In this document: piece after piece, positions 1-64,000 of the stretch
How the letters are laid out: each line of letters starts with the position of its first letter
Numbering within the stretch: position 1 is the first letter of the stretch
DNA from: Sipunculus nudus
Lineage: Eukaryota > Annelida > Sipuncula > Golfingiida > Sipunculidae
Direction: 5' to 3'
Length of the DNA stretch: 64,000 nucleotides
Assembly (NCBI GenBank): GCA_026874595.1
Contig: CM049315.1
Coordinates: forward strand, 74,970,401-75,034,400
Translations under genes and position numbers: made by a program
The notes under the pieces: model-generated
The model's input: only the letters and a program-made list of their open reading frames with translations
The model's database searches: none
What the model was told of the DNA's origin: nothing

Positions 1-184
1 ATTGATAGGATTTCACTGAAATTAACCTAATTAAACAAGTAAAGCTTTTAAATGAGTGATGCCAGATTAACTGGTGTGTTAGGTATGCACATTTATCTAA
101 TTTATTTTAATTACTCCCAATACTTAAGAGAAACAAATTTGTGCTGGTTGATGTTATAGCTAGGTTTAGATATGATAACAGGTA
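1..184. other. AT-rich sequence, nothing recognised
   Basis: Plain AT-rich DNA with stop codons in every frame and no repeat structure that I can see. Confidence 0.5.
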
Positions 185-740
185 CAATCGTATGCAAGTG
201 GCGCCACCATATACCAGATACAAAATACTCTAGGTGAAAGGTGGTACCCTGCCACAATCGAGAACTCTCTAGGCGATACGCAAAACCCACAAGGCAGACA
301 TGCAGCCATGTCAGACACCAAAATCACTAGGCAAAAATTGTTTCCATGCCGGAGAACATCTCCTTAAAAAGCGACTGGGAACTTTGCCAGCAATAAAACA
401 CTGCATAAGAAGGGACAACCATGCCGGGTATCACCCAAGGCAACTGGTATATATTTTATGCCCTTATATGCCAAACTAAATAAAAACTCAACCAGGAAAA
501 GCACATACTATGCCGGGATATGAACCCTAAAAAGCGACTAGTAAAACTCTCAAGGTTGAGGCAGAATAAATGGTACTATGCCAGATACTCAGAGATCTAG
601 GCAAATAGGATACCAATAAAAAACCTTCCAGGTGTGTCAGACATGTTACATCCAAACCTATAGGTAGTTAATTTCACCAGAGAAATTCAAAGTAATACCC
701 ATGCATATCTAGTCCAGCAGTATGTGAGGCAGAATAAAAT
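185..740. repeat. degenerate repeat tract (TGCCAGATAC / TCTAGGCA words)
   Basis: Related words recur about every 50-110 bases: ATACCAGATAC, ATGCCGGGTATC, ATGCCGGGATATG and ATGCCAGATAC, each usually followed by CTCTAGG or CTAGGCAA. This looks like an old, diverged tandem array. The reading is by eye; no period was measured. It has no open reading frame of note. Confidence 0.35.
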
Positions 741-3360
741 GCCTGTTAATTAAATTTATAAGTACCATACTATTTACTTCTGAATTTTGTCTAATCAAGC
801 AGAGTTGTAAATGTTAACCCCTATAATTGGAAATAACTAAGTTTGTAAAAGTTTCATATTAAAATAAGAATTTTATAATTATAATGTAATTAATAATAAA
901 ATGTTTATGAACAGTTTAAATAGCTTTGAGATAATAGTCTACATTTGTGTTAAAGTTAAATACAAAAACAAAATCCAAAATCAACAAATGAATTTAGTCA
1001 AAGTGTAAATAAAATATGAGCATGCCTCAGAGATAATCCCCTGAGAATTTTTTTTTTTTTTTAAAGATTGATCTAAATTATTAAGTACTGATCTGTTTTT
1101 ATTTTTAACATCATAATTTATTATTAATTGTAACAAGTTATTAGGATTATCTAAAGGCAAGGGCTAAACACCTTAAAAGTATCTGCTTATATCAGTTGGA
1201 CATATAAGGGAGACCAACACAAAGATAAGCCAAAATTATTAAATAATATTTTATTTAAATGTTATTTTTATTGGGTTTTTTAAATTAGTTTACTAGTTTT
1301 ATTTATTTATTTTTATTATAATTTGAAGTGGGTTACCAGCACATGAAGGCATGTTAAAGGTACAAATTTTCAGGTTGGGTATAAGGTACATGACACATGA
1401 CATAGGTTCACATGACATCACACCAGGTAACAGGTGTATCTAAATACCGGTGGTGTGTTAGGTAACTTGTCTGGGCTCCTTTGACAGAGTTTTAGTGTTG
1501 ACAGCAAATCTCAACTTATCCTACTCAGTATGATATAACCCCATATGGGGCACTGAATGCACCTGGATTATTAATCTGACCTGTCAGATAAGGGGATTAC
1601 CAGCAGGTCCTGTGAGACACAGCTAACTTTGAAACCCAAGGGTGATGTTTACAGGGCATGGGATTATGCAATAACATGTGACCAGAAGATGAAACTTGCC
1701 CAACGGGTCCGTTTGTTTAAATGACACACTAAAATGTATCTACCAGGTGTGCCCTTTCTGTAATTTAAAATTCGCCAAACAATAGAACACTAGGTACGGT
1801 AATTTAAGGATTTAAAGCCTTGTTTTACAACCAACATGTAGGCTAAATTTCTTTGCACAAGAAACCCATTTTGTTTAAACATAAAGATCACTGAATATCG
1901 GGTTTTACAATAACATTTGAATGTAGATCAGGCTTATAAAATATTTTGAACTGACAATACAGATGGAATAATAAGATATTTAATTGATGTTTCCATCAAA
2001 ATACATTCTCAATAACCAGTTCAGTGGTATTCATTCAATATGTAAATATTTTAAATATTTTCCATTCTACAGCATATGTATAAAAGAGAAGCTATGTTAC
2101 TTCTATTCAAGAGACAGCTACGCATAATAAAAGGTTGAGCTGTTACTCTTATTTCAATATAATCCAGCTAATTTAGATCAAGTCCTGAAAGTTGTTATAT
2201 ACATAAAATCTGATCAACACATTAATTTTGCAAAGAAAAGGTCATTCATTATAAGTAGAATATGACATATATACAATTGCAGGCACAAGTTGCCTGGCTG
2301 TTTGCATGGGGGCATGAAATATTTGCGGATTACACTTATGCCCAATGCAATAAGGAGATGCGTGTTACAGTTTTTACACATCCCCTAATGGTACACATAG
2401 CATGTTTTATTTCTCTTGCTTTTACATCTTAGTTACACATATTTTATATACATGATAACAGGACACTTTTTTTATTTTCTTTTTATTTTATATATAACCT
2501 CCTAGTGGGAACACACAATTCAAGTTTAACACTGTGGGATTTAATTTCAATTAATGACTGAAGTAATTAGAAATACATTGATATTAAGGAATTCATTTTA
2601 TAAGAATGTAAAAATAGTATGACATGTTTATCTACAATGAAAATTCCCTATGGCCATGGTATTTACTGTAAATTGTAAGGATAAAGGTTCAATACTGTGG
2701 AATTAGTGTACACCTACCAATGAATTTGAATTTAGAAGATGATTATTGAAGCATACACTAGTTGTCTATAATGTATACACCGCATCATAGCCAAAGAAGA
2801 GCAAATTAATATAATGGTTTATTAAAAGGAGTCTTAGGTAGTACTAGCCTTTTCAAATGAAATAATACGCATTATTCTTTAATAAGAGACGGGCCTACTT
2901 TTATAAACAGCCCCTTTTCTAGTTCACAAAACGAGTGCACTAAATAAAAAGAATTTTCTTAAGAAATGAAAGTCAAGCATTTTTAAAGCTGTTACTATGT
3001 TTCGATTTGAATAGAGCCTTTATTTAGCATAATTTTACAGCCTAAGCTCCTTAAGTATATACTGATGCTAAAAAACCCAGAATTAACTCAAAATAAGCAA
3101 TTTATTTACCAGAATTCGTCTCCTAGCTGTTAATAACAGCTTAAAAAAGCATCGCTCGCCAGATGTAGCTGCTTATTTATTCTGGGAGGAAATTGGGCTT
3201 GGGTAACATGCACTCGCACAATTGAAAGAGATAAAATAACACTTTTTACTGGAATAAAATTTAGAGCCTAAACCTTCAAAATATCAGGACTGCATATTAT
3301 TATCTAGACTTAAATGAAACAGAAAGATACTTACCAGACTAGATAAAAGGACTGCCCTTT
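741..3360. other. AT-rich intergenic DNA, no gene recognised
   Basis: Very AT-rich, with long A and T runs and no open frame above background on either strand. No transposon terminus, tRNA or clear splice-site chain was found. It may be intron or intergenic sequence of an unseen gene. Confidence 0.5.
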
Positions 3361-3671
3361 TGTAGTGGATGGCTCTTCACCTGGGTAGCCGACATTGTCG
3401 TAAAACCAACCCCAAGGTGAAAAAGAAGCCATATACCCTCTGCCTGCCACAGAGGGCAGGCATAGGGGTCCACTGCTCGATGATCCAAGAGAGCGGAGAA
3501 TCGCCAGGGCAAGGGGGTTTTATCCCAGAGGGACAGAGGGCAAAGTCCTTAGCTGCCTGTGATTGGCTCTGGGGCATCTCTATATCGACTGTCAATCAGT
3601 GTTGATGCCCCTCCCCGGCAAGGTCAAAGGGCAAGAATGTTACACACCCATACGCTGATAAACATACCCGC

Positions 3672-4752
3672 GAGGACCTAGCTTTAACACTGCACTTCCG
3701 GGGACCAGTAGTTTCGCTGCAGTGAGGAAAAGATGCTACTGGAAAAAAAACACAGTAAAAGACGCATGTATCATCGCACACTTTTTTTTAAAGAGAAAGG
3801 CTGGTTAGACGTGAGAACTGCGTTGACTTAGCGCAAAACTTGCGAGGACAACCAGCCAATACATTCAGTCTATGTCATGTCTTCGTGTCATAGCGAGGAC
3901 CTACTAATCAGCATATCAAGCACACTTGGTTTAAACATATTTATCTGTAACAGGATTACAATTAAACACAAAATGATATAAGGCATCTAGGTACAAGTAA
4001 AAATACATAAAGTATGTGAAGATATAATATGTTTAAATTAATGTTGTAATTCTATGTAAATTCATTATCTTCATCAAAATGAAACAAGACACGAGCAATA
4101 CGATTAGAAAGAAATCAATGAATCATGTTACAATATATAATGATGTAACATGCTCTCTCGATACAATAAGTGCAAAGCACAAAATACAAACGATAAATAC
4201 ATATTTACATATATTTACACTGGATAGAAAGATTTATTATTTTATGATGTAAAACGTTTTGTGTCTTTATAAACTTTAGAATAAAGCTGCTCACAGCTTT
4301 TCTTGACAGATCAGAGGTATACCTATCATGTAGATAAGAAAATCTACTAGTTTTATTTTGTTTCCTGTTTACTCCTGAAATCCATGGTAATATAAGGTTC
4401 TAATTCTAACTTCTCATGATCAAAATTAGATCTGATACCGTTGAACGTGTTGGATAACCAGTTAGTACATAAAATCGAGGACCTGGCTTACACACACACA
4501 CACACACACTTGTCTAACCATCTTGCAAAGCTCTCAATAGATGGCGCTGTCACACACACACACACACAAAACAAATTTCAAGCAAAACGTTCTTTCTGAG
4601 GACTTGCAAGAAACTTCCCCCAGCATAGTTTTCTCAGCTTTTTTATTGCTTTACTAATGCTTAAACAGCTTTGCGTTTCCGAGGACCCGTGTAAGTCCTC
4701 ACAGGAAAAGATAGTCCTCGCTCGTTTTGTGTGAAGTCAATATCGTGTCCTC
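3672..4752. repeat. cluster of nine GAGGAC/GTCCTC hexamers
   Basis: GAGGAC occurs on the plus strand at 3672, 3844, 3895, 4477, 4598 and 4681, and its complement GTCCTC at 4695, 4714 and 4747. Four of the copies are preceded by CG. About 0.5 would be expected by chance in 1.1 kb counting both strands. The last four fall within 72 bases. The tract also holds two short (CA)n runs (4492-4509 and 4552-4568). No gene was recognised; the function is unknown. Confidence 0.5.
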
Positions 4753-4759
4753 ATAAGTT

Positions 4760-5760
4760 CGAATAAATAATCACACTAGCACACACGCAAACACACACAC
4801 AAAAACTGGGATGATCGCATACCCACTTACGGAGGCAAGATTCCCCTTCTGTATATTAATTGACATTACACTTGCAGGCCGTAAAGCGCTAACAAAAATG
4901 ATTAAAATATTTCCAGGTTCATTGAGAGGAACAATGCGTTTCTTGACATTAGAAGACATGCCGCACCAACATCTCGATAGACTCTCTAATGTCGGATGGG
5001 CAAAATACCTCTAGGTTTACTTATGATTGCTGATAATTTTCCAACATTAAAATACTATATAATGTTAACACAGAGAAACAAAGTATACAGGAAACACTTC
5101 ATACACAAGAAGATTAACTTTTGAATGGACGAGTGACGACAATGGAAGCGTCTGTTTTCGGTTTATTAAAAAAAATGTTATCCCGACTGTTCTGTTGAAT
5201 AACTGGCCTTATTGTATCATAGTTATAATGAATATCCCTCAGGATTTCACGCCAGGGTTAGGTCTTACTAATTGGATCCTTTTGGGATCACTATTTCTGC
5301 TTCGGAAACGGACTAATTGAAGCAGTTCATGTAGACCCGGTGTATTTTACTAAATAGGCTGATGACGAATATATATTCATTCATTTACAGTGGTTATCGA
5401 AATATGAACAAGAACATTTACAAATACAACACACGTGTATATGTCTTTTTTAAGACAACAGGACCCCAATATGTTTTTAAAGACGTCGCCATTTCTAACT
5501 TTCGAGTTAACATCTCCCTAAAATATTCAATTTCATTCAAACAAATAAAAGGAACGTCTAATAATTCTGCTTAAAGACTAGAGAAAAAAATCCAGCTCAG
5601 GCTACTAGGATTTTGTCGTATTCTGTCTGGAAGACGAAGGATTCAAGTATTTTTTGCATGACGGAGTTGTGAAAACAATTCCCCCTTTAATCCGTACATA
5701 CTTTGGCAGTGACAGAAGCAGTGAAACAATATGATGGACATCGTTATTTTAAATCGTGAA
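4760..5760. other. non-coding DNA, no gene recognised
   Basis: Only short overlapping open frames on both strands, none with a recognisable motif. No transposon ends seen. Confidence 0.45.
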
Positions 5761-5769
5761 AATCGGCTT

Positions 5770-5960
5770 CTGATGTCTATAGTAGAGCACATGACGCGAA
5801 GCAGGTTGGTCGTGAGTTCGAATTTCATCCAAGGAGCACTGATATTTTTCATGGTCGGCCCAAACCCAGCCTGTGGCTTAAAGGGAAGGTATTGCCCCCG
5901 GCCGTGAAACAATGCGTCTATGTGGGTCCTTGGTAATATGACCGCACAATGGGAATAATT
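5770..5960 (+). mobile_element. possible tRNA-derived SINE relic
   Basis: A B-box-like word (GAGTTCGAATTTC, 5814-5826) follows an A-box-like stretch (TATAGTAGAGCAC, about 5778-5790). The spacing is roughly that of the internal RNA polymerase III promoter of tRNA-derived SINEs. The following ~130 bases would be the body. The A box is weak and no tail or target duplication was found. A 107-codon antisense open frame here is not a gene. Confidence 0.3.
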
Positions 5961-5969
5961 ACACACCCA

Positions 5970-8670
5970 ATACCAACTAGTGCGGTAGTCCCCAGGTCTG
6001 GTTGATACCAGGATATAAGTTAGAGAAAGCGTTTGCTACCGCCTCGACACAGTCCAAGGGGGAATTCTGCAGATTTTGTTTTATGCTGGATTAAGATTCA
6101 AAATGGAGGCGATTACGTCCACAAAAAAATAAGAAAGTGAAATGTGAATAGATGTTATCACACACATACGCAGGTATCTTCCATCACTGTGAAAGTTACT
6201 TACATATCTGTAAGGGAGGGATGGTTAATAATACTGAAACCCGTAATTAATTCTTTTTTATTTGTATCGCGTCACATGACCGGCCTATCTATAAAGAGAC
6301 ATCTTAAAAGAACAATTTATTATTCTGACTATCACCATTGGAGGCGATCTAGGTTGCGGGGAAAACTGCTATGTTGTCATCAGTGTCTTCAAAAAGCAAA
6401 CATTGGTTTTGTTGGTGACCGCTCTGCAGGCTCTCACAGATGAGTGCGCCTTTCGGGGGTTTCTAGGTGTGATGACACTCGCCCAGAACGAGCCAGGTTG
6501 ACAGCAGGGTTATCGCGTGTGAGCACCTGTCACATTTTCTGAGACCGGAACGGAATTCTGCAGATATATGCGGTAGTTAGTTAAGTAAGCATTAACAATG
6601 AAGACGTTACCAACACCGACAAAAATCTTTAAAAACATTGGATCGGCTGCGATGTGTCCATCTGAGCTGGTACGCGTGCTGTTCTCCAGGTTCCTCTCTT
6701 ATTTATTTACACATGCAGTGCCTATTTTAGGAAGAAGTCGCTTCATAATTTCCACCCATCGTGATGTCACTCCTCCCAACGGATTTCCAGGCGTCTCGGC
6801 AGGTCAACCATAAACACTTCAAAAACGTCAACTCGGGGTTATCTCCCGCCCATATCTGTCTCTGACTCCCACGTGACCTAAATCCGGGATGTCGTCTGTC
6901 CAGAATTGAGACACCACAGCTTTAGCGGAAGGATCTATTTATTGAAGAGACTGGCTTAGTCAGGTAGGGACTGAACTTGATCTTTTTGGCTTTGATCTTT
7001 CTTCAATATTTATGTCAGCGGATCGAAAGTCTAGCCGGCTACCATACACGGCAAAGTGAACCGTTGTGAAATTCGATTTCGGTCCCTGGTTCATCCCCTT
7101 TGATCAATTGTTTCGGGATTTAGCTTTCCTGTGACAATAGGAAGTATTCTGTCTGCCGGGTCAAGCTTCTCTTGACCTACAGGCGGGGTGTCATCCGACC
7201 TGGACGACTTGGGGATGGACGACTTCGGACGACATTCTGAGCGGACGAAATCCTGAAAAGACGACAAAATATGTCTATTTTCACTACTAGTATATAAGAT
7301 GTCGTTAAGGGAAAATGTCTAACACATTTGGGTGATGGAATGTAAGTTTCAAGCCATCTATACATGACAATTAAAGACTTAAGTATGTAAAGTGTTAACC
7401 ATAAATAAATATGATTATATAAGTTACTTTAGAAAAATCAGAGTGAGAATAAGGCGAGTGTCGTCAATAAAGCCAGTCCATGCGACCAGTTACTATTGTG
7501 AATAATGCACCGTACGGCGGTATAAACACGCAAACACACATGCGTACAATAACACATATACAATTGTAGAAGATTCTTTATTGTTACACTTTCCTTTTTT
7601 CCGTCATCTGAAAAAAAATAATGTCAAGTAGGTCACCAATCAGGCGTGTCGTTGTATACGGTCGGCCGTGACTTAAAGGCTGATCATAACTCGTGCTAAG
7701 AAGTGTTGAATATAGCTGACATTTGAAAAAAGCACACACGCACACAAATCATTTTATAGTAGAAAACCAGCAATCATCCACACTTTAACTCATTATTAAA
7801 CACGGACAATTTTATATACCTACGTTACATACATTTTAATTATCTGCATGGGTATAATATTTCTCTAAATGTGATTTTTTTTTATGCAGGGATGGATCAA
7901 AGAAGTTTTGGGGATCTACCCCTCACACAGCTTGTAAGGATTTTCTGCAGTGTCTTCATGATATTTTTTTTTAAACTTCTCCTGGATTCGTTAACCTGTT
8001 CAGGGTAGTACTCCCTCTGTGTAAAAGGCAAACCATTCCTCCAATCCAATCATCATTTTTGTGTTATAGGTAAGCCATGTGATTTATCTATGCCTTTTAA
8101 AAATAGAATTTGTTTTACAAATTGTTTACTGTCAGACTTCACGACTCAGTGCGCGTGTATATTGGGGCTGGTAAGCCTAACTTGAGTCGTGATACAAGTC
8201 AAAAGGAGGAATGTAATGCAACGGTCATCCATCCGTCGCATTACGAGCAATTACAGAAAAGAATATATGTGAATTCACAACCCAAACTGAAAATCTACCT
8301 CTGAGATAACGAGTCATTTCCTGTAATGGGCCGTCCAGTTAACCGTGCGATCCATGTATGTATTCATACGGTCAGAAATTCAACAAACATGCAGACAGAT
8401 TTACCAATATGCTGAGGTAAAACGGATTTTGTCTCGCACATGGTAGGTGTTGTATACTAGTAAAGCTAACGAATGTGTAGGTTTATGTCAAATAACAGCT
8501 TACTTGCAGGACAAGAGGCGTTGTCAAAATGACGAATACTATTTGCATTCTCATCGATCGTTACAGTGCCTTCCTCGTCGCAACATGTTAATGCTAATGC
8601 CATATATGATGGAATATTGTGGTATTGGTGGAACATTCATATTATAATTATGTATAAAACATTCTATGTT
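5970..8670. other. non-coding DNA with small local repeats
   Basis: No recognisable protein. Around 7200-7246 the word GGACGA recurs five times (GGACGACTT twice). An isolated candidate 45-base exon at 7889-7933 has consensus acceptor and donor and reads MDQRSFGDLPLTQL, but has no partner exon that I could identify. Confidence 0.4.
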
Positions 8671-8678
8671 CTAAAAGT

Positions 8679-8737
8679 AGGGGATTGGGATAACCGAAAT
8701 AGAGATATTTTCTTTATTTCGGTTATCCCAATTCCCT
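8679..8737. repeat. near-perfect 23 bp inverted repeat (hairpin)
   Basis: Left arm 8679-8701 and right arm 8715-8737 are reverse complements with one mismatch, around a 13-base loop. The core arm is GGGATTGGGATAACCGAAAT. The arms are GC-richer than the flanks. It could be a tiny MITE remnant or a structured RNA stem; neither can be decided here. Confidence 0.7.
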
Positions 8738-8739
8738 AG

Positions 8740-9529
8740 TTCTTTCTGAACTGTTTGAATTTCCCATATCTTTTCCCCACAAAATCTTATATAAAGTTCT
8801 TACATTAAAAGCATATATTTCTTCAAATGTGTTTTATTGGCTCTCAAAGTTTCCGTGGTATCCTTTCGCGTATTGTTCAATACAATATAATTGTCGTATT
8901 ACATAATTTTTTTCTTTTCTCCCTGTTCACTAAGTTCTTGACATGATGATAACTCCTCGTGTGATTTTGTCATTATACTCCTGTAACTTTTGTTTTGTTG
9001 TGTGATATATTTATTGTGTTTTAGGTGTAGGAGGACATCATTAATCTGGTTCAAGCTGAGCTACTCTAGTATCCAACCAAAGTGTACTCTCGGAGTCGTT
9101 TACCCTTTGATTTCCAATACTGTATCTTGATCTCTCTGATTTTATATTTCAGATACTTTACTTGCCTTATCAGTATTCTCCTCTTGCATTAATTTACATA
9201 ATTGCCCTATTTCAAATAATCATTATCATTCAGTAAATCACTATTCATGCAACAGTGCGAAGGTCCCATTTTGCTATCTTAAATTAAGTTGACAAATAAT
9301 AGTCCTGCTGAAAATCTGTGCTAACAGGTGGAGTAATATCACATCGTGTAACAAAAGACTGCAAAGTGTTTGTGATTGTCTCCACCAGATGGGGGTTTTG
9401 TTCATACCAAATTGTGTGCGTGTTTTTTTTGTGTGTTTTTTTTGTGAGGGTCTTTGAGTATTTATTCACAACAAACCTCACACAATTATACACGCAATCT
9501 CATGAATTTTAAATAGTCAAAGTTTTTTG
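8740..9529. other. AT-rich DNA, no gene recognised
   Basis: Low-complexity AT-rich sequence; short open frames on both strands overlap one another and have no motif. Confidence 0.45.
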
Positions 9530-9832
9530 GGAATGGGCCAATGAAGAATCGATTCCGGTGTGCATCCGGCACATGATCCGGGTTCAGAAACATCATTAAG
9601 GAATATTCACATATATGTACAGTCACTTGTGCACGTATGAACGGCCTAACGGCTTTTTTTTGTTGGATTAGCCTAATGGCTATTTTTTTAATCCTGGTTA
9701 AATAAATATATTTAAACCAATGAACCAGGCAATATAAGCCGAACAGGTAAATGCAAACACGGGTTGGCGAGCATCCCACAATAGAGACCCCAAACAGGGA
9801 GGCTTGCATTCCTTAGAATGCAGGTTTTTTTT
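9530..9832 (+). repeat. dispersed repeat family 1, copy 1
   Basis: The start (GGGAATGGGCCAATGAAGAATCG, read from 9530) is the reverse complement of sequences near 11760 and 11950 (…GGCCCATTC…). It shares CATCCGGCACATGATCCGG with the complement of 11728-11746. It ends in GAGGCTTGCATTCCTTAGAATGC, which contains the palindrome GCATTC-CTTA-GAATGC. Related ends occur at 11305, 11566 and 42943. Probably a non-autonomous element; the class is not identified. Confidence 0.5.
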
Positions 9833-11559
9833 AAATTATTATCTAGAAACTCTTATTTAGAGCAGTATACGATCGCTAAAAAAGGCCTTAATGTCTTCAT
9901 ACTTGAGCCGCTTTATATCATACAGTTTCAGAGCTTCCATTATTAAATGATCTTTTTTTCAGAGATTTATATTTAACAATGATCCTTCATCTGTCTGCAT
10001 CATGTTCGGAATGATAAACATTAAAGTCACCGCCTTATATTTTCTGTGCATCCGTAAATATTTTTGTCATTTCAGTGAGGATAGTCTCATCAAATTCAAC
10101 CTGCTGAGTTTGCTGGTTTGGTGCTTATAAATTAAAAAGCATACAATTGAACCCATTGATTTCACATTCCAAAGGATTATATCTATAATAATGATCTAGT
10201 TGATTATTCATTTTACAATTGTATCCTTGTTTATATGCTCTTGAAACCATATAGAAAAAGCCGATTTATACTATTATTTTAATTTCTACATTTTAACTAT
10301 TCTAAATTTTCATTATAATAAGTCCATCTTAGTTTAATATATTGCTGAAAATGATATTTGACTTCCGTAGACCACAACCTTTCTGAGGCTTGCACCAGTT
10401 TATATTCTATGGCTGAAACCGTCTGCGCTTTGTGACAGTTGACGCTAATGGAGTTTTATGTGACCTTTTACATGACTAAGACCATAAGATCACCCCGCAG
10501 TGAAGCTAATCACATTATCACCGAAAGGTAGACATAGGCGGAACCAGAAATACCCTAAAAAACAACCAATCAGCGATCACAGCGCGGTGGACGATAGGAG
10601 AGCTTTATCAAAGACCTGACTCGACTTATATTTTGAGGAAAATGACTCTGTTAATACAACACGGTAATGATTTCGTTGATGTTTCGCTTAAAACCACCGA
10701 GTAAAAGAGAGGCGGGTTTTACCGTACCAATACCGATCAGGGATGCCTAATGAAATTAACCTTTCCTTTTACAAATTCTCAGACTTTATCTGCAATAAAG
10801 GAATATAGACCTAATCCTAATTTGCAGATGAGGGCGCGGTTATCTCCAGAGCGTTCCTTCGGCTTCTACTTAGAAGATACATCTCTAATGGCCACCAAAC
10901 TCTGCCCACAGATACATTCCCACCTTGAGAATTTCCTCGGAGTACTTCCCGTGACTTAATCATACCGACGTAGAAAAATTTCGAAACCACTTCTGGGGGC
11001 TGCCATTTTGCTCACAGGATAAAAAGCGGATGTCGCAAATCGCATGTCGGTATTAAGAGTATATACTAGTTACTACAGTTCACAATCTTAGGAAATGCAA
11101 TAAAATCAATAAAATCAGAGAGAATGGGAAGGCAGTATATTTTTCACCACATCTTAATCCCTCTGACGTTACAGGCTGTTTATAGGTAGTTAAGTGTCAC
11201 AAATATTCAACAAATGTTACTCGTAGAGTTTGCAAACAGGGCAGACGCCATACCACTTGCAGGACACAAATTCATATCCCAAATCTTTAAATCTATGCGG
11301 AAGCTTGCATTTCTTTGAATGCAGATCTCTAGTTTTATAGTGATATGTCGTTTTAGCCGATTATCATCTCTGTGTATGATCATGATTCCTTCAAAATATT
11401 GTTTTACAATTTTCTTCAATTTCATTTACTTGACATAAATATGTAACGTTTCTATTTAGAATGTATGATGAAAGTGATCTAACTTTTTGCTTTATATTTA
11501 TACAAAACATGTATGACATAAAACGTTGCCTGCTGTGTAGGAATGAAGAGTAAACTAGA
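9833..11559. other. non-coding DNA with one short family-1 end
   Basis: No gene recognised. At 11300-11327 there is another diverged copy of the family-1 terminus (AAGCTTGCATTTCTTTGAATGCAG). Confidence 0.4.
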
Positions 11560-11973
11560 AATCGTCATTCAGAGGAATGAAAGCCTCCGCAATGTGGGGG
11601 TCCTTATTGTTGGATGCTCGCTAAACCGTCTGTGCATTCACTAATGCGGCCCATAATCTCAGGTCCACTCGTGCATAAGTCACTTTAGATTTGTTAATAT
11701 TCTTTGGTGACGTTTCCGAATGAGGATCATGTGCCGGATCCACACCAAAATCTAATTGCTCTTCACTGGCCCATTCATGAAATGGCCTGAAAATGGCTAC
11801 TGTGGGATGCTCTCAAAACAGTACGTGATCCAATTCGTTTATTTTGTCAATATTCCCAGATTAATTCGTCGTAGTAACTGTACATTTATGAATATTAATT
11901 GAAGACGTTACTGAGTCATGTGACGGATCTACACCAAAATATTATCGATTTTTCATTGGCCCATTCCAGAATA
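11560..11973 (-). repeat. dispersed repeat family 1, copies 2 and 3 (inverted)
   Basis: From 11566 the palindromic end (CATTCAGAGGAATG followed by AAGCCTCCGC) leads into CATGTGCCGGATCCACACC (11729-11747) and CACTGGCCCATTC. A second partial copy from about 11896 repeats CATGTGACGGATCTACACC and CATTGGCCCATTCC. Copy 3 is interrupted by the element starting at 11974 and resumes after it at 12927 (CGAAATGCCTTGAAAAT, compared with GAAATGGCCTGAAAAT in copy 2). That fixes the boundaries of the inserted element. Confidence 0.5.
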
Positions 11974-12926
11974 CGCTCCCGAGGCAGCGGAAATCTTGCG
12001 CTTCTAAAGAATCTACTGATTTTCCCGCTACCTTGTTAGACCGTTTATGATACACTTAGACACCAGGTGGTGTTTCGTTGTCTGGCAGCCAACCAAATGC
12101 CAGTTACAAACACTTGACAGGCATCATGGCCCCGCCCATAGCTGCGCTTCAAGTGCACTCGTGGTTACTCTTAGTTAAAAATTGCCGAATTTTAATTGCT
12201 CCCTCCGCGTTCTCGCATCATCTCGCAATACCGATTCGATTATGACATTAAGACTATGTTAGCGTAGCCATGTATCCGTTTGCCAGCAAACCGGAAACCA
12301 GCCAGCGAGGTGTGCACGGAGCCAATGTTGTTACATTTCGTTTGAATTACAGCTCAACAGCCGGGCATCAAATGTGCACATTCAAGGACCAGTGAAAACC
12401 ACGCGTCGGGCCATTCTCTCTGAGCCTGTGCTACGTACAGACTGTGGCCTATTCAAACGGTTGCCGTGGCGATGAGCTGTCACTCAAAAGAAATGTAACA
12501 ACAGTTGCTCCGTGTATTCCTCGCTTTGCTGGTAAACCGTCTTGCTGGCAACACGGCCTTATAGTTATGTAGATACCTTGTCGCATCAGTTGTATGTCGC
12601 ATATCGGGCATTGCAATTGTATAAACGCAGTCAAGATGACCACAACTATTTATGGAAAAAGTTTGCGGTCAAGCTCATACACAATGGCCTCTTCAACCCC
12701 TAAACAAATTTGCAAGCTGCATTTATATTTGCTATTAATTAATCATGTGACCATATCAGCCAACCATAGATGTCGTGTCTTCCAGCACAGGGTCTCATCT
12801 GATTGGACCAAAATACAGTGCTCCCCTCTAGTGTAGATATTCAGGATACTAGGTCAAAACAAACAGCGCTTACGATATAAGTAACACTACTAACAGGCCT
12901 ATAGGTAAAGCGCTGTGTAAAGAGCG
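11974..12926 (+). mobile_element. non-autonomous DNA element, copy L (opposite to copy R)
   Basis: Begins CGCTCCCGAGGCAGCGG and ends CAGCGC/GTAAAGAGCG-type sequence (GCTGTGTAAAGAGCG), so the extreme ends are inverted (CGCTC/GAGCG). Almost the whole unit is the reverse complement of 14351-15046, apart from a ~230-base extra segment at about 12540-12770. It is flanked by an imperfect ~10-base direct repeat (ATTCCAGAAT / ATTCCCGAAAT), consistent with a hAT- or Mutator-like target duplication. It sits inside repeat family 1. No transposase is encoded. Confidence 0.65.
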
Positions 12927-14337
12927 TATTCCCGAAATGCCTTGAAAATTTCATGAGATTCCTTTCTTAACTGCGTGAGTTATTTTTTGAACCAACACAC
13001 ACACACACACCCTCACACACGAACGGGGATGAACACACATCCTGGGACATACCAACAAACGGGCGACCATGGAGTTTGAGGGTCACTGGTGCGGACAAAA
13101 AGGATTGCAAGCTATTGATCGCAAGCAACATCTGCCGGTCATAATTTCAACTAATCATCGCTGCGGGTTGAATGAAGGTTAAGTATAAATGTATAAGCAC
13201 GTGGGTTTGTTATGTGCAGGATGCATTCAGAGACTGCGCCCTGATATGATTGGCTGCTGCAGAGTGCGCAAAATTTAGAAATCTCTTAAATTTAGCAATA
13301 CTTGTTCTTTTAATTCTCTGAAAATTTGGGGCTGACAAAATGAGAAATAGTAAGCTTTTGATGAGATCTACAATTTTAAGTCACAGGGGTTTTCCCCAGT
13401 GGGCGACGGCAGTGCCGAGTGCTCATAGATCTGTCAAGTTCTTTTTAACAAATCACACAACCTCATATTTTATTGTGGAAAAATAAATAGATTTTTTCCA
13501 GGTAATAATTTTTTTATAGACAAGTGTGTTAGGATAATATAATTAGATTTGAATACGTATGCTTGACCTGAATAGGCTGGACATAGGCAGATACCACAGT
13601 GCTTTGTGCTTGTGATATTGGTGATGTGAATAGATAGGTTGTAGGGTTCAGTCAGTGCAGCGAACATGGGGCCCTGAGAAACTGTTAGGAGGCTGTTTAG
13701 GGTCAAACAAAATGATTGCAAATACAGAATACCTATTTTATAATCTACATGTTACCTTAGAGATTTCCATATATCCATAATACAGAGAACTAGCGAACCA
13801 TATTCGTGCTACATATATGTCATGTGTGAACTCTGTTTTTCATATATAATTTGACAGCTGAAGGAACTTATTTAATAGAATCAATGAATTTCGGCAGTAC
13901 ATGAGGAAATAGGCAGACCGGCAGGTGCTGCCCCCTTTGTCCTTTTCAGTCTCTCTACTTTGACCTCCGACACCCGCCTTGTAAAACCAGCCCGGCACTT
14001 GTTGTCAACATTGAAGCCTTTATCCATGACAAATGACACCATGTGTGGAACATCGGCTTTTAGTGGAAAGTGGCAGGCCCTGGATATGATGGGGGAAAAA
14101 CAATCATTGTTCGATAACGGTACAGGAATGTCTTGTCTGAGGACATGACCAAAGTACAAATCTATCTGCTGAGTGAGTCTGGTGTTTCACTGACCATTTA
14201 TTAAGAAGCAATAAACGGAGGAACGCTTTTAAAGGGGACACACCCAAAACCGTGAAATATAGTAGGAATCCCAATTGTACTTGTTTGGGTTTGACAGAAA
14301 TGTTTACTTGGGTTGACAGTAATAACAAAGACTGTTT
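12927..14337. other. spacer between the two inverted element copies
   Basis: Contains a (CA)n run at 12992-13010. No protein recognised; antisense open frames of 83-92 codons at 13470-14159 show no motif. Confidence 0.4.
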
Positions 14338-14350
14338 TACGGTTTTGCTA

Positions 14351-15046
14351 CGCTCTTTACACAGCGCTTTACCTATAGGGCTACTTCCTATATCGTAAGG
14401 CGCTGTTTGTTATGACCTCGTATCCTGCTTTGCAACACCAGAGGGGAGCACTGTATTTTTGTCCAATCAGATGAAACTTTGTGCTGGAAGACAAAGCCAA
14501 GCGAGGAATACACGGAGCCAATCATATTCATTTCTTTTTGAGTGACAGCTCATCCCCCAGCGTAACCGTCTAAACAGGCCACAGGCTCAGAGAGAATTGC
14601 CCCTGACGTGGTTTGCTTAGAGCCTTGGGCACATAGGATGATCGGCCGGTGAGCTGTAATTCAAACGAAACGTAACAACAAAGGCTGCGTGCACACCTCG
14701 CTGGCTGGTTTCAGTTCTGCAGACAACAGATACATTGCTACGCTAACAAAGTCATAATGTCATAATCGAATCGGTCGATAATGCGAGAATGCAGAGGGAG
14801 CAATTTAAATTCGACCGGAAACTCATCAAACGGCGCTTGAAGCGCGGCAATGGGCGGAGCCAGGATGCCTGTTGAGTGTTTGTTTATTGGCATCTGATTG
14901 GCTGCTTGTCACATCGTACGCACGTTTATTTCAGTGGACAACAAACCGCCATCTGGTGTCTAAATATATCATAAACGGTCAAAGCTGGCAGTGTGAAAAT
15001 CAGTTGCTTCTTTAGAAGCGCAAGATTTTCCGCTGCCTCGGGAGCG
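14351..15046 (-). mobile_element. non-autonomous DNA element, copy R with 13 bp target duplication
   Basis: Reverse complement of the 11974-12926 copy, about 696 bases, with ends CGCTCTTTACACAGCGC and CCGCTGCCTCGGGAGCG. It is flanked on both sides by the identical 13-mer TACGGTTTTGCTA (14338-14350 and 15047-15059). The exact direct repeat shows an independent insertion rather than half of a foldback. No coding capacity, so it must depend on a transposase elsewhere. The superfamily is not established. Confidence 0.7.
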
Positions 15047-15059
15047 TACGGTTTTGCTA

Positions 15060-17300
15060 TTATAAATAAATTTACTCTTTAAATTACTAGTATATTATTT
15101 GCTTTCGTTATCAATATATCCGTAGGATACGTTCCGGCCGTACTAGACAACACTTGCTATCACTTGAAGGTAGTTCCTTGAAGGTTGTAATCCTCGTCTC
15201 TGCAAGCCTGCATGTCTGCTTGACTGTCTGTCTATCTGTCTGTATGTCTGTTTTTCTTTGTCTCTCTCTCACACACCCTCTTACAGGCATGCAGTGTCCA
15301 TGGATCCTGGCTACGCTCGTCAGTGCTTATCTCATTCAATGACGCAATGGGCACATCAGTGTACATCCGAGGGACCGTCATTACGTATACAGTTGGTTTG
15401 AAATTCTTTACACTGTCATTTAAAAAATGGACCAGCTGCACTCTCCTATCTGCCGATCGTGCTATTTTTTTCTGTCGGCAAAGAATCGGCCGGAAACATC
15501 GGTAAAAAAGAGGGAGTCCGGTTTTTAGAAGAAAGTATGACAAACTTAAATCTGATCTTCTTCACAAACTTTTATCAAACTAATCAAAGTAACCGGGCTT
15601 TTACATAATTATAGTGTAATTCATGCAACTTCCAGTTAACAACATTAAAAGACAAAATGATAGAATTACTGCATGGATACAAGCTCCGGAAACCTGAACG
15701 AAAATATTCATCTGGTAAGGTCGGGAATTTTCCTAGGACAGAGTCCGATTCGTATTTGAATTCGCAGTAACTGCAATAATAGTAGCATCAATCAGAATTA
15801 TAGTTTGATAAGCTGCAGGGGTTGTAAATCAGATTTTCAGAGCCATGCCAACTCCTAAGATAGAGTCAGGATTGGAGTCATTGGGAAGATGGATAAGTAT
15901 ATATACGTTGCCCGAAATCTTCCGATCTGGCCATTTTAAGATGGGTCTAACCCAATTACCGACATCAGATTTTGTGTCGCCCATCTAAAGTTTGATCAGA
16001 CCTAATTACCGATCTTAATGTGGGTCAGAAATGTCGAGAGGGGCAGAACCAATGACCGATATTGGTTATAGGTTATAGGTTCAGACCCAACTTTAGATCG
16101 GTCAGACTGATTCACCGATCCCTAATGTCTCCTGATAGGTTTCAGCTTGGCACAGGCCCATTCGCCCATACTGGCACGTATTAATATATTAATATATTAA
16201 TATATATTAAACATTACTATAAATGAATTATATATCAATTTATAAATATTATATAATTTAATTTCATTAAGATTAAAACAGAAAAAAAAATAAATGTATT
16301 AATTTCATTTTAAAAAAACAAGAATAAAATCAATGTACAAGTTTTTAAACAATTAAAGGATTTCAGACTTTCCACCCATCAACTATTCCTTCTACGTATA
16401 CTCTACAACTTCAACCATTCACCTTAACTTCACAACAACAAAAAATAACACACTTGTTTATGTCACGACTGGGACAGGTTACCTTCAAGTGGATTAAAGA
16501 ATAGATAGATTTTTTTTTATTTTTATAAGCTTTTCATTTACTATCCCTTAGAGTTGTTGGGGGGGGGGGTGGTAAGGATAACAATTAAATTGAATACAAC
16601 AAGGCTGTAGGTGTTTATCATTAAATAGGAATAGCAAATCTCGTTTAAATTCTTTCAAACATAGGAGACCCTGGATGACACGGGCCCTGAAACCATTTGA
16701 AATATCTGGTCATTAGGGCCATTAACTACCAGTTAGAGATAAGTTGCGTTTTGCACGCGAGCGGAAATATGGGTGTAGTTGAATGCACCACGGAATTAAA
16801 AGCATGCCAATTCATACGTAACACTTTTTCGGACAATATAAAGCTACATGTTGATGGGAGTTTATAATTCATAGTCTTTTATAACCGACGATTTCAGTCT
16901 CATTCGACTTTACTTTTTGTCTTCCAGTAATATAGTACTCTGAAAACGTAGAGTTGTCAAATCTCCCAATTATGACACCCCAACGGGGAGTAGGAGGGTG
17001 AAAAGTGCTATGGTTGTCATAAAACAGCATTAAACTGCCACAAACGAGTGCATGCTGAACCTTCGTGAAGTGTCAGGCTTTGAGCAGCTCATTAGCAGTG
17101 CGACAGCCAGCTTGGACATGGGCGCACGCTGACCTGCTGCACGTGAGCCGGGCCGGAATCCTGGCGGACTGCATGGACCGGAACTAGGTCACGGGTGCAT
17201 GCGCGTACACCGAGTGCTGCGCTCTTTGCGCCATGTGCATGTGTACAATTTCAAGTCTCGGGTGTATGTTTTTACTACATTTTTGCCCACAGGGTAGTGA
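15060..17300. other. non-coding DNA, no gene recognised
   Basis: Holds an AT palindromic stretch (16180-16215), a G run at 16559-16568, and a diffuse region (15920-16115) where ACCGAT/ATCGGT words recur. A GC-richer patch at about 17050-17260 may be promoter-like for the possible transcript that follows. Confidence 0.4.
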
Positions 17301-17339
17301 CACTAGCAGAGTCGGTGTTACATTAACCAATTATACATG

Positions 17340-18750
17340 TAGTATAAGTATCGTTTTGCAGTGTTCTTAACAGTCATCGTCTTCGTCCCCGCCGAAGCGA
17401 TTGCAGTGCATGGTATACAACTAACAGTTACTGAGACTGAGTGATAGCCAGTCAAGTCGGTGAGTAGGTGAATTGTATAAATTGCTGTTTCTGAATAGTG
17501 AGTAATTTGTGAAGAACGGGTACTAATTTTAATACTTCAGTTTTGTCAACATTGCTAAACAATGTATATTTATTATATATCTCATTAATGTTTACCTCAT
17601 TCAAGTTGCAGCAAACTGAGGCATCTCTGTGTATAAAAGGGGTTTTGGTTAGCCAATCTATATGGGGGGGGGGGGGGAGGGGGGTGTTAATGTGTAAGGT
17701 ATAATATTTATATATAATCTATTTATATACTCAATGGTCATGTTCATATGTGTAGTAATTGTATTTTTCAAATATTTTGTAGAGTCTATTCCTGAACCAA
17801 CTGGCCTGGAGAATGAGAATACAACTAAAATTGGGGAATCGGCCCATTTGCCAGGTAACTATTAAATTATTTAATTTCACAGAACATGTTGTGTTGTATA
17901 TATATATATATGAGAGAGACAGAGAGAGAGAGGAGAAATATAAGTATATAGAACATTAGAGGATATTATAATCATATAAAAATATACTTAATGTAAATTC
18001 AATGAAGACCTAATATTTTATATGTTGTAAATGTTTGGTATAGTACTTAAAATCATTGTCACCCTGGCTTGTTTCCTAAAGTTGCCAGTAGTCACACATA
18101 AATCGAAAACTGCAATTATGTACCCAACATACAGATTTACTTCAAGCTACCGATTGATAGATAACTTCGTTTTCTACTAGGCATAAAGTATTACAAATTT
18201 GTAATTATATATATATACATATATATATGTGTGTATGAACATAATTATACAAGTTGTCAATACATCCTTTTACTCCTGCAGCTACCCTACACCTGACAAC
18301 TAGTACACAGACGTACCTCAAGATCTGTTGAGCCATGAGGATGGATTAGTTGCAAATGATCATATGGTAAGTGACTCTATTTCTATGAATCCTGTTTATA
18401 AATATAATGAATATTTTCTGATAACTTTTAACACTTACTGTTTCTTGCTCAAGTTTTAATTTTGTAATATTGAAGGCACCCGTTTTGGGAGATGACTCCT
18501 CAATATGAGGAACTTACTCTCCAATATGAATATTATATAAAGGACAATTCCAATTTAGCATTTAATTAAAAATAATCGGGATGACCTATTTAGCCATATA
18601 TGCTGTGATTCAATGTACACAAAATCCTGCACAAAACTGTTTTTTTTTTATTTTACATCTTATTTTGCATTTCAGTCACTCTGAAGAAAACATCTTAGTT
18701 ACAAATGTGTAAACCCGAGTAGAGGGAGGGACCAGGGAGAGTCTATTCTT
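17340..18750 (+). other. possible spliced transcript, at least four exons
   Basis: Four consecutive intervals have consensus splice sites. Exon a ends at 17459 (AAGTCG then GTGAGT). Exon b is 17783-17854 (acceptor TTTTGTAG, donor CCAG then GTAACT). Exon c is 18282-18366 (acceptor CTCCTGCAG, donor CATATG then GTAAGT). Exon d starts at 18676 (acceptor TTGCATTTCAG). Exon b is open and 72 bases long. Exon c has stops in all three frames, so either coding ends there or the transcript is non-coding. No Met-initiated frame joins them, and the product is not recognised. Confidence 0.3.
17664..17686. repeat. poly-G tract
   Basis: A run of G broken once by A, within the putative intron between exons a and b of the possible transcript. 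Simple sequence. Confidence 0.8.
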
Positions 18751-18770
18751 CAAGTACTGAAGCAGAAAAT

Positions 18771-18771
<1 letters not shown>

Positions 18772-18825
<54 letters not shown>
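18772..18825. repeat. (GA)n microsatellite
   Basis: Uninterrupted GA dinucleotide repeat of about 26 units. Open frames through it are artefacts. Confidence 0.95.
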
Positions 18826-18827
<2 letters not shown>

Positions 18828-19079
18828 TATGATGGTCACGTGGGTAGCCGTGAACCCAACCTTGGAGTGATAAACTACTTGCCAGAGAGGAATCCGGGGT
18901 GGATAACGATACAATAAAGCTACACGTTTACTCTTTAAGTAAACACAGAAACACGCTCGGACAGAACCCCGTTCACATTGTAAGGAATAATCAGTCGCAA
19001 AACTGTTGCAGACAAATACACGTATCACAAGTTACACAACCCCTGCGTTTTGATCATAAATGTTCAACTGGAAAATATC

Positions 19080-19080
<1 letters not shown>

Positions 19081-19110
<30 letters not shown>

Positions 19111-19111
19111 T
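19081..19111. repeat. (TTA)n microsatellite
   Basis: About ten TTA units. Confidence 0.9.
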
Positions 19112-19267
19112 GAATTATTATTAAATATATAATGAATTTCTGGATTTCTAACAACATTCACCTGATGATCGGGTCGCATCCCGTGAAACAGACTGTAGTG
19201 AATTTACAGTGTTGTTTTTCTCTTCAGTGTAAATATATATATATATTTACAGGTGCTAATTTTATTG

Positions 19268-19852
19268 TGTGACACGGGCGTAACTCGTGTTGTTGTTACA
19301 TTTTATGTTTAATCCGTACTGGTTGGACTATCGTCGTCATGTGAGCCTTGAGATTTCACGCCTGGTCGTGGGTCACGTGATAAGCCTGGTGTGTCGAGAC
19401 ACACGGCTATGTCTTTTTAGAGAATTCCTGAAACGCGTGTTGTGCTAAACCTTATAGACTGTTCGAGAAGTGGAAAATTCCCGGCTTGGGATGTGAAGGT
19501 GTATAAAGGGGCTGTTTTTAAGAACCAGGGGGCAGACAGCAGAGCAGATTCCAGCGTACCTAGAAGATTCTAAAACCTTATCCGACGAATGCGGCAATTA
19601 TACATTTTCAAAGACTTTCTCTTGGATTTTATGCTTTTGGACTTCAGTTTACTTTCTGGGTCATTCTCCGAGAGTTTAAATTTTTAGGACATATCGTGGT
19701 GACGGTATTGGTATCCAGGTATTGTACCATTATCTTTCTGTGTTATTGTATTGACTTTTTGCTATAAAGCTGTTTTACTGTATAATTGTATTGATTGAGT
19801 GTATTGTATTGTTAGGGCTGTTTTAAGAATAAATTATAGTTATTTGTTTACA
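19268..19852 (+). mobile_element. LTR-like unit (possible solo LTR)
   Basis: Starts TGTGACACGGGCGTAAC and ends TTTGTTTACA, so it has TG...CA termini. A TATAAA box lies at 19502-19507, about 40% of the way in, and AATAAA at 19828-19833 near the end, as expected for an LTR with U3, R and U5. No partner LTR, gag or pol is in the window and no clear 4-5 base target duplication is visible. The alternative is a promoter and short transcribed region of a host gene. Confidence 0.4.
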
Positions 19853-19865
19853 AAAAAACACTAGG

Positions 19866-20095
19866 ACTTGGAAAGCTGAGTGGTAAAACGCTTGGCCTTC
19901 TCCACTGGCGACCCGGTTCGATTCCCGGCGTGGCTATGAGAATGGGTTGTAGTTGCCCGTCCAAGGTCGGTGGTTTTCTCCGGGTCCTCGGGTTTCCTCC
20001 ACCCTTACCAACTACCGAGCGCCAACATCCGAGTCATGGAGAGTGCCTCGTATTAGTTATTATAACTAGTTGTACAATCCATGTAAAATAAATAA
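19866..20095 (+). mobile_element. tRNA-derived SINE with conserved central domain
   Basis: A tRNA-like head has an A box (AAGCTGAGTGGTAAAACGC, 19873-19891) and a B box (GGTTCGATTCC, 19915-19925), the internal Pol III promoter. A GC-rich body with GGTTTTCTCCGGGTCCTCGG follows. It resembles the central domain shared by SINEs of molluscs and other invertebrates, recalled from general knowledge and not searched. The tail is AATAAATAAAG. It lies directly after the LTR-like unit. Confidence 0.65.
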
Positions 20096-20250
20096 AGTTT
20101 ATAACAACACAAAAACACCAACTTCTTTATTCATTCCCCTAGACATTTCACGCTGCCTAGTGTTACAGAATCTGGTTTGTTTTTTATCTCCATTACAGAG
20201 TTTGTGTTCATCACGCATACGTGATCTGTTCATATTAGGTATCGTTACAA

Positions 20251-20252
20251 TA

Positions 20253-20325
<73 letters not shown>
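20251..20325. repeat. (TA)n followed by (GA)n microsatellite
   Basis: A compound repeat: about 21 TA units then about 14 GA units. The same TA-to-GA order recurs at 49984-50100. Confidence 0.95.
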
Positions 20326-20327
<2 letters not shown>

Positions 20328-20487
20328 GATTACGGATGAACCTGACAGGTTGATAATTTGACCACCTGGGTTGTTGTTTTAGGTACACCCATTTTACAAC
20401 CCTCAAAATGACGATTTTACAACCCTGTTTTCAGTGTAGGTACCAGTTAGTTATTCGTACATTTGTTTGCCGCCCATGGCCAATACC

Positions 20488-20634
20488 TATTCACTCAAGC
20501 GTGGAGGGAGCGCACCCTTGTGGTAAAGACTTTGCCTGGGAGTCTTAGCGCAGGCGGTGGTCAGAACGGGACGCGAACCCACAACCTTGATGTCACACGT
20601 CCAGAGCAATAACCATTACACCACCACGCTCCAC
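20488..20634 (-). mobile_element. tRNA-derived SINE, family 2, copy 1
   Basis: Read on the minus strand, it starts GGAGCGTGGTGGTGTAATGG (A-box region) and has GGGTTCGCGTCCC (B box, 20568-20580). A body with CTAAGACTCCCAGGCAAAG and CCACAAGGGTGCGCTC follows. The same order of words recurs at 61450-61596, so this is a dispersed family, not a functional tRNA gene (the anticodon arm is not intact). Confidence 0.75.
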
Positions 20635-20639
20635 ACCAT

Positions 20640-21646
20640 ATATAAACGCTAAACCAGCAGAAACCACCAACCCCATATGTACGCTGACTCTACAAATACA
20701 GCATTCTTCACATTGCATGATACATAGATAAACTCCATGTACTCCATATCTAAGTGTGGTTGCGCATGTGATCAAGGATAAATACGTCCCATGTTATTTG
20801 TACGCGAAGTGACTGGTAATAATTATAAATCTTGATGCCATACATTTACACCCATTATATGGTTTATCCCTGTATTGCAATCCTAAGAATTTTTTTTTCA
20901 CTGTGAAGTTAACAAAACAATGTAATGGACAGTTTTATCTGATAATTACATAAATAAATGCCAGGCGCTTAATAAACATGATATTCACAGCATCAGTTAG
21001 ATGATAATATCATAATAATGCAATTATGATCACCCCATGTTACGGTAGTAGGTTAAATGTATAGACATAATGGCAATTAAATTGAATCTGGCCTTATCTA
21101 GGGTTCACAATTATATATGTAATTGTGTTGGATAATCATCCTTCAGGGGAGAGAATGGATTATAATTATAGTTTAATTCCTTTAAAATGGCCACATTTTT
21201 CATGTGACAGTTTGGTCTGTATATATATCAAGAGGATAATATGAAATGCAGCTGAATAATTGATGGGATAGTTTGACATACATAAATATAATTAGACCAA
21301 TTAAATCACGGCTTCTCTTTCACAACCCCCCAAACCTAGTCTGATAAAGTCTGAACAATATATGTAATTTGTAAGAGGAAATAAATAACACGTGGCCTGT
21401 CAATGTTGTCATGTAGCTCATACATATAACCTTTTCCTATTCATTATTTAGGTCACAATTATTCGTTTGTCTGATATATGCTGGTCCCACTGATATGCAT
21501 CAAAATTATAGTGGTTTCCCATTCAATGGTCAGTAAACACCATTTAAGTTGCCCTGTTTTGAAGAATGAGATGATAACCTCTATTTCTTTATTATTTTTC
21601 TTCCTTTTTGGCTATCACGAAAAACTCTTATATAGAATGCATTATT
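20640..21646. other. AT-rich DNA, no gene recognised
   Basis: No open frame of note, no termini. It separates a SINE from a HINE-like element. Confidence 0.45.
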
Positions 21647-22497
21647 AGCTTAGATGAGTGTCATCTGAGCTATAACGATCATTCTTCGTCGTCCGTCTGT
21701 ACGACTGTCCGTCGTGCCGTCCAGTTGTCCGTCAACAAGGCACAAATCGTAACCACTTGACCTAGAAACTCCCAGCTGAATCCCATATAGATCCATAAAA
21801 GGTCTCTTTGGAAATCTGATATAAGGTCACTGCGATCTATATACTCAGAGCTATGGAGGTCGAAAGTACCCCTCAGTATAATTTAAAACTTGATACAAAC
21901 TTCACATGCCATGCATATTGATCATTGAGTATATTACAAGTTCCTTAAAATTTTAATTTTTACACAATTTTTTCTCTTTTTAGACCATCAAATCAAGTAG
22001 TCCGGCTATTAACAGGGAGCAAACCATAACAGTCAGACCTAGAAACTTTTAACAGTTCATCTAGGGAGGTCCTCGTGGTAAACCTGAAATTGATCATGAT
22101 GAGCTATATTTTGCGAACTACGTGCTGAAAACATGACTTTAAGCAACCAATGAGTCGACGGGGCACAAATTGTATCCATTTGGCGTAGAATCTTCTAACA
22201 TAATATTCAGGGAGGTCCTGGGTAATTTTCTATGGAAGCCTGCAATTAGGTCATAGTGACCCATATTCTGCAAGATATGTGAAAGAACATGATCTGAGCT
22301 CCCTATAGGACATATTTCTAACTTAGCATCTTTGGAGTTCCTGGTTTAATCTTCTAAGAGATCCCAAAACTGGTCACCATTACTTGTTTCTAAGGACTAT
22401 TGGGAAAATGCATGATTTTGAGCACTCTGGGAGTCATTTTGCCCATTGTTCAAGTTGAGTTGAATCCTGTGAGCGTCATGGCCCGTGGGCCACTTGT
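21647..22497. mobile_element. HINE-like non-autonomous element (Helentron type?), 0.85 kb
   Basis: One end is a strong hairpin (AGCTTAGATGA-GTG-TCATCTGAGCT, 21647-21671) followed by a GTCCG-rich stretch (CGTCGTCCGTCTGTACGACTG). The other end is CATGGCCCGTGGGCCACTTGT. The flanks are T on both sides with no target duplication. The internal ~300-base units (ACTTGACCTAGAAACTCC / TCAGACCTAGAAACTTT / TTTGGCGTAGAATCTTC) are diverged tandem copies. The architecture matches the 52728-58910 element. It encodes no protein. Confidence 0.5.
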
Positions 22498-22544
22498 TTT
22501 CTAGACTTCTGCTATATTTTGAATAATGTGTTGTATTACAAATA

Positions 22545-23768
22545 CAGTGGAACCCCACAATTACGACCACCCTGGGGACTGAGCAAAGTGGTCGTAATTT
22601 GGGGGTGGTCGTATTTGTGAAACTCTTACCGTGGTCGCATATAACACGCTGATATTTAATGGGTATCAGAGTTTATCTATTGCATATCTTTAATGTGAAT
22701 TTTAACAAAATATTTTACTTAGCGGAGGACCCTTATTATGATTTTTTTTTTTTTTTGTGTAGCTGAACATATTTATTCATGATGAAAATTAATATACATG
22801 TACACATACGTAGTGACTAATGATGAACAAATAATAACACTAAGGTAATACGATTACAACCTACTAAATGCATATTGAACATAATACGTAGCTGTCATAT
22901 ATTTAGCCTTCCGCTTGAGTATATATTGCGTGCACTTGAGCTTTCCCGACGCTAAACTGCTGAGCCATTTGGTGCTGACTGCGCGTGGTGTTGCCGCCTT
23001 GATTAACGCTACTTTATCCTTCAAGGAGAGCTCTTTCAGAGGCATGGTTGCCTAACAGCAAACAATTTAAATGCAAACTTAACCAGTAGAGAAATAAACT
23101 GACAACGATCTATCAGAAAAGGCAAATTAATGTGAGGGATTTTCCCCCGATGCAAGCTTTATTTATAAATTTTACTGACTGCTCAATACTCAGTGTCAGT
23201 AAGGTATGAACACATTTAGGATTAAATAGGTCGTTAATTTTACCAATTAGGATCGAACAATATGTGATGAGTTGAAATATTAAGCCTGCAACCCCACACT
23301 TACGGTAGCTGTAATAAAGGTGATCACTGAGGGGCAATTAGCATCTGACCCCAGGTCAGACCGGCTCGTTAAGTAATCAGGCCGGTGGTTACCCACTTTG
23401 ATCTATAACCTACACCTCAACGAGTCTCAGCGAAGACACCGAGTCGGGAAGATATGCGGGACCAGATTAACACTCGGGTTAAGAAACCTTGTTACCCGCT
23501 TTGATATTTCGTTAAGGCGCCTGTGACAAGACGCAGCCATTGACTCGTGACAAATGTTGTTTCAGTACTTCTCGGCGGTGGTCGCATTAGCGGGGTCGCA
23601 TTAGCGCTGGGGCCGGGAAATCTGGTCGTAATTCTGAATTCAGGGGTGGTCGTAATTTTGAGTCATTTTTAAACATAAATAAACTAAAAAAAATTCGGGA
23701 CCAAGCAAAATGGTCGTAATTGTGGGGTGGTCGCAATTGTGGGGTGGTCGCAAGGCGGGGTTCCACTG
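22545..23768 (-). mobile_element. pogo/Tigger-like DNA transposon, internally deleted
   Basis: The termini are inverted: CAGTGGAACCCC on the left and GGGGTTCCACTG on the right. They are flanked by the TA dinucleotide on both sides (22543-22544, 23769-23770), the Tc1/mariner superfamily target duplication. Subterminal GGTCGTAAT words repeat near both ends. A minus-strand 63-codon frame (22854-23045) holds LSLKDKVALIKA and ILKRKAKYM. These resemble the start and recognition helix of the CENP-B-type helix-turn-helix of Tigger transposases. The DDE catalytic domain is missing. Confidence 0.75.
22854..23045 (-). pseudogene. Tigger transposase N-terminal HTH remnant
   Basis: A 63-residue open frame inside the TA-flanked element. 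Its residues 5-50 fit the CENP-B N-terminal DNA-binding domain pattern (LSLKDKVALIKA near the start and a basic ILKRKAKYM at the second helix). The rest of the transposase, including the DDE domain, is absent, so it cannot be an active transposase. It may still bind the element ends if expressed, which is only inference. Confidence 0.45.
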
Positions 23769-24172
23769 TAGTTACAATAATTAAAGTACACGTTTGATTA
23801 TGTTTCCACAGAATGTTGTATTGCTGTAAAAGTGTAGACGTTCATGTTGTGTGGAAGTCCTGAAATCAGAAGAGGTTAATAAAGTTTGTGTTCTCTCTTA
23901 ACATTTGTGAAAATTACTATTATATTCCGTTTGAGTTGAAAGGAAATATTTATTTACAACTTGATGTTATATTGTATATAGTTATGTACATTTCATTCGA
24001 GGAGAAGAATTTATATATGGTTTCACACTATATTCATATCCTCATTGCATGTTTGAAATAAACATATTGTTTACACCAAGGAAATTTTTAATAATTTTTA
24101 ATGAATCTTTTATTTAAGTTAATAAAATGAAGCATGTCCATTGAACTAAAAACTCCAATGTAGAAAATGTTT

Positions 24173-24425
24173 AGCTCAGCTGACGTTCATATATGATGAT
24201 GATCGTTCATATGGCGATCACCCTTTGTCCGTTGTCCGTCTATCAGACCGTCCCGTTGTCAGTTTGCCGGTTAGTAAGGCAAAAATCACAAATGCTGGAC
24301 CAAGCAACCCTAAACGAGACATCCATAGAGTCCATACAAAACTCCTTGATGACCTGAATTTATGTCACTGCGACCTGTATCCTAAGAGTTATGGGGCGTG
24401 TTTTTGCACCCCAGAGTAATTAAAA
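24173..24425. mobile_element. HINE-like element fragment
   Basis: Begins AGCTCAGCTGACGTTCAT and then a GTCCG-rich stretch (TTTGTCCGTTGTCCGTC), the same layout as the start of the 21647 element. AATGCTGGACCAAGCAACCC and TTATGTCACTGCGACCTG match in style the internal units of that element (GTCACTGCGATCT). The opposite CTTGT terminus was not found, so this is a truncated copy. A 64-codon plus-strand frame here is not a gene. Confidence 0.4.
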
Positions 24426-24429
24426 ATTG

Positions 24430-25363
24430 AAACAAAAACTCTTGTTTCTCAATAATCAATCCATGGATTGCCATAAATCTTGCCTTGGATATTAATCATG
24501 ACTAATTTCACCAGTTTCAAAAATAAGTGATTGCTCCTTCATATAAGGTTACATTATGTAAATTTTTGTCTGAAAACTTTTTTTGTTGAAAAGTGTCAAA
24601 GTGTATTGAAAAAGAAATAATACAAATATCATTATATTTTTATATCTTTTCCTGTTCACTCAAACCAATGAATATTTCATATTGGATCTATATGACGTTC
24701 TTGGCCATCCAATATGATATGAAACTAAGAACCATAACTGTTTTCCTAAGTATTCAATCAATATAGAAATTACAATTAACCTTGTGAACGTCTGTAGACA
24801 TAGCAAAATGACACATTAAACAAGAAACTCATTAAAATGGGTAATAATAACGATAAACCATTACCTTCACATGCATCCCTCTGACTGCAAAAAAAGGAAC
24901 TAATCTTAAAATTATAACAGGAATATATACAACCCCGAATGGTTACCAGTGATATAATAAACATAAACTATTAACCATTTGGATTAAGAGGTAAGATAAA
25001 AACAATTTTTCCGAAAACCCCAATTGAAAAAAAAAAATTACATTCATTAATACATATCACATCAGCCACAAAAAAATAGATCAGATATTGCCTTTCAAAA
25101 TATTTGCAAAGAAATCTGTATTCTGATTAATACACAGGACTAACAATATATAATTATATAAGTATAAATTATCTGGTGCATCCCCACAACTTCATTATAA
25201 TATTAACAAAACTTTTTAGGACAATTTTGATATATAATGACATTGTCCATTTAACGAAACGAACAGGTGTGAGACAGAGACCTGCATTACTGTTCACTGA
25301 AATCTAAATTCGATAGTATAAAGTTTAAACACGCAGGCTATATTACAGGATATATTATCGGAA
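24430..25363. other. 3' flank of the TLR gene, AT-rich
   Basis: Nothing coding recognised. It presumably contains the 3' untranslated region of the TLR read from the minus strand; no unambiguous AATAAA in the right position was seen close to its stop. Confidence 0.4.
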
Positions 25364-27900
25364 TCATTCCACAATCACTTGGGGCCTTAATAGTGGTTCG
25401 CCGATTGCATCCCTCAATCGTAACCAGAACAGCGGTTCCTCTCTTTGCTGCCAGATAATATAGGTATTCGTATTCAGGAGGTACTTCAATGCTTCTGGTA
25501 TCCGCCCACGAGGAAGAGTCTCCGGGTCGTCCAACAACACGCATATTACTTTGGTCAGATTCTGTACCTGAGCCAAACGCAGTTCAAAGTTGAAGAATTT
25601 TTTCCCAATACATTTACGAGAAACAACGAGAACTACCTTCTTGCTGCTTTCAAAAGCGTCCATTATGTTGTCAACAATAGCCATACCGACCCGAAAATCT
25701 CGTTCATGGACGCATAATCTGTAGCCATATATATCTTCCAAAACTGGAACTAGTTTATACGCTATCCAGTCCAGATCTCCTGAATTGTAGCAGACGAAAA
25801 CGTCAAATATATGCTTTGAACTTGCTTTCAGCCTTTCCCTTTTGTTTACCATGGCTTTAACAAAGTACCAGAGGTAAATCACGTGCCAGCGGAAGCGTGT
25901 TCCTAAATTACATATGAGGCAAATGAAGAGTACCAGAACGTACAGCGAATAACTCGTGATGATTTGTCTTGTGAGTGCCGAATTATGACAGAATCCTAAG
26001 AGATCATCAGTATCTACTGAAAGAATTTTCACCCTTTTGCCACCATGGATCACACTGGAACAGTTGAACTCTCTTAAAGATATTCGGTCTTTTACGTCAT
26101 GTACCCATCTCAGCATGTCTATGTCATTGCAAGAACAAGTGAAGTCATTTCCTGATAATGTTATGGTCAGATTGTTAGCAAACGATGCTCTCTTTGCCCA
26201 ATCATTCCTTACGTCCTCTTCCAAATATCCGAGCTTATTATAACTTAAATCTAGATATTCTAATTTAGATTCGCGATTCTAAAGCTGATGTTGTTCAAAT
26301 TGTTATTATCCAACCAGAGTTGTGTAAGCCCTGGAACACTGCTGACTAAACTTCGCGGTAAATAGGTCATGTAATTTCGCGACATTTCAACCCGAGACAG
26401 ATTTAACATATCCATATTTGATAAAATTTGATCCCATCTAGTCTCGTTTGAACCAATTATCCAGTCAAGAGCACACATACTAACATTGAGATGTTTAAGG
26501 TTCGCCATATCCTTAAACTGTGACGGGTTTGTAAAAAGCATTCGCGATCCATCAATCCTGAGATCCTCCAGTTTTGGGAAATTCCACACTGGTCCAAAAA
26601 TACCTTGTGATAGCCAATTAACAGACATGTTTAAATGTGTGAGTAAATTACTGCTTCCATTAACACAGCTTCCAAAGGGGAGGTCAAATCCAGGTACGTT
26701 TAAGTTTCTGTTGCTTATATCCAGAACTCTTAAACGTGGTGGAAAATTGTAATATTTCATGCAACGAACAGGGTCCATGTTTCTTGACATTTGTTCCCAG
26801 GTAAAAGGGGCCCTGTCAGTGAGAAAAAAAGGGTATAGGGAATGTGGGAAATGAACAAAATCCTGTCCACTCAGGTTCAAGGTATGTAGGTTTTCCATAT
26901 AGGAAAGGTTGAAGTTCACCAAATCCGGATCCCCGCCGATTATTGGGTTATTCGAAAAATCTAAATATTCGACTGCAGTTAGACGCTTCAGGACACCTCT
27001 ATTGATACTTCCGATCCGATTTTGGGACATGTACAATTTTTTTAGGTTTGTTCCATTGATACTTGTGAAAATTAACGGTTTGAGGATCCAAATAACACTC
27101 CGTCTGTTGAATCCATTCACCTGATTAAGAGAGAGCGTTTCAAGGCGTTCATTTTGAAGGTTCATCACTAACTTTTCTACATTTGTCAAATGCTTTATTC
27201 CATACCCCACCCATCCATCAAGATTTAAATATTTCAGATTCGTTAGCGACAGGAAAATCCTTTCATGAATATATACGTGGAACTGTTTTCCTCCTTTACA
27301 CAAGTAAAGTCCTTCCAGAGTCAAATTTTCCAAGCTTTGGAGACCATCGAATATGTCGCTGTTTTTTAGTTCATGTATCATGTGATTTTCCTTGAAACTT
27401 AACGCTTTCAGTGATTTCAGATGGCTAAATAGACCACCTGGCAGGTGTGTTAAACATGTGTTATCCAGTAACAAAGATGTGGTGTTAGTGGGCAAATTGT
27501 AAATCTCTGACAGTACGTCTTGGCAAATATTTGAACAGTTAGCGAGTACATATGAAGTCCCATAGGAAACACTGCATTCATGAACGCAAGTCATGTTTGA
27601 ACATATTTCTTTTGTCGGGCATTCGACTTGGGATTCGTTATCATCCGGATCAGAATCTGACTGAAGACATGAACCAGACCATGTTTCCCTGTGGCTCGAA
27701 ACATGGAACTCGTCTGTCCGGCATGGTCCCTCCAAAATTATGTCTTTCTTCCCTAATTGTTTTAGTTTTGTCATGTTTGACAATTTCACTTGCGTGAGTT
27801 GATTGTTCTCTTGATTTAGGAGAAGCTCACCCTGGCTCCATTGTGCTATGTATGCACAAATGAAAACTACAAGAAAGGGAGAGCGCAGTTGAAATTGCAT
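25364..27900 (-). pseudogene. Toll-like receptor, one frameshift
   Basis: A membrane pattern-recognition receptor of the Toll/TLR family. The ATG chosen (27900) lies directly after a good acceptor (TTTGTTTCAG) and starts a signal peptide (MQFQLRSPFLVVFICAYIA). A Cys-rich N-terminal part and many LRRs follow (LxxLxLxxNxL, e.g. LKKLYMSQNRIG, VEYLDFSNNPI). The first frame stops at 26260-26262. The second (25364-26224) continues with an LRRCT (Cys pattern CxC...C...C), a TM segment (IITSYSLYVLVLFICLICNL) and a TIR domain: box 1 FDVFVCYNSGD, box 2 region HERDFRVG, box 3 FW. One extra T/A near 26263 would rejoin an LRR (LEYLDLSYNKL is encoded but out of frame). One LRRCT next to the membrane fits the single-cysteine-cluster type. 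The break may be a true lesion, a polymorphism or a sequencing error in an otherwise intact ~860-residue gene. Box 2 lacks the usual Pro. Confidence 0.9.
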
Positions 27901-27925
27901 CTGAAACAAAGATAAATCAAAGATA
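27901..27925 (-). promoter_or_regulatory. splice acceptor just before the TLR start codon
   Basis: On the minus strand the pyrimidine-rich TTTATCTTTGTTTCAG abuts the ATG at 27900. This implies a 5' untranslated exon further upstream and a single large coding exon, which is common in TLR genes. The upstream exon was not identified. Confidence 0.55.
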
Positions 27926-27929
27926 ATAC

Positions 27930-28281
27930 TTAGATATGACAAGTAATAATTATTTTCATGTTCTATGAGATTTGAATTCTCCGACATAAATTAAATAGGT
28001 TCCAAGAGCGGGCTCAGTTCGGGGTTCTTATATATCCGTGACATATAGAATAATCATTAGCTGCAACAGCTAACATAAGATCACGGGACAGTTTGTATAA
28101 AGTACTGTTTCACCGTTTAGGGTTCACATGGGGATTATTAATTCCAGGTTGGACTCATTTCGCGACAGTGAAAGACTGTGTACGAAATATCTTAGTATGA
28201 TAATATCCAAAAAAGTAAACCGATATTTTGTTTATGTGCATGAGAGAGAGAGAAAGAAAGAGAGAGAGAGTGAGAGAGAGA

Positions 28282-28320
<39 letters not shown>

Positions 28321-29030
28321 GTTGACTGGACGGATGGGTGGACAGATTGATTGATGAAACAGACTGAATAGATGGCAAGATGGATGATGCAAACTGGATG
28401 GATGGACAGATAGATAATACTTACAATATATACATACGTACCTTTACCTGAAGCTTCTTTCATCGAAAAGAAGGGAATGTGTACGGATCCAAACAGTTAT
28501 AAAGAGAGACGAGTTTCTGCATTCGTTTATACGTTCATTAGCAGCTGTATCGCTCACCGTAAAGTTAAGTGGCCACTGAAGCAATATTTGTGCACAGATA
28601 AGCACACAAAACATATCCGTCTCTGACAAAAATAGTCCCTTATACAAAAAGGAAGGTTATATGATAAGGACCATCATGTTCTTTCCTTTGATTAGTGAAT
28701 CGTGTATAATTATCAATTTGATTATCTTCCTTCAACCGAAGTTTCCTCCTTACGAAATGAATAAGATTATATTATTGAACAATTATTGAAATATTTGGGA
28801 CCAAACAGTTATAATAATCACTAAGCTGCTTAGTTTGTTCCGTTTATTGTTTGTTGTATACATATGTAACCATTCATACAAACATATCCGCCTTCTATAC
28901 GGTTGACAAAAAAAGAGGGCATCTAGTGCATGCCCACCAGCATAATAAGGAAGTTTCTGAGTTAACCGAGTCGGGGCTTGGTGTAATTGCACACTCACAC
29001 ACACATATATAAATAAATATATACATATAT
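27930..29030. repeat. TLR upstream region with (GA)n and (GGAT)n-like tract
   Basis: About 28243-28316 is an imperfect (GA)n run. The next 100 bases have GGATGG/GATTGA-type degenerate tetranucleotide repeats (GACTGGACGGATGGGTGG, AACTGGATGGATGG). The 5' exon and promoter of the TLR probably lie here, but none can be fixed. Confidence 0.5.
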
Positions 29031-29032
29031 TA

Positions 29033-29033
<1 letters not shown>

Positions 29034-29099
<66 letters not shown>
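29034..29099. repeat. (CA)n-(TA)n microsatellite
   Basis: About 13 CA units followed directly by about 19 TA units. Confidence 0.95.
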
Positions 29100-29102
<3 letters not shown>

Positions 29103-29190
29103 TGAAACTCCTCTAAGCCGGCCACTGAAGTGACTTGAGTATTTTGTGCGTATTAGTGAGTGTCCTGTATAGAGGATTTAGACATATTGC
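29099..29190. mobile_element. pogo/Tigger-like terminus
   Basis: ACAGTGAAACTCCTCTAAGC after a TA resembles a Tigger-type left end (TA then CAGTG). No matching right end close by. The complement of a similar end (GAGTTTCACAGTA) is at 34700-34712. Confidence 0.35.
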
Positions 29191-29471
29191 GTCAATTCTT
29201 CATTGAATGTTACTGATCTCCTCCGTTTTGATTAATTGTACGCTTAATTTGAAATACATGATTTTTATTTAAATCATTTTCAAAAAGCTTAAATATGCTT
29301 TTTAAAGTAATTTATAATTATAATTATTAAAACAAAAGAAAGCTAGGCCTCGCACACAAATCTTGGCAGTTTCACTTCGACGTACAATGCATGCTTCATC
29401 TTCTAAGCAAGCGGTAGTTACTGAATGAATGCACTAGGATTGAATATTGACAGTATCCGGACAGCATGATT

Positions 29472-29477
<6 letters not shown>

Positions 29478-29533
<56 letters not shown>
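29478..29533. repeat. (TA)n microsatellite
   Basis: About 28 TA units. Confidence 0.95.
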
Positions 29534-29539
<6 letters not shown>

Positions 29540-29559
29540 CACGGCGGTCCTACCTACCT

Positions 29560-30420
29560 TAATCTGGTTCTTTTTATCTTTCGGCTCCTATGTTTCTGTC
29601 CTTGCTAAACAAAGTATTGTTTTCATATTTCCTTAATCACGCGAGTGGGATGCGAGTCAAAATATCTAAGAGTTTGATAAGTAAAACGGCCGAAGTCAGT
29701 TTTTGTTTAATTTTAATACCTAATAGGATATTGGTCTATGCTGATTGTAAATCATATATACTGCTCCATAAGGCCCAGCCACATCACGTCAACGAGCCCC
29801 TACCGAGTTGTTTTGTGGACTTTTCGGGCGAGCCTTGGCCGGACATTATATACTCGGAAGAGCCTCGTCAATATTTTAACAGCTCGAGGACTCCCTGGAA
29901 ATTCGGCGAAAGTTTTGCTCGGTAGCAGCTGACCTCGGGAACAGTTCGCCGGGGCCCCAAGCGGTGCTCGCGTGGGACAGGTTAAATTTTCCAGTCGCGT
30001 GAACATCGCCAGGACACCGTTGACAGGTCCAAACTGGTCGGGCGGACTACTGAGCAGCCTCGGTCGAGTTTAAGAGCGTCGCACGAGTTCTAACAGATTC
30101 TGCTATATATGACGGATATGTCAGAACCACGAGCTGAAACTGCATGTTCGGAGGAGGCACGGACGTGCTTCCAACAACGTCCCGTTGGGCCCCTTCAAAT
30201 TTACGGTGCAGATTTAATCTTTGGACTCGATCGGGCCGCGATACTAATGTGACCACGAGTTATATAAATCGAAATAGATGACAGCCGAAATTTAAAATGT
30301 GCTAGGAGCTCGCTGCACGGCCGATTTTAAAAATCCATCGGAGCTCGGCCGGCCGTGCCGGTAATGTGACTTAGGCATGACCCATGATCCGTTGAGCTGT
30401 CCGGCCGTCGTTAACTGAGC
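29560..30420. other. GC-richer island, no gene recognised
   Basis: Distinctly more GC and CpG than its flanks (e.g. CGCCGGGGCCCCAAGCGG, CGGCCGGCCGTGCCGG). It has open frames of 60-110 codons on both strands, but none shows a motif I recognise. It could be a transposon interior, a CpG-rich promoter or a decayed gene. Confidence 0.35.
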
Positions 30421-31750
30421 AAAATGAGACCTGGGAACTCTTTTCTTGACACTCAGCTAGGTTCTTTAGAGCCAGTTGGGGCACCTTGAAATCAAGAAAC
30501 TTTTAATGTTCCGTGTCTTCTATTCAGTCTATAAATTATGTAATTTCTGTATGATAGGTCTGTTTGCTCAGAGTAAGAATTTTACTCATATACTCTCTCA
30601 TCATAATTGTAAATATAGAGTTCGCCTTTACATTTGATGACGCGCATTTGATTATAATTTAACTATAACAGTTGTATCATACTTGTGGCTTGGTCTACTT
30701 TTTTAGGTTTCCCCAGTTTTATTTTTTCTCAGCCTTTCAGCGTAACATCAGGGCTCTTGGGTTACTTTTTATTATGAATGATGATCATTACATATAAGTA
30801 TAGTTCTACCTGAAACCTAACGAATACAATTGTATTCCTTTCCGTGGCCTCACAAACTTTTCTATATTTTGAATTCACAACTATCTATGCATTCATATGT
30901 CTTTCTTGTGACCCTTTCGATTGTTCAGATTGCAAATATGTCTTCACATGGTGTTCAGGTAACATATGCATCGTGTACAATAAGTCAAAACCTAGGAGGT
31001 CACAACCCTTCAAGTTAATGTCATAAGACTACCCATGTCTATATCAGAGTTAAACATCACGCCAATCTGGGAGTCACTATATCTTTGATGTAGCGTACTC
31101 GGAGATTAGCATAACAGATAGACACACATATACGTCACAGAATCTTCATTCAAACAAACACTATATTCTGGCTTCCTCTGTGTATATATTGATGATCTAT
31201 AAGGGAAATTCTTGTTATGAAAAGTTTTTATCAACGTGTTTGTAAACACAGCAATGTTGACAAAAGCGAGATTACTTATTGCAAAACGCCATTTGCAAAT
31301 CTCTGGCTTTTCTGACTTGTCCCTAGTTGCCCTTGTTTAAATTGTTTTGATTATTTTGGCGACCCCCACATATTATCAACATGTTGGTAAAAACAAAACA
31401 AGTAGCCCTTGTGTGGTGATATCCACGTTTTCTTGCCTATTTCTATATAAGCTCCAAGGGATCACCTTTAGTTTATAATGGTCAGATATATGTGATAAGG
31501 TCCCTTTAAGTGACAGCACATCAGCACATAAGGCAGGTTGTAGGTGTCTAAGGCCCAATCCCCAAACATACGTTTTCTCAGATTAAAAATGCAAGTTTTT
31601 GAATTACATTATAATTCTGCCTGATTGCTATAAACCGAAAGAACTGTGCCATATACATTTGCTGAAAAACGACAGACAACAATGCAGTCAACTCAGGCGA
31701 CGCTTGTCTCTGTAGTGGGGGAGTATCACACAAAAATATTTGGATTTTTT
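30421..31750. other. AT-rich DNA, no gene recognised
   Basis: No recognisable coding or repeat structure beyond short open frames. Confidence 0.45.
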
Positions 31751-31754
31751 GTTT

Positions 31755-31860
31755 GTCCCCCGCTTCCTTGGAAGGAACGGGGGACATTGATTTGGGTTTG
31801 TCTGTCTGTCCCTCTAGCTGTCTGGATGTCCGTCCGTCAGGTTTTGGTTTCCTAAATTTT
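31755..31860. mobile_element. hairpin plus GTCCG-rich terminus (HINE-like?)
   Basis: A 31-base near-palindrome (31755-31785, arms GTCCCCCG/CGGGGGAC with TCCTTGGAAGGA in the middle) is followed by GTCTGTCTGTCCCTC and GTCCGTCCGTCAGG. The order hairpin then GTCCG-rich sequence is the same as at 21647, 24173 and 52728, suggesting another family of the same element class. The far end was not found. Confidence 0.4.
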
Positions 31861-32036
31861 ATCCGATTTAATTCAAATTTGAGTGAGTGATTGCACTCAT
31901 GCTTTGCCTTGGTTGGGATTAGTTTCGGAGTTTCTGTCTCACAAGATAATAATACAATATGATATTTTATTTTTTATATGATGAATCAGCACATTTAGTT
32001 TTACTAATCACCAGCAGGTGTCGCTAGCGGTGGACA

Positions 32037-33504
32037 TCTATATATTAATAGCGTAAGGCGATTTTTGTAATTGTCCGTATCTCTTCTGATACCACCGTAC
32101 GGATTGCCGTACGATATATATTTGCTCCGGGTGTGTCCGCAAATATTCTACCCACTTTTATTTGCAATATTTGCGTATTACGTGCATAAATATTAATTTT
32201 AATATTCGCTCCCCCACGGGCGCTTCTTTTCTTTGTGTCTTCGGGCCCGGTAACACAATGGGCATAGAGTGTGTGATGGCAGAACAGAGTTTTACTCAGG
32301 GGGCTCTATCTGCGTTATTTGTACATTTCGCGGTCACCGGCCCGAAATAATCCCCTTCTCAAAAGGGAGATCTTTGAAAGAATTGTTTGGCAGGCCTTCC
32401 TGTGACCGGGATTGCAAGAAGAGGGCTTCTACCCCCCCCCCCCCCCCCCCTCCTTACACGACCTGATATGCTTGAATGCACATGTACCGCGTCCAGAGCG
32501 AGTTGCATGGGACTAAAATCATGTCCAACGGTCACACAAACCAGTGTTTATCGCATTTAGTTTTTTTTGCAGCCGTCTTTCATGTGCGATCAAAGGTAGG
32601 CAACCATGAGGCAACACATGGCACATACAAGCGTCGACAGGTGACGATAAGTCGTTTTGTCCTTTCAAAACAAGATTTATGCCTGTAACCCTAAATTATA
32701 TTTCAGTAAAATTTAACTAATAATTATGTTATAATTAAATTAATGTGGGATTGGAACCCCCCCCCCCCCCACACACACAAATAATTGTTTCGCTTCCACT
32801 TTAAATGTCACTTTTTATTGCATCAAATTCATTGTTGCAATTTTTCAGTTATACACAGTATAAGATGCATGTTGATTGTTATAGACATGATGATGCTTCC
32901 CTCCAGTTATTCCCCTTTAATGAACTTTAATACTCATATTTTGGTAATGGAAGTGAGGGCTTCCCCAATTTTACGTTATGATGTGGAATCCCCTGTGCGT
33001 TTTACGGGATGTGTTCATCCCAAAAATCGAGCAGGACTCAAGGTCTGCAAAAAAATTATGCATGCGTTGATCGCAGCTGATAATCGTTGCCCGAGGTATG
33101 TGTCATGTGTTTTTTAAAATATAGTGTCCAAAATTTTTACATGGATGCGATGAACGGATGCGATGATCGGATGCAAATAAACGTTGGAATGTGTCACCAG
33201 CTTTTTACATTGTGCGATTATGTCGCCAGAAAAATCGGAGGGCAACTTTGAATAGGGGTGTTCAACATAATATATTTTCATATAAGAATTATTTTATTTA
33301 TCATATCACCTTCTCCGAAATATTCTCCGTCCAAATTCTTGGCTTCAATACGATGTTTATGCATAACACCATGCATATAATGTATCCATATATTAATAGC
33401 GTATCGCGATTTGTGTGTATCTCCAGATTTCCGGTGGAATTCTGATACCACCGTACGGATTGTTTTGTTCGCCCCAGACCGTGCGTAGCACGGGTATATG
33501 CTAG
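32037..33504 (+). mobile_element. Helitron-like non-autonomous element(s)
   Basis: The right end has a CCGTGC-GTA-GCACGG hairpin (33479-33493) seven bases before CTAG (33501-33504), followed by T. This is the Helitron 3' signature. Two 5'-end-like starts precede it, each after an A: TCTATATATTAATAGCG (32037) and TCCATATATTAATAGCG (33385). Both continue with a shared CTGATACCACCGTACGGATTG. Either a 1.47 kb element or a 120-base one (33385-33504) next to a truncated copy is possible. No Rep/helicase is encoded. It contains a C run at 32432-32450. Confidence 0.55.
32432..32450. repeat. poly-C tract
   Basis: A run of about 19 C inside the Helitron-like interval; a second C run is at 32757-32770. 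Confidence 0.9.
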
Positions 33505-33667
33505 TCAAATACTTAAATTTTTTGCAGTAACTGCTAGGTGCTGCAACCTTTTGAGCGTGGTTAAAACTATTTGTACTTATTCATCACAGATTTTAAAATC
33601 ATTCCGGACTTAAAGGCGGAAGCGGATGACATAAATTCCTTGAATTTGCTTGTTTGTATTTTTTCAG

Positions 33668-33976
33668 ATACATAAAAACGGTTGGATTTCAATGAACAAC
33701 CAGAGTGTCTGGCTTATTCGTCATTTTCCCCTGACGTACTGGCAGGTAGGTTTCACTGGCACAATAAAGCCTAAATGTATGAAGAAAGATATTTGTTATG
33801 TATGTTTGATGTTGATATCGCAGAAATCACCACACGTGAATGATCACGACATGTTTTGTAATTATAAATCTGGAATGATAGAATGCATTGCCTATATTGA
33901 ATTAATCATTTTTTTTTTTATTTTGCAGGTACATTACAATATTTGGTTTTCTATGTACAAGGATAGTTATGGCTAA
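33668..33976 (+). CDS. possible 3' end of an unknown gene (two exons)
   Basis: Exon 33668-33745 (78 bases, 26 codons) has acceptor TATTTTTTCAG and donor GGCAG then GTAGGT. The next exon starts at 33929 after a strong acceptor (TTTTTATTTTGCAG) and ends at the TAA at 33974-33976. Both are phase 0 and join to a short Trp/Tyr-rich tail (…FPLTYWQ + VHYNIWFSMYKDSYG). Upstream exons were not established; an open stretch at about 32990-33096 ending CCGAG then GTATGT is a candidate. No family recognised. It may be chance. Confidence 0.25.
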   Translation: MHKNGWISMNNQSVWLIRHFPLTYWQVGFTGTIKPKCMKKDICYVCLMLISQKSPHVNDHDMFCNYKSGMIECIAYIELIIFFFILQVHYNIWFSMYKDSYG

Positions 33977-33979
33977 TTA

Positions 33980-34540
33980 GAACAAAATCATCGTTGTTCT
34001 CTGATATGCCTGGAAGGACTGGTTTTCTGCTGCAGAAATGTGGAAGATGATTACCCCGTCAAACAAAGTCATCCCTCTTACACTCAAAATATAAAGAAAT
34101 ATATTCAACATATATTTTTGGTATTGATGTGTCAAAGATATCAGCAGAGGTGAATGTGACCAGCTGAATTTTAATAATAAGTGAACTGACCGGTATAAAA
34201 CTGTGATTGCATTGATGATATTGTTGTGTACATATTCAATGGGAGCAATCAGGGTATCCGTCCTATTTGATACTTACCAGACTAATTTCTCCTCTGTGGA
34301 CAAAAACGCCTTGTCATCGGCCTTGGCTCTCCATTTTCATGCATCGACGAGCTCTTTATCTGATCCAATCACGGTATCAATACCATCTCGACCCTTTACT
34401 TGATAATGTTAATTTTGCTCTTCAAAAATATGTTTAGTTATCAAAGAAATTGTTAGTACAGTTTTTTATGTAAGGACTCACCATTTAATAACATTTTGAT
34501 CTAGGTGTTATCTATTATGTGAACGGTATTATCAGATCGC
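33980..34540. other. non-coding DNA, no gene recognised
   Basis: No motif-bearing frame or repeat end seen. Confidence 0.4.
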
Positions 34541-34547
34541 TCAAACC

Positions 34548-34712
34548 TCTCCTAACGAACATCCCGGTTTAGCGGCCACCTCAAAATAACGACCACTTTC
34601 CCCGGACCAATTGTTTAAGCTCTTCATATTATACATCGCTTAGAAGAGCACCTCGAAAATACGACTATTATATCCAGGTCACGTTGGTTGTCGTTGTTTT
34701 GAGTTTCACAGT
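34548..34712. mobile_element. degraded pogo-like MITE
   Basis: AAACCTCTCCTAACGAACA on the left and the complement of AAACTCAAAACAACGACAAC on the right are loosely inverted. The interior has GCGGCCACCTC and ACGACCACTTTCC, words typical of Tigger-like elements (compare ACGACCACC at 22563). The right end GTTTCACAGTA resembles a CAGTG-type terminus. Confidence 0.35.
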
Positions 34713-34799
34713 ATATCATGGATTCTGTCGATTCTGATCTTTTTATTTAATGGTTGCTCGTCCACTCTTTCTTTACATACTTTATATTGTTTGAAGCTT

Positions 34800-35640
34800 T
34801 GATAAGATCCCACGATCCCCCCCCCCCCCTATCACCGAATCTCCCAGTGATCTTTTATTGACCTCTAACAGTTTAGGAACAACTTTTGTTCTGTAAAACA
34901 AATGAAATTTGTCCGTTGTATCTTGTGTTTTCAGATATGAGTTAAAACTGCTGACATCACCCTTTTTGTAATATGCATATAATACCAAACTTGCCACTGC
35001 ACTCCTGCGTTGTAAAGGGCACATGTCTGTAAAGGTTTCAGCTTTCTAAGTCACATTGTTATCCAGAAACGTAGCCTAACGGAAAAGTGCTCAGTCACCT
35101 ATCTGATATGATTTTCGCGTGAGTTAATTCAAAGCAGTGCCCCAAGGAATATTGGGAAACAGATATTATAAAGGGTTTTTCATCCATTTGATTGTTACCC
35201 TTATAGTTTAGTAGAAAACGACATTGAAAATCCGGGAAAATCGCACTTTTTGACCCCTGTGACCTTATAAATGGGTCAAGATTACTGAAACTTTGTCAAA
35301 TTAATAAGACTGTGGTAAGGTATACCCTGTGTAAATATGAGTGAAATCGGACGAAAAAAATGGCAGAGTAATAATGACGACGACGAAGAATAATAATAAT
35401 ACCGAAAACAAATATATCCACTTATGGATAGGTCGAGATAATAAAAACCGTTATCGCAAGCTGTGCGTTACAACATTCGTACCAGGTGATGCCATTTTAT
35501 TACAGTATGTAATCGTCCCTGTTTATTTACTCTTCGGTTCAAAAACATTACAATATAATACCACGAATCACTGGCAAGCCTGTATCACTTGCTCCGCTTA
35601 GGATATTGACCTTATACTCCCTACCTGGGGGTCAGTAATT
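34800..35640. other. non-coding DNA, no gene recognised
   Basis: Contains a C run (34817-34828). Short frames on both strands without motifs. Confidence 0.4.
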
Positions 35641-35652
35641 TAAGTTAAACAC

Positions 35653-35960
35653 TAGGGCCGTATGCTCGAAAGCGGTTTAACTTTAGCAGGTGTGTAAATT
35701 GGCCGTTTAGCAGACAGTTAACTGAAACGGTATGCTCGAAGCATGTTTATCATTAGCAGACTCTCAAATTTGACAGGGGTTGTATGCTCGAAGGCTATTT
35801 AACTAAATATTCTAGCTTTTAAAAGGAACGTTTGCTCGAAAGGAGTTTTACTAATCAGTGATATCTAAGTCTCACATTTGTCAGCGTCTAAAAATAATCG
35901 CAGCTGGAAAGGAGTTTAACTATAAACAGATTCTAAAATCACTCATAACTGGTCGAAAAT
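35653..35960. repeat. five-unit diverged tandem array (TATGCTCGAA units)
   Basis: Units of roughly 50-75 bases each begin TATGCTCGAAAGCGGTTTAA-like: at 35660, 35732, 35785, 35830 (TTTGCTCGAAAGGAG) and about 35901 (GCTGGAAAGGAGTTTAAC). The unit head is the same as the terminus of the MITE-like element at 37289, so the array appears to be built from an element end. Confidence 0.55.
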
Positions 35961-37140
35961 TTAGAGGAGCCTGTCGGTATGTGAAAGGCCTGTTTAGGTG
36001 GCGAACGTCATATAATTCTGATCGTAACTTGTTAGTTCTATTTCTTTAAGTTACTAAAACATTTTCATATTTCTTTCCGACTTCCAATTTGAATGATTTG
36101 TAAGCGACAGAGAAGGTATATGGAAAATATAAGTATATAATCGGGACATTTTGCACGACACACCCGAAGACGTACAGTGAGTGACATCCTCAGCCATTCC
36201 AAAGGTAAATCATTTTATCAAACTGAAATGAAAAACGATAATATATGGAGGTTAAGGTCCGATAACAGTCTTATCCATACAGTGGGATGTATATATTTAA
36301 CATATTTTAATATGGTGACAATAACATAATAAAAGCATAAAAAACGGAAATGTTTCCAGTTTTCTGTATTGAACCCCAGAGGGACTGACACGAGCTGGAA
36401 ACAACCCCATTCAAGTTGTTTTTAAGAAGAATCATTCCTTTGAGATGAAATCAAATCAAATCGAGATTTATTGCACATGTGGAACCAAAGGTGAGACGAA
36501 TTGTCCGTGATGGGTTGTAAGATGGACAGATGGATGAACAGGTTTGGGCTCTATCTCATTAGCACCACTTGATCAGAAATGAATAAAGCAGAATAAAAAA
36601 AATGTTGAAAAAAGTTTAGCCTACCTTTTTGTGACAGGCGTCCATGCAGACAGGAAATTAATTATAGGACAATTAACGCAAATGAGGAATTATTGTCAAT
36701 GTGCATACATATAATGCAATCGGATAATGCAACATTCTCTGCAAAATCAGAGATCTTTAGCTTCCGGCTTAAAGGCTTTATACATGATTTGCGATGTGTT
36801 CATAAATAGTGTGCCTAAAATTTCAAAGATAAATGCATTACAATTTGTAATATCATTTTGACCTCTCCAGATCATCCAAATGAAAATGCATATTATCCAC
36901 TGATTAAATGTATCTCATAGTTCGGAAATATACTAGACCGATTATCCCCGACCTGTACTGTGCATTACATAGAGGACTAGGAGTGCAGCTGTAATCTCCT
37001 GCGTCTTACTTTTTTCTTCATTTTTTTCTTCAAATACAGAGATTCTTGACAAAGACAATTTTAGACCACATCACACTGAAGTTTCATATTCATTACTGGG
37101 TCGGGCAAAGATTCTATAACCTGGAGAAAGACAGACATAC
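35961..37140. other. AT-rich DNA, no gene recognised
   Basis: No recognisable structure apart from A/T-rich runs. Confidence 0.4.

Positions 37141-37142
<2 letters not shown>

Positions 37143-37181
<39 letters not shown>
37143..37181. repeat. (TA)n microsatellite
   Basis: About 19 TA units. Confidence 0.95.
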
Positions 37182-37186
<5 letters not shown>

Positions 37187-37288
37187 TATCACATAAGGGC
37201 CCCCTTCCTTGAAAGGACACTTGTATTTATGATCTTATTAAAACTAAATAACTCTCTTAATTTTAGTACAACTGCATTAAATCTAATA

Positions 37289-37553
37289 AGGCCCGCATGC
37301 TCGAAAGCTATCTAACTTTAGCAGGAGCGTTTATCTTCCCCAGAACAGCCAATCACAGCGCAGAATCACATGCAGACAAGCCATAAAATGTGAAACAACA
37401 CATTCAGACAGGCTGTTTAACTCAAGCATGGCCCTCTAAATTTAGTTAGTGAATGGTAGTAAAACCTGCTGATTAGAGTTAGCAGGTATTTTACTTCAAA
37501 CCAGTTGTCATTAAACACTGCTTAATTTAAACACCTTACGAACATACGGGCCT
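37289..37553. mobile_element. MITE-like element with ~35 bp inverted ends
   Basis: The left end AGGCCCGCATGCTCGAAAGC and the complement of the right end AGGCCCGTATGTTCGTAAGG match over about 35 bases, continuing to TTTAGCAG / TTAAGCAG. It is 265 bases long with no coding capacity. No convincing target duplication was seen. It shares its terminal word with the array at 35653-35960. Confidence 0.55.
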
Positions 37554-37559
37554 ACATTC

Positions 37560-39160
37560 TTTAACAGTCGAGTGAAATTGCCTGGAATATGTTGTTGCAT
37601 ACAAACTTTTGGGTCAGATACTCTGAAATTTCCGTACGAAACGGGTACATTCTTTATAACAAAGAAATCACGGGAAGACTTTTTTTTAGCGAAATGCACA
37701 CGAGGCACTCTTGTATTCGATCATGGTTGAGCTGCCCCCTTGAGCCTGCTCATGAAACTATTGTTAATATAGGCCTGTGTACTCCATTAGTGGCATCATT
37801 ATATCTTCGAAGGGTATGACTCGGGGATTTCTCGCAGGCGTTTTTTATGAACACACACACACTATCATGGTCATTCATGCACATCAAACACAGATATTAC
37901 TCGACTCCATGTAAAATTTCTTTATTAATATCCTGGCTCACTACAGTTATATTTTTATATAAAAAATAAATAATGAAACAGATTATTGAATTCACAATGA
38001 AACCCTTTTTCCCTGCTTATAAACAGATTACATAAGGTAAAATAAATTTAAAGTCCTATCCTAAAAAATTTACAGTTTCGCTGTAGAACGCTGTGGAATT
38101 TCATGGGCTCATTTGAGGCTTAAAAATACGAGTCTTTTTCATGATGCCGCTTATCATCACAGCCTTGTACGTATACTGAGTCAGTGGAATACCCAAGATA
38201 ATCCCATGTCATTTTCCACTATGTTATGTTAAGACAGTTATGAATGCAGCGGTTATGGAATTACTTTAAAAATACTAGCCAAAGATGTGTGCCTCGTATC
38301 TCAGTTTGAACAATGGACGTCTTCTTATCACATTAACTTTTATTACAATTGTAACAGTTGCAAAATGTTACTATTAAATTTTAAATTACTCGATTTAAAT
38401 TTCCACACTGAGGTCCATCACGTTCCGATGCTGGTATCATTAAGAATATTGAGGTTCTATATATGGAGCTAGAAATCACGAAGTTGATTTCACAAATTAA
38501 AACACATGATATAAACAAACATGAAAAATTATAATTAAAGGATACTTAATTTATAAATAGCTCTCACCTGATACATATAAATACAGTCCAATTCACCACC
38601 TGCTGTCCACCTGTATTTTTGAAGATAATTTTCATAAAAGATTTTTTTTAATAATTTCCTGGAAAACTACATCTGGAAGTGACAACCTAATACGGCAATT
38701 AAGAATTTTACAGTAAATCTCCAGTTTATGTTTCACAAGTTTTAGTATCTTCACATTGTTCTGGCATATATGTCCCTGCATGAGTAGCCATTTTTGTTTG
38801 GACTGGTTATGTTTTTTAAAGTGTTAACATGACATCATCTAATCAGCAACTGTCAATTGAGGAAGTTTTTGCATGGGACCATTGACCTTAACCGCCATAA
38901 GTGGGTCTGATATGTAGTAAAATATAGACTGATTTCTCATATTTTCAAATAATTCTGTTTCTTAAATAAGGTGTAAGGTAGGTATATATTTACCTTGTTG
39001 AAAATTTGGTCCTTTAAACCTCTACACTATTATTGTTTCTCTTGAAATGTAACTAATAAAAGGTTTCATAGCAAAACAACAGGTGGACATGAGGGGATGA
39101 AACAGACTATAAAATTTCTAATAAAGCATGATATAATAAAGCTCCTCCTTTGAAAGCGGG
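37560..39160. other. 3' flank of the galaxin-like gene, AT-rich
   Basis: No gene recognised. Lies downstream of the galaxin-like stop codon. Confidence 0.4.
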
Positions 39161-39166
39161 TTTATT
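39161..39166 (-). terminator. polyadenylation signal of the galaxin-like gene
   Basis: TTTATT on the plus strand is AATAAA on the coding strand, 30 bases past the TAG stop at 39196. A near-perfect position for a short 3' UTR. Confidence 0.6.
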
Positions 39167-39195
39167 TATGTTAAGTTTGATTACACCTAGACGGT

Positions 39196-42053
39196 TTATT
39201 TGCTTCCCCGTTGACACTTGTTCTTACGTATAATTCTGAGGCAACACATTAGTTCCTGCATGTCGTCGAAATCAAGCCTGCAACACTTGGCGATAGACAG
39301 AGGTCTCTTGCTGCCCCGATTGCCACAGCACGTGTGGCTTTGGCCGTTAATGACGTCACTTCCGCAACATCTGCTGTCCGCGTTTTGTTTGTTGTGTAGA
39401 CGGTCTCTGCAACATAGCTGATACGTGGGGTTAAACGGAAGTCCTCGGCAAGTCCTGTCTCGATTGTCAGGAAGATCCATCCCTGTGTTCAGAGTTGTCA
39501 AAAGTTGCCCCCGGAAACAGAAATGCATATTAGGGTCAAAGGTACCACATGCGCTTGCCCCTGTGTTGATAATCCTGCCGTTCTGACAAGCCTGCGAGAC
39601 GATATCATAGGGAGCAGAGTTACAGCACCTCGTATTCACGTCTCTTGGGAACAGCCGGCCCCCGCAACAAATCTGTGTTGTTTGATCGTAAACACCACAT
39701 GAGCCAACGGTTGTTCCGGTGGGGTAGCCCTGATTATAACCAGATCCACTGCAACACTGTGCTGATCCGTATTGCGAGCAAACCTTGTTTCCACAGCACG
39801 TATACATGAGAGGATCGTACGAGGTTGTCCCACAACACTGAGTGTTTGATCCGTAACGTGTGCAAACCGAGCCCCCGCAGCAGGTATTCCTTGTGGGATC
39901 GTAGGAATTTGTCCCACAGCACTGTGTGTTGGATCCGTATAGAGAACAAACAGTGTCAGCGCAGCACGTGTTCCTTGTGGGATCATAGGATGATGTCCCA
40001 CAACACATGGTGTTTGATCCATAACGCGTGCTGACAGTGTTTCCACAACACATCTGATTCGTTGGGTTGTATTGGTGACCCCCACAGAGTTGAATAACTT
40101 CTCCGTTATAACACATACTGTACGCTGGATCGTAGGATGAAGTCCCACAGCATTGGGTATTTGATCCGTGAAGTGAACATACAGTGTCAGCACAGCATGT
40201 GTTCCTTGTAGGATCGTAGGATAATGTCCCGCAACACATGGTGTTTGATCCATAACGCGTGCTGACAGTGTTTCCACAGCACATTTGATTTACTGGATTG
40301 TACTGATGACCTCCACAGGCCTGGACCACTTGGTTGTTATGACACATGCTGTACGCCGGATCGTAGGATGATTCTCCACAACACTGAGTGTTTGATCCGT
40401 AAAGAGAACATATATTGTTACCGCAGCAAGTGTTCCTGGTCGGATCGTACGAGGATGTCCCACAACACTTAGAATTTTGTTCATAACGTGTGCATACAGT
40501 GTTTTCACAACACATTTGACTTGCTGGATTGTACTGATGACCGCCACAGGCTTGGACCACCTGGTTGTTATAACACATGTTGTACGCCGGATCGTAGGAT
40601 GAAGATCCACAGCACTGTGTGTTCGACCCGTAAAGGTTGCACACTGTGTTTCCACAGCAAGTGTTCCTGGTCGGATCGTAAGAAGATGTCCCACAACATC
40701 TGGTGTTGGATCCATGCAGGGGACAAATCGTATTTCCACAACAAGTCTGCGTCGTGGGGTTGTACTGGTTGCCCGCACACAGGTCTATCAGCTGTCTGTC
40801 ATAACACATCTGACGCGTGTTATCGTAAATACCAACCCCATCACAACATCTTATGGACCCTGAGAGCGCGTATTGGGTGCCCATGCAACAGGAATGCGTG
40901 CGGGAGTCGTAATAAGTCGTTCCACATGGTCTCATATAATTCTGAGTGACGACGCCACCTACACAGGTACTCGTGCTTGGATTATAAAGAATGGTTCCGC
41001 AACAGTCTGTGAGTCCTCCAGTCATGGTGCGGATGACGCCATTGCAACATGTCTCGGTGTTCGGATTATAGGGCGTTGATCCACATAACATCGTCGTCTG
41101 ACCACCAGAACAAGGGTAGTTTCCACAGCACGCCCTAACCTCTGCACTGATCTGGTATGGGACATTTCCGCAGCATATCTGAGTGGCCGGATCGTATGTC
41201 ACTGACCCACAGAGTAGGTTGTTCAACACTGGACATGTTGTAGTACCAGCAGGGGGAGTGTATGGGGCGCCTCCACAACAAAGCTGGGATAGTGGATTGT
41301 AATATGTTGATCCGCACGGATGTTGTAAGTTGGAAGGGTCGGGGCAGATGGTTAGGCTATCTCGCTTCGTGATTACAAAACCATCACAACAAAGTTGTGT
41401 AGCGGGGTTGTAAGTGGCGGATCCGCAGTTTACCAGGTTAGTTCCAACAGGACACGAAGTCATACCATCTCGCTTTGGGATCAGGACACCATCGCAGCAA
41501 AGCTCGACGTTTGGGTTATAGGTACGGGCCCCGCAGCGGAGTTCGAACCCCATGTTGATGCATGGCCTTGGGCCACAACATGTCGCATTGCTTCTCATCT
41601 TGTAAAATATAGTACCTTCACAGCAAAGTTGGAGACACTGGTTGAACGAACGGCCACCACAGAGACCCGTACCCTGGAGAACAAGGCTACTCGGCTGGCC
41701 GCCCATACATGAACACATGTCACCATCGTAGACGACCCCGCCGCAGCATATTGGGTTGGTACCGATCCTATTCTGGACCATGTTTCCACAACACATGTGA
41801 GTAGATGGATCATAGGTTTGCGAATTGCATTCTGGGAAGTAAGACCTACCACTGATACGATAAAGCAGGTTGTCCCTGCAGCGGTACACGTTCCGGTCGT
41901 ATGTGGCTTGGCCGCAACACTGAGTGGAGGACGTGGCGTCGTAGACACTGGTGCCGCAGCATCGTGGGTCCTGCCCGGTCCTCTGACGAACCACGCCGTC
42001 ACAACAGAGAGCTACCGCAGTGTCGTACTGTCTTTGGTTGCACGTGGCTATGT
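39196..42053 (-). CDS. galaxin-like protein, main exon (952 codons)
   Basis: Secreted di-cysteine repeat protein of the galaxin type, a family known from coral skeleton matrix and also found in molluscs and other animals. A single 2858-base exon encodes dozens of CC-G...YDP/YNP units (e.g. CCGTSSYDPTRNTCCGN, CGGHQYNPTNQMCC). The middle part (about 39830-40790) is a higher-order repeat of 77 residues present about four times. The protein ends with a basic, Cys-containing tail (CCLRIIRKNKCQRGSK). The exon starts at an acceptor (CCATTTGTTTTGCAG at 42054-42068) in phase 1. Joining to exon 1 gives 979 residues with an intact frame. The apparent upstream Met at 42096 is intronic. Probable role: extracellular matrix, shell, tube or adhesive material, with cysteine cross-linking. 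That role is inferred from the family. Confidence 0.85.
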
Positions 42054-44988
42054 CTGCAAAACAAATGGTACAAATGATACATGATCCATGCACCACTTTA
42101 CGAGTTAAGTCATCCAGAATTAAACGATTTTGTTCAAGGGTACAATGCCTAGAAGAAACGATACGTCAAGAAATAAATGATTGCAAAGCGCAACAGAAGT
42201 CGGCCATCAAAAATCTAATGGATTGGGTGAAACAGATCAAGAAGGGGCTAGTGAAGTGGCAAAAGGGAACCTTAAAAGAATTGTGATAAACTACAGAGTG
42301 TTGTGTCATTACACATGAAATACGTTTTCTATGGAATTTCTAGTGAGTTGTACGTAAACAATCTGGCCTGGAGGCTTTTTAAACAAACAGCATATAAAAA
42401 TGTTAAGCATAAGGGGAATGTTGCAATAACATTATACTGGACTTTGTAGCCGAGTATCTTGCCTAAATATTATTGTTACATTTGTAACGTCATAATGGTT
42501 TTTAAAGTGGCACCGATGCCGCTGTGCTTAATTCGTCTACATGACTGGAGTCACCTTTTAAACACATCCCAAAAGGATAAGGGTTATCACATTGAATTTA
42601 GGAGAAAGGGGTTTCGGAATCCCACAAATGTGATTACATGTATTTACAATTGAATATGTGAATGCATAACATGTTTGAGGTGAAGTTATTTTGTATTTCC
42701 GATAACCTAAAACAATTGATATTCATCAAAATTTCTCAGTATGCTAAGTACGTTAGTCGTGGACTGTTTAATGTGAGAGGGTCAAAATGGGGCACATTGG
42801 TGTCAGCAGTGGGTTCTTCATGGTATTAATTATATACAAGAATCTTGGTAGCATCTTCATGCAACCAAGTCTGTAGCTACGCTTTCACAGACTGATTCAA
42901 CGACCCGCCCTCTTGTCTATTTGATGAAGAATTCGATATCTTCATTCTAAGGAATACAAGCCTCCGCCATGTGTGTGTGTCGGGTGGGGGGGGGCTATTA
43001 TCGGATATTGCATATATTTTATGGCTCATTAGGAAATTAACTCAATAAATTACAAATAGATAACTTTAGATATGGGCGACAGATGAAAAAGCAGTGATAG
43101 AGCAGAGAACAAACCATACATTATACCTAGAGAAACTGACAAGAAATTTAATACGATGCCCTGAAGGCTGTATAATTATCTTGGCTAAGAACATCGTGGT
43201 TTTAAGTTGTCGGAACAGGGACAAGTACGTCGTCAGAACATTATGATCTAATATTGAGAAACGTATCAGGCAACGGGTGCATTCACGGTAAGCCTTTGAA
43301 GGTCAGTTCTACCATTTCAAGCGTATTTGACTGTTGTATATGTAAATATAGTTTACTGTGGTTCGCAGAGAGCGTGTTTGAGAGCAGACGCTGCTTCACC
43401 CATCCGGGGATTATCGATTGTGATAACAAGTGTTTAAGCATTACGGATCAGATAACACAGTTCGCATCATGAAAGGACAGATCCTGTGTCCGCGTATATA
43501 AGCTAAGATTACAAAGGCACGAAATGCGGCATGCGGCATGTGGAATGCGTGTAGGGAGTTTTCATATGTAATGGCATGGCAACATACATATTCTCTCTAT
43601 GTCGCCATGTAGACCCGGCAGCGTATTAAGCTTAGATTACATAAGCACGAAATGCGGCTTGCGGAATGTGTGTTGAGAGTTTTCATATGTAATTGCATGG
43701 CAACCTGCATATTTTCTCTGTGTAGCCATGTGGAGCCGGCAAAATTCGATTCATTACTTGATTAGCCAATATCGATTTTTATCGGCTTTCCACATGCCGG
43801 ATCCGCATCCCGTGCATGTTGAATCTGAGCAGCGCAGAGGTGTGAGGTGACGCTTTTTTCATATACCAATATATTTATATCATAGGAGCTAACCGCCTAT
43901 ATAACCCCCCCCCCCCGCCCTTTTTCCGGACTTGGCCCGGGGGTTCTTGTTTTAGGTTATATCCTTAGCCCTTGTTGGTTGGACCACTACTTTTCCTAAA
44001 TCCTGCATCCGCCCCTGACGCTTTATTTATAAACAGGTGAGTTGTTCACTGATTGTTACAACGACAATACAAATGTGGTGGCAGCGGTGATAGTGCACGG
44101 GATCTGTCGCGCCCAGGCTGGTCTAGCCGAAGTTAAGGACCTTTTAAAGTCAATTGAAATGCAAGAAAAATATTGAAATAAAATGGATTTCTTCATTATT
44201 TTTTTTTTAATTTTCAGGTATCGAAAGATTTATATGAAAATTTAGTTGTAATTACGTCCAAAAGGGGTTAAACATCAGGCTTTTTAGTCGAAGTTAAAGA
44301 GAATTTAGCTTCCAAGCTTGATCACGCTACAGACATTTCAACCGTTGTAGCTGCCATTGCGGCCATATTTAGAATTAATTAATGACGTAAAGCCTCTAAT
44401 GGCGACGACCAAGACTTTACCTGGGTCAGATACACCTACGTTCTCTGAAAGTTATTATAATTCAAATATTATCTGATAAATTGTCAAAACCTAGAAGGAC
44501 GAAACTTCGATAAATATTGTCTTTGTGCCACATGCAAAATGAAATCTTTGTTTTTTTATTAATGAATTAACTGCTTCGAGAGTAACTAAATGTTTGACAG
44601 AAATTAAATATGTGTAGGCAGAGAACTTTATATCAAATTCTTTACTTAAGGCCGTGAACATTGAATCAATACAAATGTTTTAAATATATTTAAATCTGTA
44701 TACAGTACGTTAATTTTTTTTTTTTTCAAACGGCACGAAGCATTTCGCCTCTATCAATTATGTGTGTATATACGCATTTTGCCTATACATTTTGTGCGTT
44801 TGTATTAAATAAGCTTGGTTATACACTGTCCATATGAGATATTCCGAATGACTATTTCCATTATAATTACAAATATACACTAACGATGTTCATCAGATAT
44901 ATGGATGTATTAAAACTAAAATGGCAAACCTCGGGTAAGTAGTTGGCCACAAAACACATAAAAATACCTGTGTTTAAGAAGTAAATAC
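42054..44988 (-). other. intron 1 of the galaxin-like gene, proximal part
   Basis: Lies between main exon and the duplicated segment. It holds a family-1 repeat terminus (CATTCTAAGGAATACAAGCC, 42943-42962) followed by a G run (42986-42994), a 125-base direct repeat (43497-43740) and a C run (43906-43916). No other exon was recognised. Confidence 0.55.
43497..43740. repeat. direct tandem duplication, ~125 bp unit
   Basis: 43497-43618 and 43625-43740 share GATTACA, GCACGAAATGCGGC, GAGTTTTCATATGTAAT, GCATGGCAAC and CATGT…CCGGCA in the same order. Diverged two-unit tandem copy, non-coding. Confidence 0.7.
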
Positions 44989-47439
44989 ATTTCTCATGCA
45001 TTCTTCTATTACCGTGAGGTGACCGTGATAGAATAAATGTGAACAATGTAGCTATATAGCAAAATAAAATAATGATTTTTTTTCTGTATCTTGTCGATGA
45101 TGAGTTTTTCTAATTCAATTGAGATACGTTCCTTTGTAAATTGCTGCTTTTATTTCCATTTGCCATTGTGTGTTACAAGACACTTAAGAACGCCACCACC
45201 TTAGTCATCAGTTACAATAGCTATTTGCACAATCCATGCGACATAAATATTGTTTATAAACGATATTGATTTTTTTAAATAACAGCAAATAACAAAGAAT
45301 CGGTGTTAAAACACAGTCAACCTAAAATATGTTTTTACTTAATTATAATATTGGATTATATTAATATTTTTAAGTCCTTTATGAAATATTTAAATTTTCT
45401 TTCAATTACCTATCACAGTGGTATGATCAGGTTTATTTATTTCATTATTTCCTCTTTCTATTTCTAATATACCCCAACCAATGGACAAAGCCAACACACA
45501 GGAACGCTTGTGATGCGAGCGTCAAGATCCAAAGGTCTGAAAAGTCGCTGCTGAATACTAATTCATTCAGGAGCATAACAGACGAACACGTCACTGGTCA
45601 CCACGCGCATCAAGCGTCACTCGTCAATAATCGCCCTGCGAGCAATTTTGGACGCGTGACGCGCTTGCCGCGTGGGAACTGATGCTTATAACATAACTTC
45701 TGTGGGTTTTCCTCACAGGCTTTTGTTCACGTAACGGACATTCAAGATTTCACTGCTTATAAAAATTTGTAATAATTTATATAACAATTATTATATATAT
45801 ACAAGGCAAACTTTATTCGGTAAAGGGTATCTATAATACATTTCACAAAAATATGTAATTTTTCATGCGAAGCCCAACTATTCATTTATTTTCTAAATTC
45901 AGCTCATAATATACCATTTCATTCAGTGCAAATGGGGCCCAGGGCTGTGAGGATCGAATTTAATAGAACTGGTCACGAGGAACAAACCCTCCTCTTATTT
46001 TCCCCCGAAGAAAACAGGACATCGCTGAAACTTTGATAATAAAAATGAGGAGGTATTTCCAAATGTGATCCCAAAGCCAAAGCGTCCCATTGGAAGCTTT
46101 TACCCCCAGAACCGAGCGTCCAAAAGTGATTTCAAACCTCATGCTTGTGAGTTCGTGAAACCCCTCTATACGTATAACACAACGATGCAACTCAATTTAG
46201 AAAGTAAAATCTAGGGCTAGTGCGTTTGGCAGTCCCATCAATGTTGTGTTCCTGAACTTTAGATTTGTGCTAGTACACATACTTTAGGTTAGGTACAAAC
46301 ATGGCTGTTTAAAGTTACGAATAAAGAAAAATTAATGTTTTATTTCTTTGGCAGCTCAGGTTGAGAATTCTGAGGAGAATTATGGAGCCAGGCGCAGAAG
46401 CCCTCTTACCCTATATATTTTAATTCCCCACAGCACTCACGCCCTCAACAAATATTCAAATAAAAAATAACAAATATGGTCATAATAGGTAAATAGAGAT
46501 GTCTATAGGGGTATTTTCGTACTTCCGAAACATACAAACACTTTTACAAGACTTCATGTTCATTCTCAGGAATTTTCGCTTTAACAGACTCGTTATTCAA
46601 TTCCGTGAATTCAAATCTTGTCCTCTCTCAGAAAAAATGTTGAAACGCACAGACCAGGTAAAGCTAAATCGTTTACGTTTATAAACCTTTTATATCCCTT
46701 ACGCAATTTAACATGAAATATTTATTTTTTTATTCTTGCTGAATGAGCTAAATCCTGTTGAAAATATTGTAAAAATAAATATGGACTGTTTCTAATGGAT
46801 CAACATTTCTGTATGAATTAGGTGACGGTCGACTCCATGTCATTAAAACCATGCCATGTCATTAAAGCTACGACTTCACGTAGGAAATATCAGAGAAGCG
46901 ATATAATAAATAACGTCTGTAAATGCAATTTCAGTTTTATATATATGGTGTCATTATAACTGTCTGTTTTCTTAATGAAGTTTTAAATTTTTCCTCAGTA
47001 TTACAGCCCAGATTAAATTTGTATCACATTCTCTCAATATTTTGAAAGTTTACAATTTCTAAACTTTTGTTGGATGCATTTTTTTTTACAAAGCTTCGGC
47101 AGTTTCAATTTAATAATACAGTATGTTTCTATTATATTTAAATAAAATAATAAAATAGATCATTTATAGTGTTATGTCTGGTAATCCATCTAACTTTGAC
47201 ATATACAACATTTAATAAAATTTGAAGTAATTCATTAAAAAAAAATGTTCACCATAAATTGTTAATAAATTCTTGTTGGCAGATGTGGAAATATGACCTG
47301 CATTAAAAAAAAACTATATACTCGCTCTGAAATTACGTCGTGAAACCTTAAACAAACTTGAAAACTTGAAACTGTGGTTCATTTGAGATGCGACAACAGA
47401 TCAGAATATTGTATAACATTGATGAATGTTTTGACTTAC

Positions 47440-47521
47440 TCTGAGCCGAAGCCAGCTGTAGCCAAGGCTCCGACAGCACAGTCACTATCAGAAGTAGCTT
47501 CATCGTCATCCCAGAATGCAT
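47440..47521 (-). CDS. galaxin-like gene, exon 1A (signal peptide)
   Basis: Encodes MHSGMTMKLLLIVTVLSEP then WLQLASAQ: a basic start, hydrophobic core and an Ala-Ser-Ala site, i.e. a secretion signal. An upstream in-frame Met also exists at 47536. The exon ends CTCAGA followed by GTAAGT, a consensus donor in phase 1. It fits the phase 1 acceptor of the main exon and restores Asn at the junction with frame maintained. The main exon alone has no signal peptide, which supports the join. The intron would be about 5.4 kb. Confidence 0.7.
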
Positions 47522-47557
47522 CAGCGAAAATGACATCGGTCGAATGGGTTTTAGGCA

Positions 47558-47563
47558 GTTATA
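47558..47563 (-). promoter_or_regulatory. TATA-like box upstream of exon 1A
   Basis: TATAAC on the coding strand about 37 bases before the ATG at 47521, within TTGCTATAACTGCC. It is kept in unit B (52026-52031), with a GC-rich patch just upstream in both. Spacing would leave a very short leader; weak evidence. Confidence 0.3.
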
Positions 47564-47888
47564 GCAACAAGTGCACGTGCAGTCAGTGACGCGTGACCCC
47601 CGCCCTCTCTCATCTCAAGCTGTAGCAACCTAAAATTGTTTCTTCACAGGAAACTCCTCCTGCCCGGAAAGGCACACTTAGATAAGTAAATAAGCAACAT
47701 TGGCCCAACATTTTTCCAGGAGTCGCAATTTGTTTCAAAATTGACATGAATCTGCTAATTTTCCCTCACTTTGAGTAACTATACCTTGTCATGGTGTCAT
47801 GGCACCAGGTCTTGGCAGGTACACCCATCCTGAAGGAAATATTAACGCCAATTACTCGTTATTTTTTATTCAAAAACATCGTGGGCAG

Positions 47889-47890
<2 letters not shown>

Positions 47891-47935
<45 letters not shown>
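47891..47935. repeat. (TA)n microsatellite in unit A
   Basis: About 22 TA units; the counterpart in unit B is at 52377-52434. Confidence 0.95.
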
Positions 47936-47939
<4 letters not shown>

Positions 47940-48084
47940 TCGATGACCCTACACCCATGGGTTGCTTTGTTTATGAAGAGCTGCATGTAAATTTCTACAC
48001 AGTATGTGTGTGGTATTAAATATATTGACAAATAAAGTAAATATAATCAAGCAGATTTCTTTTTGTATTACTATCATTGATGTT

Positions 48085-48120
48085 ATTTTATTATTATTAT
48101 TATTAAATTATTATTATTGA

Positions 48121-48156
<36 letters not shown>
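48085..48156. repeat. (TTA)n microsatellite in unit A
   Basis: Interrupted TTA repeat; the counterpart in unit B is at about 52585-52625. Confidence 0.9.
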
Positions 48157-48861
48157 CATGTTAAACTCACAAAATATTATTGATAATATTAAAAATAAAT
48201 ATTGATAATCAATCAGAATCATTGAGGTCCTAAATAGCATTTATTAAGTGTTTTGATTTTTTTTATATATACCATTGGTATATGGTGTTAATCTATTGGT
48301 ATTACACTTACTCTATTTGGAAAAAAATCAAATTATTATATGTGGAAGAAGGATTTATAAGCAATAAGGATTTGTTTTAAATACTGTGTAGCGGAGTTCT
48401 AAGAAAATCGATCTCATGACGCAGCACTGTCGTATACGCGTAGGTGAACATAACTACATACATACTGAAAGTTATCAGTAAACGTATAAATAAAAGACAA
48501 CGAAACGTCAGAAAAATGCCACTGGAACTATAGTAAACCAATTTCATCAATACGGCGTTTTGTGATCCTATAGGCTTTCATTATCATATATATCTCATTA
48601 TCTTTAATTTTACGACATCGCTCAGCAGACGTCAGTGATCATTCCCGACATAATCAGAGAGGACTTCATCTGAGCGCCAAGCACGGAATACCGCGTCGTC
48701 TGTCGTCTGCCGCTCATCAAAGCAATCATATCAATTTCTTCTCGGATACGCTCTGTACTTACTAATTTTTCCTGCAGTTTTGAAGAATTATAAAAGAATT
48801 ATTCCCCAAACTATTAACTGTGACTGGCACGGAACAGATAATATCAGTAATATTATGGAGA

Positions 48862-48863
<2 letters not shown>

Positions 48864-48898
<35 letters not shown>

Positions 48899-48966
48899 AA
48901 ATATTTATGTGTGTATATATGTATATATATATATGTATATATATATCTATATTCAGTATATATGTG

Positions 48967-48999
<33 letters not shown>

Positions 49000-49010
49000 A
49001 TATATATATG
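48864..49010. repeat. long interrupted (TA)n in unit A
   Basis: TA runs interrupted by GTGTG and TTTATG; the counterpart in unit B is 59514-59685. Open frames of Ile-Tyr repeats here are artefacts. Confidence 0.95.
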
Positions 49011-49983
49011 CGATGATTGCAATTAAGTCCGACGTTCTAGCATTATAAAAATAATCTTAAAACATTACCGGGATATGAAGAACATTTGATATCATTTCTT
49101 GGTAGTAACGCCAAAATAGCCTATATAGGTTTGATAAAATATCATAACTATCTTTAGCTAACTGCAAGTGTGAAACAGAGTAAATTACATTTCTCATGCA
49201 TTCTTCTACTAAAGAGGTGACCGTGATAGAATAAATATGAACAATGTAGCTATATAGCAAAATAAAATAATGATTTTTTTCTGTATCTTGTCGATGATAA
49301 GTTTTTCTAATTTAATTGAAATACGTTCCTTTGTAAATTGCTGCTTTTACTTTCATTTGCCATTGTGTGTTACAAGACACTTAAGAACGCCACCACCTTA
49401 GTCATCAGTTACAATAGCTATTTGCACAATCCATGCGACATAAATATTGTTTATAAACGATATTGATTTTTTTTTTAAATAACAGCAAATAACAAAGAAT
49501 CGGTGTTAAAACACAGTCAACCTAAAATGTGTTTTTACTTAATTATAATATTGTATTATATTAATATTTTTAAGTCCTTTATGAAATATTTAAATTTTTC
49601 TTTCAATTACCTATCACAGTGGTATGATCAGGTTGATTTATTTAATTATTTCCTCTTTCTATTTCTAATATACCCCAACAAATGGACAAGGCCAACACAC
49701 AGGAACGCTTGTGATGCGAGCGTCAAGATCCAAAGGTCTGAAAAGTCGCTGCTGAATACTAATTCATTCGGGAGCATAACAGACGAACACGTCACTGGTC
49801 ACCACGCGCGTCAAGCGTCACTCGTCAATAATCGCCCCGTAAGCAATTTTGGACGCGTGACGCGCTTGCCGCGTGGGAACTGATGCTTATGACATAACTT
49901 CTGTGGGTTTTCCTCACAGGCTTTTGTTCACTGAACGGACATTCAAGATTACACTGCTTATAAAAATTTGTAATAATTTATAT

Positions 49984-50015
49984 AACAATAATTATATATA
50001 TAAATTATATATATA

Positions 50016-50085
<70 letters not shown>

Positions 50086-50100
50086 CAGAGACAGAGAGAC
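49984..50100. repeat. (TA)n-(GA)n compound microsatellite, partly duplicated
   Basis: TA runs followed by GA/CAGA runs. A shorter second copy (50158-50235) follows a repeat of the upstream 60 bases, so the whole block was duplicated locally in unit B. Confidence 0.9.
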
Positions 50101-51907
50101 AGGCAGACATTCAAGATTACACTGCTTATAATAATTTGTAATAATTTATATAACAATAATTATATATATAAATTGTATAAATATATATATATATATAGAG
50201 AGAGAGACAGAGAGAGACAGAGACAGAGAGGCAGACAGAAAACGCTCAACAAAGCGACATAAATGTATCAATATCATTTATAATAGTGAAAGTATCCTGT
50301 CATATTTTAAACTTGTTTACCCACAAACAGAAACGTAATTGTAAAGCTAATCATCAAGATTACTATTTGTAAGGTTAACCAAACATGCATTGGTTAATAT
50401 CATGTCGTGTGCGCTGTGGCCGCGTTTAAGTGTTTTGAATTTGTCGCGAGCCGCGCGTGCCGTAGGTTCGAAGCTTGACGCTCGCATCGGTCTGCTTTGG
50501 GCTTTAGCAGCACGATTCCATGAGTGGTCAACAAAGTCAATTTTACTCGGTTACACGAACAAATGTAATTTTTCTTGTGAAGGCCAACAATTCATCTTTT
50601 TAAATTTACCTCATAATATATTAATTCATTCAGTGCAATGGGGGCCCAGGCCTGTGAGGGTCGAATTTAATAGAACTGGTCACGCTCGAGGAACAAAACC
50701 TCCCTCTCTCATTTATTTTGAAACTTTGATAATAATAAATATATAATCTCTTATTCATCTTGGAACTTTGATAAGAAAAAATGAAGGGGTGGTATTTCCT
50801 TTGCACAGAACCTGTTGTAAATAACAAATATGGTCATAATATGTATATAGAGGTGTCTATAGTGGTAATTTCGTACTTCTGAAACCAAACACAACATTTT
50901 ATAAAACTGCATGTACTTTCCCAGAAGTTTTTCGCTTTAACAGACTCACTATACTCAATTCCGTGAATCCGAATCTCGTCCTTCTTTCAGAAAAATGATG
51001 AAACACGCAGACCAGGAGAAGCAAAATCGCTTACGTTTATAAACCTTTTCTTTATCCCATAAGCGATTTTACATAAAATATTTATTTTAGAGTACGTCAT
51101 CATAATTAGATAATTATTTTCCATTTCACAAGTTTAGCTTTTTCCGATAGCCTATGTAGGCATCGGATATGTTTTTAAAATTGTAGTAGACCTCATTGAA
51201 AATCAGCACTGGCATAATGAGCTAGGTCCTAATGAAATGTATTGTAATAATAAATATGGACTGTTTCTAATGGATCAACATTTCTGTATGAATCAGGTGA
51301 CAGTCGACTTCATGTCATTTAAACCATAAAGCTACGACATCACGTAGAAAAAAGCAGAGAAGCGATTTAATAATGTTTGTAAATGCCATTTCAGTTCTAC
51401 TTATATGGTGCCATTAACTGTTTGTTTTCTTAATGAAGTTTTAAATACTTCCTCAATATTTCAGTCAGATTAAATTTGTATCACATACTTTTAAATATTT
51501 TGAAAGTTTACAATTTCCAAACTTTTGTTGGATGCATTTTTTTTACAAAGCTTTTGCAGTTTCAATTTAATAATACAGTATGTTTATATTATATTTAAAT
51601 AAAATAATAAAGTAGAAATAAAGAGTTTCTTTGGTCATTTATAGTGTTATGTCTGTTAATCCATCTAACTTTAAAATATACAAAATTTAATCAAATTTGA
51701 AGTAATTTATTAAATAAAATGTTCATCATAAATTGTGAATGAATTCTTGTTGGCAGATGTGAAAATATGACCAGCTTTAAAAAATATATACTCTCTCTGA
51801 AATCACGTCCTGAAACCGTATACAAACTTGAACACTTGAAACTGTGGTTCATTTGAGATGCGACAAAAGAACAGAATATTATATAACAGTGATGTGTGTT
51901 GACTTAC

Positions 51908-51989
51908 TCTGAGCCGAAGCCAGCTGTAGCCAAGGCGCGGACAGCACAGTCACTATCAGTAGTAGCTCCATCGTCATCCCAGAATGCAT
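51908..51989 (-). CDS. galaxin-like gene, alternative exon 1B (signal peptide)
   Basis: A duplicate of exon 1A. It encodes MHSGMTMELLLIVTVLSAP then WLQLASAQ, with the same CTCAGA|GTAAGT donor in phase 1. It differs from 1A by Lys to Glu and Glu to Ala near the start and end of the hydrophobic core. Frame, start codons and donor are all intact, so it could splice to the same main exon. It lies 4.5 kb further upstream. Alternatively it is an unused copy; no second main exon is present in the window. Confidence 0.55.
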
Positions 51990-52372
51990 CAGCGAAATGA
52001 CCTCGGTGGAATGGGTTTAACGGCAGTTATAGCAACAGTTGCGCATGCAGTCAGTGAAGCGTGACCCCTGCTCTCTGATCTCAAGTCGTGCGCGGACCAG
52101 ATTGTTCCTGTACAGGAAACTCCTCCTGCCCGGAACGGCACACTTAGATAAGTAAATAAGCAACAATGACCCATCATTTTTCAAGGAGTCGCAATTTATT
52201 TAAAAATTGACATGAATTTGCTTATTTGCCCTCACTTTGTGTAACCATGCTGTGTAATCGTCAAGTAATCATTGTTTTGACTTAAACGCGCCAGGTCTTT
52301 GCAGGTACACCCATCCTGAAGGAAATAAAAACGCCAATTACTCGTATTTTTATTCACACATATCGTGGGCAG

Positions 52373-52376
<4 letters not shown>

Positions 52377-52433
<57 letters not shown>

Positions 52434-52434
52434 G
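52377..52434. repeat. (TA)n microsatellite in unit B
   Basis: Counterpart of the 47891 repeat, longer. Confidence 0.95.
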
Positions 52435-52597
52435 CACTCGATGACCCTACACCCATGGGTTGCTTTGTTTATGAAGAGCTGCATGTAAATTTCTACACAG
52501 TATGTGTGTGGTATTAGATATATTGACAAATAAAGTAAATATAATCAAGCAGATTTCATTTTTGTATTACTATCATTGATGTTATTTTATTATTATA

Positions 52598-52628
<31 letters not shown>

Positions 52629-52829
52629 GATTTTATCATGTTAAACTCACAAAGAAAAAATAAATATTGATAATCAATCAGAATCATTGAGGTCCTAAAT
52701 AGAATTTATTAAGTGTTTTGATTTTTTAGTTCACTCTGTGAACTTATGCCATGGCGCAGCGTCCGCCGTCCAATGTCCACTGTCACCCGTCCACCGTCTG
52801 TTACCAAATATCTCAACAGCCACAGCAGC

Positions 52830-54050
52830 TACCTTCATGAAACTTTGCAGAATTACTGATCATGGGATGGACATGCAAAAATAAGCTTTTGGTGGCGCCA
52901 CCTGTGTTGACCTACTTTCTGCGGGACAAAATGGTCTTTTCCACTTCTTTCAAGATAAGTCATAAAGTATTGATATTTTGGCCTTCATATCACAGTCAAC
53001 AGTTTCTTAGAGGAAGGGGAATAATTTGAGTATAAATTCAGTCAAGTCATATTCAAGATGGCGTCTCTACGGAACTTCAAATTCTGTCGATCGCAAAATA
53101 TGACAGCTTGATGTGTTTCTATACATGATGTATTGTCTGTTACCAAATATCTTAGGAACTGCGGCAGCCTTCAGTTTCAAATTTCACAGGAATATTGTTA
53201 ATGTGACTACTTAATGATTTTGACCTCCAGGTGGTGCCACCTGTGTTGACCTACTTTCTGCGGGACAAAATGGTCTTTTCCACTTCTTCCAAGATAAGTC
53301 ACAAAGTATTGATATTTTGGCCTTCATATCATAGCCAACAGTTCCTTAGAGAAAGGGGAATAATTTGAGTATAAATTCAGTCAAGTCATTTTCAAGATGG
53401 CGTCACTACGTAACTTCAGATTCTGTCGATCGCAAAATATGACAGCTTGATGTGTTTCTAAACATGATGTATTGTCTGTTACCAAATATCTTAGGAACTG
53501 CTACAGCCTTCAGTTTCAAATTTCACAGGAATATTGATCATGTGACTGCTATATGATTTTGACCTCCAGGTGGCGCCACCTGTGTTGACCTACTTTCTGC
53601 GGGACAAAATGGTCTTTTCCACTTCTTCCAAGATAAGTCAAAAAGTATTGATATTTTGGCCTTCATATCATAGTCAACAGTTCCTTAGAGGAAGGGGAAT
53701 AATCTGAGTATAGATTCATCCAAGTCATTTTCAAGATGGCATCTAATTTAGGAACTGCTGCAGCCTTCAGTTTTAAATTTCACAGGAATATTGAACGTGG
53801 GACTGCCAGATGATTTTGACCTCCAGGTGCGGCCACCTGTGTTGACCTAATTTCTGTGGGATAAAATGGTCCTTTCCACTTCTTCCAAGATAATTCATAA
53901 AGTAATAATATTTTTGCCTTCATATTATAGTCAACAGTTCCTTAGAGGAAGTGAAATAATTTGAGTATAAATTCAGACAATTCATTTTCAAGATGGCGTC
54001 TCTACGGAACTTCAAATTGTGTCGATTGCAAAATTTGACAGCTTGATGTG
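52830..54050. repeat. tandem array, ~340 bp units
   Basis: Shared landmarks GGTGGCGCCACC / CTACTTTCTGCGGGAC / AAGATGGCGTC recur at about 52891, 53230, 53569 and 53826 (one unit shortened), and again at 57738 past the LINE. Highly similar neighbouring units. Non-coding. Confidence 0.85.
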
Positions 54051-54061
54051 TTTCTATACAT

Positions 54062-57000
54062 TTTTTTTTTTCAGCTGAGCGTCATGCCCGATGGGTAGTT
54101 CTTTTTTTTTTTTTTTATTAATCAATAATATATATTCATACTGCAATGGTACATTACAAAAAATATACAAACGCTCATTGGAAAACAAAGTACCTTATGC
54201 AATACAACTCCATTACCAAAATTCTGTTGACCTTCAAATTAGTCATTTTAACCCCCATCCCACCCCTGTAATAGATAAACCAATTCAACTAAATAAATAC
54301 AAATAATGGATTGCTCATGTGTGACTCCTAAACATGACCTGCCCTAAAATACATATTATGCCAACTTCCAGAATAAATTGCTTTAACCAACATCCTCAAA
54401 GTGTTCATGAAAGTATAACTCTGCTCGCATATACATATATATACCAATATACATATATATATAGATATATCACTCTCTATATATATACATACATACATCT
54501 GCATACAAACATACTACATATAAATATTCGTATATGCATGCACGTCCTACTATAGTATAAATTCTAATAAATTTCTGTCTTGAATGTATGGTTGCCATTT
54601 ATTTCTAAAATTATCTACTTTATTATTTTTTTGTGCAATAATATATTCAACTTTTACATATCTCCAAATAAAAAATTGTAACTTCTCTAAAGTTGGATAT
54701 TCTTTGTTATTTCTGCAGATATTTATGAATTGTTTAGCCAGCAAAATTATTAAATTCCTACTCACTGAAGCATTAAATCGCCAAACAATATTACTGATAA
54801 ACATTTATCAAATATTATCTTCTGTTTCCGACCCCATACTTCTAACCCTGACCAGAGATCAGCTACTTTATCACATTCCCAAAATAAATGTAATAAAGTC
54901 TACGGTTCCTTATCACAAAATGTACATAGGTTGGAATCTTTAATTTTCCATTTCCATAACCAATAATTATTGACCAAACAATTGTTCAGGAATTTATATT
55001 GAAATACTTGTGATCTGACATCCATACAAATTTTTACAGGAAGTGAATATATTCTTTCTAAATTAATATCACAGTCTGGACAATATATATGCACTTTTGG
55101 AACATAGGGCCCTTTTTCTAACAACTTGTTTTTAAAAGTAGAATATATTATCTTATTGGAGATCTCTATTACCTGTACAAATTTATCTATGTAAATATAA
55201 AAGTCCAGAGGATTTCCTGAGTTAACCTGCCTGCATACACTTTCTTTTCTTATCATGGAAACAAGAGCATACCACTTCAAGAAATCTATTCCATGTATAC
55301 CTCTATTAGTCCATTGTTTGAAAGGAACAATAGAATTATTAAGAAATAAATCTAATCCTGTAATGATGCCTGCATCTATAAAACATTCCCAGTAGACAGG
55401 TTCTGCAGATAATGTTAACATTTTATTATTCCATATTATTTGTTGTCTTACAGGGACCACTTCAAAGTAATTTGTGCGCAGGATTACATAACTTCTCAGT
55501 ATTTCTTTACAAAAACTAGGAATTTTTAATTTGTTTATTTCATTTGGGTCCATATTACTATTCAATAAAATTTCTATATTTGGACATACTGTTTCAAGAT
55601 AATAATTAAAAAATGCTTTCCAGATTTGACTGTCTGATTTAATGTATCTTTTAATCCATGATATTCTTGAAGTTAATATAATTGATTCAATATGTGGGGC
55701 ATTTTGCTCTCCTTTCTCTAAATCCTGCATTAATCTTGATCTTTTAATTCTCTCTTTTCCTCCACTCCAAATGAAAGAAAATATTAACTTATTAAGTTTT
55801 TTTACAAAAGTCAGGTGGAGCAGTCTCATTTGAAATAAAATACTGGAACTTTGAAATAATAAAAGTTTTAACAATCTGAATTTTTCCTTTCAAAGTCAGA
55901 TTTCTTCCTTTCCAAGTATTGAGTGTATGCTGTGCCTCCTTTAATTTAGAGTAACAGTTTAATTCATCTGCTGCCTTTTTATTATATGAAATATAAATTC
56001 CTAAAAATTTAACAGGGTTATTAGGCCACAGAATTCCCAAGGGTTTTCTTTTGTTCTCTCTGTTACTTCCTACCCACATCCCTTCACACTTATCTTTATT
56101 CATTTGTAGCCCACTATAATTTCAAAATTCTTGCACCATCTTCAAAAATTGTTTTGCTGAATTCACATCCTTAGTAATCCCAACTGTGTCATCTGCGTAT
56201 TGTAGGAGTTTTATATTTTCCTTAGAAATTTTAATTCCTTCTATCTTTTCATTAAGTCTAATTTTTTCTGCCATTATTTCCACAGCTAATATAAATAAAT
56301 ATGGTGAAAGTGGATCTCCCTGTCGCACTCCTCTTAGTACTTTAAAATAACCTGAAGTGTTGCCATTGTTTATTGTGCAACTTTCAATATTTCTATATAA
56401 GATTTTTACCCATTTAATAAAAGAAGAAGGAAGATTAAATTTGTCAAGGACAGAAAACATAAAATTCCATTCTAATGAATCAAAAGCTTTCTCAAAATCA
56501 ATTCCTAATATTATACCTGGAACTTTGTTTTGTTTGGTATATGTTAATATATCTAATAGAGTTCTAATGTTTTCTCCTATATATCTTCCCTGGATGTAAC
56601 CAGTCTGATTACCTTTTATAATATTTGGCATAACTTTCTTCAATCTAAGTGAGAGGGTTTTTGATAATATTTTATAATCTACATTAAGCAATGACAGTGG
56701 TCTCCAATTTTTTAATAGTTTTCTATCTTTCTTTTTATCAATTAAAGTTATAATAGCCTGTTTTTGTGAACTAGTTAATTCCCCTTCTCTAAAAAATTTG
56801 TTAAATGAAGCTACCATTAATGCACCAAATTGTGGCCAAAATTTTTTTATAAAATTCAGCAGTTATTCCATCATTACCTGGACTTTTATTCATAGCAAAG
56901 GTTTTAAGAGTATTATAACATTCATCAACTTTTATTGTTTCATCAAGTATTTCTAATTCTTGTATGGTTGGTGTATTCAGTTTAATCTCTTTCAAATACT

Positions 57001-57623
57001 GTGTTATGTTTTCATCTGATATCTCAGAATGTGAACTGTATAATCTTTTATAATATTCCTTTTGCATGCTTAATAAACTTAAAGAATTTGTGACCATTTC
57101 TCCATCAGTTGACTTAAGTTTCCTAATGCATTTCTGTTGATTATTATATTTTTCTAAATTTAAGAAATATTTCGAGCTCTTTTCACCTTTTTCAAACCAT
57201 CGTGTTTTTGAACGCAAGATACATCCCTCTATTTTTGAATTATCAATTTCTTCCAACTGTAATTTAACTTGATCTATTTCTTGGTTCACCTTTTCTCTTA
57301 TTTCAGCATCTGACTTATCTAATATCTCATATAATTCTTTCAGTTTGGAGTTCAAGTATATATCTTTTAACTTTCTATCTCTCGCCCTTTTTTTACTATA
57401 GGATATAGAATACTGCCTTATTTTATACTTCATTAATTCCCATTTTACTCTTTCATCTGACAATTCTTTAACTTCTTTATCCCACTCAATTTTTGACTTA
57501 ATTAATCCTGAAACATAGTCTGACTCGTCTAATAACTCTGAGTTAAGTTTCCAATATCCTTTTCCTTTTGATCCTGAAACATCTAACTTTTCTATATCTA
57601 AAATTATTGCACAGTGGTCTGAT
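54062..57623 (-). mobile_element. LINE retrotransposon (L1/Tx1-like), 5' truncated
   Basis: Flanked by an exact 11-base target duplication TTTCTATACAT (54051-54061 and 57624-57634) inside the tandem array, whose uninterrupted sequence is seen at 53112 and 53458. The 5' truncation falls in the end of the endonuclease domain (the SDHCAIIL motif opens the element). The 3' end shows two poly-A tracts (poly-T on plus, 54061-54071 and 54102-54116) separated by 30 unique bases, as expected from 3' transduction. Confidence 0.85.
54550..57623 (-). pseudogene. LINE ORF2 (reverse transcriptase), broken
   Basis: A polyprotein remnant in one orientation. The end of the APE endonuclease (SDHCAIIL) and a linker are followed by a reverse transcriptase with DYKILSKTLSLRLKKVMP, GIDFEKAFDSLEWNF, GVRQGDPLSPYLF and the catalytic QYADDT. 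A C-terminal region follows with LNKLIFSFIWSGG and a CTFC...HLFWEC putative zinc knuckle, then a Lys/Asn-rich tail to 54550. Breaks: a frameshift around 56801-56817, a TGA near 56122, a frameshift around 55800-55870 and a TAG at about 54900. Reading resumes in the right frame after each. Few lesions imply a fairly recent insertion. The style fits the L1/Tx1 group; the exact clade needs a tree. Confidence 0.85.
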
Positions 57624-57949
57624 TTTCTATACATGATGTATTGTCTGTTACCAAATATCTTAGGAACTGCTGCAGCCTTCAGTTTCAAAGTTCACAGGAA
57701 TATTGATCATGTGACTGCTTAATGATTTTGATCTCCAGGTGGCGCCACCTGTTTAGCTACTTTCAACAGGCTGTAATGGTGTTTACTGCTTTCATCCAAA
57801 ATATGTCATTAAGTATTTATTTGTTATAATCCACAAAAACAGAGTCCCCTCTAGGACCCTTGGACTGATCTTTCCAAAACCTGGCATACTTGTTCCCTCA
57901 CCTTGTAGTTGTAGGTAACAATGATGGAGAACCTTTCTGTGCAGTACAA

Positions 57950-58800
57950 ACCTGGGTTTCTTTTATATAACAACCCTCAATCTCCGGAGTGGTTCAACAT
58001 ATTTAGCTGAAATGTTGCATATTCATAGATCTTGGACTCCTCCATCTTGTATTCAAGACTGGTGGCGCCATCTGCAATCGTTTTCCCATGGCGTCCTTCG
58101 ATACTTGATGTGGGTGAAAATTGCTCATATCTCAGAAGTGGTTGAAGGTATTGGTCTGAAATTTGGCATGTCTATCCATCTAGGAAAGTTTTCTAGTAAT
58201 ACAAGACACTTGGCACCACCTACCTTCCTGTTTTTATAGAAAACTTAATGCCTTTTTACTGAGGAATGATTTGCTGTATTGACCTGAAATTGCGCATGTC
58301 CATAGATCTTGGACTCCTCAGACTTACACTCAAGACTGATGATGCCATCTGTAATCATTTTCCTGTGGCATCCATCCGTACATTTTCTTTGGGTGAAAAT
58401 TGCTCATATCTCAGGACTGGTTCAATGTATTGGTCTGAAATTTGTCATATCCATCCATCTCGAAAAGTTTTCTTGTAAACCAGACAGGTGGCGCCACCTA
58501 CAATACTTTTTGCGGAGTGTCCAACTTTCCATTTGCCATCTGTTCGTCTTAGTGGTTGTTCAGTGTATTGGGTTGAAATTGTGAATGTCCATAGATTTTC
58601 GTCCCCTCCATCTCGTAAACAAGACTGGTGGCGCCATCTGCAATAATTTTCCTATGGTGTCCATTCATACATTTGCTTTGGGTGAAAATTGCTCATATCT
58701 CAGGAGTATTGGTCTGAAATTTGGCATGTGCAGTCATCTTGGAAAGTTTTCTCATAAACCTGATAGGTGGCGCCACCTACCTTGTGCAATAGGACAATGT
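57950..58800. repeat. tandem array, ~280 bp units
   Basis: Three units marked by GTGAAAATTGCTCATATCTC (58108, 58394, 58681), with GGTGGCGCCACC at 58487 and 58766. Repeated 70-90-codon frames are a by-product of the array. Confidence 0.85.
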
Positions 58801-59513
58801 CTACTTGGAAAGGAATGAATGGTATTTTCACATTCATTTTTTTTTTTTTAATCACATGCCAAATTGCACAGTAATTCACAGAGTGAACATTTGACCCCTG
58901 GGTCTCTTGTTTATATATACATGCCATTGGTATATGGTGTTAATCTATTGGTATTACACTTACTCTATTTGGAAAAAAATCAAATTATTATATGTGGAAG
59001 AAGGATTTATAGGCGATAAGGATTTGTTTTAAATACTGTGAAGCGGAGTACTATGAAAATCGATCTCATGACGCAGCACTGCCATATACGCGCCGGTTTA
59101 CATAACTACATACATACTGAAAGTTATCAGTAAACGTATAATAAAAGACAACGAAACGTCAGAAAAATGCCACTGGAACTATAGTAAACCAGTTTCATCA
59201 ATAAGGCGTTTTGTGATCCTATAGGCTTTCATTATCATATATATCTCATTATCTTTAATTTTACGACATCGCTCAGCAGACGACAGTGATCATTCCCGAC
59301 ATAATCAGAGAGGACTTCATCTGAGCGCCAAGCACGGAATACCGCGTCGTCTGCCGTCTGCCGCTCATCAAAGCAATCATATCAATTTCTTCTCGGATAC
59401 GCTCTGTACTTACTAATTTTTGCTGCAGTTTTGAAGAATTATAAAAGAATTATTCCCCAAACTATTAACTGTGACTGGCAAGGAACAGATAATATCAATA
59501 ATAAACGGAGATG

Positions 59514-59622
59514 CATATATATATATATATATATATATGTGTGTAAATATTTATGTGTGTATATATGTATATATATATATGTATATATATATCTATATTC
59601 AGTATATATGTATATATATATA

Positions 59623-59685
<63 letters not shown>
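59514..59685. repeat. long interrupted (TA)n in unit B
   Basis: Counterpart of 48864-49010, expanded in its last run. Confidence 0.95.
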
Positions 59686-59686
<1 letters not shown>

Positions 59687-59862
59687 ATGGTTGCAATTAA
59701 GTCCGACGTTCTAGCATTATAAAAAACATCTTAAAACATTACCAGGATATGAAGAACATTTAATGTCATTTCTTGGTAGTAACGCCAAAATAGCCTATAT
59801 AGGTTTGATAAAATATAATAAGTATCTTTAGCTAGCTGCAAGTATGAAACAGAGTAAATTAC

Positions 59863-59976
59863 CTTTAAATTCAATATTATATAATTCCCCACTTTAGAAT
59901 TATATTTAGCGTTTATGTTGATAACTTCGGATGCACAACTACCGTAAGCTTATGCAACCTGTCTCTCTCTCTCGTA

Positions 59977-60049
<73 letters not shown>

Positions 60050-60216
60050 TTCAACAGAAAATTAAATAAAACAACTTCATGTTAAGCACTGTTCTAAAAG
60101 AAAAAGGGTAAGGTTTGAATATTCATGAAACACAAAAGTATTAAAGTAATGTTTGGTGTAATTTAGTATAATTAGATACAATCAGTACCAGTTTACCACA
60201 ACATAAACCCATTTAT

Positions 60217-60260
<44 letters not shown>

Positions 60261-61440
60261 CTTTCAATTATAGAATAAACAATGTACACATAGTTCATCT
60301 TGCTTCTAACATTCAAATTCAACCTATTCATATTCATCAAAACACAGAATATGTGAATCTCATGTCTAACGCCAATTTATTACATCTCATTAGATTAGTC
60401 TGTTTTATCTTGAGCTGGTGTTTAATGCACATGACAAACATTAGCTTTTCAAACACTCAGTAAGATTTGTACAAGCCATTGTACTTAGACTGCAATACTG
60501 GTGAGTACAAACCTGGCCTAACTCACCGTCTGTGGCACCACTCATTACCTCATCAGAGGTTATGACTTACAGACCGTCTGCCTCTGAAGTACTCAAACAT
60601 CATCAGCTGCACAATGCAGCACTATTGCAATTAATGTATAGGCCTACTGACCAAGCCTAGAGGATAGTATTTAATGGATCTGCCAACAAGCCCAAAGTAT
60701 ATCTAATTGGTAATCACCTCAAGCCAATGCCCCATGCCCACTGGACCATGACAGCATCAAGCATGAACTAAATACACTACAACTTAAGCCTTTTCCTGTG
60801 TTCCAATATAAATCAAACAAGGCTCCATCCCTAATATGTTTGGTCACGGGTTGTAATAGTTAAAAGGTATTATTCTGTTACTTAGGGTTCAACAACTATT
60901 AAAATTACTTTGAAAACCTGTAAATTTCTATTACTATCACTATTACATATTACCCCATCCCTGATATATATTTGAAACATATGGGGGGGGGGGGATATCC
61001 GACGATCGTAATCAAAACATATCCCAAATCAGACGCGTTTTGCAAATCACAAAACATAACGTTGCTTTACTTGCTTTCACCAACACTAACTAGTAGCATT
61101 TCAGACACGTTTTTCTTTCTTTTTTTTGTCAACATGGGCATGAGTACTGTGTTAACTAACAACTTGTAGATAAACAAGCTCATGCCTCCATCACAGGGGT
61201 GTTTTCAGAACTTTCCTTGTAGGTTAGACGGACGTATTCCCAGGTCCTATATATAATAAAAGAAAGTTTGGGTTTCTGATATCACCGACGACGTCAGTCT
61301 CATTTGACTTTTACACATTACCTGCCTGGTCCGGGCCTGTTCATTCTTGTAGCTTTTCTCGGGTCCCTGGGGAGCATACAACCCAAGCAGCTTATCAGGC
61401 GCTAAAAGTTTATTCGTTCTACATTTGCCTTCCTTCCATT
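59863..61440. repeat. non-coding DNA with (TA)n, (TG)n and (CA)n repeats
   Basis: Upstream of the duplication. It holds (TA)n-(TG)n (59979-60048), (CA)n-(TA)n (60218-60261) and a G run (60983-60993). No gene recognised. Confidence 0.6.
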
Positions 61441-61449
61441 ACCAGTAAC

Positions 61450-61596
61450 CATTCACTCCTGGGTCGAGAGAGCGCCCCCTTGTGGAAAAGACTCTACCTA
61501 GGAGTCTTAGCGCAAACGGCGGTCTGAACTGGATGCGAACACACAACCTTGAAGTTACAAGTCCAGCACCCTAACCATTATGCCACAGCGCTCCAC
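61450..61596 (-). mobile_element. tRNA-derived SINE, family 2, copy 2
   Basis: Same order of words as 20488-20634. Minus-strand start GTGGAGCGCTGTGGCATAATGG, then TGTGTTCGCATCC (a diverged B box), CTAAGACTCCTAGGTAGAG and CCACAAGGGGGCGCTC. The two copies define the family; both are on the minus strand. Confidence 0.75.
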
Positions 61597-61599
61597 TAT

Positions 61600-62930
61600 A
61601 ATGTAAGATGCACATCACTCACCTGCTAAAAAAATGTATGCACCCTCAGATATATTTTTCATTCCTGAAATTTTCTGCTGCCCTGCAATATTTAATGCCT
61701 ACTCACACTTGACGCCACACAATGGGCCGACCTTGACCGGACCCGGAAATAAGTCACTCTGAAGTGCACTTCATGAATACGTGCCCAGACTAATTCCAAT
61801 ACCACATGAAGTATATAAGAAAGGCAGCGACATTGCTGGCTTTAAGAAATGTAACTAATATCGGATAATCCTCAACATTTTATACCAGCCCAACTTTGTT
61901 TTGTACTTTCCTCTACTGTGTATTTTTCTCATTCAAAAACAATTTTAAACATTTTTATTGAATAAATTTTAGTTTTAAGGTAGATAGAGACATGTCAGAG
62001 AAAAAGGCACTTTTAAGATATTGTCATGTAATTTAATATTAGTCCGCAAAAAGTGGCTTGGTGTTACTGGGTGCTTGAAATAGCGTACTGTTTGAAATTA
62101 AAAAAATGAAATGTTGAAAGATTATATGACAATTAATGAAAATGTTTAAAAATATGCATACCAATAGAAAGAACACTGTACAAGATTTAAAAGAATGTCT
62201 ACTTTATGAGTCTAATATAGATTTGAAACAGCTTTTGGACTGATTTCCGATATATGTTATTTTCCCAGCGATGCTACCTTAATTATGCAAATCGGAGGTT
62301 TAAAAAAAAAAATATGGTTTCTTTAACAACAACATCTGTACTGGATCTCCAAGCAGGACCCACATACGAAACTGCCCACGACGGACTTAATTGTAGGGTG
62401 CTGTCCTCTGGATACAAATATTGATATTAATACGTAGTAGATATTTACTGAAGCATAATATTTGGCAACGGAGTTATTTCGCTCTGATGAATCACAGTCC
62501 ATGCATTAAGCCACACCAATAAATAAATAAATAAATGAAATGTTCACCAAAATCATCGCTTCATATTAGGCTGAACATGTTATTATTGCGAATGAGCCCT
62601 ATGCCCTAAAAGTAATGTAGCTTTAATCTCAGTTTCCTCAAAGATAAAGAATTTCTAAGTGTATCAGGAATAATTAAATCAATTTTAAAGTTTTCGTAAT
62701 TCCAATTTTCAAAATTGAATCACACATTCATAGTAATTTTTATTATATGCAGGTTGCAAAATTAACGTTATTTGTCTCAGCAGGCTACTTTTTTTTTATT
62801 TTTGTTGTTTGAGGTAACCGCCTCCATTGTTTAATGCTAGCTTAACTAAGTATATGTACATCTGTAGAATTCTATTCCAGTTTCGGACTCTGTGACAGGG
62901 CGGTAACACACGCTTCCTCACATTTTATAT
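61600..62930. other. AT-rich DNA, no gene recognised
   Basis: Contains a short (TAAA)n run (62519-62536). No motif-bearing frame. Confidence 0.45.
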
Positions 62931-62934
62931 CCTG

Positions 62935-63195
62935 GTGTTAACCAGGCCCTTTGACTCCTGCACTTTCGGGACCTTGGTGTGTAATCGTCCCCATTGCTTT
63001 GCCAAACCACGAAGGAACCCCGTAAGACGCACTTGTTTGTGAGTGAAGCTTGTTGGGTACGGCTTCCCAATAGGACTGCAAGCGCACAGCGCTCACTCTG
63101 TGTGGGGACTGATCGTGAAATCTGTCACGGCCTCGGCTGAGTTTCGAACTCAAGATCTCCCAACTTTAAACCCTGAGCCACAGAAGCCGGTCTCG
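62935..63195 (-). mobile_element. tRNA-derived SINE, family 3
   Basis: The minus-strand head CCGGCTTCTGTGGCTCAGGG contains an A-box-like TGGCTCAGGG and is followed by GAGTTCGAAACTC (B box, 63139-63151). The body carries GTCCCCACACAGAGTGAGCG and GGGAAGCCGTACCC. The tRNA-like head and Pol III boxes identify a SINE. The tail is not clear. A 71-codon frame here is not a gene. Confidence 0.6.
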
Positions 63196-63502
63196 ACAGG
63201 CTACTTAAAAAATCACCCGCTCAATCCTTATTTTTATTTAATTGTTGCCAGAGTCTGTAAACAACTAATTTTTATGTTGTGGCTTATCTAAAATGATCAA
63301 GAATAAATTAGCTCAAACGTCTGTAACCGTTCAGCTAAGGTACATAAATTTACCTAATGTAAACTGAAATGTAACCTCTTTACTTTTAATATTTACAATA
63401 TATATGCAATATACAATTTCACTTTTTAATATATTTTTAAAAAATTTATTTCTAAATTACTGAGCCCCGTTGGGGACATAAATAAAAAAAAATATTTATC
63501 TC

Positions 63503-63622
63503 GTGCGCACGACTTATCATTTTGTGCGCACGACTTATTATTTGCTGCGCACGACCTATTATTTCGTTCGCACAACTTATTATTTTGTGCGCACGAGTTA
63601 TTATTTCGTGCGCACAAGTTTA
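63503..63622. repeat. 21 bp minisatellite, six units (GTGCGCAC core)
   Basis: Exact 21-base period starting at 63503, 63524, 63545, 63566, 63587 and 63608. The consensus is GTGCGCACGACTTATTATTT, whose first eight bases are a perfect palindrome. As 21 is a multiple of three, open frames run through it on both strands; these are not taken as genes. Confidence 0.9.
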
Positions 63623-63788
63623 TAAGTCATGTGCGGCTATTGTGTCAATTGTGTACGTAAAGGCACAGACGTATGGATATGACTCTGTAGCAATCGACTT
63701 GAGTTTTCAAGTATCATATAAAATGTGGGTATTTGCCTTCATTTGTAGATAAAGTGGTTATGTGGCTGTGTTTCTGGCATTAAAATGG

Positions 63789-63796
<8 letters not shown>

Positions 63797-63845
<49 letters not shown>
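63797..63845. repeat. (TA)n microsatellite
   Basis: About 24 TA units near the window end. Confidence 0.95.
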
Positions 63846-63847
<2 letters not shown>

Positions 63848-64000
63848 TTGTGTGCGTGTGTGTAATTTTACTTTAAAGTTAGGTTTCAAATTTAAGGAGA
63901 TTATAGTTCTCGCTTAGAGGCAGAGCAATTATGCATGTTTACCATTGGATATATAAAACATGCTTGTCCAAAAGGAGAAAGTTCGGGAACCTCTGAGGAT

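Follow-up and report, generated by a model that had tools for sequence, protein, structure and literature searches.

The window analysed here, a stretch of 64,000 nucleotides of Sipunculus nudus DNA, carries a galaxin-repeat gene on its minus strand. The main (last) coding exon lies at 39196..42053 and encodes 951 residues past a split codon, in a frame that is open from 42165 to the stop codon ending at 39196; an AATAAA polyadenylation signal is found 30 bases past the stop (39161..39166, minus strand). The exon matches the Pfam family Galaxin_repeat (PF24748) in 11 stretches, with an E value of 3.2e-124 and a score of 409 bits (cut-off 28), and it shows the di-cysteine repeats by which galaxins are defined, as evident from 127 cysteines in 951 residues and 43 Cys-Cys pairs. 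A DNA search of the genome (1.43 Gb, 153 contigs) locates it at one place. At 39896-40715, within the exon, a unit of 231 bases (77 codons) recurs ∼3.5 times with ∼81% match, which points to a recent expansion of the galaxin repeats. Elsewhere on the minus strand, a Toll-like receptor-type gene occupies 25364-27990 in two overlapping frames, with leucine-rich repeats at 26260-27990 and a TIR domain at 25364-26278; either this gene is broken, or an intron or an assembly error lies there.

No in-frame ATG is present in the main exon frame from the upstream stop to the acceptor at 42053, and the start has, therefore, to be supplied by another exon. The acceptor is of phase 1 and has a pyrimidine-rich tract (42054..42073, minus strand), reading TTTGTTTTGCAG directly ahead of the AC of the exon. 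Two first exons on the same strand are compatible with it, namely exon 1A at 47440..47521 (MHSGMTMKLLLIVTVLSEPWLQLASAQ plus one base) and exon 1B at 51908..51989 (MHSGMTMELLLIVTVLSAPWLQLASAQ plus one base). Both are 82 bases long and consist of an ATG-initiated run of 27 codons plus one base, ending in a phase 1 donor (A/GTAAGT), the GTAAGT of which lies at 47434..47439 for 1A and at 51902..51907 for 1B. A scripted join of either exon to the main exon yields a single open frame to the stop, the layout being that of two first exons, each with a start, a leader and a donor, facing one acceptor. The initial annotation had described a galaxin-like gene whose main exon lacks a signal peptide, with two signal-peptide-like first exons having identical, phase-compatible donors; the Pfam match, the missing ATG and the two in-frame joins bear this out, and the exon coordinates agree with those given there. 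In the genome search, which is of a kind that can miss matches, the exon 1 stretch is present in exactly two copies (2 matches among 2 candidates), and a third did not turn up.

The leaders encoded by 1A and 1B are signal-peptide-like. A simple scan for hydropathy and for the −3,−1 rule of leader cleavage shows a hydrophobic segment, with small residues where the cut would be expected. The two exons differ at 4 of 82 sites, two of which are silent and two of which give K8E and E18A; the 1B leader has no basic residue ahead of the hydrophobic stretch. When scored against the donor consensus, the donor of both exons reaches 7 of 9, being perfect on the intron side and lacking the usual G before the cut. 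In 17 kb, 49 sites score 7 or more, exon 1 donor included, and since 48 other sites share such a score, the donor by itself proves little. A scan of the window for leader exons (42054-62000) gave 4 rows for 1A, 3 for 1B and 1 for a site at 48465; the last was rejected as a further leader exon, since a gap of one base in the duplicate breaks its frame.

A core-promoter-like pair of motifs, TATAA followed by TCATTT, was located by sequence scan ahead of both exons, at 47528..47563 for 1A and at 51995..52031 for 1B (minus strand). TCATTT, which we take to be a match to the initiator consensus, has its A 32 or 33 bases past the TATAA, and its distance to the ATG is 10 bases in 1A and 9 bases in 1B. 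TATAA and initiator pairs of this kind occur 7 times in the 64 kb, counting both strands, and two of these are the pairs at 1A and 1B. Start sites at the predicted positions, 47531 for 1A and 51998 for 1B, would make the untranslated leader very short, and translation of the transcripts may then use the second or the third in-frame ATG for initiation. The in-frame ATGs were judged by the Kozak consensus; the third has an A at −3 in both exons and a G at +4 in 1B only. An extra in-frame ATG upstream in 1A coincides with the predicted start site and probably falls outside the transcript.

The exon plan was compared with that of the galaxin paralogues, the genome holding at least 97 galaxin-repeat matches, with 150 of 218 candidates scored. 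The protein of the window is 28 to 37% identical to six paralogues in the best aligned parts and is, judged by these values, a distant member of the family. All six paralogue exons read at the DNA level (two on contig C17 and one each on C5, C13, C2 and C16) have a phase 1 acceptor. A convincing leader exon with a phase 1 GTAAGT donor is present in 3 of 10 upstream stretches of 9.9 kb (one on C16 and two on C17); the strict scan gave none or doubtful candidates in the other 7, and strict and relaxed scans gave nothing trustworthy for the paralogues on C5, C13 and C2. Over 99,010 bases the strict scan returned 20 rows in sense (3 judged convincing and 17 low-complexity or doubtful) and 3 in antisense, a noise level at which a single leader-exon candidate is not proof. 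A galaxin paralogue on C5 (L036, L037; G000:C5:5575200-5588700) is interrupted by a stop codon near its start, and a close relative there (L034, L035) has a long frame that is open over 1310 residues.

These results bear on the view that the two first exons belong to another gene, or to other or longer models of this one, for example with small exons between 47440 and 42053. Short exons can indeed escape frame scans, but the direct join gives a perfect frame, the plan of a leader followed by a galaxin body is also found in paralogues, and from the main exon up to 54900 no minus-strand frame reaches 110 residues; such models are, therefore, very improbable.

The origin of the second first exon by a tandem duplication of ∼4.2 kb, as initially proposed, also holds, and the ends of the copies can now be located. 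Comparison of the copies places copy 1, which holds 1A, at about 44981..49190, and copy 2, which holds 1B, at about 49181..52729 for its first part and 58906..59866 for its second part. The two parts are separated by a 6.2 kb insert (52730..58905), which was not distinguished earlier and is recognized from repeats, frames and Pfam matches. About 12 bases, AGTAAAT(T)AC(A/C)TTT, are common to both outer ends of the duplication and to the joint in its middle, which fits a simple tandem duplication via short homology. The start, frame, donor and TATA-like box are retained in both units, as had been claimed, with TATAA plus TCATTT and GTAAGT at each. When the main exon was used as query in a translated search of the window, it was found only at its own place; the idea that copy 2 retains remnants of a second body exon was hence rejected, and the body is not part of the duplication. 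Rejected as well was a transposon in the left block (44980-45801) as the cause of its 96% identity, since the 41 matches to it lie, beyond both copies, in pieces of 180 bases at most.

The insert contains a reverse-transcriptase frame (56122-56862) matching PF00078. Tandem arrays lie at both of its ends, and the inverted-repeat-like GTTCACTCTGTGAAC is found close to both borders. We read it as having come in after the duplication, the alternative being that copy 1 once had this stretch and lost it. Since it starts ∼740 bases upstream of the 1B start, only this length of the common promoter region is undisturbed at 1B, and the insert may have cut 1B off from distant enhancers.

An assembly artefact, in which two divergent haplotypes of one individual were placed in tandem, would also give a second copy, and the 3.4% difference between the outer parts of the copies is comparable in size to the allelic difference in wild marine invertebrates. 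However, the window has no runs of N, the junction is clean with its ∼12 common bases, the upstream and downstream flanks join once each, and the insert is present in one copy only. These observations make such an artefact most improbable.

The divergence between the copies is not uniform. A core of copy 1 (46488..47878), which covers the promoter, exon 1 and the adjoining 1 kb of the intron, differs from copy 2 at 171 of 1359 sites (12.6%), as compared to 62 of 1842 sites (3.4%) outside it, in an alignment without simple repeats and without the unalignable 45790-46465. This split has a likelihood ratio of 98.8, and none of 60 shuffles exceeded 21.5; the real data were searched in steps of 3 columns and the permuted data more coarsely, in steps of 12, a bias that is small next to this difference. 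Directly upstream of TATAA the copies differ at 43 of 235 sites, and on the intron side at 112 of 948. Exon 1 (4/82) is less changed than the surrounding core (155/1183; Fisher p 0.025), and it has no fewer differences than the outer blocks (71/1896; p 0.55). In simulations of neutral change, with indel rates estimated by eye from the copy alignment, 0.27% of 200,000 exons remain whole and carry no more than 4 changes at the core rate, whereas at the outer-block rate 43% look as good as exon 1 and 51% stay intact; as 43% do equally well at the outer rate, intactness alone is weak evidence.

The outer-block values lend themselves to the explanation that only one unit works, and that the other is a recent intact copy, silent or nearly so, which has not yet decayed. 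With outer blocks differing by only 3.4%, a rate at which 51% of exons survive by chance, an idle exon could still be whole. 1B would then be the likelier relic, because it is cut off by the insert ∼740 bases upstream of its start and has the weaker-looking leader, in which Lys8 is changed to Glu. In contrast, the lower change of exon 1 relative to the surrounding core (p 0.025) is not what an idle exon would lead one to expect. The start, donor, TATAA and initiator are, moreover, intact in both units, while an accidental leader-like frame in the duplicated unit is broken in its copy. One working unit is thus a possible explanation, and on balance a rather unlikely one.

Three origins can be proposed for the mosaic: the copies are old and their outer parts have been made alike by conversion, or the duplication is young and brought together two chromosomes whose cores were unlike beforehand, or fast change was confined to the core. 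A donor of the diverged core at another locus is unlikely, as the genome search, which can miss matches, shows neither the exon 1 region nor the adjoining intron side a third time. A search with 45990-47359 as query gave 41 matches, of which the part nearest to exon 1 matches copy 2 only and the rest are short dispersed-repeat pieces, and a donor locus elsewhere was rejected on this account.

The second of the three origins can be put more specifically, the tandem pair being two long-separated regulatory haplotypes brought into cis by unequal exchange between unlike chromosomes. This would account for outer blocks at 3.4% beside a core at 12.6%, for the sharp edges, and for the lack of a third core copy as donor. 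Every gamete with such a chromosome would hold both promoter types, which amounts to fixed heterozygosity of promoter and leader exon. Conservation of exon 1 amid changing DNA, under this origin or under conversion, is as expected if both exons were used during the separation, and with two haplotypes the use of both may predate the duplication. The heterogeneous duplications of mosquito ace-1 are a parallel, in which a tandem duplication holds two diverged versions side by side (PMC5137868, PMC5972224). Those concern whole genes, known alleles and known selection, whereas here promoter and first exon only are involved and the two haplotypes are deduced from the divergence mosaic. We regard this origin as speculative and unlikely.

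The best explanation, to which we assign a probability of about 60%, is a gene of two exons for a putatively secreted galaxin-repeat protein, in which the promoter, the signal-peptide exon and the start of intron 1 have been duplicated in tandem and the body exon has not. Judging from their sequences, 1A and 1B most likely belong to two alternative units, each made up of a promoter and a first exon, that lead to a single mature protein. Each promoter would start its own transcript ∼30 bases after its TATAA; splicing to the common acceptor would span ∼5.4 kb from 1A and ∼9.9 kb from 1B, and transcripts from 1B would lose 1A as part of the intron, since first exons carry no acceptor. The leader would be cut after ...LASA, and its removal at this expected cut would leave an identical mature protein from both forms, placing the difference in expression or secretion rather than in the product. 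The second unit would accordingly alter the amount, place or time of expression of one protein, and a small difference in secretion is possible through the leader substitutions Lys8 to Glu and Glu18 to Ala. Use of 1A is very probable and that of 1B fairly probable, and clearly different expression programmes of the two are conceivable, if somewhat doubtful. The observation in the initial annotation is hence confirmed, and its interpretation, a gain of a second promoter plus first exon giving two expression programmes for one matrix protein, is plausible and only half supported.

In the IgLON genes (Lsamp, Ntm and Opcml of mouse and human), the signal peptide depends on whether promoter 1a or 1b is used, and the N-termini are identical after processing (PMC5288359). 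With two promoters, each with a signal-peptide first exon, on one common body, the IgLON family is the nearest working parallel. The IgLON leaders, however, are distinct and their use has been measured, whereas the leaders here are near-identical and come from a local tandem duplication, in an unrelated protein family. UGT1-type clusters (UGT1, GCNT2, protocadherin) have tandem first exons with their own promoters and common downstream exons (PMC1885805, PMC3325998). The present locus is similar in that its first exons stand in tandem, through duplication, on a common downstream exon. The long first exons of those clusters alter the working part of the protein; here the first exons supply a 27-codon leader only, which should be cut off, and do not diversify the working part of the mature protein, the body exon being common. 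Both alternative signal-peptide first exons and tandem first-exon arrays are, thus, already known.

Galaxins are skeletal in corals and a galaxin-like protein of the squid Euprymna (EsGal1) is antimicrobial (PMC7853314), the mussel galaxin-family protein cysrichin has 163 residues (PMC10045328), and a galaxin homologue appears in a slipper snail shell study (PMC9365450). Coral galaxin, cysrichin and EsGal1 have di-cysteine tandem repeats behind a signal peptide; the protein of the window shares the repeats, behind a putative signal peptide, and is longer than the 163 residues reported for cysrichin. Because galaxin-type proteins are skeletal in corals and antimicrobial in squid, the label of matrix protein given to the product in the initial annotation is a guess. 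Searches of open papers, covering part of the literature only, brought up no doubled first exon in a galaxin gene.

If both units work, the locus would represent a young and well-delimited gain of a second promoter and signal-peptide exon with the mature protein unchanged. The breakpoints, the junction homology, the later insert beside one promoter and the divergence map are all readable here. What most deserves to be followed is the mosaic divergence; should the core mosaic have an allelic origin, two regulatory alleles would have been captured side by side. Two working units would also let one ask how fast a duplicated promoter acquires a pattern of its own, in a family with skeletal and antimicrobial members.
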